From: a virus
Length of the DNA: 44,217 nucleotides
Direction: 5' to 3' (one strand)
IMG/VR virus record: IMGVR_UViG_3300032288_002862
Coordinates: 1-44,217 of that record
In this document: piece by piece, positions 1-44,217 of the stretch
How positions within the stretch are numbered: the first letter of the stretch is position 1
Layout: each line of letters starts with the position of its first letter
The notes under the pieces: generated by a model
Databases searched by the model: none
Seen by the model: the letters and a program-made list of their open reading frames with translations, nothing else
What the model was told of the DNA's origin: nothing
Made by a program: the position numbers and the translations under genes

Positions 1-585
1 AGGAGCTGGTTCAGACGGCTTTTGTTCTGGTTCTACTTTTGGTTCTTGTACCGCCGATTTTGGAGCTTCATCGGAAGCTGGTAGTTGACTTCCTTGATCC
101 GGTGGGAGAGTTTGTTGATTGGCGGGCTGCGAAGTTGCTGTTTGGGTCGTTGGTTGAGCGGGCGGCTGAGCACTCTGCTGAGTACTCTGTTGAGCATCCG
201 GAGTGCCAGCAACGGTTGGTTGTTGCTGGGTCATTCTCTTTTGTTTTCCTCTTCTCTTATAATACAGATTCATCCCACCCTTACCGTGAGTTGGGTCTGC
301 CAAAGAGTGTGTTCCTTTTTTAAGAGCCGCATCACGATATTGTTTTGATGGGAATGTTACCAACCATCCTTCTTTGTTGTATGCCTGACGATCTGGGTGT
401 TTTCCTTCCAATCGTAGGGCTTGTACCGCTTCAGAAATAGCTTCTTCATCTAATCGACCATCCAAGTTTTCAATCAACAAAAATATGTGTTCGTCGTTAT
501 TAGGATCGAATATTCCGCTTTCTACAATAGGATTTATGGATACATCTAAAATAGCATCATTTACAACATCAATTATTGTTTTCAT
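1..585 (-). CDS. Unrecognised phage protein, 3' end beyond window
   Basis: An open frame starts at the ATG at 585 and runs without a stop off the left edge (195 codons seen). The start is supported by a GAGGAA ribosome-binding site 8 nt upstream, inside the end of the preceding gene, and by a gap of only 3 nt to that gene's stop, so the two are probably cotranslated. The first ~110 residues look like a compact domain with a basic end (GGMNLYYKRRGKQKR). After that the chain becomes rich in Gln, Pro, Ala, Ser and Thr, then Pro and Glu, which looks like a disordered linker. I do not recognise the family. Virion or head-related function is only a guess from position. Confidence 0.7.
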   Translation of the reverse strand, partial: MKTIIDVVNDAILDVSINPIVESGIFDPNNDEHIFLLIENLDGRLDEEAISEAVQALRLEGKHPDRQAYNKEGWLVTFPSKQYRDAALKKGTHSLADPTHGKGGMNLYYKRRGKQKRMTQQQPTVAGTPDAQQSTQQSAQPPAQPTTQTATSQPANQQTLPPDQGSQLPASDEAPKSAVQEPKVEPEQKPSEPAP

Positions 586-588
586 ATT

Positions 589-1905
589 TTATTCCTCTGC
601 TGGAGATGAGTCTCCTCTGTATTTTAAACGAATACCTTTTCCTATTGCGTCTAATGTAAATCTTTTACCAAAGTCTTCTTTTGGAATATAAGCCATAGCC
701 TTGTCTCCTCTTAACAATATGATTCCATCATAATGAAGATATTGAGCCATATTTTCCCACATCGTGGCGTCGGTCCAATTCTTTTTAAAATAATCAGCAT
801 AAGCCAACGACGACAAAATCACCGAGTCGTCTTTCTTCGTCATCGGTTTTGCATTTATAGCTATTTCTTTTTCTCCAGCCGTCAATGCGTCTATAGTATT
901 TTGGATTGGTTGATTTGTGAAAAGATCCTTGTCATCTATTACGGCGGAGTGCTTTTTTCCAGCTTGATATATACTCATCACCGTTGTTGCTTGACCACCT
1001 TGTTTGAGGATATCTTGTATCTTTTTACCAATGAAGTTTAATCCAACCTTTGCACTTACACCAAGTTTTCCAATGGTCAATTGGTCTAAAAATTCTTCAG
1101 TTCTATTTTTTACTGTGTCTGCGGTTATTTTGCCCCCTTTTGTAGCCACCGACGACACATATTGTTTTAATTCTGTGTCATATTTACTAAGAATATTTTT
1201 TGCATAGTCTATATTGTCTTGACTCCTTCTCAACCTTGCAAGCAAGTCCAAAAGATCACCCACGAATTCAATACGGTTAAAATTACTAAAAGATGTTTCT
1301 TCTATGCTTATAGCATCTTGATAATCCTTGATATCCACTTTGAAATTCCCTATTACAATGTCTCCTGTGCTGGACCCACCGTGTTTTGCATTTTGGATTA
1401 TCCAAACAAAGGCAATTTCTCCTCTTCCTAATGCTGATCTTTTTTGTCCTGTGTGAAGTCTATCCAGTGAAATTTTTACCGTAGAAGGAATCTCATCGTT
1501 ATATGTTTTGACCGCCGCATCGATGGATTCGTGTCCGGAACCATTTATTTTATTGTGCAGTTTATCTATGAACATTCTAAAATCAGGATCGTTTGCCTGA
1601 TCTTTTTCTTTAAGTAGTTTCTTTATTTCTTCGGCTAGGGCTGGCGGATGATAACTCTTTTCATTTACCTTTTTATCCAATTCGGACTCTGGAACTTGTT
1701 CTGTTGGTTCGTTGGTTTTTTTCTTGGCAGCTTCGTCCATCATAGGATTGATGATTTCAAGAACTTCTTCTTTGGACAATCCACGTTTTTCCAAAGCCAA
1801 AGCTAAAGCAGATATATTTTCGTCGGTATATGGCCCTCCCACCAAACCATCTTCCGAAATCATCGCCCATTCAGTTACAATTTCTTCTATTAACACTTTT
1901 TTCAT
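589..1905 (-). CDS. Unrecognised phage protein with MKK-type amphipathic N-terminus
   Basis: 438 residues. The start MKKVLIEEIVTEWA resembles, in length, charge and amphipathicity, the leaders of the tagged proteins encoded at 14.7-20.3 kb. Residues ~20-60 look helical. Residues ~60-110 are charged and probably flexible, followed by a mixed alpha/beta body with no motif I can name; it ends in an acidic PAEE tail. The ATG at 1905 is the only sensible start, but no Shine-Dalgarno sequence precedes it. Instead a TATTTATA box lies 4 nt upstream. The next gene starts 3 nt after its stop. By context it could be a head-core or virion protein; the function is unknown. Confidence 0.7.
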   Translation of the reverse strand: MKKVLIEEIVTEWAMISEDGLVGGPYTDENISALALALEKRGLSKEEVLEIINPMMDEAAKKKTNEPTEQVPESELDKKVNEKSYHPPALAEEIKKLLKEKDQANDPDFRMFIDKLHNKINGSGHESIDAAVKTYNDEIPSTVKISLDRLHTGQKRSALGRGEIAFVWIIQNAKHGGSSTGDIVIGNFKVDIKDYQDAISIEETSFSNFNRIEFVGDLLDLLARLRRSQDNIDYAKNILSKYDTELKQYVSSVATKGGKITADTVKNRTEEFLDQLTIGKLGVSAKVGLNFIGKKIQDILKQGGQATTVMSIYQAGKKHSAVIDDKDLFTNQPIQNTIDALTAGEKEIAINAKPMTKKDDSVILSSLAYADYFKKNWTDATMWENMAQYLHYDGIILLRGDKAMAYIPKEDFGKRFTLDAIGKGIRLKYRGDSSPAEE

Positions 1906-1909
1906 AGTA

Positions 1910-1917
1910 TATAAATA
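1910..1917 (-). promoter_or_regulatory. TATTTATA box before the 438-aa gene
   Basis: Read on the coding strand, TATTTATA lies 4 nt before the ATG at 1905. The same octamer precedes nine other minus-strand genes here. It may be a phage late-type promoter element; no -35 box is visible. The surrounding DNA is AT-rich, so chance occurrence is possible. Confidence 0.35.
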
Positions 1918-1960
1918 TTATTAAATTCACTAAATATGTGACGATAAGTTATTATATATA

Positions 1961-3328
1961 TTATAGACCTATCTGTTTCATATCTCCATACGTCTTTCCC
2001 ACATATACTTTCACAGGAAACTTGTCGCCTTCCATAATTTTTTTAATATCTTGAAGGGCGGTTATCTTATCTTCCTTATGGGCATCAAACAGAATGCTGT
2101 CGTATGTGTACAAAACAGGCTTGGTCTTTTTGTTTTTGCTATATTCCAATAAGGATTGCAGGGTATTGACCGCCATTTCTGTCTCGTATGCCTGAAGGAT
2201 ATAATTAAACAGCTTATTTGGTGACGGATCGTCGATGTGGCACTTCTTGATCTTACGACTAAACATTGGGGTTTCGATATATCCATTTTCTTTAAAGAAC
2301 TTCCAACGATGATCAATATACTCTTGAGCCTTCTTGAAATACGGAATATACATCCACTTTTCGTCTATACCACCATACATTTGATGAAACGTCAGTCCTT
2401 TTGATACCGCAACGTCTTCCTCATCAACCTCGTTCTTGTTAAAGTAGTACTTAGCCAGATACTCATATGGATTGACGTTGGCCGGCATTGGATAGTTCAT
2501 CAAATGCGCCATCAATCTTGGATGAAAAGCGTTATAGTCCATCATCACAAGCATGCCATCATCACCATATCTAGAAACGAACGCGTCTCTTGACCCGTCT
2601 GTTTTGTTCAGAGCCGCATAATTTACACCACCAAAGCGGTTTGATGGGCGACCAGTGGAGGTGAAAAGATTATATTGAGAATGAACATAACCGTCACGAA
2701 TGTGCTTTTTTTGAGTCTCTCCAAACACCTCCAAGAACTTGTCTGTATTCACTTTCATTCCGATACGCTCCAATTCGGCAAAGCAATTGGACATAACATC
2801 GTTGACGAATTTAAATCCGTCTTCTTTAACAAGCTTGAGTTCAAACCGGATGCTTTTGCAAGTATTCTCAAATACACTGGCGTGTTTGAACAACGGTATT
2901 GCTCTATTTAGATTGGATGCTCCACGAAAATTTGATTTTATAAAAATATGAGCATTGGTCAATAAATGTTCATCCTCTTCCATCTTTCCGCTTTCTAGAT
3001 ATTCTATGATTCCCAAATCAATAAAAGCATAATCTTTTTTTAGAAGTTGAACAATGTTCTTTTTATTTTTTACAAATACCTTTGCTTTTGATTTGTTTAA
3101 ACACTCTTTGAATTTGGAAATTACATCAGAAAGCGGCGTTGCTTCATTGTGATTGATGGGCAAACACCAAGACTCTTCGTCAGCCATGAATTTAAAAAAC
3201 ATCAGGCTAATATCGTTATTTGTATAATGTTTTTGGTCGTCCAAAGTTACCACGTCAAAATAAAACGTGTCTCTGGATATTTTATCAAAAAGAATTGTTA
3301 GGTCTTGATCTGTTTCTACAATATTCAC
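1961..3328 (-). CDS. Short divergent family A DNA polymerase
   Basis: 455 residues with the palm and finger motifs of family A (Pol I-like) polymerases in order. TSTGRPSNRFGGVNY (~223-237) matches the template-contacting T-x-TGR-S segment. DYNAFHPRLMAHL matches motif A with metal ligand D264. K310-x3-F314-x3-Y318-G319 matches the O-helix, and TYDSILFD with D410 matches motif C. Oddities: the usual O-helix Arg four residues before the Lys is Val, and motif C has Tyr-Asp-Ser instead of His-Asp-Glu. Residues ~20-110 look like a decayed 3'-5' exonuclease domain, since FDVVTLD lacks the catalytic D-x-E Glu and the N-x-K-x-D motif has lost its Asp. Klenow-type enzymes are ~600 residues, so this is compact. 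The start is the GTG at 3328; an in-frame stop lies 11 codons upstream. It sits oddly inside a structural block. Confidence 0.75.
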   Translation of the reverse strand: MNIVETDQDLTILFDKISRDTFYFDVVTLDDQKHYTNNDISLMFFKFMADEESWCLPINHNEATPLSDVISKFKECLNKSKAKVFVKNKKNIVQLLKKDYAFIDLGIIEYLESGKMEEDEHLLTNAHIFIKSNFRGASNLNRAIPLFKHASVFENTCKSIRFELKLVKEDGFKFVNDVMSNCFAELERIGMKVNTDKFLEVFGETQKKHIRDGYVHSQYNLFTSTGRPSNRFGGVNYAALNKTDGSRDAFVSRYGDDGMLVMMDYNAFHPRLMAHLMNYPMPANVNPYEYLAKYYFNKNEVDEEDVAVSKGLTFHQMYGGIDEKWMYIPYFKKAQEYIDHRWKFFKENGYIETPMFSRKIKKCHIDDPSPNKLFNYILQAYETEMAVNTLQSLLEYSKNKKTKPVLYTYDSILFDAHKEDKITALQDIKKIMEGDKFPVKVYVGKTYGDMKQIGL

Positions 3329-3334
3329 ATCGCC

Positions 3335-3362
3335 ATCATACAGACCAAATTAATTTTGTCAA
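3335..3362 (-). promoter_or_regulatory. Sigma70-type promoter, possibly leaderless, for the polymerase gene
   Basis: On the minus strand TTGACA (3362-3357), a 16-nt spacer and TATGAT (3340-3335) are followed by 6 nt and then the GTG start at 3328. Initiation about 7 nt after the -10 box would fall on the first base of the start codon. The same geometry occurs before the gene starting at 22532. This is inferred from sequence only. Confidence 0.5.
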
Positions 3363-3365
3363 ACA

Positions 3366-3755
3366 TCAATACCCGCGCCAAAACTCCAACCTGTTTGAAA
3401 GCTTATTGGATAGATCTATTCCATTTTCTATTTTTACTCTTTCTATTTCAAAATTATTACTATCGACGACACCCGTTTTATCTATTATGTTGTTGATTAT
3501 AACCTTTTCCCTTGATCCAGAAATCTTCCAATTCAAACTTACGATGAAGTATAAAACGGCATTTATGTTGCGAATTTTGGCAGGATCGATTTCAATTATT
3601 TTACTTTCATTTACTTTCTTGGAAAAAAATCTGGTTATAAACCCTCTATCATAGTCATTTTTGTTCGGTCTTGGTTTATATTCAACAGGAACATCCCCCA
3701 ACCCTATAATCTTGGATGGACCATATTCATTTGTCAAATTTTCGTTTGTTATCAT
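3366..3755 (-). CDS. Unrecognised small protein of the baseplate block
   Basis: 129 residues. The start overlaps the stop of the 827-residue baseplate-type gene by 4 nt, so translation is probably coupled. The sequence is mixed: a charged N-terminus with EYGPSK and EYKPRPNKNDYDRGFITRFF, a hydrophobic strand-like stretch (INAVLYFIVSLNWKI) and a C-terminus ending in EFWRGY. I recognise no catalytic or binding motif. Its position at the end of the tail operon suggests a baseplate or tail-completion role; this is context only. It is followed by a 37-nt gap that holds the polymerase promoter. Confidence 0.65.
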   Translation of the reverse strand: MITNENLTNEYGPSKIIGLGDVPVEYKPRPNKNDYDRGFITRFFSKKVNESKIIEIDPAKIRNINAVLYFIVSLNWKISGSREKVIINNIIDKTGVVDSNNFEIERVKIENGIDLSNKLSNRLEFWRGY

Positions 3756-6235
3756 CCTGTAAACGTAGTTATTTTTCTGACTTCAGCGGATATACTTGTT
3801 TTCCAGCTTCCTTGTACCACGGTTTGTTTTATGCTTGATATCTGCCATACGGCATTATTATATGTATAAGCATATGGCACATGATCGAGAGTAAACATGC
3901 CCAAGAAAGTAAATCCACCAATTCCAAGAGTTTCAAAGTTGAATTTAGTGTTTGGCATTATAGCGGTATTTGCATATACAGCGCCCGGAGCTTCGTCTTC
4001 CATAACAACTTGTCGCATCAAGGTTTGACTTGGTTCGCATGTATAGTAATCCACTTTTTTCCCATTAGTGTCCACTGTTATTATATTAAAACCTTCGTCG
4101 TTTGTATTTCTTGTCAATTTTTTGGTTTTTGGATTTTCTTGGCTTGTGGATGTGGTGGATGCCGCTACTTTTGCTTTTTCAGCAAGTCTGTCGTTTGCCA
4201 CAAACTTTCCAAATGAATCGGCGTCAGAAACAATTTGAGTCCCTCTATTTTCTTCTTTTTTGTCTTTGTTTTCTGCTTTTTTCTTTTCCGCATCTTCTCT
4301 CTCTTTCAACTCTTTTGATCCAGCTGTAAACAAAACTTGGTTTGCCATTTCTGGGCTAAGTTTTATGTCCACATCCGCGCTCAACAAATAAGAGTGCTTA
4401 ATGGAACCAGGAATAATTTTGGTTAATTTATCTATATCCTCTTTTGTCAGAACTGGACAGAATTTTGTATCTATTACGGTTATTTCCGTGTTGTCCTCGT
4501 TGTTCGGATAAATTTTTAACTCTACAATACCAGACAAAGCTCCAGATATTTTGTTTAATATAGAAGTAAGCATTCCTTTTACCGTGGCGCTTTCTTCTAC
4601 CGACCTCTTAATAAATTCCGTGGATATGTATAGGTCTTTAAGATACCCCGCATATCCAACATTCTTTTTATACTGTTCTTCTAGTTCTGATTCTGAAAAT
4701 ATAGGAAAAGAATGTCCTTTATATTGTTTATCTTTTACTCCTTCACTAACAAGTTCGAACAAGTCGTCAAAATCTGCCGAAAACTTGTTTTCTTGTAGAA
4801 CCTTGGCCACTTTTTTAAACTTATCAAAATAGTTTACACCTTCTATTTTTATTTTTTGCAACTCTCCAGATGAATTAAGAGTTTTTCCTTTGGCAACTTG
4901 TTTTGCTTTTGTTTCTTCCAAAATATATTTTGGAGCAAATTTATTTGGAACTATTATTTCTGGGTCTATAGATTTTAGTCCTGGGTGGGCACATATTAAC
5001 GTTTTGTCTATGTTTATCTTGCACCACTCAAACTTTTTTACTTTATTGTCTTTTTCCTCACCTACAGTAACATATGTATCTCCAAGTTCTATAGTAAAAA
5101 AATGATTCAAAAGCTCCACGAAATAATCCATTCGTATCCATTTTTTATTTCTTCCAAAAGTCCTTTGTTGCTGAAATACTCGACCATAAGAATATGGATA
5201 ACTGTCTTCTGGAGGTGGTGGTTTTGGATAACTTTGATTAGAATACATTCCTATGCCGCCGTATCTATTGGTGGCGTATGTGGGCATATATGAAGCTGGT
5301 CTTGGAATTTCGGGTTGTGGTTTTTGAGCTTCCTTTGGCTTTCCGTCATCAGCGTCGCCAAACCACCCACCAAGATTGTCCCATCTACTATATTTGTTAA
5401 ACTCTTTGAAACTTTCTATTTTTTCATCTCTTCCGTTTTTACCAACTCTTTTAAGAGTTTGATTCCCATAATCTTGACCTTCAAACAACCAGGCAACTGT
5501 CGTGATCGTGGTGGAGCATTCATATACTCCCATACCAGAAATCTTGTAATTGTAATCAGTAATATATCCTATGGAAGCGTCATAATTTCCATTTGATTTA
5601 TAGATGCTGTTCATTATTACTGTAGGATCTTTGAATGTCTTTTTTAAAGAATTCACATCATAACTTAACAACGAAGCGGGATTATAATTGTCCCAACCCC
5701 ACTCAACCACAGCAGTAACTTTTGGAGAAAGAAAATAAGGCGTTAAGTATCTTAAATGATCCAAAGAAAACGCTTTCCATTTAACTGTGACTTTTCTGCA
5801 CATTCCGCTAAACGGTGCTGATTGGCCAGACACTTGTTCGACATCTATAGATTCTATCGTCGGCGGCGGTCTGTTTGGAAAAGATTCTACCGCATACACT
5901 ACGTGTTCTTTTCCGTTTGCATCCAAACCGAGAACAACCTCTCCAGGCGTTTTATCAAACCCATAGCTTTTATTGAACCCATAAACTCCTCCCATCAAAA
6001 ACCCGTCGAGACCAGAACTGGCGTCTCCTTCAGATACTCCATTTGAAAAAAATCTAACCCACGGCGTTCTTATTCCATTTCTTTTTGTCCCGGCCGCGTC
6101 TTCTTTGTTTTTTAAGCCATAATCTTGTCCGCGTTCTTGTAGCTCAGAAACAACCCAACTTTTAACCGGATGTAATCCCCAAGGTATAAAAACGTTATCA
6201 TCAAAACTTTTTCGCGGCCCATTTTTATTTTCCAT
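3752..6235 (-). CDS. Large baseplate/tail structural protein
   Basis: 827 residues. The region around 150-210 (KVTVKWKAFSLDHLRYLTPYF followed by SPKVTAVVEWGWDNYNP) resembles large virion structural proteins of T4-like marine myoviruses, which I recall without an agreed name. A proline- and tyrosine-rich linker occurs at ~305-345, and a Lys/Glu-rich, probably coiled-coil segment (KEREDAEKKKAENKDKKEE) at ~665-690. The C-terminal ~100 residues look beta-rich, with FTFLGMFTLDHVPYAY. No signal peptide or membrane segment is seen. No clear Shine-Dalgarno site precedes the ATG at 6235. It lies 11 nt after the LysM wedge gene, which supports a baseplate location. Whether it is a hub or a wedge component cannot be told from sequence. 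Confidence 0.65.
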   Translation of the reverse strand: MENKNGPRKSFDDNVFIPWGLHPVKSWVVSELQERGQDYGLKNKEDAAGTKRNGIRTPWVRFFSNGVSEGDASSGLDGFLMGGVYGFNKSYGFDKTPGEVVLGLDANGKEHVVYAVESFPNRPPPTIESIDVEQVSGQSAPFSGMCRKVTVKWKAFSLDHLRYLTPYFLSPKVTAVVEWGWDNYNPASLLSYDVNSLKKTFKDPTVIMNSIYKSNGNYDASIGYITDYNYKISGMGVYECSTTITTVAWLFEGQDYGNQTLKRVGKNGRDEKIESFKEFNKYSRWDNLGGWFGDADDGKPKEAQKPQPEIPRPASYMPTYATNRYGGIGMYSNQSYPKPPPPEDSYPYSYGRVFQQQRTFGRNKKWIRMDYFVELLNHFFTIELGDTYVTVGEEKDNKVKKFEWCKINIDKTLICAHPGLKSIDPEIIVPNKFAPKYILEETKAKQVAKGKTLNSSGELQKIKIEGVNYFDKFKKVAKVLQENKFSADFDDLFELVSEGVKDKQYKGHSFPIFSESELEEQYKKNVGYAGYLKDLYISTEFIKRSVEESATVKGMLTSILNKISGALSGIVELKIYPNNEDNTEITVIDTKFCPVLTKEDIDKLTKIIPGSIKHSYLLSADVDIKLSPEMANQVLFTAGSKELKEREDAEKKKAENKDKKEENRGTQIVSDADSFGKFVANDRLAEKAKVAASTTSTSQENPKTKKLTRNTNDEGFNIITVDTNGKKVDYYTCEPSQTLMRQVVMEDEAPGAVYANTAIMPNTKFNFETLGIGGFTFLGMFTLDHVPYAYTYNNAVWQISSIKQTVVQGSWKTSISAEVRKITTFTG

Positions 6236-6246
6236 ATAATAACAGT

Positions 6247-6546
6247 TTATGAATTTACTCTATTAAATCTTGCTATGATTGAATCTATATTTTTGGGTAT
6301 TCTTAATTGTTGCCCAATTTTTGGCTTCATAGTTCCTTTTATGTTATTGGCTTGAGCAATCACCCACCACAGAGTAGAATCCTTGTAAAATTTAAAAGCT
6401 AAAGAATCCAAGAAATCTTCAGAACTAGCCGTTATGTATATGTCAGAATTACTTACAGGAATAATAGGATATCTAGTGGTAAAGAATACTTGTTTACCAT
6501 CGTATCTATTTGTTACATTGTTTGAATTTTTTTGGTATCTGTTCAT
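6247..6546 (-). CDS. LysM-like baseplate wedge protein (T4 gp53 type)
   Basis: 99 residues. The central part follows the pattern of phage gp53/LysM-like baseplate proteins: TRYPIIP, then D-x-Y-I-T, EDFLDSLAFKFYKDSTLWWVIAQANN, and G-x-QLRIP near the end. In T4, gp53 joins wedge units around the hub in the cytoplasm during tail assembly; LysM folds in such proteins act as structural adaptors. Its ATG overlaps the stop of the upstream 761-residue gene by 4 nt, and it is followed 11 nt later by the 827-residue baseplate gene, as expected for a baseplate operon. The length is near that of short LysM baseplate adaptors; T4 gp53 is longer. Confidence 0.75.
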   Translation of the reverse strand: MNRYQKNSNNVTNRYDGKQVFFTTRYPIIPVSNSDIYITASSEDFLDSLAFKFYKDSTLWWVIAQANNIKGTMKPKIGQQLRIPKNIDSIIARFNRVNS

Positions 6547-8828
6547 AACTTTGCATCCAAATTAAAATGGTCAGCGCTAGTTAGTGATTTTTCTTTTTCC
6601 ATTAAATTCATATTTACTCCAATGTCAACCTTTCTTGGTAGTTGCAATGATTTTACAGAAGAATCATATTTGATAACATTTTTTACATCACTTCCATAAA
6701 AATAATCAAAATCTGCTCCAGAGCCTCTATAAGATTCCCAATTTACTTCATCGGAAGGAGTAATTGAAATAGAAGTTATTACTCCCGGCTGGTCGTAATA
6801 CATATCACCGATTCTTATCGTTACCATGGGAGGATACATAAATGAAGACACCTCGTTTGTATCTGTGTATTTTGGCGGCCTCCCAAGGCCAACCAAATAA
6901 TTTATTCTTTTCCACATAGGAACCAGTTCTTTGAGGCTGTTGGCGTAAACGGTAAAATTAAAGTTAATAGTACGGTCGAATCCTTTATACAGATACAATT
7001 TATCTGCCCTTCCAAGATATTGTATTGTTTCCCAGTCAATTGTATTTGATTCTGTCATTCCGTTGAGCGTTGCTCTGAATGGAATATAATTTCCATTAAC
7101 CAAATCGTAAAAATAAAAGAACAACAAATCATTTGATTGTTTTTTGTCTTTTTCGTTAACAAGTTGCTTTGGCTCTGTGTCTCTTGGGCCCTCTATTGGA
7201 CCAACAATCGCGTTATATTCGTCATATACATTTTCGGGTGATTCTCCAGATTTTCCGTTAGTCGGTTTTAAAGAATAACTTTTTCTTATTGATGGATAAG
7301 TAAAAAAGTCTTTTTTGTTTTTGTTGTCTTTGAGAGAAAAACTGTTGTCGGAATTTATATCTTTGTATACTCCATATTTTTTTCCCGTGCTGTCTAAGAC
7401 CGTAGATAATTTTTCTGCGGATGGTCTATTTCTTGGAGTTTTTTCGTAAGATTCCCAACTTCCAGAAACTTCTATTTCAAAAGATTGAGGATCATCTTTT
7501 TTAAAATAACTACTGGTAATATTGGGTAAAAGATTATTAGCGGTTCCTCCCAAATACGTTGTCGTTCCTATCTTAGCATAAGTTTGGTATTTTCTTTCAG
7601 ATACCGAATTATCTTTTATTTCCTTTAGTCTTTCTGTTGATTTTCTATATTGAACAGCCGTGGCAACGTCTTCTGGGTTCTTTAATACTTCTATTTGATT
7701 GTATATGCTATAATTTTGAACTCCAACATCCGGATTAGATTTTTCTACCACCGTTACTTTATCCAACCCTCTGTCAACAGGAGCCAAACCATATCTGGTG
7801 GTCGGTGTGTATCTGTGATATAAGTTAACAGTTCTAGCACTACTGGCTATTCCTGGAGCCGATGGTTTTGCTTTACCAAAAATTGCAGCTTTTAACGAAC
7901 CAACAATAGTATCCACAAATCCAGAAGAACTCGAACCTTTATTTGGAGGAGTATTGGCTATTGCCAACATACCACCTTTATCCGCATACATAGCTTCATA
8001 TGCCCCAACATTTCCTTTATACTCTGGTCTTATTTCCCATTTATTATCCGTATTACCACCAAAACCAAACGGGTTTGTACTTGGTATAAAGCTTTTTAAC
8101 TTATTAATTAACGCTTTTCCGATGGCAGATCCAAGAGAAGGAGTTTTTGATTGTGTTGGGTCGGCTCCCGGAGAAGGAAAATATGTATTAAATCTGTTTC
8201 TTCCGGAATCTCCACTTTCATATCTTAATAGGCCTTTCTTGACTGTTCCTCCTCCCATCGATACATAAGAAGATATGGTTGCTCCTGTTGCCGTACCATC
8301 CGGAGCTGCTTCTATGTCTTTGCTTTGTATACCAACCAAACTTAACAACGAATTTCCAATAAAGTTTCCGATGCCTCCACTTGTTGGTAAAAACCTTACT
8401 GGTCGTTCTATAAGCCCAGTTGATCCTTTAGCAGCGGTAGCACTGATCAAGCTAAGCGGATTATATATTCTAGTTTCATTAAAGGCATTTTGTTTTTGTA
8501 ACAGATATTGTTTACCTATATACAAAACTCCAGTACCGCTTGCTGCAAATTTTGTAACTCTTTTGACATCAAGTAGGGTAGATCCCAAAGGGATCGCTTG
8601 ACTGTCTGCGCTGGTTATTTTTTTATCAAAGTCGCTGCTAGCAACTGTTATATAAACAAACGGCTGTCTTGATCCAAACCTCAATCCAGGACCAGAATTT
8701 TGATCATAAACAGAGTATTTTTTATATATAGAGTTTGATTCTTTATTAAAAATAGCAACACGGTCGGCCGGCGTAAGCCTTTGTATTGGGTTTAGTGGTG
8801 GTTCTGGTACTGGTTGGTCGGCTAACAT
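6543..8828 (-). CDS. Large baseplate/tail structural protein, LysM-adaptor partner
   Basis: 761 residues. The C-terminal ~230 residues contain a recognisable phage tail pattern: FFYFYDLVNGNYIPFRATLNGM, a W-E-x-x-QYLGRADKLYLYKG segment, FDRTINFNFTVYA, LVPMWKRINYLVGL, then YPPMVTIRIGDMYYDQPGVI. Similar segments occur in baseplate proteins of T4-like marine phages encoded beside LysM adaptors. The first ~430 residues are Gly/Ser/Pro-rich and less conserved in character, with a Pro-rich N-terminus. The start at 8828 is preceded by the palindrome TATTTATAAATA rather than a Shine-Dalgarno site. The gene directly follows the tape measure and overlaps the LysM gene. It is probably a baseplate or tail-tip component; the exact equivalent in T4 is uncertain. 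Confidence 0.65.
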   Translation of the reverse strand: MLADQPVPEPPLNPIQRLTPADRVAIFNKESNSIYKKYSVYDQNSGPGLRFGSRQPFVYITVASSDFDKKITSADSQAIPLGSTLLDVKRVTKFAASGTGVLYIGKQYLLQKQNAFNETRIYNPLSLISATAAKGSTGLIERPVRFLPTSGGIGNFIGNSLLSLVGIQSKDIEAAPDGTATGATISSYVSMGGGTVKKGLLRYESGDSGRNRFNTYFPSPGADPTQSKTPSLGSAIGKALINKLKSFIPSTNPFGFGGNTDNKWEIRPEYKGNVGAYEAMYADKGGMLAIANTPPNKGSSSSGFVDTIVGSLKAAIFGKAKPSAPGIASSARTVNLYHRYTPTTRYGLAPVDRGLDKVTVVEKSNPDVGVQNYSIYNQIEVLKNPEDVATAVQYRKSTERLKEIKDNSVSERKYQTYAKIGTTTYLGGTANNLLPNITSSYFKKDDPQSFEIEVSGSWESYEKTPRNRPSAEKLSTVLDSTGKKYGVYKDINSDNSFSLKDNKNKKDFFTYPSIRKSYSLKPTNGKSGESPENVYDEYNAIVGPIEGPRDTEPKQLVNEKDKKQSNDLLFFYFYDLVNGNYIPFRATLNGMTESNTIDWETIQYLGRADKLYLYKGFDRTINFNFTVYANSLKELVPMWKRINYLVGLGRPPKYTDTNEVSSFMYPPMVTIRIGDMYYDQPGVITSISITPSDEVNWESYRGSGADFDYFYGSDVKNVIKYDSSVKSLQLPRKVDIGVNMNLMEKEKSLTSADHFNLDAKL

Positions 8829-8831
8829 ATT

Positions 8832-8839
8832 TATAAATA
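8832..8839 (-). promoter_or_regulatory. TATTTATA box before the 761-aa gene
   Basis: The octamer on the coding strand lies 3 nt before the ATG at 8828, within the palindrome at 8828-8839, so its orientation is ambiguous at this site. Confidence 0.3.
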
Positions 8840-8852
8840 TCTATATTGTATA

Positions 8853-11800
8853 TTATTCTCTGCCTCTAGCTGCCATCGCTCTTGATACTCTTTCACCGTC
8901 AAGATCTATAGAAATTGCTCCGTCTTTAAGTAGTGTTATGAGTTCATCCAACTTTGCTTCTAATCCTCCGCCTGTGGTTTCCGTCGTGGTTGTCGTGGTA
9001 GGCGTTTCTGTATCTTTTTGTGTCATTGCTGATATTACTGACAGTGTAGCAACTTTTAGCGTGTTGGTTTTATCCAGTTGATCGTTTAGTTTTTGTAAAG
9101 AATAAACAAGTCTGTCCACCGCCATAGCAAACGCATCTATCATACCAAATTTAGCTGTGGCCGATGCTATTTTGTCAATAGAATCTGCAGAGTCTCTAAG
9201 TTTTGGACCAATGTCAATAAATCTTTGTAATCTTTTTATTGGATCTCCTCCTAACAGTTTACCAGCAAAACTTCCCAATCCAGCAGCAGCGGAACCAGCC
9301 CCAAACGCCGCAAGAGCACCAGACAAAGCAGTTATTCCAAATGCCGTTTTTAATAATCCATCTGCCCCAATTTCAGCAAATCTGTCGAGTAGTGCACCCA
9401 AAGATTCTAAACCAGGTCTAGCTATTTCTATTGCTTTCCCGAATCCAATCATTGCTACCCCAAGTACTCCAATGGCAAAAGCACCACCAATAATGAGTGG
9501 AAGAGCCAATCCAAGAGCCGCGGCAACAACTCCAAGACCAAGCATGGTGGAAAGTCCTTTTGCTATGGTTGACCAATCAAGATCAGCAAATACCGTGAAT
9601 GAACTAACCACGGTTGACAACCCTTCCGATATAAGTTTTATACCAAATGCAAATCCAATAAATGCCAGAGATAAGGCTCCTATAGCCGCTATACCCAACC
9701 AAGCTATAGGATTACCACCCAACGCCGCAAGTCCAGCGCTCATAGCAACTAATCCAGCCGAAAATGGCGTTCCAAGTAAAGCAATTCCGGCCATACCTAT
9801 TAATCCAGGAACCATTATTACTAAAGCAAGCGAAGCAAGCATCAAGGCTCCTGCTCCAAGAAGAACATCAGTCGATGCCATAGATTTAATTCCAGCAGAA
9901 AGACCTTCCAAACCAGCTTTTACTTTTTCTCCATCTAATCTTTCAAGAAGTTTTGCTCCAAAAAATCCAGGTATCATTACTACCAATCCGAGAGACGCTG
10001 GTATGAGATTTAGTGCTCCAAACAATACGTCCATACCCTTCATCGATTTTAATCCAGCTGCTAAATTTTCTAGAAAATCTTTTAGTCCTTGTCCTGCTTT
10101 TTCTTTTATACCGTCAGAACTTTTTGCGGCTTCGGCGGTAGTCTTTGTTACGTCCCCGGCTCCAACCGTTGAGGGGGTTGCTGTAGTCGGAGGTGCGGGT
10201 GGTCCTTGTATTTCGGCTGTGGCTCCTTTTCCAAAACTAAATTTTTCTTTTAATTTATCAAATCCAGATTTTAAAGATTCTCCGATGCCGCCAGCCGATC
10301 CACCCTCTTTATTCCACATCGATACTATTGTCTTCTTGGCAGCCGATGCTCCTTCTGTAAATCCGCTCCAAAGATTTTTCCAAGTTTGTACTTTAAATAA
10401 AGAAGCAAATCCACTTCCTATAGCAGAAAATACTGACCCTATGCTTCCCAACAACCCCACCACCCCCGCTTTTCCAAAAAAAGCAAGTAACAATATTCCA
10501 GATCCTATTCCCAAAATCCAAGTAATTGTGGTTTTTATAGCTTCTCCGAACGATCCCATTCCATCTACCATACCAGATATAAAATCAATAATAGATCCAA
10601 ATATTTCTCCTAATATTTTTAACGGAGACAAAAGTCCTTTTAATACAAACGCAACAACTTTTAATAGAGGAACAAGAAGTTTTGCAAGAGGAGTTATAAT
10701 TGGTTCAAGTATTTCGGCAAAAGCCAGTTTCATCGCATCCAATAGATTGTTAATATTGGTCATTGTACCTTGAATCTTTTGCTGCATCAATGCCTTTTCA
10801 TTTTGTTTTACAAGGTCTTCAGAATCTAACTTTTCTTTTTCTTTTAACTTTTTGAGTTCAGCTTCTTGTGCTATGAGTATTTTTTTCTTGGTCTCATCCG
10901 TACCATTCATTATAGCTTCTCTTTGAGCATCAACAGCCATCATCTTGGTTAGATCTTTTAACTCCATACCAGCAGCTTTAGCTAAAGCTTCACGTTGGTA
11001 TACGTTCATTCTGTTGAAGTCGCCCGCTCTTTTTACGGTTTCGAGGGTTGCTCTAGCCGAATCTTCTACTCTTCCTTCAAATGCATATTGTCTTGCTAAT
11101 TGAAAGTTGATGTTCTTACCAAGCAATGCGCTAGCGTTTAATTCATCGTTTATACTTGAACTAAAATCAAGCATCTTTCTTTGAGACTCTACCATCTTGT
11201 TAAGTTCCATACCCATTGCTCTTGCAGCAATGGCCGACTTCATCAGTTTAGATGGGTTAGCCCCTAACATACTAAGTGTAGTTTCAGAAGAGTTTGCCAC
11301 ATCTTGCATTACCAACTTGAATGGAACGCCGGCTTTTTCAGATATACCAGCTCCAACTTTTACGACATTCATCGCCGCTTCTTGTGTAGCTCCACCAAGA
11401 CCTTGGAAGTTAGCCAATACATTCGCGGTTGATTCTTCTGCTACTCCGAGATTAGCACTCAACAATGCTGTATTTTTTAGAGCTTCTTTAGATACCAACG
11501 ATGTACGACCAAATACATCGGTAAGAGCCTTTGCTGATTTGTAAGCAGCTTCGATAGACACTCCCATAGAAGCAAACTGAGAATTGACAGCTTCTGCGTC
11601 TTTTCTTAATTCTTTCATCTGGTTTATGCTAAAACCAGTTGTCTTTCTAAATTCTTCAGCTGCTTTATCCAACGCAATAAAACGTTCTACTCCAAATCTC
11701 AAAAGTGCATCAAAAAGCATGAACGGTTTTGGTATTTTATTAGCCGTATTTAAGAAATTTTTTATAGATGTGTACTGATCTCCAAGAATTCCCAGTCTGG

Positions 11801-12842
11801 CATCTTCTTGTCGATTGATGTGTTGTAAGTATCCTCCCATCCATTTTTGTTGGACCATATCCTTTCTAGCCTGTTCGGCTTTAGCTTCATTTAATATGAC
11901 CTGAGAGGCGACGTGACTATTATATACTTCGGTTCTTCTTCTTAAAAGACCATTTAGTTGATGTGAAGTATTTACGGACATTTCCGCACTGTCGTTTCCC
12001 TTACTGGTTGCTGCGTATTGCTCTTTAAAAGATTTTATCTTTTCTTTTTCAAGCTTTATCTGCTCTTTAATAGATTCTTTTTCAACTTGATCCGCTTTTC
12101 CTTGTCTTTCTTTTAATATTTCTATTGCTTTTTCAGAAGCCACTTTTTTCTGTAACAGAGCTATTCTCATATCAGTAACACTGATATTATCCAAATCCAG
12201 TGCCGTTTGAGCTTCTAATTGCTCTAATGTTTGTTGTCCACTTGCCCACAACGCTCTTTTTTTCTGCAACATTTCTACATCAGCCTCAACCAAGTGTCTA
12301 CTCAATGTAACCGCATATTCTGCATGTTTATTAGACTTTTTAGAAAAATCATCTATCATCGATTGATTTACTAATTCGTCCGAAGCTATACTTTTTTTTG
12401 TTTGTTGAAAAGTATTAATTTCTTTGTTCAACTCTGCCAATTTGGCTTTACTGATTTTATTTCCATTTATTTGAGCATTTGCTATTTCTTGAACAGCAAA
12501 TCGTGCTTTGATACTTCTTTCTTGAAAAGTTTCCATCAAGCTTTCTTGTTGCGCCAGCTCTTTAGTGGCTCCTTCCATATATCCCAATAATTTTCTGGCG
12601 CCCTCGGCTCCCCCTAAAATACCTTTAAGCAAAGTATTAGACCAGAATTTATTAGATTCCTTTGTAAATTTTGCTATATCCTCAGCGGATTTTGAGACAT
12701 CCTGCATATGTCCTTGTACAGCTTTTGTAAAGTCTCTAAAGTCTTTAAAAGCTTCAGCGACATGCTCAGCCTCAGATTTCATGTCTTGCATGTGTATCAA
12801 AGCTTTAGCTAAGTCTTTAGGATCTATTTGATTGTCCGCCAT
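8853..12842 (-). CDS. Tail tape-measure protein
   Basis: 1329 residues, one of the longest genes here and placed between hub and baseplate genes. The first ~350 residues are long charged helices, probably coiled coils. Residues ~380-650 resemble the conserved tape-measure region, with repeated short helices rich in Ala, Lys and Met. Around ~690-800 and ~930-1180 there are many hydrophobic Gly/Ala/Leu segments that could insert in a membrane, such as ILGIGSGILLLAFF and LLGAGALMLASLALVIMVPG. The C-terminus (SIDLDGERVSRAMAARGRE) is typical of tape measures. The protein sets tail length, is packed in the tail tube and is ejected during infection. At ~0.15 nm per helical residue the tail would be at most about 200 nm. 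A short Pro/Thr-rich linker occurs at ~870-900. Confidence 0.85.
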   Translation of the reverse strand: MADNQIDPKDLAKALIHMQDMKSEAEHVAEAFKDFRDFTKAVQGHMQDVSKSAEDIAKFTKESNKFWSNTLLKGILGGAEGARKLLGYMEGATKELAQQESLMETFQERSIKARFAVQEIANAQINGNKISKAKLAELNKEINTFQQTKKSIASDELVNQSMIDDFSKKSNKHAEYAVTLSRHLVEADVEMLQKKRALWASGQQTLEQLEAQTALDLDNISVTDMRIALLQKKVASEKAIEILKERQGKADQVEKESIKEQIKLEKEKIKSFKEQYAATSKGNDSAEMSVNTSHQLNGLLRRRTEVYNSHVASQVILNEAKAEQARKDMVQQKWMGGYLQHINRQEDARLGILGDQYTSIKNFLNTANKIPKPFMLFDALLRFGVERFIALDKAAEEFRKTTGFSINQMKELRKDAEAVNSQFASMGVSIEAAYKSAKALTDVFGRTSLVSKEALKNTALLSANLGVAEESTANVLANFQGLGGATQEAAMNVVKVGAGISEKAGVPFKLVMQDVANSSETTLSMLGANPSKLMKSAIAARAMGMELNKMVESQRKMLDFSSSINDELNASALLGKNINFQLARQYAFEGRVEDSARATLETVKRAGDFNRMNVYQREALAKAAGMELKDLTKMMAVDAQREAIMNGTDETKKKILIAQEAELKKLKEKEKLDSEDLVKQNEKALMQQKIQGTMTNINNLLDAMKLAFAEILEPIITPLAKLLVPLLKVVAFVLKGLLSPLKILGEIFGSIIDFISGMVDGMGSFGEAIKTTITWILGIGSGILLLAFFGKAGVVGLLGSIGSVFSAIGSGFASLFKVQTWKNLWSGFTEGASAAKKTIVSMWNKEGGSAGGIGESLKSGFDKLKEKFSFGKGATAEIQGPPAPPTTATPSTVGAGDVTKTTAEAAKSSDGIKEKAGQGLKDFLENLAAGLKSMKGMDVLFGALNLIPASLGLVVMIPGFFGAKLLERLDGEKVKAGLEGLSAGIKSMASTDVLLGAGALMLASLALVIMVPGLIGMAGIALLGTPFSAGLVAMSAGLAALGGNPIAWLGIAAIGALSLAFIGFAFGIKLISEGLSTVVSSFTVFADLDWSTIAKGLSTMLGLGVVAAALGLALPLIIGGAFAIGVLGVAMIGFGKAIEIARPGLESLGALLDRFAEIGADGLLKTAFGITALSGALAAFGAGSAAAGLGSFAGKLLGGDPIKRLQRFIDIGPKLRDSADSIDKIASATAKFGMIDAFAMAVDRLVYSLQKLNDQLDKTNTLKVATLSVISAMTQKDTETPTTTTTTETTGGGLEAKLDELITLLKDGAISIDLDGERVSRAMAARGRE

Positions 12843-12862
12843 TTATTTAAAAAATAGTTATA

Positions 12863-12870
12863 TATAAATA
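12863..12870 (-). promoter_or_regulatory. TATTTATA box before the tape-measure gene
   Basis: The octamer on the coding strand ends 20 nt before the ATG at 12842, in an AT-rich 35-nt gap. This spacing would leave room for a short leader. Confidence 0.35.
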
Positions 12871-12877
12871 TTATAAC

Positions 12878-13804
12878 TTATCCCTTTTTAGGTATGGACG
12901 GTCGAGATATTTTAGAGGGAGATCCCCCACCTTTTGATGCTTTTTTGTGAGCTTCTGCCTCTTCTTTTTTAGCTTCTACCAGCTTTTTTATATAAAATGT
13001 ACGTAATCTTGTGGGCATATTATATACCCCATCTTGGGTAAATGCACCATTACTATAATAACACAGATCAAATATCTCGGAATGCATATTACTAACCACC
13101 TCTGGTTTCATTCCAAATATATCCAAATTTACATCCATTTTTGATGTCTTGGATTTGCTACACGATGGACATTGTATATATATTTCCTTGATAAATCCAG
13201 GAGTATATTTGTAGTAAAATTTCTTAAACTCTCTGTTATCTGCTACCCCAAGTTCATAATCATAAAACCTACTTATGTCATCTTTTTCTATTCCTTCTAT
13301 TTCAAGTGTAAGATTTTTGATGAAAGATAACCATCCCAATTCATCGTGATATTTTTGTTCTTTGCAGTTTGGTAGTTTAAAATGAACTATCTTTTGACAC
13401 ACGGGAAATTTATATTTTAATTCGTTCTTTCCTTTTTCACATTTTGAGAAATCAAAAGGTATTGATCTAAAACCAAAGGATATATCTTGGTCAAATTCAT
13501 GTTCGCAGTATTGACATGAAGTTTTTATTTTTGATCCAGCTCCATAATTTGCTATTCTAAGATTGAGCAATATGGTTTCATAATCACAATAAAGCAAGGT
13601 GTTGAGGTCTATTCCACCAACAACAACCTCGTTTAAAAATTCTTGTTCAAGTATTCCATATCTAGCAAAATTTGAGTTAGCAAGAAGCTCCTCTATCTTT
13701 GCTGTGATAGGGTATATTTTTACTTTGCCTTGAGATAATGGATGGTCAGAGGGATAGAAATAGCCCTCGGATGCCAGTTCTATTATCTCATAGTTTTGAC
13801 TCAC
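12878..13804 (-). CDS. Baseplate hub assembly protein, T4 gp26/gp51 family (second copy)
   Basis: 308 residues. It shares with the upstream neighbour the opening pattern GYFYPSDHPLSQG, then ITAK-x-EELLANSNF and a GIL segment. It has two zinc-knuckle-like pairs, C97-x2-C100 (CQYCEHEF) and C212-x2-C215 (CPSCSKSK). This layout is that of the T4 baseplate hub family that includes gp26 and gp51. Those proteins help assemble the central hub of the baseplate. The start codon is the GTG at 13804, overlapping the upstream TGA in GTGA, which indicates coupled translation. The C-terminus is Lys/Glu-rich, then Gly/Ser/Pro-rich. In T4 the two genes are not adjacent; here tandem paralogues probably fill both jobs. 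Confidence 0.75.
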   Translation of the reverse strand: MSQNYEIIELASEGYFYPSDHPLSQGKVKIYPITAKIEELLANSNFARYGILEQEFLNEVVVGGIDLNTLLYCDYETILLNLRIANYGAGSKIKTSCQYCEHEFDQDISFGFRSIPFDFSKCEKGKNELKYKFPVCQKIVHFKLPNCKEQKYHDELGWLSFIKNLTLEIEGIEKDDISRFYDYELGVADNREFKKFYYKYTPGFIKEIYIQCPSCSKSKTSKMDVNLDIFGMKPEVVSNMHSEIFDLCYYSNGAFTQDGVYNMPTRLRTFYIKKLVEAKKEEAEAHKKASKGGGSPSKISRPSIPKKG

Positions 13805-14649
13805 ACATTATCGTTGATATTTGGCCAGAAGAAACTAGCTCCAAGTGGAACCATCATTCTTTCACCGTGTCCACAAGCAGGACATGTAAAGTCAAAATAC
13901 AGATCCATGTCTGGTGTGTTTTCTCTGATATGACGACGTAGAGCCAAACTATCTTTAGCGATTAAGAAATTGTCTACAAAATTCTTGATTGTCATCTTGT
14001 CGGTAGCATTATCAACCGACTTTATGGTATATTTCAATCTGGTTGTAATTTCTGCGGTGTTCGCGTTTGTTCCCAATTTACTCAAAGCCTTTAGCTCTTG
14101 ATCAATATCCGCTTCATCCTTGTGAGTGAGGAAAGACCATGTTATCGTCTTACCGCTGTTAGGAAGTGTATATGAAAACTTGTTTTCTCCCTTAGTAAAT
14201 CCAGAAAGATCAATTGTCTTGAATTGAAGTTTGTTCAAATCAATGTCTATGTTTGATTCTGTTTCGCATGCTGGACACTTAATCTTGGTAGAATATATTT
14301 CACCATATGCGCTTTTTCTGGATTCAATAAACAGAGAATTCTTATCACCAATCAACAAGTCATTGAGAGTCACGTTTGGCGTAGCGATCAACGACTTCAA
14401 AAACTCGTCCAATACAATACCTTTCTTTAAGAAATTTGTATTGCTTAGAATATCTTCGTGGCGGGCAGTGACTTGATGTATTTCTATAGTTCCGCTTGAA
14501 AGAGGGCTGGTTGATGGGTAAAAATGTCCTTGGGATGGAAGATTTACCTTGATTGTAGGCAGTGAATTCTTCGATTGATCCATCATAGCTGGAAATGGTT
14601 TTGGTGCCATTGTACCAGTATTTTTAGCAACAGGTATATTTTGTTCCAT
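13801..14649 (-). CDS. Baseplate hub assembly protein, T4 gp26/gp51 family (first copy)
   Basis: 282 residues. After a ~30-residue low-complexity lead it shows the family pattern GHFYPSTSPLSSG, VTARHEDILSNTNF and KKGIVLDEFL. Two cysteine pairs, C125-x2-C128 (CPACE) and C256-x2-C259 (CPACGHGE), probably bind zinc, perhaps as a single site in the folded protein. The paralogue downstream has cysteine pairs at similar spacing, about 115-130 residues apart. Position upstream of the tape measure fits hub assembly. No good Shine-Dalgarno site precedes the ATG at 14649; the 94-nt upstream gap is AT-rich and holds the palindrome TTGTATATATACAA. Confidence 0.75.
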   Translation of the reverse strand: MEQNIPVAKNTGTMAPKPFPAMMDQSKNSLPTIKVNLPSQGHFYPSTSPLSSGTIEIHQVTARHEDILSNTNFLKKGIVLDEFLKSLIATPNVTLNDLLIGDKNSLFIESRKSAYGEIYSTKIKCPACETESNIDIDLNKLQFKTIDLSGFTKGENKFSYTLPNSGKTITWSFLTHKDEADIDQELKALSKLGTNANTAEITTRLKYTIKSVDNATDKMTIKNFVDNFLIAKDSLALRRHIRENTPDMDLYFDFTCPACGHGERMMVPLGASFFWPNINDNV

Positions 14650-14743
14650 AAGTTTTATAACATTTGTTTATTGTATATATACAACCCAAAAAACTTTTTG
14701 GTGTATATATCACTATTTTTATGAAACTTTTTATTTTTATATA

Positions 14744-15487
14744 CTATCTACCCAAAGGCTTGTTTGCTCTCAATTTTGCGGCCTTTAGCTTTTCGATCCA
14801 ACTTGCTCTTTGTATAGCTTTTTTGTCACCCGAAGACTTTTCAGCTTGAGCGATTTGTTGAAGTTCATCTTCTGGTGCTTCTTCTTGATCAAGCGGCTTT
14901 TCACTTGCCAAGATTTTTTTAATCTCATCAGATTTGTCTTTGATGAATTTTGGGTCTAAATTACGAGCTTGACCCGCTTCCGAGTCAGCTTTGAGTTGGT
15001 TTAATATATCATTATCAGAAGCATTAACATCCGTTGATAGTATTCTTTCTATCGCATCTCGCGTAGAAGCGTCTACAGCTTCACCTGTATTTTCTTCTGG
15101 TTCGTTTTTTGATGGCCTTCCCATATTCGGGTTTAGTCCCTTTTTGGTGTATGTCTTTACAGGAGTAGTTCTGTTTGGATTTTTTGCACCCAAAGCTCCC
15201 TTGGTACGATATTCTTCAATTTCTTCACGAATCATTGATAGTATTTCTTCTTTGATGTTTCCAACTTTTTGTGGGTTAGCTGGCTTCTGGACTTCAGGAA
15301 GTTTCTTGCCTTCTTCTTTTTCCTTTGGTTCTGATGTCGGTGTCAATGACTTTGAGTCGGCAACGTTTTCGGTGTGATCTGTTGACTCTTTTGTTTTCTT
15401 AAAGCCAGACAATCCCTTGTTTTCTTTAATAGCCATCACTTCTTCGGTGATTACTTTTAGTAATTCTTTTAGTTCCGATTTTTTCAT
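14744..15487 (-). CDS. Tagged, disordered charged protein; possible internal head protein
   Basis: 247 residues opening with the tag MKKSELKELLKVITEEVM, followed by an I-K-E site that fits the T4 prohead protease rule (L/I-x-E). The rest is highly charged and rich in Lys, Glu, Pro, Ser and Thr, with little hydrophobic core. A second amphipathic helix with tag-like spacing (NIKEEILSMIREEIEEY) occurs at ~78-94. MGRPSK near residue 121 resembles an AT-hook core. The C-terminal ~30 residues are basic. No enzyme motif is seen. The start is fixed by the tag. I infer a head-core or DNA-associated internal protein; the function is unproven. Confidence 0.65.
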   Translation of the reverse strand: MKKSELKELLKVITEEVMAIKENKGLSGFKKTKESTDHTENVADSKSLTPTSEPKEKEEGKKLPEVQKPANPQKVGNIKEEILSMIREEIEEYRTKGALGAKNPNRTTPVKTYTKKGLNPNMGRPSKNEPEENTGEAVDASTRDAIERILSTDVNASDNDILNQLKADSEAGQARNLDPKFIKDKSDEIKKILASEKPLDQEEAPEDELQQIAQAEKSSGDKKAIQRASWIEKLKAAKLRANKPLGR

Positions 15488-15493
15488 ATGATT

Positions 15494-15859
15494 TTACTTG
15501 TTGTATTTCTTTTGAATTTTTTCAATTTCCGTGGAATTTGTTCCAGCCGTTTGTTGAAGTTTTGCTTTTCTTCTAGCTAAGTCTTGTTTCTTTTTTAATA
15601 CAGGAGCTTCTAACCTTTGTACTGTACCATCAATACTTCTTATTGAATTATTTATTTTATCTTGTTGAGTCTTTAAGTCGTCCAGTTTTGCTTGATCAAC
15701 CGGCGATATTTTTACTACATCATCTTTTTTTTGTGGATCTTCTATATTTGCTTTAACGTTTCCTTTTTGATCTGTCGAAACAGAAGCGCTCATATCTACT
15801 TCATTCAACTTTCTAACAACGATTTCTCGTATGAGTTCTTTTAGTTCCGATTTTTTCAT
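15494..15859 (-). CDS. Small tagged coiled-coil protein
   Basis: 121 residues opening with MKKSELKELIREIVVRKL and then L-N-E, a fit to the T4-type prohead cleavage rule. The remaining ~100 residues form a charged coiled coil (residues ~50-115, many Lys, Gln, Asp) with no catalytic motif. The first 24 coding bases plus 3 bases upstream are identical to those of the next gene, 6 nt downstream, which suggests recent copying of the tag-coding DNA. A TATTTATA box lies 3 nt before the ATG. A scaffold or head-core role is an inference from the tag. Confidence 0.65.
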   Translation of the reverse strand: MKKSELKELIREIVVRKLNEVDMSASVSTDQKGNVKANIEDPQKKDDVVKISPVDQAKLDDLKTQQDKINNSIRSIDGTVQRLEAPVLKKKQDLARRKAKLQQTAGTNSTEIEKIQKKYNK

Positions 15860-15862
15860 ATG

Positions 15863-15870
15863 TATAAATA
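15863..15870 (-). promoter_or_regulatory. TATTTATA box before the 121-aa tagged gene
   Basis: The octamer on the coding strand lies 3 nt before the ATG at 15859. It would drive the two tagged genes 15859 to 14744. Confidence 0.35.
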
Positions 15871-15912
15871 TATCCCACTACCAATAAAAGATAATTATTT
15901 TAATCTCCGCTA

Positions 15913-15967
15913 TATTGCAGCAATAGCACAGGTATATTGCTTATATATTATATAGCTTTAGCTATAT
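15913..15967. repeat. Two short inverted repeats in a 183-nt gap
   Basis: The gap 15860-16042 contains TATTGC-A-GCAATA at 15913-15925 and a 7-bp stem ATATAGC/GCTATAT with a TTTA loop at 15950-15967. The stems are AT-rich and no clear U-run follows on the minus strand, so a terminator is doubtful. I see no gene in the gap. Confidence 0.4.
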
Positions 15968-16042
15968 TTTATTAAGCATATCTATTCTTTGTTGTTGAAC
16001 AGGGCAATTGTAACCATATATACCGATTTTGGTCAAGATATA

Positions 16043-16975
16043 TTAACGACGATTTTTTGACTTACGTTTTTCATTGATCGGCTCTGAATCTTCTTCCGAA
16101 TCTTCACCGTCGTCGGTTATGCCGTGCATAGAAAGCAGTTCGTTTGCCAAATTTTTTATTTTCTTAGCAATTTCAATTTCTTCATTTTCGGCCGGATTGT
16201 CTGCGTCTGCTTCTTCATCTGCTTCAGCGATTGGTTCAGAATCTTCTTGTTCTGCGTCTTCTCCATCTTCTTTTTCTTCTTCACCATCAACCACGCCGTG
16301 CATAGCCAGCAGTTGATAAACAAGAGCTTGAATTTCTCTACCAATTTGAACTTCCTTCTTTTCTTCTGGATCAGAAAGATCGGTTTCGTCGTGATCTTCC
16401 ATTTCTGCGTTCATTTCCATGATAGCTTCACGGATTAATTGCTTTAATCTAGATTTTTTAATTGTATTTTCATTCATAGGGGTGCCTGGTTCTGGAGCTT
16501 CTGGCTGAGGAGTTACTGTTTTTTTATTTGGACTCCAACCAGTTTTTTCTACTTTAAAGTTAATAGCCTTGTTGTCATCTTTGACATCGTCGGGGTTTTG
16601 TGCCGATCCTTCGATATAAAGATCCACACCTTCTTCGTTCTTGATGTGAATTCGTACTTTACCAGGAGATGTTTGTTCTACGCTTTCTATTTCATCTGCT
16701 CCAAAGTATTGATTACCATTGTTTGAATTTCCTTTGAGTGGTTGGAATGATTCATAGTCCCATTCATCTCCAAATTTAGCCATATATCCAAAATGAGCTT
16801 TTTTATCGTTCGTGAGGACACATACATCATACATACCACCTTCCGAGGTAGATGCGTATTGACTATTGCGTTCAATTACAGTTTTGGTGTTTGCTTGATT
16901 GATCTGTGCACCAGAAGTTCCCATTGCTTCTTGGACTGCTTCTCTTATTATATTTCTAAGTTGTGTTTTTTTCAT
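16043..16975 (-). CDS. Two-module tagged protein with acidic duplicated tail
   Basis: 310 residues in two modules. Module 1 opens with MKKTQLRNIIREAVQEAM and has a beta-rich body up to ~150 (CVLTNDKKAHFGYMAKFGDEWDYE). Module 2 begins after a Pro-rich linker with a second tag, IKKSRLKQLIREAIMEMN, at ~171-188. It continues with two similar units, IGREIQALVYQLLAMHG and IAKKIKNLANELLSMHG, each followed by a strongly acidic Glu/Asp stretch ending in DSEPI. The last ten residues are basic. The second tag sits where a start codon may once have been (see findings). No enzyme motif is visible. A head-core or internal protein is a plausible role. Confidence 0.65.
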   Translation of the reverse strand: MKKTQLRNIIREAVQEAMGTSGAQINQANTKTVIERNSQYASTSEGGMYDVCVLTNDKKAHFGYMAKFGDEWDYESFQPLKGNSNNGNQYFGADEIESVEQTSPGKVRIHIKNEEGVDLYIEGSAQNPDDVKDDNKAINFKVEKTGWSPNKKTVTPQPEAPEPGTPMNENTIKKSRLKQLIREAIMEMNAEMEDHDETDLSDPEEKKEVQIGREIQALVYQLLAMHGVVDGEEEKEDGEDAEQEDSEPIAEADEEADADNPAENEEIEIAKKIKNLANELLSMHGITDDGEDSEEDSEPINEKRKSKNRR

Positions 16976-16985
16976 AATAGTATTT

Positions 16986-18170
16986 TTAGTGAATTAATAG
17001 ATAGGTTCCTTTGACATCTCCGCGGCTTGCACTTACATCGCCGTCTCCAGGCCGAACGATAACATTATATTTGTTTTCTTCGTCTGATTTTGGAGTATCG
17101 AGCATTTCATCGTATGTAAGAACGCTTTCAACAGGAACATTGTATTTTGATGCCAAATCCTTCTTGAATGAATTAAGAGCATCTTCGTCCTTGAATTGAA
17201 TACGGTTCTTCTCGTCACGAACCGCTTTTCCGTTTTCGTCCTTCATAATATACTTGTCAAACATCGGTTTTGGTATTACCGTTGAATGCTTAGTTTTTTC
17301 GAAGTCTATTTGTTTTTCTTGATCTGGAGTGGCTCCCATAGAAAAGTTCATCTTAAAATTCTTTGGTTTATCACTTTGAGCAACACCTGCCATTTTTGTG
17401 TAAGCATAAAACTCAACGTCTGGAAAATTGCGAGCTATTTCAAAAGCTAGATTTAGATATTCTGGACTAAAGAAATCACCGGCGTCATGCCATCTAACTA
17501 ATATTTTCTTTTTCTTCTTCAGTGCTGATCCGGCCTTAGATTTCAACTCAGATTCAAATTGAGCCTTGAACCCTTGAGGATCGTTAATCAAATAGTTCAA
17601 TAAACGAGTTTGAGACATAGACACGTCTTTCCATTGAACATATCCACCTTTCATAGCATAACAATATATCTTACATTTTCCCGCTCCTGGACACGTATCA
17701 ACAACAATGAACTCGTCGGTCTTTTCGTTAACAGCCAGTCCTTTTAGCGCCGGAAGTCCAATATCAAAAAATATGGTATCTGGTCCTGCGCTCTTTGCCA
17801 TCTTGGCGTTTTGTTTAAGAATTTGAGATGGACGGGTTTTGATGGCGGCTTTTAACTTGTCTTGATCATAGGTTCTGCCAGCCTCGTTTTTAATTTCTAT
17901 GTTACTTCCGTGGATATATGGTAGATTATATTTGTCACCTTTTTCTTTGGTTTTATTTTTAATACGATCCATATATGCCTGCATTTCTTCTGGAGAAAGC
18001 GGTTTTGTTCTTGCGCCAAGAAAATCTCCGTCAGCTTCATCGACGGATCCCTTGACAAATTGATCAAGGGTCATCACAGAATCAGAACTTATTCCAGAAG
18101 GAAGCGTTTGTTCATACATCACTTCCAATATAGACTCTGATATGATCTTCTTTAGTTCTGATTTTTTCAT
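16986..18170 (-). CDS. GP88-like protein with N-terminal tag
   Basis: 394 residues. It opens with the tag MKKSELKKIISESILEVM. The body from ~85 matches what I know of the GP88 family, first named in mycobacteriophages: VVDTCPGAGKCKIYCYAMKG with Cys160, Cys166 and Cys170, an R-x2-N motif (RLLN), VRWHDAGDFFSPEYL with His228 and Asp229, and FYAYTKM at ~254-260. The C-x5-C-x3-C cluster suggests a metal or iron-sulfur site, and the family's biochemical role is not established. It is unusual for a conserved enzyme-like domain to carry the tag of this cluster; the tag may send it into the capsid. The C-terminal ~90 residues are charged and end near GDVSASRGDVKGTYLLIH. Confidence 0.7.
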   Translation of the reverse strand: MKKSELKKIISESILEVMYEQTLPSGISSDSVMTLDQFVKGSVDEADGDFLGARTKPLSPEEMQAYMDRIKNKTKEKGDKYNLPYIHGSNIEIKNEAGRTYDQDKLKAAIKTRPSQILKQNAKMAKSAGPDTIFFDIGLPALKGLAVNEKTDEFIVVDTCPGAGKCKIYCYAMKGGYVQWKDVSMSQTRLLNYLINDPQGFKAQFESELKSKAGSALKKKKKILVRWHDAGDFFSPEYLNLAFEIARNFPDVEFYAYTKMAGVAQSDKPKNFKMNFSMGATPDQEKQIDFEKTKHSTVIPKPMFDKYIMKDENGKAVRDEKNRIQFKDEDALNSFKKDLASKYNVPVESVLTYDEMLDTPKSDEENKYNVIVRPGDGDVSASRGDVKGTYLLIH

Positions 18171-18179
18171 AATTAGATA

Positions 18180-18704
18180 TTAATCCCAAGTATCCGTTGT
18201 ATAAACTATTCCAATTTCTGGATATATATGAATGTGTTTTGATCCAGATGCATCTATAGCTATTCTATAAAGTTTTTTTCCTTTTGTTTTTTGTTCCAGG
18301 CCTTGTGCTATAAAAGATTCCATTGAAAAATCATCAAAATATTTCCAATTATCCACGTCAAGTTCTTTACCTTTATATACAGCACGAGAAACTTTATCGT
18401 CGTCACCTATGGTGAAACTTGTTCCGTCCGGCCAATCATGATTAGTAACTTTTTCCGACAATATTTGTTCAACTATTTCTTTTATCAACATTTTTAGCTC
18501 TGATTTTTTCATAGTGTTTTCTTTAAGGTTAATTCTTCTGGCGTAATCTTCTGCTGCCTTAGTTGATGTGTCTATTATGTTCTTGATATATTGTTCTCTC
18601 TTTTTTGGGTCACGTTCTTTCAAGAATATATCATCATACGCAAGATCGTTCAAACTAGCTTCTAATTGACCGATTTTGAAAAGATATTTTGGTGAGTTGT
18701 CCAT
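18180..18704 (-). CDS. Protein with internal MKKSELK tag; alternative start at 18512
   Basis: From the ATG at 18704 it has 174 residues; this start follows the upstream stop by one base (TAATATG), which suits coupled translation. An in-frame upstream extension to 18833 only shadows the preceding gene. Residues 1-64 are a charged helical module. The tag MKKSELKMLIKEIVEQIL begins with an ATG at 18512 and is followed by L-S-E, a possible prohead protease site. The last ~85 residues (DWPDGTSFTIGDDDKVSRAVYKG to the end) look like a small beta domain. Initiation at 18512 would give 110 residues, though its upstream TTAAAGAAAACACT is a weak ribosome-binding site. One fused protein or two products are both possible. 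Confidence 0.55.
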   Translation of the reverse strand: MDNSPKYLFKIGQLEASLNDLAYDDIFLKERDPKKREQYIKNIIDTSTKAAEDYARRINLKENTMKKSELKMLIKEIVEQILSEKVTNHDWPDGTSFTIGDDDKVSRAVYKGKELDVDNWKYFDDFSMESFIAQGLEQKTKGKKLYRIAIDASGSKHIHIYPEIGIVYTTDTWD

Positions 18705-18705
18705 A

Positions 18706-20349
18706 TTACCACTTTCTGCAACTCCAGTAGCGTGCTTTCCACCTTGGACCAGGATTTTTGCAATTATGTCTTGCTCTAAAACTCTTGCGACGTTTTGGAT
18801 TGCTCTTCTTAATGCGCATCTTCTTGTCTCCAAAATTAACTTTTACAACCTTGCCGTTTGGTTTTCTGACATATACCTTGAATTTCTTAACGTCGCCCCT
18901 CATTGGCTTTCCAAGTTTTACTTTGCGACCGCGATATTCCGCTTCTTTAATCACATCTGCTTCATACATCTGGTCTCCATATACTTCATAAAATGAATCT
19001 CCTTCGCAAGTGTGCTCTCCACCTTCTGGGACCAATTTCCAGTTTGTCTTGCGATAACATTCTTCATAAACTTCGTCGGTACCTTCTTGCATAGCAGCTT
19101 CATAACATTCCCAGCACTCATCTTGCATCTGGTTCTGTTCGTTGTACATCTCTTCTACCATTTCTTTAATTATATTCTTTAGTTGTTCTTCTTTCATAAG
19201 TGTTTCCTCATTCTTTTTTCTGCCTTGGCAATGTGCTCTTTGACTAAATCCTTTTGGATGGCTGCAATCAATGCTACGCTTATATTTTTTACTCCATTTT
19301 TCATCAAGTTGTATAACGCCTTCCGACTTAGTTCCCCAATTCTTTGCTCCTTTTTTACGGCATTTTACCAATGCACCACTGGCATATGCACTTGGCCATA
19401 CCTTATAACGAGCCTTAACTTTGTAATAACAAGCGTCTTTTTTCTTTTTTCTTTTTTTACGTTTTTTCTTTTTCTTGCGTTCGTCCAAAATTATCTCGTA
19501 CATCAAATTTTCATCCAATTCATCTTCTTCGTAAATTGTGTCGCCGCAATAAGGACATTTTTCTTCTACAATCTCTTGTTCTCCTTTAATTGCATCTAAC
19601 AACGCACGAGCTACAACACGATCCTTTTCTTTTTCATCGTCGTTTAGCTGGTCATACTCCAAATTCATCAGTTTGCTTCTTTGTTGTATCTTGCTATTCA
19701 ATTTACCAGATTGACGTAGTTTTTCAGTATCATCAAACTGATCTGGATTTTCAACAAACTTTTTTGCTGTAACATTCCATCCTTTGTGAACCTCATTAGC
19801 AATTTCTTCAATGTCAGTAACACCCATATCAATTGCTTTTTTGGCGTATGTTGCAGACATTATATTGGCTTGCCAACCAAAATTATTACCCGGTTCACTG
19901 AGAACATATTTATACTTTTGATGCAATGCTTCATCGCTAATGGTTGCCAATTGTTCAATAGACAAATTGGAAGATTCTGTTATAGATTCTTCCGTTTTCT
20001 TTTTACAACTGTCTGGTGCACCAGCAGGTACACCTTGTACTCTAGTATACCCTTGCCAGCATTTTAATTCATCCATCTGATCAGATTCTGTTCTTACATT
20101 CTTTGCTTTTCCGCTGCGGTCTGGATCTGGATCTTCTCGACGTTTTCTGCGAGCGGCAGTGGCTCTTGCTTTTTTTCCCATGCCTTGAGCCGACTTTAAT
20201 GGACGACACTTTGGTTTTCCTTCACTTGGCTTTTCTCTGGCACACTTACCACGTATTTTACCGTCTGGTCCAAATCGTACCCACTTTTCTTTAAACCAGT
20301 TGTGTAGGTTTTCGTCTAAGTCTAGAATCTGTTTTTCGAAAGAGTCCAT
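18706..20349 (-). CDS. Multi-module basic phage protein, possible head-core polyprotein
   Basis: 547 residues made of small modules that I recall as separate phage proteins. Residues ~15-90 carry WFKEKWVRFGPDGKIRGKCA and a GKAKNVRT end, like the DUF6321 type of cyanophages (name recalled, not checked). There is a CPYCGDTIYEEDE knuckle at ~265 and a Lys/Arg run at ~290, followed by CYYKVKARYKVWPSAYASGA. Next comes KWSKKYKRSIDCSHPKGFSQ at ~350, then a tag MKEEQLKNIIKEMVEEMY starting at residue 385. A Cys/Glu segment follows, and then a basic end with KSFRARHNC and ARYWSCRKW. The internal ATG at 19197 has a GAGGAA site 9 nt upstream, so a separate 163-residue product is possible. The abundant Cys, His, Lys and Arg suggest nucleic-acid or zinc binding. 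Confidence 0.65.
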   Translation of the reverse strand: MDSFEKQILDLDENLHNWFKEKWVRFGPDGKIRGKCAREKPSEGKPKCRPLKSAQGMGKKARATAARRKRREDPDPDRSGKAKNVRTESDQMDELKCWQGYTRVQGVPAGAPDSCKKKTEESITESSNLSIEQLATISDEALHQKYKYVLSEPGNNFGWQANIMSATYAKKAIDMGVTDIEEIANEVHKGWNVTAKKFVENPDQFDDTEKLRQSGKLNSKIQQRSKLMNLEYDQLNDDEKEKDRVVARALLDAIKGEQEIVEEKCPYCGDTIYEEDELDENLMYEIILDERKKKKKRKKRKKKKDACYYKVKARYKVWPSAYASGALVKCRKKGAKNWGTKSEGVIQLDEKWSKKYKRSIDCSHPKGFSQRAHCQGRKKNEETLMKEEQLKNIIKEMVEEMYNEQNQMQDECWECYEAAMQEGTDEVYEECYRKTNWKLVPEGGEHTCEGDSFYEVYGDQMYEADVIKEAEYRGRKVKLGKPMRGDVKKFKVYVRKPNGKVVKVNFGDKKMRIKKSNPKRRKSFRARHNCKNPGPRWKARYWSCRKW

Positions 20350-20360
20350 TTTAAGATATA

Positions 20361-20368
20361 TATAAATA
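20361..20368 (-). promoter_or_regulatory. TATTTATA box before the 547-aa gene
   Basis: The octamer on the coding strand lies 11 nt before the ATG at 20349, downstream of the tail-tube terminator, as expected for a separate transcription unit. Confidence 0.4.
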
Positions 20369-20391
20369 TAGTCTTAACATATAAAAAAATA

Positions 20392-20419
20392 AAAAATCCC
20401 CTCGGTTGAGGGGATTTTT
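20392..20419 (-). terminator. Rho-independent terminator after the tail-tube gene
   Basis: A perfect 12-bp stem (AAAAATCCCCTC / GAGGGGATTTTT) with a 4-nt loop, followed on the minus strand by a T-rich run. It lies 26 nt after the tail-tube stop. The A-run on the other side means it could also work in the opposite direction. Confidence 0.9.
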
Positions 20420-20445
20420 ATTAGAAGAGAAAAACAATATAATTC

Positions 20446-20943
20446 TTAGTATTCCAACACACAATAATCCATAGACAGTGTGATGCTGACCATCAACGGA
20501 TCTCCACCATTGGCCCAATCAAGAGCCGTGGTGTTGAAGTCGACCTGGTTTGGAAACGCTCCATATAAAGACCATCTTTCAACCTTGTCACCAACAGGTC
20601 CAAGAACGTCGATCTGAACAGTTTTCTTATAAAAGTCAGCGTATCCGTTACGACCGGTGACTGATTCGTGAGCTAGACGAACCCATTCCATTGCGGCTTG
20701 TGCAGCCGAAGGAACGATTGGGTCGTATAGCTGAATGGTGATGTCCTGCCATTCGCTCTTACCCTTGAGCTTGCGCTTCAAGTTGATATGGTCAAGAGTG
20801 ATTGGATTGTTGTTGATGTTCGGACGGCCAGCGGCCTTGATAAGATAAGCCGGAATACCGTCAATGTTTAGAATGAAGCGGTTGGCTACCTTTGGTTCGA
20901 ACGCCGTAAAAAATATTTCGTTTGATGCGAGTAGTTCTGCCAT
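20446..20943 (-). CDS. Tail tube protein (T4 gp19 type)
   Basis: 165 residues, the usual size of the T4 gp19 family (163 in T4). The pattern fits: an N-terminal region with ANRFILNIDGIPAYLIKAAGRP, a central KLKGKSEWQDITIQLYDPI strand pair, then an ERWSLYGAFPNQVDF segment and a C-terminal PLMVSITLSMDYCVLEY strand. Hexamers of this protein stack to form the inner tube of the contractile tail. The gene has its own upstream TATTTATA box and a strong terminator downstream, so it forms an independent unit, fitting the high amounts needed. Its codons look less AT-rich than those of many neighbours. Confidence 0.9.
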   Translation of the reverse strand: MAELLASNEIFFTAFEPKVANRFILNIDGIPAYLIKAAGRPNINNNPITLDHINLKRKLKGKSEWQDITIQLYDPIVPSAAQAAMEWVRLAHESVTGRNGYADFYKKTVQIDVLGPVGDKVERWSLYGAFPNQVDFNTTALDWANGGDPLMVSITLSMDYCVLEY

Positions 20944-20974
20944 AGTTGTGTTAGGTTGATTGTTTTTCTCTAGT

Positions 20975-20982
20975 TATAAATA
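20975..20982 (-). promoter_or_regulatory. TATTTATA box before the tail-tube gene
   Basis: The octamer on the coding strand ends 31 nt before the ATG at 20943. A 15-nt block around it (20973-20987) is identical to the block before the 24965 gene. The 179-nt gap up to 21122 is a divergent region that also holds the plus-strand promoter. Confidence 0.45.
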
Positions 20983-21060
20983 TACAGAAAAGTATAAAAA
21001 TGAACAAAATATATTCAAATATTTGATAGTTTTTATAAGACCAAATAACTGTGATTTACT

Positions 21061-21089
21061 TTGACTTTTCATCTTTCCTATACAATAAT
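21061..21089 (+). promoter_or_regulatory. Sigma70-like promoter of the plus-strand pair
   Basis: TTGACT (21061-21066), a 17-nt spacer and AATAAT (21084-21089), 33 nt before the ATG at 21123. The -10 box is a weak match. Alternative -10 choices such as TACAAT would have a spacer that is too short. Confidence 0.4.
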
Positions 21090-21122
21090 AAGTATAGAAA
21101 AATTAGAAAAAAATAACATTTT

Positions 21123-21410
21123 ATGAAGACGCCGCTTGCTACATACAACATGGAAACAAATGAATCCAATTGTGGAGATTATAAAAACGTTATATGGGCC
21201 GCAATTCTTGATCGTAGATACAAATGTGAAATTCAACGTATAGAACCATATAAAGGAGAGCTTCTTGTTTTTGATAGTCAAGAAAATGACAAACTGGTGC
21301 ACGAGTTGAAATTGCCTATATCATATAACGCACAGTTCGGGCCAGACATTGTTGATGTGGCGGAATGGCAAGACATCATCATTCAAGCCATCGATAGTAA
21401 AAACAAATAG
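21123..21410 (+). CDS. Unrecognised small protein on the opposite strand
   Basis: 95 residues, first of only two plus-strand genes in the window. The sequence looks like a real folded domain: NVIWAAILDRRYKCEIQRI, PYKGELLVFDS, then LPISYNAQFGPDIVDVAEWQDIIIQAID. I have an impression of similar small hypothetical proteins in phages and bacteria but cannot name the family. The ATG at 21123 has only an A-rich upstream region as ribosome-binding site. The second gene starts 4 nt after its stop, so they form an operon. A regulatory or early host-takeover role is possible but not shown. Confidence 0.65.
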   Translation: MKTPLATYNMETNESNCGDYKNVIWAAILDRRYKCEIQRIEPYKGELLVFDSQENDKLVHELKLPISYNAQFGPDIVDVAEWQDIIIQAIDSKNK

Positions 21411-21414
21411 CAAT

Positions 21415-21846
21415 ATGAAACTTAGATTCATGCATGGCGAAAGTTATGTCACATATTGTGGCAAAGGCGAATATGTGATCGATACAAGCAAGTTTCCTGA
21501 ACTTGACGGTAAGAGTGAAGAAGAAGTTGTAAAATGGTTATATGAAAATCAAGAAAGCGTCGCGGTCAACACCGAATATACAGACGACGATCCAAACAAG
21601 CATGTATATAATAATTACGACGTTACATACGAAATTGTTCCGTTGGAAAAGGGAGACGCCGAAACCGCTACTTTATATGATTATACCAGCGACTCGTCTG
21701 TGATTTGGGACAAGATAAAAAACGAAGAAGATTATTTTCGATTCATGTACGACATTGATAAGCGAAAAATGAGTTCGGAAGAATTGCTTGACGAAATTAA
21801 GAAAAACGAAGAAGAACGAATCAAAAACGGACTTTATAACATTTAG
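21415..21846 (+). CDS. Unrecognised acidic small protein on the opposite strand
   Basis: 143 residues starting MKLRFMHGESYVTYCGKGEY at the ATG at 21415. A longer in-frame reading from 21349 would overlap the previous gene by 62 nt and has no supporting start signal, so I reject it. The protein is acidic, with Asp- and Glu-rich stretches (YTDDDPNKHVYNNYDV) and a charged C-terminal helix (SSEELLDEIKKNEEERIKN). No known motif is visible. Its TAG overlaps the TAA of the convergent gene at 21843 within TTAG, so the two transcripts share their ends. No terminator hairpin is seen there. Confidence 0.65.
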   Translation: MKLRFMHGESYVTYCGKGEYVIDTSKFPELDGKSEEEVVKWLYENQESVAVNTEYTDDDPNKHVYNNYDVTYEIVPLEKGDAETATLYDYTSDSSVIWDKIKNEEDYFRFMYDIDKRKMSSEELLDEIKKNEEERIKNGLYNI

Positions 21847-22532
21847 AGCTTCTCAATAAAAACTTCCAGATGATCTTTGCATATTCCCACATAAGGATTT
21901 TTGTTGGACTTCGGTAATCCTTTCTTGGAACTATATTCGCACTGCGTCCTGCGACCAGCGTGCATGTTTTTCTGTAATGCTTTTGCGTATTCGTCAAATG
22001 GCGAAAGAGTCCAACCGCCCTTCTGCTTCAGCACACCAGACGGTCCGAGATAGCAGGTCAAATGATGCCAAATATTTCCTTTGTACTCAAAGATTCTGGG
22101 TGAAGGCTTTTGGACCAACACCCACTTGGGCTTATCTCCGTGATTTGTTTCCCAGTCAAGGTGGTGCTCTTCCAACTTTGTGTCATATTCAGGGTCTTCA
22201 TATTCAGGATGTTTCTTCTGATGAAAATACCATTCTTTGGTAGGAATGCTCCAATGCTTTCCTGTGCTGGAAAAATATTCGTGCTCAGGATGATTTTCAT
22301 CAATGACGTTTCCTTTAACGTCTTTCAAGTAAATAAACTTGGTGCCGATTGACCAAGGATAGTTTGTCCACAATCCGCCGCTGAGAAGAAAAAACTCATA
22401 ATGCGGCCAAACAAACGCATAAAAGCCGCGCTTGGCGGGAGGAGAATGATAGCCGTCATCGTTTGGATCATACCCCCTTTGGTTGACTGAACTCAGTCCG
22501 CCAAATCGAGCAAACTTGATATTCTTTAGCAT
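21843..22532 (-). CDS. Unrecognised phage protein rich in aromatic residues
   Basis: 229 residues, rich in Trp, Tyr, His and Pro. It opens with KFARFGGLSSVNQRGYDP and then FHSPPAKRG-like spacing (YHSPPAKRGFYAFVWPHYEFF). That opening is reminiscent of hypothetical proteins in other large phages; I cannot name the family. Several His/Glu/Asp-rich stretches (ENHPEHEYF, HHLDWETNHGD) could bind metal. Two cysteines (CEYSSKKGLPK and GIC) near the C-terminus could form a site. The gene has its own sigma70-type promoter whose predicted start coincides with the ATG. It is convergent with the plus-strand pair, with overlapping stop codons. It is probably non-structural and expressed early by the host polymerase. 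Confidence 0.65.
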   Translation of the reverse strand: MLKNIKFARFGGLSSVNQRGYDPNDDGYHSPPAKRGFYAFVWPHYEFFLLSGGLWTNYPWSIGTKFIYLKDVKGNVIDENHPEHEYFSSTGKHWSIPTKEWYFHQKKHPEYEDPEYDTKLEEHHLDWETNHGDKPKWVLVQKPSPRIFEYKGNIWHHLTCYLGPSGVLKQKGGWTLSPFDEYAKALQKNMHAGRRTQCEYSSKKGLPKSNKNPYVGICKDHLEVFIEKL

Positions 22533-22538
22533 ACGGAC

Positions 22539-22566
22539 ATATTATCACGATGATATATTATGTCAA
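22539..22566 (-). promoter_or_regulatory. Consensus sigma70 promoter, leaderless geometry, for the 22532 gene
   Basis: On the minus strand TTGACA (22566-22561), a 16-nt spacer, TAATAT (22544-22539), 6 nt, then ATG at 22532. Transcription starting 7 nt after the -10 box would begin at the A of the start codon. The geometry is identical to that before the polymerase gene. Confidence 0.6.
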
Positions 22567-22573
22567 GATGTTT

Positions 22574-24136
22574 TTATTTGTTCTTTATTTGTGCCAAGAC
22601 CATTTTTTTGACAATTTCTGAAATTTTCTTTTTGAACTTTTCTTCTGGTTCGTTTGGACTCGCAGAACCATCCGCAAAATCTCCAGGACCATAAATGTAA
22701 AGATCAGAAGGAATCTTTCCCGCCAATTGATTTTTTACAGCGTCTGTATTAACTTTTGAATCGTCATAAAAATGAATTTCTTCTGGTGGAACGTCTTTAC
22801 CAGAAATAAATTTGTTTTCTATTTCTTTTCCTTTATTTTTTCCGCTAACACCAACAACGCCAGAGTTTGGCGCAGCTCCTTGAGCAGACAAAAATTGTTT
22901 AATGTCTTTTTCGTTCGTTACAGATATTTTAGATCCATCTAACCCAATAGCATCTCCACTACCCTGTCTAGCTGTCATGACCGCTGTTTTTGCCCCCGCC
23001 GCATTTAAGATTTTTAATTTATTTATTGTTTGTTTGATTGGTTTTGTTGTATCAATTTTTATACTTGAAGACGGAGTAAAATCTAATAGAGCGAACTGTC
23101 CTTTATCTGGAACTTTTGGAAGCGCACCGTCCGATTTATACACTATGTGTTTGATGTTTGGATTGTTTTGTATCTTTGCCAAACCAGAAGAATCTAAATA
23201 AAACATAGCACCGTTTATGTTCGGTACCATTACAATAGCATCTTTTTCATTACTGTTCATTAAATGTTTTTCTAGCCCATTAGATTTTATCCATTGCCTG
23301 GCTGAATTTATATCTTTGTGAGCAGGCATTCCATCCATATACATCATGATTCCGCTTGGGTTTTTTGTTATTCCCAAAGTGTCATCAAAATCAAAAACGT
23401 GAACTTGATCTTTTGGAGATGTATCTTCTCTCAAAGTTTCTTTAACGCTCATCTTATCGTCGTAAATGGTTGCTATAGTATCTTTTAGTTTATCCAACTT
23501 GCCCTTTGCTCTTAGTATCTTGAATACAATATTTTCTTCACTTAGTTCGCCGCCCTTATCTAATCCTGCTTGGCGAAACTTGTATATCTTGTCAAGTAAA
23601 TCTTTTAGCGGCTTTTCGCTGTCTGCATCCATCAAGTCATCTATCTTCTTTGAGTACTCTTTATACTTCTTTTTTATAAGAGCCTTATTGAAATTTGGAC
23701 TTTCTTTCTTTGGTTCTTTTATCCATTCGTTTCGTAGAACACTATACTCAGAAGCTGATACAGCTTCGTGAGCAACATCTTGAACATATAATTCAACATC
23801 AAAGTTTTTCATCACAATGTCGTGCTTGCTATTCCAACCCGTTTTAATCGCATCAAACATAGCCTGTGCATCTTCTTTGCTCATATCAAGTTTGGAAAAA
23901 TCGGTTGATATATGCATATCAATATCTGAATATGGCGTCCAATTATAATTGGTAATAGAACCAATAAGAAGTATGTCATCAATTTTGATGTTTATATCTT
24001 GGTTCTTTTTTAGATCCTGCACAAAGTCCATGGCAATCTTGATAAGTGATTTTCGCACTTCATCATCAAGTCTAGCGCCATCTTCATTGATGTTCCATAT
24101 AGGAGCAAGTTTGTCGTTGTATAATGGGTAGTTCAT
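22574..24136 (-). CDS. Nucleotidyltransferase-HAD phosphatase fusion
   Basis: 520 residues with two catalytic domains. Residues ~1-125 are a polymerase-beta-type nucleotidyltransferase: LLIGSITNYNWTPYSDIDMHI gives the G-S turn (59-60) and metal ligands D71 and D73, and DVELYVQD supplies the third acidic position (D113 or E115). Residues ~126-230 are a helical linker. Residues ~245-490 are a HAD phosphatase: nucleophile motif VFDFDDTL with D249 and D251, motif II VMTARQ with T388, a Lys near 435-437, and motif III HFYDDSKVN with D458 and D459. The C-terminal helix KKKISEIVKKMVLAQ resembles the MKKSELK tags. The pairing suggests nucleic-acid end processing or nucleotide modification. The ATG at 24136 overlaps the upstream stop by 4 nt. 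Confidence 0.75.
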   Translation of the reverse strand: MNYPLYNDKLAPIWNINEDGARLDDEVRKSLIKIAMDFVQDLKKNQDINIKIDDILLIGSITNYNWTPYSDIDMHISTDFSKLDMSKEDAQAMFDAIKTGWNSKHDIVMKNFDVELYVQDVAHEAVSASEYSVLRNEWIKEPKKESPNFNKALIKKKYKEYSKKIDDLMDADSEKPLKDLLDKIYKFRQAGLDKGGELSEENIVFKILRAKGKLDKLKDTIATIYDDKMSVKETLREDTSPKDQVHVFDFDDTLGITKNPSGIMMYMDGMPAHKDINSARQWIKSNGLEKHLMNSNEKDAIVMVPNINGAMFYLDSSGLAKIQNNPNIKHIVYKSDGALPKVPDKGQFALLDFTPSSSIKIDTTKPIKQTINKLKILNAAGAKTAVMTARQGSGDAIGLDGSKISVTNEKDIKQFLSAQGAAPNSGVVGVSGKNKGKEIENKFISGKDVPPEEIHFYDDSKVNTDAVKNQLAGKIPSDLYIYGPGDFADGSASPNEPEEKFKKKISEIVKKMVLAQIKNK

Positions 24137-24381
24137 CGGCCACTCCTAGCATTATTAATATTAATCCACTTTATAATTTCATTTCTTATTACTTCCGCAA
24201 TATCTTCAATGTATGCAGAAGCTTCAACGTCTGCCGCGGTTAAATTTTTATGTTTATGAATTATAACATTATTATCTAATAATACTTTTGCAAACGCTTT
24301 TGATGCATGCTCCAGCTCCAGCATGTCAGATATTTCTATCTGTTCTTTTAACAACAAAGATTTTAATTTTATTTTTTTCAT
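24133..24381 (-). CDS. Small protein with tag-like N-terminus
   Basis: 82 residues beginning MKKIKLKSLLLKEQIEI, similar in layout to the tags at 14.7-18.2 kb. The rest is mainly helical: LELEHASKAFAKVLLDNNVI, a short polar loop HKHKNLTAADVEA, then a helix YIEDIAEVIRNEIIKWI. It overlaps both neighbours by 4 nt, so three genes (24965 to 22574) form a translationally coupled operon. No catalytic motif is seen. It could be a partner or adaptor of the two flanking HAD-containing enzymes, or a small tagged virion protein. Confidence 0.6.
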   Translation of the reverse strand: MKKIKLKSLLLKEQIEISDMLELEHASKAFAKVLLDNNVIIHKHKNLTAADVEASAYIEDIAEVIRNEIIKWININNARSGR

Positions 24382-24965
24382 TTTACCTTTGTGTCAAAAT
24401 CTCTTTTGGTTTGTTCTGGGTTTTTATAGAGAATGGCTATTCTGTGCAATTTTTCATTGTTCCAAGCTGTTATATTAACCGGAGTATCATCAATCAAAAC
24501 GTGTCTGACTTCTGGATCTCCATGATCAATTATATCATTTGGTTTTTCGATTCCTTTTTTTGCTATGATAACTCGAACGGTCGAATCCACGTGCTTTCTT
24601 ATCCACGCTTCTTTTTGTTCTTTTATGTCATTTCCTTGACCGGCACTCAAAATGACAGGCGGAAATGTGGTTGATTTTAATTTTATAAAATTCCATAATT
24701 TACGATAATCTACCAATGGTTCTAAATTAAACCAAAATTCTGGATACTTTTTCTTTTTTGTTACTGGATCCTTTTGATTCACAACGTCCCAAAAGGTATT
24801 TTTGCCGTGTTGTGCTTCGTATTCTTTTGGTCCAAGACCACCAGAAATGGCTCTAAATCCCTTGTCCATATCTACAAGCACTCCGTCCATATCACAATAT
24901 ATTTGAATTTTTAAGTTTGGTGTTTCTTCCGCTTCTTGTAGTAGATTTTTTAACAACATAGGCAT
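24378..24965 (-). CDS. HAD-family 5'(3')-deoxyribonucleotidase-like phosphatase
   Basis: 195 residues. HAD motifs are in order: IYCDMDGVLVDMD with nucleophile D25 and acid/base D27, VILSAGQ with S107, a basic residue near K136-K137, and VLIDDTPVNITAWN with D159 and D160. The D-x-DGVL-x-D opening and the cap between motifs I and II are typical of 5'(3')-deoxyribonucleotidases, which dephosphorylate nucleoside monophosphates. The first residues, MLLKNLLQEAEE, resemble a short tag. Start codons at 24965 or 24959 are both possible. It is the first gene of an operon with the nucleotidyltransferase-HAD fusion, so a shared role in nucleotide or RNA/DNA end metabolism is plausible. Confidence 0.75.
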   Translation of the reverse strand: MPMLLKNLLQEAEETPNLKIQIYCDMDGVLVDMDKGFRAISGGLGPKEYEAQHGKNTFWDVVNQKDPVTKKKKYPEFWFNLEPLVDYRKLWNFIKLKSTTFPPVILSAGQGNDIKEQKEAWIRKHVDSTVRVIIAKKGIEKPNDIIDHGDPEVRHVLIDDTPVNITAWNNEKLHRIAILYKNPEQTKRDFDTKVK

Positions 24966-24969
24966 ATGT

Positions 24970-24977
24970 TATAAATA
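24970..24977 (-). promoter_or_regulatory. TATTTATA box before the 5'(3')-nucleotidase-like gene
   Basis: The octamer on the coding strand lies 4 nt before the ATG at 24965. The surrounding 15 nt (24968-24982) match the tail-tube box exactly. Confidence 0.4.
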
Positions 24978-24992
24978 TACAGATGTAATAAA

Positions 24993-25019
24993 AAAGACCC
25001 ACCTTTTGGGTGGGTCTTT
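24993..25019 (-). terminator. Rho-independent terminator after the tail-sheath gene
   Basis: An 11-bp stem (AAAGACCCACC / GGTGGGTCTTT) with a 5-nt loop, followed on the minus strand by a run of T. It lies 21 nt after the sheath stop and isolates the sheath unit from the HAD operon. Confidence 0.9.
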
Positions 25020-25040
25020 GAATTAAGACTTTATTATATC

Positions 25041-28040
25041 TTAGGCGCCAGGAAACGCTGCACCAGTTGGAAGAACGTTGAAGTCCAATACAATGAACTC
25101 AGCGGTCTTTGTTGGTTGTAGATAGATCTGTCCGTATAGGATGTTTCTGTCTACAATGTCTGGTGTGTTGTTCGTGTCATCCATAACAACCTTGAAGGCG
25201 TATAGACCAGAGCGTTGTTGAACGCTGTCCAAGTATGGATTGACGATGTTCAAGAAGCGTTGGCGTGTCGAAGCGACGTTTTGTTCGAACACCAAGTATC
25301 TTGAAGAAGAAGCGATGAACTTCTTCAAAGCGATCAACAGACGACGAACGTTGATACGATCCAGAGCGGAAGGCTGACGTTGTAATGTCTTTTGACCCCA
25401 TGCTACGATACCTTGGCCAGGGAATGCTGCGATTGGATTTACCTTACCTTCGTACAGCGTGTCACGTTCTTGATGTGTCAAGCGATCCATCACTTGTACT
25501 GCGGCTGGGATACCACCACGGTTTAGACCTGCTGGAGCGAACCATTCTGCCGCGACTTGGTCGTTAGCAGCGAATACGCTCATCATGACAACCGAAGGAG
25601 GAACAGGTATTACTCTGTTACTATTGGTGTCAACGATCTTTACCCAAGGATAGTAAGTAGCGGAATAGTTTGTATCAAACTGTGCCGCAAGCGATACTAC
25701 GTTTTGAATAGCAGCCGCTCCAGCTGTTTGATTTGGAGCGATGTCCATGATGTAGAAGGCGTCACCACGGTTTTCACATACTTCTTGTGTCAATGACACG
25801 ACGTATGGGTTATACTGGTAGTTGATACCAGGAGTTGTGATGAGGTTGAAGTCAAACTCGTCGGCGTTGCTTAGAGCTGCCAGAGCTTGTCTATATCCGT
25901 ATGAACCAGCCGTTGTGTTGGTTGAGCAATTCAAACCTTGTTGGTTGGTTGGAATAATGTCGTTTCCAACCAAGATAGGAACGGATGGTGATTGACCATC
26001 AAATCCAGCTTGGAATCCAAGAACGAAACGACGTTTCTTTACATTGGTAGCTTCTTGTGAAGATACATACAATGGAGACAATCCGCAATTATCTTCCAAG
26101 CTAAATTCAACGTTGAGACCAACGTCTGCTCCAACTGGAACCGGTGCGAAGTATTGTCTATTGTCTAGTTCGGCGCCTTCTGCCGTACCCATTGGGTATA
26201 GAGCCTTCAGTTCAGCGTCAGCGGTTGCTGGAGCGGGTTGGAAGGTGATACCAGATGCGTAACGACCAGGCTGTGCCGAGTAGATAGACGCACTGCAATA
26301 TTGCAGTGCTGGAATCTTACCTAAGCGGGCATAATCTCCACCGATTGGAGTAGCGTATGCTCCGAATCCGAACGGAATAGAATCTGTTGGATATGGGGCG
26401 GTTGCCATTTCAATGCGGATATACTTGCTGACGTTGTTATAGTCACCAAACGATAGAATCTTACCGTTATAATCGATATATCCATAAACATCACCGATAC
26501 GACGAGCGACAAAGTTTGCGCTGTTTGGATCTAGATTCAAGTTATCGAAACGTTCCAAGTAGTTTGGTTTTGCGTCTGTGTCGGAGAAGGCACGAACTGC
26601 AAGTGTGAATGTACCATACTTGCTGCCTGGGATTGATCCAGCGGACTTGACGTTGCTGACTTCAATCTTGTAAGCGGTGTTCATGTTTGTACCGTCAGAC
26701 AATGTATGAACCTTGAATAGGTCATAAGTTGCTGGAGAAGGATCTCCAACCGAACCACTGAATGGAGCCACTTTTTGTGATTTGATCCATGTGGTTTCTG
26801 CCTGACGTAGAGCGAAGACAGAATCACCAACGTCTGGCGTTACTCCGTCGTCAAAATCCATAGCATTACGTGTAGTAATTTGAATCTTCCAACTACCGGA
26901 TGTTACGATTTCACTCACGATTTCAGCTGCTCTGCTGTCGAAGTTTTTGTAAGTATAAGCAGCTTCAATTTTTTGACCAGCGGCTACAGGTACAAATCCA
27001 GCGTATGGATCTTTACCAAACACCGATGTAATATATGAACTTGCTTCTGGATCAATTGAGAATTCATATGTTCCATAAGATGAAGAGACATATACTCCGA
27101 GGTCTGTATCAAAATATGATTGAGTAAGTCCTAGTCTAAAATCGGTTCCGACTACGGATGGATCCTTTGCAGCCAATACGGATCCACTAAAACCATATAG
27201 ATTTTGTCCGGTGTCATACGCCGTGTTTGCTAGAACAGCTAGAACAACTTCGTCACGGCCTGGGGCCAACGAGGCGGTTCCACAACCGTCTTCTTCAGAT
27301 ACTGTGTCTGCTGACCAACTACTAACATCAAAACTACCGTATTTACCAGTAATTTTTCCGTTTAGATAGTATGTGTATCCACAAGTTCCGACTGGTCCCT
27401 GCCATATAGATCCAGAGAATACTAACGCGTCAGCTGGGTCGTGTGGTAACAATGAATTAGACAACGATGCTGTAAAACTTCCTGTTTGAGTGTACCAAGC
27501 AGATCCAGTGACGTTGTTGATTGTTGTTTGAACTGTTCCGACGTTCTGTGTAGAACCAGAATATTCTCCACTGGTAAATGTGACGTTCAAAGAGCTTGTC
27601 AACATCCATCCGCTATAAGTTCCTGGAGATCCAGAACCACTGACAACAGCTTTTGCTGTTGTTCCAGTCAACGATCCGCTTTCTGTGAAGCGTTCATATT
27701 CACCTGGAATAGCGCTAATGATGAGTGCTTGTTTTTGTTCGTATCCGGTCAAACCACCCACGCGGCAGATGGTCACTTGACCTTGCTGACGAATGTATTG
27801 TTGAGCCGTATAAGGTCCATAAAGGACGCCATCTGGATCACCAAAGATACTGGTGAGGTCAGCCTCGCTTGTTACTACCGTAGGTGAAAAGCCAGGTCCC
27901 TTTGGGAATGGAGCAACGACGACGCCGCCGATTGCTGCTACTCCCTGTGCGAGGAACGACTGGTCAATTTCACGGGTGAAAACGCCTGGGCTGACGATGC
28001 GCTCACTTGGTTGGAATGTACCGTTTTGTTCTAATGCCAT
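25041..28040 (-). CDS. Tail sheath protein (T4 gp18 type), enlarged
   Basis: 999 residues; T4 gp18 has 659. The N-terminus has the sheath opening IVSPGVFTREIDQSFLAQ, then GGVVVAPFPKGP and YGPYTAQQYIRQQGQVTICRV. The C-terminal ~350 residues carry the conserved core: RGGIPAAVQVMDRLTHQERD, YEGKVNPIAAFPGQGIVAWG, LDRINVRRLLIALKKF, and QIYLQPTKTAEFIVLDFNV at the end. The middle ~100-640 is longer than usual, Gly/Ser/Thr-rich and beta-like; it probably forms extra domains on the outside of the sheath. The protein forms the contractile outer tail. A strong AGGAG site precedes the ATG, a TATTTATA box lies upstream and a terminator follows, all fitting high expression. Confidence 0.92.
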   Translation of the reverse strand: MALEQNGTFQPSERIVSPGVFTREIDQSFLAQGVAAIGGVVVAPFPKGPGFSPTVVTSEADLTSIFGDPDGVLYGPYTAQQYIRQQGQVTICRVGGLTGYEQKQALIISAIPGEYERFTESGSLTGTTAKAVVSGSGSPGTYSGWMLTSSLNVTFTSGEYSGSTQNVGTVQTTINNVTGSAWYTQTGSFTASLSNSLLPHDPADALVFSGSIWQGPVGTCGYTYYLNGKITGKYGSFDVSSWSADTVSEEDGCGTASLAPGRDEVVLAVLANTAYDTGQNLYGFSGSVLAAKDPSVVGTDFRLGLTQSYFDTDLGVYVSSSYGTYEFSIDPEASSYITSVFGKDPYAGFVPVAAGQKIEAAYTYKNFDSRAAEIVSEIVTSGSWKIQITTRNAMDFDDGVTPDVGDSVFALRQAETTWIKSQKVAPFSGSVGDPSPATYDLFKVHTLSDGTNMNTAYKIEVSNVKSAGSIPGSKYGTFTLAVRAFSDTDAKPNYLERFDNLNLDPNSANFVARRIGDVYGYIDYNGKILSFGDYNNVSKYIRIEMATAPYPTDSIPFGFGAYATPIGGDYARLGKIPALQYCSASIYSAQPGRYASGITFQPAPATADAELKALYPMGTAEGAELDNRQYFAPVPVGADVGLNVEFSLEDNCGLSPLYVSSQEATNVKKRRFVLGFQAGFDGQSPSVPILVGNDIIPTNQQGLNCSTNTTAGSYGYRQALAALSNADEFDFNLITTPGINYQYNPYVVSLTQEVCENRGDAFYIMDIAPNQTAGAAAIQNVVSLAAQFDTNYSATYYPWVKIVDTNSNRVIPVPPSVVMMSVFAANDQVAAEWFAPAGLNRGGIPAAVQVMDRLTHQERDTLYEGKVNPIAAFPGQGIVAWGQKTLQRQPSALDRINVRRLLIALKKFIASSSRYLVFEQNVASTRQRFLNIVNPYLDSVQQRSGLYAFKVVMDDTNNTPDIVDRNILYGQIYLQPTKTAEFIVLDFNVLPTGAAFPGA

Positions 28041-28083
28041 ATGTTATTTCTCCTATAAATTTAGACGTATATAAAGTCTTGAA

Positions 28084-28091
28084 TATAAATA
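28084..28091 (-). promoter_or_regulatory. TATTTATA box before the tail-sheath gene
   Basis: The octamer on the coding strand ends 43 nt before the ATG at 28040, leaving a leader that contains AGGAG. The 149-nt gap also holds a near copy (AATTTATA) at 28053-28060 and the palindrome at 28158. Confidence 0.4.
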
Positions 28092-28157
28092 TGGTAAAAA
28101 TATTCAAAACCACTAAAATATAGGAAAAAGTAATTCCTCTCAATACTTAGGATGCAT

Positions 28158-28177
28158 ATAGTTTTTATAAAAACTAT
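28158..28177. repeat. 20-nt perfect palindrome between the coiled-coil gene and the sheath gene
   Basis: ATAGTTTTTATAAAAACTAT is its own reverse complement. It starts 12 nt after the stop of the 93-residue gene. It could be a weak AT-rich terminator or an operator for the sheath promoter; no T-run follows, so I cannot decide. Confidence 0.45.
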
Positions 28178-28189
28178 TATATTTATGTT

Positions 28190-28471
28190 TTATTTTTTTG
28201 GAGTAAAAACCCCCGAATTTGGGTCTACGGTACCTTCTCCATATTTTTCAAGTATTCTTTGAAGTAGGGCCTTTTCAGCTTTTTCTGTAATCTCCAACTC
28301 TTCTTGTACTCGTCTCTCGTTGTTGTCTAATTCTCTTTTTTGTAAATAAAGTTGGCCAAACGCAGTCGTTATTTTTTCATACGATTCACGAATGTCTGAC
28401 AATTCTTTCATCTCTGAATCAGAGAATTTTATTTGAGACGGAGTTTGATTAGGTTTATTTGGTATTTCCAT
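28190..28471 (-). CDS. Small coiled-coil protein
   Basis: 93 residues. After a polar N-terminus (NKPNQTPSQIKF) residues ~17-75 form one long charged helix with heptad-like spacing (ELSDIRESYEKITTAFGQLY, then LDNNERRVQEELEITEKAEK). The end YGEGTVDPNSGVFTPKK is probably flexible. I recall similar short coiled-coil proteins near structural genes of large phages but cannot name a function. It starts 6 nt after the stop of the glycosyltransferase-like gene, so it is cotranscribed with the modification cassette. It may be a structural or chaperone protein. Confidence 0.6.
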   Translation of the reverse strand: MEIPNKPNQTPSQIKFSDSEMKELSDIRESYEKITTAFGQLYLQKRELDNNERRVQEELEITEKAEKALLQRILEKYGEGTVDPNSGVFTPKK

Positions 28472-28477
28472 AAATTA

Positions 28478-29260
28478 TTAAGCGAGTTTAGCAACTTGAT
28501 TTGTAACCAGCCCTATTGTTTGGGGAGGGGTGTTTAGGGAAGGAGGAATACCAAGCACAACGTTGTTTTCTTTTTCAAATTTCAAAGCGGAAGCATAATA
28601 ATCATGCCACAGCTCGCTAACCACAGGATTTTCATGTGCTTTATATTCCATGTTTTGAGGAAATGGGTGCCATGGTTGTGTAGACATTTTGGTATAATGA
28701 ACCAATCGAGTCTTTTCCGAATCATATCCCTTACCATCTAAGCAATTATAAATTTCGTCTAATTTTCCGATGCCGTCGTTTTGTTCAACCATTACACGAT
28801 ATCCTTTTTGCTGCTTTCCGCTTGGCTTCATCGTTGAAATTTTTGGCCACCAATCTACGTTAAATTTTTCTGCGTCCATCAACATAACATCTGTTCTTTC
28901 GTTTTTAATGGTTAGAACCATCTTACCGTTCATTGGAAGTTCCCACATTTGTTTAATATCCTTGGTAACAATTTCGTCTACTTCTAAATAAATTCCTCTA
29001 CCTTTAAACCCACATAGTTCTGGAACACACCATCTAAAAGCAGAAAAATTTGTTTTCCAACCTTCTCCAGACGCCTGTTTTCTATGATCTCTCTTTTTGT
29101 TCCAGCCGTCCCATAAACTATTCGGATATACGTCGGTCATCCAGTTTATTTCGACTGGAGCTGTTGATGTATTTATTATGCTCCAATGAAGAGCTTTTTC
29201 TGCTTTTTGATTTCCCGGTTCGCTTCCGATAAATATTTTGATTCGGTTTTCTGTGTTCAT
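28478..29260 (-). CDS. Glycosyltransferase-like protein (GT-A, family 8 type)
   Basis: 260 residues. It begins with a Rossmann-like strand (RIKIFIGSEPGNQKA) and has TNFSAFRWCVPELCGFKGRGI followed by YLEVDEIV. E93-V-D95 stands where the metal-binding D-x-D of GT-A enzymes is expected, and the F-S-x-F-R-W-x-x-P-E pattern before it is typical of family 8-like transferases that use nucleotide sugars. DVMLMDAEKF at ~124-133 could be the acceptor-side loop. The C-terminal ~60 residues include a conserved-looking HYTKMSTQPWHPF segment. The two genes upstream in the same operon are an FkbM-like and another glycosyltransferase-like gene, and the fibres follow. I infer sugar transfer to a virion protein or to a host surface component. 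Confidence 0.6.
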   Translation of the reverse strand: MNTENRIKIFIGSEPGNQKAEKALHWSIINTSTAPVEINWMTDVYPNSLWDGWNKKRDHRKQASGEGWKTNFSAFRWCVPELCGFKGRGIYLEVDEIVTKDIKQMWELPMNGKMVLTIKNERTDVMLMDAEKFNVDWWPKISTMKPSGKQQKGYRVMVEQNDGIGKLDEIYNCLDGKGYDSEKTRLVHYTKMSTQPWHPFPQNMEYKAHENPVVSELWHDYYASALKFEKENNVVLGIPPSLNTPPQTIGLVTNQVAKLA

Positions 29261-29270
29261 AAACTTTTTG

Positions 29271-29996
29271 TTATAATGCTTTTGTTTTTATTAATATCGA
29301 TCCGTCGTTTGGTAGCATCGAACAAACGACATCAAAATTTATTGAATTTTTATTTGTATAATCTTTAAATGCTTTAAATGATTTGGTTTCAAACAGGTTT
29401 AATTTTTTATTTTTTAAAGAATATTTTCCATAATTTTTTTCTACATCGTATGGAACCAAAAATTCTTCAAACAAAATATATGGATTATATGTTTTTATTA
29501 TATCACTCAAAGAATTTAAAATATATTTTGTTTCTTCATAAGAAGTTTTGCCGAGATGTATCAATTTTATTTTACTTTTATCATCGATTGAGTTTAGTGA
29601 TTCTAACAAAGTATCACCGGAAAAGCCTTTCTGCGATTTTATATTTTTATAACAATCTGTCCAATGAAAAAATTCACCATCCGTGCTCAAAATATAAGAA
29701 GCGTTTTCTCCATTAAAAACATGATATACATGGTCATTGTGAAATTTATGGAAATAACTAATAGCATCATAATTCACCGAGTCGGTCAGAATACTGAATA
29801 TTATTGAATTTTTTTCAATCGATTCAGCGGATTTTTTCCAAATAGAAATTTTATTTTTTCTATCATTTTCGCTCATTTTGAGATCCAACAAATATTTTTT
29901 TACTTTTTTATAAAATTGATCGTTATCCGATTTTTTATTAAAAGTGGGCAAAATTTCTGATTTTAGTGTAAGTTCTATTATTTGTTCGGTTTCCAT
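29271..29996 (-). CDS. FkbM-like methyltransferase candidate
   Basis: 241 residues, Lys/Asn/Ile-rich and more AT-rich than its neighbours. The centre has an arrangement like FkbM methyltransferases: GFSGDTLLESLNSI, then the strand IKLIHLGKTSYEETKYILNS in place of the usual IKIDxxGxE, and PYILFEEF, matching the family's PxIxxE strand. The key Asp of IKID is changed to His here, and no clear SAM-binding G-x-G-x-G is visible, so it could be inactive or a different Rossmann-fold enzyme. Its place between two glycosyltransferase-like genes supports a role in modifying sugars. It begins 3 nt after the upstream stop. Confidence 0.4.
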   Translation of the reverse strand: METEQIIELTLKSEILPTFNKKSDNDQFYKKVKKYLLDLKMSENDRKNKISIWKKSAESIEKNSIIFSILTDSVNYDAISYFHKFHNDHVYHVFNGENASYILSTDGEFFHWTDCYKNIKSQKGFSGDTLLESLNSIDDKSKIKLIHLGKTSYEETKYILNSLSDIIKTYNPYILFEEFLVPYDVEKNYGKYSLKNKKLNLFETKSFKAFKDYTNKNSINFDVVCSMLPNDGSILIKTKAL

Positions 29997-29999
29997 ATA

Positions 30000-31103
30000 T
30001 CAAACTTTTTCTGGAACATTTATAAGAGGATATTTAGCATATGTTTCTAAGAATTTAGATGCCGCGTCTTCTTTTTTTACTTGTTTACTTAGCCACCAAT
30101 TTACCCATTTGTTTCTGGCTTCTTTGTTTATTCTCATGGGGTCGTTTAATACAGTTTCCCAAGAAGTTGGTTCTTGAAAAATATCCAAACCGTTAAACCA
30201 GCTTTGTCCTAGAGCAACAACTGGCGATTCTGTTATTACCAATTCATTTGTAACGCTAGATTGTCCCACGATATGATATTTTGCGTGGGCTATTAATTTT
30301 GCATTAATATCTTTAATAAATTTTCCACCTGTGACCCGTGGATCGCTTAAATGTTTTTCGTGGTGCAAATAAAAATGGTCAACTTTAACATCGGCAACAT
30401 TCAATCTAGACCAGTCGGCCAACGCCGGTCCTCCCTTGATCACAGGAGTTAAGCCGGCCTGTCTAACAGCCTCGGCACATCTATTAAGCCAAAGCGTGAC
30501 TTCTGTTCTTACTTCAGATCCTTTTTTAAAATCCGGTTTCAAAAGATCCATTGAATATTGTGGCCATATCACAACATATTGACCCGAAACCAATCCGTTC
30601 ACAGGCGCTTCATTCTTATATTTGTTAATTTTATCTAAAAAGTTTTTTCTATATTCTTGAATATAATCTGGAGCGGTTGACCAATCTAACTTGTCTGATA
30701 TATTTGGCCAGTCAACTAGAATACTACTTTCTCCTTTTGGACCATATGTGTCTACCATATAACTTTCATAGTGCCCAAAATATCCAAAGTCAAAAGCGAA
30801 TGTTTTTATATTCATTTCGTGGGCTTGTTTTATGATTCCATTATCAACCCAACCCTTTCCAAACAATCGATGGTGTTCGTCTCTTCTTACCAACACGTCC
30901 GTTTTAAATTTTCCTGCTTTTAAAGCGTCTATAGTTCTTTGTGCAGTAAAATCTTTATAAAAATTATCTAGCATAGACACTAGATACATTTTACAATTTG
31001 GAGCTTTTAATGTGACTGATTCCAAAACAATTTGTCTGGCTTTTGGTTCGTATAGCTCTTTATCATTCCAAAATAAAAACTTGATAGGATTTTGTTCGCT
31101 CAT
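30000..31103 (-). CDS. Glycosyltransferase-like protein (GT-B or capsule-synthesis type)
   Basis: 367 residues. The overall layout looks like a two-domain Rossmann (GT-B) enzyme. The N-terminal half has IKFLFWNDKELYEPKARQIV, a DVLVRRDEHH segment and IKTFAFDFGYFGHYES; the C-terminal half starts with YVVIWPQYSMDLLKP and continues with LTPVIKGGPA. KLIAHAKYHIVGQSSVTNEL then resembles the sugar-donor site of capsule and CDP-glycerol-type transferases (the H-x-x-x-G-x-SS-x-x-x-E region), followed by ESPVVALGQSWFNG. It heads the modification cassette. No membrane segment or signal peptide is present, so it acts in the cytoplasm. The donor and acceptor are unknown; fibre proteins just upstream are candidates. 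Confidence 0.5.
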   Translation of the reverse strand: MSEQNPIKFLFWNDKELYEPKARQIVLESVTLKAPNCKMYLVSMLDNFYKDFTAQRTIDALKAGKFKTDVLVRRDEHHRLFGKGWVDNGIIKQAHEMNIKTFAFDFGYFGHYESYMVDTYGPKGESSILVDWPNISDKLDWSTAPDYIQEYRKNFLDKINKYKNEAPVNGLVSGQYVVIWPQYSMDLLKPDFKKGSEVRTEVTLWLNRCAEAVRQAGLTPVIKGGPALADWSRLNVADVKVDHFYLHHEKHLSDPRVTGGKFIKDINAKLIAHAKYHIVGQSSVTNELVITESPVVALGQSWFNGLDIFQEPTSWETVLNDPMRINKEARNKWVNWWLSKQVKKEDAASKFLETYAKYPLINVPEKV

Positions 31104-31156
31104 ATTTTGATATATATGAGAATTTTTAGAAAAAAATAGTGCTAAAACTTAATATA

Positions 31157-31726
31157 TTAGCCACCAGACGGTGGTGTATCCGACGCCGTTCCTGAAGGAG
31201 ACGGCGACTCAGAGAATGTAGGTGAATCAGAGAATGTAGGAGACTCGGACATTGTTGGCGACTCGGACATTGTTGGCGACTCGGACATTGTTGGAGACTC
31301 AGACGGAGAATTAGACACCGTTGGAGACTCAGACGGAGAATTAGACACCGTTGGAGACTCAGACGGAGAATTAGACACCGTTGGAGACGCAGACGGAGAC
31401 GAAGAAGGTGAAGGTGATGCTACTGTCGGAGATGATGTTGGAGATGTAGTTGGAGAATCAGAATATGTAGCAGAATCGGAAAACGTGGGAGATTCGGATA
31501 CGCTATCAACAAAATTGATATCTTTAAAAATTTCTCTTAAATCTTGTCCATTTTTTGTGAACTTGGTTATGATTGGAGACCATTGAGTTGGATTTATAGC
31601 TGGTTCGTATCTATCAGAAAGATCTTGTGTATTAACTTTAAAATTTACGTTGGCAGTGGCCGACGAAGTTCTTGGCTTGAAGATGTTATCTAAATCTGTG
31701 GCTCCTACTTTAAAACCGCTTGGCAT
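31157..31726 (-). CDS. Mucin-like Ser/Thr/Pro repeat protein
   Basis: 189 residues. The first ~75 residues contain two related units, ATDLDNIFKPR and GQDLREIFKD, with a DLSDRYEP copy between them; they probably form a small virion-anchoring domain. From ~76 to the end the chain is almost only Ser, Thr, Pro, Glu, Asp and Ala. It includes three copies of SPTVSNSPSE and three of SPTMSE, followed by SPTFSDSPTFSESPSPSG. Such sequences are extended and are typical O-glycosylation substrates. AAGGA lies 8 nt before the ATG at 31726. It sits between the giant fibre gene (5 nt upstream) and the glycosyltransferase cassette, which suggests it could be modified by that cassette. Confidence 0.7.
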   Translation of the reverse strand: MPSGFKVGATDLDNIFKPRTSSATANVNFKVNTQDLSDRYEPAINPTQWSPIITKFTKNGQDLREIFKDINFVDSVSESPTFSDSATYSDSPTTSPTSSPTVASPSPSSSPSASPTVSNSPSESPTVSNSPSESPTVSNSPSESPTMSESPTMSESPTMSESPTFSDSPTFSESPSPSGTASDTPPSGG

Positions 31727-31731
31727 ATAAT

Positions 31732-34700
31732 TTATCCTTTGATATTAGAATTGTTTTTCAACTCTTCAATTTCTTTCTTTAAAGATTTGATAGCGTTCAA
31801 TAGAATTGGGAAAAGTTTATCGTATGAAATCGTGTTGTATGTTATACCATCGGGTGATGTAGAAGGCTGTTGAACCATAGCGAATGGCCATGCCGCCCCA
31901 ACTTCTTGAGCGATAAGACCTGTATCAATCACGTTATGCTTCTTTGCCATATATTCATCCATCTTCAACACTTCATCATTCCATCTAAATGTGTATCCGT
32001 CAAGATTATTAATGACTTCCCAAACTTTTTGTTCTGGAATTGTTATAACATCTTTCTTTAACCTTGCGTCAGAATATGTCGATGTTATTGTACCAGTTGC
32101 GACAATGTTGCCAGTGACGTGAATTACTTCAGCCGGGCCTGTATTACCAAATCCTATCTTACCAGCTGTTTCAAACATTACGGCACTGTTGATTACGTTG
32201 GTTGCCGAACTAAATTTAGCGATATACCCAGACGTGCCAGAGTTAGCCACCGATGTACCAGACGATCCAGAAGATCCAGAAGATCCACTAGTTCCGCTTG
32301 TGCCCGAAGAACCACTCGTTCCAGACGATCCAGAAGTGCCTCTTGTTCCAGATGTGCCAGACGTACCATTTGTGCCCGATGTACCACTGGTTCCAGATGT
32401 TCCACTACTTCCGCTGGTTCCGTTTGTACCAGAAGTACCATTTGTACCGCTTGTACCACTGCTTCCACTTGTTCCACTACTACCGCTTGTTCCACTACTT
32501 CCGCTTGTTCCACTACTACCAGATGTTCCAGAAGTTCCGCTTGAACCTGAGGTTCCTGAGCTTCCAGACGTACCTCTTGTACCACTGGTTCCGTTAGTTC
32601 CAGAAGTACCGTTGGTTCCAGATGTTCCAGAGGTACCAGATGTACCAGAGCTTCCTGAAGTACCATTAGTTCCCGACGTACCATTGGTCCCAGATGTTCC
32701 AGAACTTCCTGAAGAACCACTTGTTCCAGAAGATCCAGACGTTCCGCTTGTTCCAGAAGAGCCAGATGTACCGGACGTACCACTGCTTCCACTGGTTCCT
32801 GAGCTTCCAGATGTACCTCTTGTACCACTGGTTCCGTTAGTTCCTGACGTACCGTTAGTGCCAGAAGTTCCGCTAGTTCCGCTTGACCCTGATGTTCCAG
32901 AAGATCCGCTTGTACCATTAGTACCTGATGTTCCATTAGTTCCAGATGTTCCCGACGAACCAGAAGTTCCAGAAGTTCCACTACTTCCACTTGTGCCTGA
33001 CGACCCAGAAGTTCCAGATGTTCCCGACGAACCAGAAGTTCCACTGCTTCCACTTGTACCAGAAGTTCCTCTGGTTCCTGATGTACCGTTCGTACCCGAA
33101 GTTCCGGATGTTCCGTTAGTACCACTTGTTCCAGACGTTCCACTCGAACCGCTTGATCCTGATGTCCCAGAAGATCCACTTGTTCCAGAAGTTCCGTTTG
33201 TACCCGAAGTTCCTGAACTACCACTGGATCCACTTGATCCTGAAGTACCACTACTTCCACTTGTTCCAGAGCTTCCAGACGTTCCTCTTGTGCCTGAAGT
33301 ACCATTTGTACCAGATGTTCCCGATGTTCCGTTTGTTCCTGAAGTACCACTGGTTCCGCTTGAACCATTTGTACCAGATGTTCCACTTGTACCATTAGTT
33401 CCACTGGTTCCATTTGTTCCAGAAGTTCCTGATGTACCGCTTGAACCGCTTGTTCCACTTGAACCAGATGAACCACTTGTTCCATTAGTTCCCGATGTAC
33501 CAGAAGTTCCGTTTGTACCAGATGTTCCGCTGCTTCCGCTCGTTCCTGAACTACCAGATGTTCCACTCGAACCGCTTGTTCCAGAAGATCCGTTTGTTCC
33601 TGAAGTACCGGATGTTCCGTTTGTTCCCGAAGTGCCACTGCTACCACTTGTTCCTGAGCTACCGCTTGTTCCGCTTGAACCTGACGTACCAGAAGATCCA
33701 TTTGTTCCACTTGTACCGCTTGTACCAGAGCTGCCACTGGTTCCAGAGCTTCCAGATGTTCCTCTTGTACCGGACGTACCATTTGTGCCGCTTGTTCCAT
33801 TCGTACCAGAAGTTCCTGATGTTCCGTTGGTGCCGCTTGTACCACTGGTTCCAGAAGTTCCGTTTGTGCCAGACGATCCACTCGTTCCATTTGTTCCTGA
33901 GGTTCCGCTAGTACCGTTAGTACCGCTTGTGCCAGATGTTCCAGAAGATCCACTAGTTCCCGATGAGCCGCTCGTGCCGCTGCTTCCGCTTGTGCCACTT
34001 GATCCATTGGTTCCACTTGTTCCATTTGTACCTGATGTACCGCTTGTGCCAGAAGATCCACTAGTTCCAGACGTTCCGTTTGTGCCTGAAGTACCGTTTG
34101 TTCCACTGGTTCCGTTTGTACCCGAAGTTCCAGATGTACCACTGCTTCCGCTTGAGCCTGAAGTTCCACTAGAACCGCTTGTACCATTGGTACCCGAAGT
34201 TCCACTTGTTCCAGAAGAACCTGATGTACCACTTGTACCGCTACTTCCGCTTGTTCCTGAAGTTCCTCTTGTTCCTGATGTGCCGTTGGTACCTGAAGTT
34301 CCGTTTGTTCCAGAAGTTCCACTGGTTCCATTTGTACCACTAGTGCCACTAGAACCGCTTGTTCCTGATGACCCTCCGGTTCCAGAAGTTCCATTTGTTC
34401 CACTTGTACCATTGGTTCCTGATGTTCCACTACTTCCACTTGTTCCAGAGGAACCTGATGTGCCGCTTGAACCATTTGTTCCGCTGGTACCATTCGTACC
34501 AGAAGTTCCACTGGAACCACTTGAACCACTTGTTCCCGAACTTCCATTAGTTCCACTGGTTCCTGATGTGCCATTTGTTCCAGAAGTCCCAGATGTACCA
34601 CTGCTTCCAGATGTTCCTGAAGTTCCACTAGAACCGCTTGTGCCGTTAGTTCCGCTGGAACCGTTTGTGCCTGAAGTCCCATTTGTGCCTGAGGTTCCAC

Positions 34701-37700
34701 TGGTTCCTGAAGAACCGCTTGTACCAGACGATCCGCTGGTTCCCGAAGTACCGTTTGTGCCACTAGTGCCGGAGGTACCACTTGTACCAGACGATCCAGA
34801 TGTACCGCTTGTTCCTGATGAACCTGAAGTACCACTGCTTCCAGAAGTTCCTCTGGTTCCTGATGTGCCATTTGTTCCTGAAGTTCCGTTAGTACCAGAA
34901 GTTCCGCTTGTACCATTTGTGCCTGATGTTCCACTACTTCCACTTGTACCGCTGCTACCATTGGTTCCAGACGTTCCGTTTGTACCTGATGTTCCACTTG
35001 TTCCGCTCGTACCGCTTGAACCTGAAGTACCACTGGTTCCAGACGATCCATTTGTGCCTGAAGTTCCAGAGGTTCCATTTGTACCTGACGTTCCACTTGT
35101 ACCGCTAGATCCGCTTGTGCCACTACTTCCACTTGTTCCAGATGTACCATTGGTTCCACTTGTACCCGAAGAACCGCTGGTTCCAGATGTTCCACTACTT
35201 CCAGAGCTTCCTGATGTACCTCTAGTACCGGAGGTACCGTTGGTTCCGCTAGTGCCATTTGTTCCCGACGTTCCACTTGTTCCGTTTGAACCCGATGTAC
35301 CACTAGTTCCGTTTGTACCGCTTGTTCCTGAACTTCCAGAAGTTCCAGATGATCCAGACGTACCACTGGTTCCATTTGTTCCTGATGTACCATTAGTACC
35401 GCTTGTGCCGGATGTTCCACTTGAACCTGAAGTTCCTGATGAACCGTTTGTGCCACTGGTTCCATTTGTTCCTGATGTACCATTCGTACCAGACGTTCCG
35501 CTTGTGCCACTTGACCCAGACGTACCACTACTTCCGCTTGAGCCCGAAGTACCGCTTGTGCCGCTTGAACCAGATGTTCCTGAAGTACCACTACTTCCGC
35601 TGGTCCCAGAGCTTCCAGATGTTCCTCTTGTTCCAGAAGTGCCATTTGTACCGGATGTACCGCTGGTTCCGTTTGTACCAGATGATCCAGAAGTGCCATT
35701 TGTTCCAGAAGTACCATTTGTACCTGAAGTTCCAGAAGTACCATTTGTACCTGATGTGCCGCTTGTTCCGTTGGTTCCCGATGTACCGGAAGTACCATTA
35801 GTACCGCTAGTTCCAGATGTGCCAGACGATCCGCTTGTGCCACTAGAACCTGAAGTTCCATTGGTGCCCGATGTACCACTTGTTCCGTTAGTTCCTGATG
35901 TACCGCTTGATCCGGACGATCCAGAGCTTCCAGACGTTCCGCTGGATCCTGATGTACCGCTTGAACCGTTTGTACCAGATGTGCCGGAGGTTCCATTTGT
36001 GCCACTTGTTCCGCTTGTGCCACTACTTCCACTGGTTCCGCTTGAACCAGAAGTTCCACTACTTCCATTTGTTCCTGATGTACCGCTGGTTCCATTTGAG
36101 CCAGATGTTCCACTTGAACCGGACGTACCAGACGTACCAGACGAACCGCTTGTTCCAGAAGTACCTCTTGTTCCTGATGTACCATTTGTGCCGGAAGTTC
36201 CATTGGTGCCAGAAGTACCATTTGTACCACTTGTGCCAGAAGTACCATTTGTTCCTGATGTACCGTTCGCACCTGAAGTACCACTGGTTCCATTCGTACC
36301 AGAAGTTCCACTTGATCCGTTTGTTCCTGAGGTTCCAGATGTGCCAGAAGAGCCGCTTGTTCCACTTGACCCATTTGTTCCGCTGGTACCTGAAGTACCG
36401 GAGGTTCCGCTACTACCACTTGTTCCTGAAGTACCATTTGTACCAGAGGTTCCATTGGTGCCAGATGTACCAGAGCTGCCTGAAGTTCCACTTGAACCAG
36501 ATGTTCCAGAAGATCCATTAGTTCCAGATGTACCAGATGAACCACTACTTCCACTGCTTCCGCTTGTACCAGATGTACCAGAAGATCCAGACGGTCCACT
36601 GCTTCCACTTGTTCCTGAGCTTCCAGAAGTTCCTCTTGTACCAGACGTACCATTTGTACCTGATGTTCCACTGGTTCCGTTTGTACCTGAAGTGCCATTC
36701 GTTCCGGAGGTGCCAGAACTTCCCGAAGTTCCACTTGTTCCATTAGTACCACTTGTACCAGATGTACCACTCGAACCGTTAGTGCCGCTCGTTCCATTTG
36801 TGCCAGATGTGCCACTTGTACCAGAACTGCCAGACGTACCACTTGATCCAGAAGTTCCGCTTGAACCATTTATTCCTGATGTGCCATTAGTGCCTGAAGT
36901 TCCTGATGTGCCATTGGTTCCACTCGTTCCTGAAGTTCCACTGTTGCCACTGGTTCCACTTGAACCATTTGTACCTGATGTACCGCTTGTTCCAGAGCTT
37001 CCACTCGCCCCGCTCGAACCAGAAGTTCCTGACGAACCATTTGTTCCGCTTGTACCTGAAGTTCCACTACTACCAGAAGTACCGCTTGAACCATTTGTAC
37101 CAGATGTTCCATTGGTTCCACTTGTGCCAGAAGTTCCACTACTACCGCTTGTTCCACTTGAACCATTTGTTCCCGATGTGCCATTCGTACCAGATGTACC
37201 AGAGGTTCCGCTGCTTCCATTCGTACCCGAAGTACCATTTGTACCCGACGTTCCGGACGTTCCACTACTACCACTTGTTCCGGACGTTCCATTGGTACCT
37301 GATGTACCATTTGTTCCAGAAGTTCCACTGGTTCCATTTGTACCTGAGGTGCCGTTTGTACCGTTAGACCCGCTCGTACCACTACTACCACTTGTACCTG
37401 AAGAACCATGTGACCCACTTGTGCCAGAAGTACCATTGGTTCCAGATGTTCCGTTTGTTCCTGACGTACCGTTTGTACCACTAGTTCCATTGGTACCTGA
37501 AGTGCCACTGGTGCCATTTGTTCCTGATGTGCCGGATGTACCTGAAGTACCACTAGATCCACTTGTTCCGTTAGTTCCACTGGTTCCGTTTGTGCCGCTT
37601 GTGCCACTGCTTCCACTGGTTCCGCTTGTGGTGGATGCTCCAGATAATAAATTTGTACCAACACCAGCAGCACAGGCAGTTAGGTCAATATACGCACCTC

Positions 37701-40662
37701 GGGCAGTTCCTCCCTGTTCAAAGAATCTCAGTTTGTTTTGATAACTATCAACCGTTATACCTGTTCCAACAAGCGTGGTATTAGTTTGCGCCTTTGCTAA
37801 CAATATTTCGCCACCTTCGTCCCCAGCCGAATAATTGACTGCGAGAGTCGATCCATTGAATGTAAGTTCTGCTGAGGCGGTTATTGCATTGGATGCATTT
37901 CTATAAATAATTTGGTTGGCGCTTCCTCCTATGATCGGACTTGTACCCGAAGTACCAGAGCTTCCGTTCGTACCAGAAGTGCCATTGGTACCTGAAGTGC
38001 CGTTCGTACCTGACGTACCATTAGTTCCACTCGTGCCACTCGTCCCAGAGCTTCCGCTTGTTCCAGAAGAACCACTTGTCCCGGAAGTACCATTTGTACC
38101 GCTTGTCCCAGAAGTGCCCGAAGATCCACTTGTCCCAGATGTTCCAGATGTTCCAGAAGTACCAGAAGTGCCATTTGTTCCAGACGTACCATTTGAACCG
38201 CTTGTGCCATTTGTACCACTTGTTCCTGACGATCCATTTGTTCCAGATGTTCCGCTAGTTCCAGAGGAACCATTCGTACCAGAAGTGCCACTGGTTCCAT
38301 TAGTTCCTGATGTGCCGCTTGTACCAGATGTTCCACTACTACCAGAGGTACCGCTCGAACCATTAATACCACTGGTTCCGCTTGTACCAGAGCTTCCAGA
38401 TGTACCGCTTGATCCAGACGTGCCACTAGTTCCGCTTGTTCCAGAAGTTCCACTACTCCCACTGGTTCCATTGGTGCCTGACGTACCGCTTGTACCAGAA
38501 CCTCCAGAAGTTCCACTAGAACCAGATGTTCCTGATGAACCACTTGTACCAGAACTCCCATTTGTTCCAGAGGTTCCAGAGGTTCCGCTTGTCCCAGAAT
38601 AACTTAAAGCATACGAAGCGGTTACAGCATAACTTGATGTAGCATTTATGATACTATTAACACTTAAACTTCCGGTCAATATTATAGAACCAGTAACTAA
38701 CAAAGATCCTGTTAATTCGATAGTATCAGCATTGGTAAAAAATGTTGTAGAACCACTATCTCCGACAAAATTAGTAGATCCTGTAACAACTAAGGATCCA
38801 GAAATTACAACATTTTGATTAAGTTGATTTACATAACTTGAAGACAACGGAGTAGTTCCGCTTGTTCCACTTGTTCCACTTGAACCGCTTGAACCATTTG
38901 TTCCACTAGTACCATTTGTGCCGCTCGTACCATTTGTTCCTGACGTACCATTGCTACCAGAAGTTCCGCTTGAACCAGAAGTACCAGAACTGCCACTTGA
39001 TCCACTTGTGCCATTTGTTCCACTCGTTCCAGAACTTCCACTGATGCCAGATGTTCCGCTTGATCCACTGGTTCCATTTGTGCCACTACTTCCACTGGTA
39101 CCTGACGAACCGCTTGTGCCTGATACACCATCTGTTCCTGATGTGCCCGAAGTTCCATTTGTGCCACTTGAACCTGAAGTACCACTACTTCCGCTGGTCC
39201 CAGATGAACCTGACGACCCACTCATACCGTCTGTTCCTGAAGTTCCGCTTGTGCCTGAACTACCAGATGTTCCACTCAAACCGCTTGTTCCAGATGTTCC
39301 ATCGACGCCTGAAGTACCACTGCTTCCACTTATACCAGATGTTCCACTGGTTCCAGAGGAACCTGATGTTCCTGAAGATCCGCTGGTTCCATCTGTGCCA
39401 GATGTGCCCGAGATTCCCGAAGTTCCGCTAGAACCACTGGTTCCGTTATTTCCACTTGTTCCGCTACTACCAGAATTACCGCTGGATCCGCTTGTACCAG
39501 ATGTTCCACTACTACCACTTGTGCCATCAGTTCCGCTTGTACCAGACGACCCAGAATTTCCACTTGTGCCAGACGTTCCAGATGTTCCATTGGTACCAGA
39601 TGTGCCATTTGTTCCACTTGTGCCATCGGTGCCACTGGTACCGTCTGTTCCCGAAGAACCAGATGTTCCAGAACTTCCAGAAGTTCCGTCTATACCAGAC
39701 GTTCCATTTATACCGCTTGTGCCGCTTGTGCCTGATTCTCCAGACGTTCCGCTTGATCCACTTGTACCGTTGGTGCCGTCAGTACCTGATGTACCATCTG
39801 TTCCGTTTGTGCCATTAACACCACTAGTACCACTTGAACCGCTTGTACCAGAAGTTCCAGATGTTCCACTTATACCAGAAGTTCCAGATGTTCCATTAGT
39901 ACCAGATGTTCCATTAGTACCAGATGTACCATCTGTTCCGCTTGTACCATCGGAACCACTGGTTCCACTGGTTCCGTTTATTCCCGAGGTTCCGTTTGTT
40001 CCTGAAGAACCAGATGTTCCAGAACTTCCAGAAGTTCCGTTTGTTCCAGACGTTCCACTTATACCGCTTGTGCCACTAGTACCATCTGTTCCGTCTAAAC
40101 CACTAGTACCGTCGGTACCAGAAGTTCCATTTGTACCACTAGTACCGCTCGTTCCAGAAGTACCGTCTATTCCAGACGTTCCGCTTGTTCCACTCGTACC
40201 ATTTGTACCCGAAGTTCCATTCGTACCACTTGTACCGTTTATTCCAGATGTTCCGTCCGTACCGCTTAAACCGCTGGTTCCAGAAGTACCGCTGGTTCCG
40301 CTTTCTCCGTTTGTACCACTTGTTCCACTGGTACCATTAGTTCCTGACGTTCCGTCTATACCACTTGTTCCACTGGTACCATTTGTACCAGATGTACCAC
40401 TGGTTCCAGAAATACCGCTAGTTCCCGAAGTTCCGCCTGTGCCACTGGTTCCAGATGTTGCTCCAGTTAATGCGTATGAAGCGGTCAACGCATATGAAGA
40501 AGATGCTGCCTGTAAAGAATATGAAGATGTCTCAGAAGAACCTATTAAATAAGAAGCTGTTAAAGCGTATGATGAAGTATTAGAAAACCCAGAGTTAATA
40601 GAATATGATGAAGATTCTACACTTTTCGCGGTTACATTGAGAGATCTTAAAATTATCGACAT
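31732..40662 (-). CDS. Giant Gly-X-Y tail fibre with C-terminal S74 chaperone
   Basis: 2976 residues. The N-terminal ~68 residues are Ser/Ala/Tyr-rich with SSYALTASYA units. Three stop-free Gly-X-Y blocks follow (~70-604, ~689-908, ~1012-2804). Two beta-rich fibre modules separate them: one with SGSLVVTGS and LTGSLLVTGSIILTGSLS units, and one with ANQIIYRNASNAITASAELTF. X is mostly Thr or Ser and Y mostly Ser or Asn; I count one Pro in the repeats. The C-terminus is a Peptidase_S74 intramolecular chaperone with the cleavage motif SDARLKK; Ser2864 is the predicted cleavage point, releasing 113 residues that end in a coiled coil. S74 domains drive trimerisation of phage fibres. A trimeric, collagen-like or polyglycine-II stalk is inferred. 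Confidence 0.85.
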   Translation of the reverse strand: MSIILRSLNVTAKSVESSSYSINSGFSNTSSYALTASYLIGSSETSSYSLQAASSSYALTASYALTGATSGTSGTGGTSGTSGISGTSGTSGTNGTSGTSGIDGTSGTNGTSGTSGTNGESGTSGTSGTSGLSGTDGTSGINGTSGTNGTSGTNGTSGTSGTSGIDGTSGTSGTSGTNGTSGTDGTSGLDGTDGTSGTSGISGTSGTNGTSGSSGTSGSSGTNGTSGINGTSGTSGSDGTSGTDGTSGTNGTSGTNGTSGTSGISGTSGTSGTSGSSGTSGVNGTNGTDGTSGTDGTNGTSGSSGTSGESGTSGTSGINGTSGIDGTSGSSGTSGSSGTDGTSGTDGTSGTNGTSGTNGTSGTSGTSGNSGSSGTSGTDGTSGSSGTSGTSGSSGNSGSSGTSGNNGTSGSSGTSGISGTSGTDGTSGSSGTSGSSGTSGTSGISGSSGTSGVDGTSGTSGLSGTSGSSGTSGTSGTDGMSGSSGSSGTSGSSGTSGSSGTNGTSGTSGTDGVSGTSGSSGTSGSSGTNGTSGSSGTSGISGSSGTSGTNGTSGSSGSSGTSGSSGTSGSNGTSGTNGTSGTNGTSGTNGSSGSSGTSGTSGTTPLSSSYVNQLNQNVVISGSLVVTGSTNFVGDSGSTTFFTNADTIELTGSLLVTGSIILTGSLSVNSIINATSSYAVTASYALSYSGTSGTSGTSGTNGSSGTSGSSGTSGSSGTSGGSGTSGTSGTNGTSGSSGTSGTSGTSGTSGSSGTSGSSGTSGTSGINGSSGTSGSSGTSGTSGTSGTNGTSGTSGTNGSSGTSGTSGTNGSSGTSGTNGTSGSNGTSGTNGTSGTSGTSGTSGTSGSSGTSGTSGTNGTSGTSGSSGTSGSSGTSGTSGTNGTSGTNGTSGTNGTSGTNGSSGTSGTSPIIGGSANQIIYRNASNAITASAELTFNGSTLAVNYSAGDEGGEILLAKAQTNTTLVGTGITVDSYQNKLRFFEQGGTARGAYIDLTACAAGVGTNLLSGASTTSGTSGSSGTSGTNGTSGTNGTSGSSGTSGTSGTSGTNGTSGTSGTNGTSGTNGTSGTNGTSGTNGTSGTSGSHGSSGTSGSSGTSGSNGTNGTSGTNGTSGTSGTNGTSGTNGTSGTSGSSGTSGTSGTNGTSGTNGSSGTSGTSGTNGTSGTNGSSGTSGSSGTSGTSGTNGTSGTNGSSGTSGSSGTSGTSGTNGSSGTSGSSGASGSSGTSGTSGTNGSSGTSGNSGTSGTSGTNGTSGTSGTNGTSGINGSSGTSGSSGTSGSSGTSGTSGTNGTSGTNGSSGTSGTSGTNGTSGTSGSSGTSGTNGTSGTNGTSGTSGTNGTSGTRGTSGSSGTSGSSGPSGSSGTSGTSGSSGSSGSSGTSGTNGSSGTSGSSGTSGSSGTSGTNGTSGTNGTSGTSGSSGTSGTSGTSGTNGSSGTSGSSGTSGTSGTNGSSGTSGTNGTSGTSGANGTSGTNGTSGTSGTNGTSGTNGTSGTNGTSGTRGTSGTSGSSGTSGTSGSSGTSGSNGTSGTSGTNGSSGTSGSSGTSGSSGTSGTSGTNGTSGTSGTNGSSGTSGSSGTSGSSGSSGSSGTSGTNGTSGTSGTNGTSGSSGTSGSSGTSGTSGTNGTSGTSGTNGTSGTSGTNGTSGTSGTNGTSGTNGTSGSSGTNGTSGTSGTNGTSGTRGTSGSSGTSGSSGTSGTSGSSGTSGTSGSSGSSGTSGSSGTSGTSGTNGTSGTNGTSGTNGSSGTSGSSGTSGTSGTNGTSGTNGTSGTSGSSGTSGSSGTSGTNGTSGTSGSNGTSGTSGTNGTSGTNGTSGTRGTSGSSGSSGTSGTSGSSGTSGTNGTSGTSGSSGTSGSSGTSGTSGTNGTSGTSGTNGSSGTSGTSGSSGTSGTSGTSGTNGTSGTNGSSGTSGSSGTSGTNGTSGTSGTNGTSGTNGTSGTRGTSGSSGTSGSSGTSGTSGSSGTSGTSGTSGTNGTSGTSGSSGTSGSSGTSGTSGTNGTSGTNGSSGTNGTSGSSGTSGTSGSSGTSGTSGTNGTSGTSGTNGSSGTSGSSGSSGTSGTNGTSGTNGSSGTSGSSGTSGSSGTSGTNGTSGTNGTSGTGGSSGTSGSSGTSGTNGTSGTSGTNGTSGTNGTSGTRGTSGTSGSSGTSGTSGSSGTSGTSGTNGTSGSSGTSGSSGSSGTSGTSGTNGTSGTNGTSGTNGTSGTSGSSGTSGTSGTNGTSGTNGSSGTSGSSGTSGSSGTSGSSGTSGTSGTNGTSGTSGTNGTSGSSGTNGTSGTSGTSGTNGTSGTSGTNGTSGTNGTSGTRGTSGSSGTSGSSGTSGTSGTNGSSGTSGSSGTSGSSGTSGSSGTSGTNGTSGTSGTNGSSGTSGSSGTSGSSGTSGSSGTSGTNGTSGTSGTNGTSGSSGSSGTSGSSGTSGTSGTNGTSGTNGTSGTSGTNGSSGTSGTSGTNGTSGTSGTNGTSGTRGTSGSSGTSGSSGTSGSSGSSGSSGTSGTNGTSGTSGSSGTSGSSGSSGTSGTSGTNGTSGTSGTNGTSGTRGTSGTSGSSGTSGSSGTSGTSGSSGTSGSSGTSGTSGSSGTSGTNGTSGTNGTSGSSGTSGSSGTSGTSGTNGTSGTNGTSGTRGTSGSSGTSGSSGTSGTSGSSGTSGTSGSSGTSGSSGSSGTSGTNGTSGTNGTSGSSGTSGTSGTSGTNGTSGTNGTSGTRGTSGSSGTSGSSGTSGTSGSSGTSGSSGTSGSSGTSGSSGTSGTNGTSGTNGTSGSSGTSGTSGTSGTNGTSGTSGTRGTSGSSGTSGSSGTSGTSGSSGSSGSSGTSVANSGTSGYIAKFSSATNVINSAVMFETAGKIGFGNTGPAEVIHVTGNIVATGTITSTYSDARLKKDVITIPEQKVWEVINNLDGYTFRWNDEVLKMDEYMAKKHNVIDTGLIAQEVGAAWPFAMVQQPSTSPDGITYNTISYDKLFPILLNAIKSLKKEIEELKNNSNIKG
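32250..37630 (-). repeat. Gly-X-Y block 3 of the giant fibre (~597 triplets)
   Basis: Nine-nucleotide units encoding GTS, GSS and GTN almost only. The only strongly charged residues are 12 arginines, all in GTRGTSG, at about 32343, 32573, 32818, 33069, 33287, 33764, 34264, 34851, 35219, 35622, 36166 and 36633. They mark a longer-order repeat of ~73-84 residues near the C-terminal end and ~120-200 farther in. Codons of each residue vary widely. Confidence 0.9.
37935..38597 (-). repeat. Gly-X-Y block 2 of the giant fibre (~73 triplets)
   Basis: GTS, GSS and GTN triplets with rare GIN and GGS; no charged residues seen. It is bounded by the two beta-rich modules. Confidence 0.9.
38850..40455 (-). 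repeat. Gly-X-Y block 1 of the giant fibre (~178 triplets)
   Basis: The most varied block: besides GTS, GSS and GTN it has many GTD, GID, GIN, GIS, GLS, GVN, GES and GMS triplets. It is therefore acidic, unlike block 3. Confidence 0.9.
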
Positions 40663-40668
40663 ACATCT

Positions 40669-40676
40669 TATAAATA
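40669..40676 (-). promoter_or_regulatory. TATTTATA box before the giant fibre gene
   Basis: The octamer on the coding strand lies 6 nt before the ATG at 40662, in a 99-nt AT-rich gap that shows no gene. Confidence 0.4.
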
Positions 40677-40761
40677 TTTAACCATACGATATATTTAATA
40701 TTTTTTATATGATATTATAAAATAACATATAAAAATAATTTTATACAAAGTATAAGTTTTA

Positions 40762-41004
40762 TTATATAGGAGTAACTCCCAAATACGCAGCAGCAATGTT
40801 TTCTATATAATTATTATCTGGACCAGCAGGCCAATCTTCCCATTGTTGCATGCTCATCTGAAATTCACCTTTTTCCAATGGATAGCCAGTATCTGTAACA
40901 ATCTGCCATTTTACATTTGTTGCCGGATTGCCATATACTTCTGGTACTTCTAATCCAGTTCCTATACCTGCTCTGTATGTTAGTGGTTGTATTGATATTC
41001 TCAT
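40762..41004 (-). CDS. Unrecognised small virion-region protein
   Basis: 80 residues. VKWQIVTDTGYPLEKGEFQM looks like a small beta domain, followed by QQWEDWPAGPDNNYIENIAAAYLGVTP, a pattern (W-x-x-WP-x-G-x-D-x-x-Y) I recall from short proteins near fibre genes of large phages. No catalytic motif, signal peptide or membrane segment is visible. It lies between the glycine-rich adhesin genes and the giant fibre and has its own TATTTATA box. It may be a fibre accessory or attachment protein. Confidence 0.6.
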   Translation of the reverse strand: MRISIQPLTYRAGIGTGLEVPEVYGNPATNVKWQIVTDTGYPLEKGEFQMSMQQWEDWPAGPDNNYIENIAAAYLGVTPI

Positions 41005-41014
41005 AATATTAGTA

Positions 41015-41022
41015 TATAAATA
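41015..41022 (-). promoter_or_regulatory. TATTTATA box before the 80-aa gene
   Basis: The octamer on the coding strand lies 10 nt before the ATG at 41004, just after the stop of the adhesin-like gene. Confidence 0.4.
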
Positions 41023-41026
41023 TATA

Positions 41027-41992
41027 TCACCACGACATTATAAACACCATTCCAGGTCCGCCGTTGCCTCCGCGACCAGCGGTTTGACCAGTGCCGCCGC
41101 CTCCACCACCACTGCCTATACCACCATTACCACCGTTTCCGCCGTTGTTGTCGTTTGTTCCGCCACCCGCACCACCGCACGATACAAAAGGTGCCCACAG
41201 GTTAACTCCGCTACTTCCATCGCGTACAGTAGAAGTTCCAGCCGCTGCAAGTATACCACCGCCTGCGGCGTTTGGCCAGTTTAAAAAAGTAAAATTTGTG
41301 GCTGTTCCGGGAGCTATACTTCCTCCGTTCGCGGTTCCGCCGGTTGATCCGCCACCACCAGCACCTCCGCTATTCTTAAAAGCATTCCAAACGGTAGAAA
41401 GAGATACGCCGTTACCACCACCAACCGCACCACCTGCTCCTCCTGCCTGACCAACAGTCCCCCTGAATTCACCAAGACGAGTTCCAACATATATCGACGG
41501 TGCTCCTGCTGCCGTACCCGCTGCTCCAACCGCAGCACCTGTTCCTGTACCACCACCTCCAGCTTGTGTACTAGATGACTCAAGTAATACATTTGGCGCA
41601 GTTGTATTTTGAGAATAGCATACATATGCTATGCCGCCGTTTGTACCAGCAACGCCGTTTGTATTGCTGCCTTCACCACCAGAACCCGGTCTAATATACA
41701 ATATATCTGGTAAAAAAAATGATGGCATGAGTAATGTAGCTACTCCACCAGACCCGCCACCTCCACCCCCGCCACCGTCATCTCCAGCAGGTCGCTGAAA
41801 TCCTTGTCCACCACCACCACCAGCACCTACCGCAAGTATATAAACCATTGTAGATCCTTTTGGTTTATTCCAAACTTTCCAATTTACTGAAGCTAAATCA
41901 TCATCTACTGCTCCAACAAATGTATATACTTCGCAATTTGATGGATATGGCAAATCTTGTAAATCACTTTGTTGTAATGGATAATTGAACAT
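41027..41992 (-). CDS. Glycine-rich adhesin-like tail protein (copy 2)
   Basis: 321 residues. A short N-terminal domain (to ~50, with WKVWNKPKGSTMVYILAVGA) is followed by many runs of glycine (up to eight in a row) separated by variable hydrophobic or polar loops, ending in GGPGMVFIMSW. Glycine-rich motifs of this kind form polyglycine-II bundles in receptor-binding adhesins such as gp38 of the Salmonella phage S16. The variable loops between the runs would contact the host receptor. It has the same length as its upstream paralogue and the same W-x-x-W-x-KP-x-G start and S-W end, but quite different loops. Tail-tip adhesin is inferred; the exact family cannot be fixed from sequence alone. Confidence 0.6.
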   Translation of the reverse strand: MFNYPLQQSDLQDLPYPSNCEVYTFVGAVDDDLASVNWKVWNKPKGSTMVYILAVGAGGGGGQGFQRPAGDDGGGGGGGGSGGVATLLMPSFFLPDILYIRPGSGGEGSNTNGVAGTNGGIAYVCYSQNTTAPNVLLESSSTQAGGGGTGTGAAVGAAGTAAGAPSIYVGTRLGEFRGTVGQAGGAGGAVGGGNGVSLSTVWNAFKNSGGAGGGGSTGGTANGGSIAPGTATNFTFLNWPNAAGGGILAAAGTSTVRDGSSGVNLWAPFVSCGGAGGGTNDNNGGNGGNGGIGSGGGGGGTGQTAGRGGNGGPGMVFIMSW

Positions 41993-41995
41993 AAC

Positions 41996-42961
41996 TTACC
42001 AAGAAAAAATAGCAACCAAGCCGTTGCCACCATCACCACCTCTGCCGCCTGTGGTTCCTTTTCCTCCACCACCGCCCCCACATCCTATACCGCCTCTGCC
42101 GCCGTTACCACCAACACCAGCAACGTTGGTACCTCCACCTGCTCCACCGGTTTGAAAAAACGGAGCCATTAGTGATACACCCGCCCCACCGATATTTGCG
42201 GATGTTGTGCCACCTGTTCCACCTGCCGCAAGTGCACCGGCAGTGGTCGGCCAGTTTATGAATACAAAGTTTACGGCGGCGGTAGCAGTTTGTGCGCCTC
42301 CGTTGTTATTTGTACCTGCGGCACCACCGCCACCAGCACCGGGACTTAATGGCAATCCTCCCCATGCCGTAATGCTGGTACCGGTACCACCACCAACGGC
42401 TCCGCCAGCACCACCAACCAATCCAACAGTTGCGGAAAACATACCGATTGACAGGTTTAAAGTAACACCACCATATACAGTAGGAACTGTACCCGCCGCA
42501 CCCACTGCTCCGTTGGTACCAGCACCACCGCCACCCGGTTGGCTGGCTCCATTTGCTGATAATATAGTATTAACACCTGCGGCTGCGGCTACTGGATTTA
42601 AAGATATAGTTGAATTTGTACCTGCTCCACCTGCTACTGTAGCAGCACCGCCCAACCCACCAACTCCAACTTGAACATATAAGCTATCTGGTAATAGAAA
42701 TGTTGGTATGATCAACCTACTTATACCAGAACACGCTCCACCACCTCCACCTCCTCCGTTTGTACCAGACGCAGCACTATGAGCACCACCGCCTCCACCC
42801 CCGCCGCCAATACAAATCATATATGACATGCTTGTTCCACGCGGTTTTGTCCATTGCTGCCAACTTGTAGTAGATAAATTATTTGCGTGAAATATCTGAA
42901 CATCACCTCTAAAATTAGATGGTATGCCAAATGTATCTATTGATGTAGCAGGAAAATTCAT
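41996..42961 (-). CDS. Glycine-rich adhesin-like tail protein (copy 1)
   Basis: 321 residues, the same length as the gene 3 nt downstream. The N-terminal part has STTSWQQWTKPRGTSMSYMI and then GGGGGGG; glycine runs and Ala/Thr/Asn-rich loops follow, ending in GGNGLVAIFSW. The pattern suits a polyglycine-II adhesin. Some loops, such as NTILSANGASQPG and MFSATVGLVGGAGGAVGGG, are partly shared with the paralogue. The ATG at 42961 has no Shine-Dalgarno site but TATAAATA, in the opposite orientation to the other boxes, lies 3 nt upstream (42965-42972). Two copies may give the phage alternative or combined receptor specificity. Confidence 0.6.
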   Translation of the reverse strand: MNFPATSIDTFGIPSNFRGDVQIFHANNLSTTSWQQWTKPRGTSMSYMICIGGGGGGGGAHSAASGTNGGGGGGGACSGISRLIIPTFLLPDSLYVQVGVGGLGGAATVAGGAGTNSTISLNPVAAAAGVNTILSANGASQPGGGGAGTNGAVGAAGTVPTVYGGVTLNLSIGMFSATVGLVGGAGGAVGGGTGTSITAWGGLPLSPGAGGGGAAGTNNNGGAQTATAAVNFVFINWPTTAGALAAGGTGGTTSANIGGAGVSLMAPFFQTGGAGGGTNVAGVGGNGGRGGIGCGGGGGGKGTTGGRGGDGGNGLVAIFSW

Positions 42962-42979
42962 AACTATTTATATATGTCG

Positions 42980-43432
42980 TTAATAATCACTACCTATCAC
43001 AAATGCTTGCCAATTTTGATTAGTAGTTTGAGCAGCGTGTTGCGAAACAAGTAAATATGTATTTGCTGGCATAGCAAAGTTTAATGGCAGTTCATAAAAG
43101 TTTGTGGCATTGGTAGCGTTGGCACTAGCTAATGCACCAACTGAAATTTCACCAAGCAAAAATACTTGTCCCGCCGTTGGCGTACCTGTGTTTACTGTGC
43201 TGTATGTAACACGAAGCACCGTCGCAACACCTGTTGTTGGTGTAGTCGCAACGCTCATAAATCTTACTTTTTGAACAAAGCTACCAGATGGGCCAGAAGT
43301 AAAAGCAAGAAATTGAGCAGTACCAATAGCTCCACCCAACCCATCACTTCTTGCTTGGGCTGCTGTAGTTGTTATATTAACGCCCGATAACTCTGGTGTT
43401 AATCCGAATATTGGTGATGTATTTGCTGGCAT
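42980..43432 (-). CDS. Small beta-rich fibre or tail protein
   Basis: 150 residues, rich in Ala, Thr, Ser, Val and Gly with few charged residues. It has a beta-sandwich look: AQFLAFTSGPSGSFVQKVRF, ATVLRVTYSTVNTGTP, NFYELPLNFAMPANTYLLVS, ending QNWQAFVIGSDY. I recall similar short proteins beside fibre genes of large phages, but no function is known to me. The MPANTSPIF start and the internal MPANTYLLV share the MPANT motif. It is the first gene of the adhesin unit; the upstream gap of 35 nt is AT-rich. Likely an adhesin domain or fibre tip protein. Confidence 0.6.
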   Translation of the reverse strand: MPANTSPIFGLTPELSGVNITTTAAQARSDGLGGAIGTAQFLAFTSGPSGSFVQKVRFMSVATTPTTGVATVLRVTYSTVNTGTPTAGQVFLLGEISVGALASANATNATNFYELPLNFAMPANTYLLVSQHAAQTTNQNWQAFVIGSDY

Positions 43433-43467
43433 AATATTTTATAAGTTATGTTGTTTAGTTATATATA

Positions 43468-44217
43468 TCAAATCATTCTGCTTTGGTATGCTATAATAAC
43501 TCCGAGATTTGTAGCACTTCCCCCGCCGCTTGTGCCTGAAGTTCCATTTGTACCAGATGTACCGTTTGTACCAGATGTGCCTGATGTACCATTTGTGCCA
43601 GATGTGCCTGACGTACCATTTGTACCACTCGTTCCTGACGTACCATTTGTGCCAGATGTGCCGCTTGTACCCGAGGTTCCACTTCCACCTCCTCCAGCAC
43701 CGCTTAATGCATAACTAGCGGTTATTGCATATGAAGAAGATCCAAACAATGAACCTGTTATTCCAGTAGTAACCTTTAATGATCCAGTTACAAAAACACT
43801 TCCGCTGATGTCAAGTTCGGTGGTTGGATCTGTTTTTCTGATACCTATTCTACTTCCTCCTGTAATAACAACCATGTCTTGGAAGTCAGTGGCAGAACCG
43901 CCGCGATTTACAAATAATTTTAACTGACCTCCCCAGTCACCTGGGTTTAATCCTGTGCTGGTAGTATCATATAAACCAGAAATACCAGCATATCTCCAAG
44001 TTGGAGTGCCTGCTATATGTACACTTAATGGATCATAACCACTGAAAGTAATCTTTCCTCCTGTACCCGTGTTAACATTATAGTTGTGGAGGTTGAGCAT
44101 GTCTGCATCCGAATTACTTGATGTATATAACGTGGCAACAACTCCTGGTCTTACTGATGTTTGATCTTTTCCAACAACTATATATTGTCCGCTATCATAT
44201 AGTGCGTCTCCGGCCTG
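43468..44217 (-). CDS. Tail fibre protein, N-terminus beyond window, short Gly-X-Y stalk
   Basis: 249 codons are visible and the frame stays open to the right edge, so the start lies outside; the ATG at 44100 is internal. The visible N-terminal part has QYIVVGKDQTSVRPGVVATL and a fold with DWGGQLKLFVNRGG and SRIGIRKTDPTTELDISGSV, like the trimeric beta modules that usually precede chaperone or stalk regions in phage fibres. It is followed by SSSYAITASYALSG, a glycine linker, 17 Gly-X-Y triplets and the end GGGSATNLGVIIAYQSRMI. No S74 domain follows, unlike the giant fibre. It shares the SYAxTASYA module and the stalk with the giant protein, so the two probably exchanged sequence. Confidence 0.75.
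   Translation of the reverse strand, partial: QAGDALYDSGQYIVVGKDQTSVRPGVVATLYTSSNSDADMLNLHNYNVNTGTGGKITFSGYDPLSVHIAGTPTWRYAGISGLYDTTSTGLNPGDWGGQLKLFVNRGGSATDFQDMVVITGGSRIGIRKTDPTTELDISGSVFVTGSLKVTTGITGSLFGSSSYAITASYALSGAGGGGSGTSGTSGTSGTNGTSGTSGTNGTSGTSGTNGTSGTSGTNGTSGTNGTSGTSGGGSATNLGVIIAYQSRMI
43525..43686 (-). repeat. Short Gly-X-Y repeat in the edge fibre gene (17 triplets)
   Basis: Only GTS and GTN triplets, with GTS-GTS-GTN repeated four times, bounded by glycine-rich linkers on both sides. It is the same repeat class as in the giant fibre, much shorter and more regular. Confidence 0.85.

Follow-up and report, generated by a model that had tools for sequence, protein, structure and literature searches.

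A giant, nearly proline-free Gly-X-Y fibre gene with an S74 chaperone domain in a contractile-tailed phage

The stretch of viral DNA analysed here (44,217 nucleotides; hereafter the window) encodes a giant fibre protein that, on balance, we take to be a long trimeric stalk, nucleated by an S74 domain and held in an extended threefold helix, and a member of a class of proline-free Gly-X-Y fibres that is widespread among phages. Observed directly were the Gly-X-Y tracts, the chaperone and its active-site pair, the existence and positional code of the class and the place of the gene in a tail cluster, and from these we infer the zipping of the trimer, the type of helix, the extended length, the attachment point and the purpose of the fibre.

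Results

The fibre ORF (31732..40662, minus strand) begins with ATG, encodes 2976 aa and was assigned from Pfam Collagen, Pfam Peptidase_S74 and PHROG matches, the last comprising 25 families of which the majority are tail fibre. From the N terminus, the product contains a segment of SSYALTASYAL repeats presumed to be the virion attachment end (aa 1–70, 40453..40662), Gly-X-Y tract 1 with 178 triplets (aa 71–604, 38851..40452), a Ser/Thr/Gly-rich insert 1 of the ISGSLVVTGS type (aa 605–689, 38596..38850), tract 2 with 73 triplets (aa 690–908, 37939..38595), insert 2 (aa 909–1013, 37624..37938), tract 3 with 597 uninterrupted triplets (aa 1014–2804, 32251..37623), a 59-aa tip separating tract 3 from the S74 serine (32074..32250) and an S74 intramolecular chaperone (aa 2864–2976, 31735..32073), all on the minus strand; the N-terminal segment, the inserts and the tip were delimited by their sequence. 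Each of the three tracts is unbroken and keeps strict Gly phase. The initial annotation had described about 850 strict-phase triplets with mostly Thr or Ser in X, mostly Ser or Asn in Y and one Pro, and these figures were right, 848 triplets being counted. As a refinement, two small inserts split the stalk and the longest run is 597.

Thr was found 629 times in X and once in Y. The remaining X positions included Ser (188) and Ile (14), and Y was occupied by Ser (655), Asn (159), Asp (18) and Arg (12). One Pro is present in the 848 triplets, whereas a Pro content like that of the other proteins of the window (4.3%) would give about 73; charge is nearly absent from the tracts and their hydrophobic content is low. 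All triplets with Asp in Y and most of those with Ile, Leu or Val in X fall in tract 1, and each of the 12 GTR triplets of tract 3 is flanked by GTS. A strict hexapeptide periodicity was rejected, since the alternation of GTS is short-range only (lag-1 autocorrelation about -0.5, lost by lag 5). The antisense of the tracts is open over a very long distance (window 32189-37741, plus strand, 1850 aa).

The ORF matched Pfam Collagen (PF01391) with 1070 bits, a score driven by the Gly phase alone: Gly stands at every third residue (848/848), whereas the substantial Pro or Hyp of that family (in bacterial and phage proteins generally at X) and its Thr in Y are lacking. Matches to Scl/Lcl adhesins in NCBIfam and to collagens in the PDB were likewise due to Gly phase only and were rejected as evidence of homology; the PDB search with the repeat returned collagens and other proline-containing Gly-X-Y proteins and no proline-free relative. 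In tblastn searches, inserts 1 and 2 had no match in phage records, and the N-terminal and repeat part had none in cultured phages, the low-complexity filter being partly responsible in both cases.

The metagenomic origin of the contig and the low complexity of the region could suggest that an artefact of assembly or sequencing inflated a short repeat. However, the longest exact DNA repeat within the ORF is 37 nt, well under read length, so that short-read assembly could traverse the gene; neither a stop nor a frame slip occurs across 8.9 kb; and the same fibre type is found in independent contigs, with up to 940 triplets. We therefore regard such an artefact as exceedingly improbable. Every one of the 848 Gly codons begins with GG, but the third base varies (A in 413, T in 304, C in 108 and G in 23; pairwise difference 0.62), indicating that selection, and not just recent duplication, maintains Gly. 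Exact repeat pairs of 30 nt numbered 30 in the gene and 0.45 in synonymous shuffles, and this excess indicates that duplication accounts for at least part of the growth of the tracts. The protein pattern has been retained, although most synonymous sites have become scrambled since then: blocks aligned on GTR shared 91% of their residues and, at matching residues, 39% of their codons, close to the 33% codon identity of random in-phase pairs. Given the shortness of the exact repeats and the scrambled codons, collapse or expansion of the repeat during assembly is unlikely.

At the C terminus, aa 2864–2927 matched Pfam Peptidase_S74 (2.2e-10, 41.1 bits against a curated cut-off of 22). Ser2864 and Lys2869 form an S-x(4)-K pair, and the surrounding S-D-x-x-L-K motif was invariant in 42 sequences; this pair is the catalytic Ser-Lys dyad of phage and MyRF ICA domains (PMC3742443). 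A structural model of the domain, built with relatives, reached pLDDT of about 70–94 over the domain, and its fold matched the MyRF ICA (7dc3, E 1.5e-6) and the K1F chaperone (3gw6, E 7e-3). Pfam, dyad and fold agree with the S74 domain that had been noted at this end, confirming that the fibre terminates in an intramolecular chaperone with an intact Ser-Lys dyad and a matching fold. The domains of K1F endosialidase and MyRF have in common with it the five-residue spacing of the dyad, the fold and the C-terminal position, although the K1F domain matures a beta-helical tailspike whereas that of the window caps a Gly-X-Y stalk. By analogy with the S74 family, the domain would be expected to trimerise and cut itself off. 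With merely 59 residues left beyond the last triplet after the predicted self-cleavage, the mature fibre would be almost all stalk.

The window carries a contractile-tail gene set over its 44 kb, with a tail sheath, a tube, a baseplate hub and a probable tape measure. The 999-aa sheath (25041..28040, minus strand; PHROG tail sheath, 3e-74) marks a contractile-tailed phage, and the closest sheath of a cultured phage is that of Microcystis phage Mel-JY01 (45% over 77%). Most cultured phages match this sheath over its last ~300 residues only, the remainder being large and lineage-specific. The probable tape measure (8853..12842, minus strand, 1329 aa) is homologous to a 1348-aa protein of the Mel-JY01 tail cluster (E 2e-30), and by these shared sheath and tape measure genes the window belongs to a Mel-JY01-like contractile-tailed phage. 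At 0.15 nm per tape-measure residue, the tail would be near 200 nm long, in line with the length first estimated from the same gene. Searches of viral contigs returned no relatives of this tape measure and none of two downstream genes.

The fibre gene lies just upstream of the sheath, alongside glycine-rich tail proteins. Upstream of it, two glycine-rich tail proteins of 321 aa (41027..42961, minus strand) matched Gly_rich_2 and tail fibre assembly/minor tail PHROGs, and a second fibre-like gene, of which the truncated contig retains the C-terminal part (43468..44217, minus strand), has a 19-triplet GTS/GTN tract of the same kind at 43519-43575. Directly downstream is a Ser/Pro-rich repeat protein (SPSESPTVSN; 31157..31726, minus strand), whose gene contains a nearly perfect 30-bp tandem repeat (98%). 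A methyltransferase-like gene is also among the neighbours, as is a Glycosyltransferase-8-like protein (28478..29260, minus strand; Pfam GT8 2e-4, slightly below the cut-off) that matches an annotated phage glycosyltransferase and is a candidate modifier of the fibre or of the host surface.

Relatives of the fibre were collected in two ways. We defined the class by a Pro content below 0.05 per triplet, by Thr in X and Ser, Asn or Asp in Y, and by the GTS-GTR-GTS motif, all of which the window fibre shows. A scan of IMG/VR with a 53-base degenerate pattern encoding GTS-GTN-GTS-GTS-GTN-GTS found 55 stretches, with proline-free tracts of as many as 940 triplets, and whole fibre ORFs were readable in several of these contigs. 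A second sample consisted of loci fetched by tail-sheath similarity alone, without selection on repeats; its 19 loci yielded 35 tracts, 34 of them at ≤0.05 Pro per triplet, and most lay immediately upstream of the sheath. Contigs chosen by pattern or sheath contained about 90–110 distinct proline-free tracts, and by triplet number the window fibre ranked second among the ORFs read. Many environmental phages carry such fibres, which form a widespread class. The two scans rejected uniqueness of the window fibre, the same type being carried by many phage contigs. A simple SD..LK S74 motif was found near the end of 14 of 43 distinct class ORFs with a complete 3' end, so that other ends are common in the class.

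The same 53-base pattern gave one short match in 84,980 bacterial and archaeal species genomes, a 10-triplet tract in a MAG contig in which Thr is common in Y, and a bacterial origin of the fibre type was accordingly rejected. We found no description of proline-free Thr-in-X phage fibres in the open-access literature, and a literature search by repeat letters found no phage paper. Contig G001 (L223) encodes both the 940-triplet proline-free fibre and, nearby, a proline-rich GPI/GPQ collagen-like gene, so that proline is not avoided throughout the genome. Two further features were noted in the collected loci. The host-recognition region of a sheath relative contains tandem paralogous LamG-like proteins (L246:3096-8331, L145:228-5404) with the motif GLVLYLDAANxxSYPGSGTTWxDLSxNGNNGTL, and 0.5 kb upstream of another proline-free fibre lies a putative 2-oxoglutarate dioxygenase-like protein (L245:2510-3139) that has no Pfam match.

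Residue use was counted over 83 distinct proline-free tracts with 12,792 triplets. Gly was on phase in 99.2% of the triplets and Pro totalled 20. Thr was confined largely to X (8804, against 288 in Y), as were Ile (233 against 9), Val (124 against 6) and Glu (62 against 10), while Y held nearly all Asn (2940, against 26 in X) and Asp (582 against 12) and most Arg (88 against 25); Lys was rare. GTS flanked 66 of 84 Arg-in-Y triplets on both sides, compared with a background of 20%, and this context spans 18 loci from different phages with AGA and CGN codons alike. The code of the class is thus Thr, Ser, Ile or Val in X and Ser, Asn or Asp in Y, with rare Arg mostly in Y within GTS-GTR-GTS. In proline-containing phage tracts of the same collection, among the matches listed, Pro occupied 56% of X and Thr 60% of Y, with Thr 88 times in X and 2347 times in Y; among these matches, the proline-free code is the reverse of that of proline-containing phage collagens. 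Tracts of at least 100 triplets made up 42 of 111 proline-free and 2 of 127 proline-containing tracts among the matches listed, a contrast that is indicative only, since the sets were fetched by different patterns and many loci are cut.

These positional regularities set the class apart from ordinary collagen, and they argue for an ordered, position-sensitive structure and not a mere flexible linker. An unfolded hydrophilic tether or brush, comparable to Gly-Ser linkers, would have a long contour and a small real span; the composition of the tracts is that of a flexible linker with little hydrophobic content, and single-chain prediction gave no fold. Such a linker, however, needs neither Gly at exact third positions across 597 triplets nor the confinement of Thr to X and of Asn and Asp to Y across unrelated phages, and the Arg residues are kept in one context, all of which makes a tether unlikely.

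A cultured phage also has a fibre of this type. In Mel-JY01 (PP395634.1), a proline-free-type Gly-X-Y fibre is located at the very start of the record, and its reading frame appears to continue from the record's other end. Like the window fibre, it has GTS/GSS/GTR tracts and the GTS-GTR-GTS motif, and it comes from the cultured phage closest by sheath; unlike it, it has about 192 triplets in the record-start part, 13 Pro and different ends. In the record it is the antisense strand that is annotated here, as a hypothetical protein rich in Val and Pro (WWT39287.1; 739-2298, minus strand). Wrong-strand annotation of this kind may have hidden the class, and databases may hold further false proteins read from the antisense of GTS/GTN tracts.

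Several of the fibres have genes for sugar enzymes nearby, which raises the possibility of a rope densely covered with sugars and perhaps sulfated: phage glycosyltransferases would modify Thr and Ser of the stalk, and the sugars, instead of proline, would make it stiff and stable. In the window, the GT8-like gene follows the fibre gene at a distance of about 2.5 kb, a GT4/GT9 enzyme is encoded near the Mel-JY01 fibre, and in contig G005 a cassette with GT8, GT9, a GlcNAc-transferase (PF11397), a sulfotransferase and APS kinase brackets a 659-triplet proline-free fibre (L236:15349-19629, L237:9536-17540). The stalks of BclA are known to carry sugars (PMC8968730). Nevertheless, sugar-enzyme families were only about twofold more frequent near fibres than far from them (about 90 proteins each), with G005 dominating, and this enrichment was rejected as weak; sugar genes are common in T4-like host-recognition islands, where they are read as host-surface modifiers (PMC7029224), and recombinant EPclA collagen, which is however rich in Pro, needs no sugars on its Thr to be stable (PMC3368898). 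We consider such a rope quite unlikely; glycosylation is possible either as a rival or as an addition to the helical stalk.

A strict three-residue period is compatible with a 3-1 helix but with none of the common beta folds. Helices of this period could also pack side by side. The adhesin gp38 of Salmonella phage S16 is reportedly of the polyglycine-II type, with a compact packed domain, and repeats of this kind, as in gp38 or the snow flea antifreeze protein, would not form a long rod. Gly at each third residue and the lack of proline suit such packing, and a known phage adhesin is reported to use a polyglycine-II domain (cited in PMC11869133). The gp38 adhesin resembles the window fibre in being Gly-rich and proline-poor, and is not known to have a long unbroken Gly-X-Y tract. 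There is very little chance, in our view, that the tracts are packed in this way, because the 597 triplets have no break to house turns between packed helices, and because a trimerisation domain at the C terminus suggests a rod of three chains.

Discussion

The favoured reading is that a contractile-tailed phage builds from this protein a very long homotrimeric stalk associated with its tail. In this architecture, three chains would be gathered at the C terminus by the S74 domain, and the Gly-X-Y tracts would zip from there in the N-terminal direction into an extended helix of the threefold, collagen-like (3-1) type, after which S74 would cut itself off and the 59-residue tip would stay. The stalk could then carry the tip, and any sugars on Thr or Ser, hundreds of nanometres out, for example to reach through thick surface polysaccharide. 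At 0.286 nm per residue, tract 3 would measure about 512 nm and the 848 triplets would sum to about 728 nm, if fully extended. A rigid stalk of 730 nm is a possibility only, because a triple helix is not demonstrable from sequence and residue use is reversed relative to Pro-containing collagens. By collagen host-guest rules, Thr in X and Ser or Asn in Y are poor triple-helix formers, and either a different threefold arrangement, glycosylation, a host living at low temperature or the great length of the tracts must make up for this. In collagen, Arg in Y ranks with the residues that stabilise the helix most, and the sparse Arg of the tracts might serve as clamps. AlphaFold2, run on a single 249-aa repeat chain only, gave pLDDT 28.

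Phage collagens with Pro in X are already known, and the proline-free Thr-in-X class is apparently undescribed. The E. coli prophage collagen proteins EPclA-D, in which the longest collagen domain has 322 aa, Pro fills about half of the X positions and charged residues are common (PMC3368898), share with the window fibre a Gly-X-Y stalk in a phage tail-fibre-like protein and a trimerisation domain. They differ from it in that the window fibre has a single Pro among its 848 triplets, hardly any charge and an uninterrupted tract of 1791 aa; the expectation that a phage tail-associated fibre here far exceeds the E. coli phage collagen domains in length was thus upheld. Pro-containing GPT/GPS collagens of environmental contigs and of Prochlorococcus phage P-SSM2 are also Gly-X-Y phage fibres, and among the matches listed the window type is unlike them in its Thr in X and its much greater length. 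We entertain, tentatively and with more doubt than confidence, a stronger joint proposal: that phages evolved a second kind of Gly-X-Y rod with its own code, beta-branched Thr in X, Ser, Asn or Asp in Y and spaced GTS-GTR-GTS clamps, which would be stable without proline or hydroxyproline and form stalks of 0.5–0.8 micrometres, several tail lengths long.

Pro or Hyp in X and Y, or else charged triplets, usually account for the stability of collagen. Both are missing from this widespread natural class, which keeps Gly nearly perfectly and has Thr in the opposite slot. With fragments of the repeat that can be expressed, the class makes it directly testable how a threefold Gly-X-Y rod might otherwise be held together. 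If the stalks are extended, some phages would possess fibres that far exceed their tails, which bears on how such phages meet hosts with thick mucilage.
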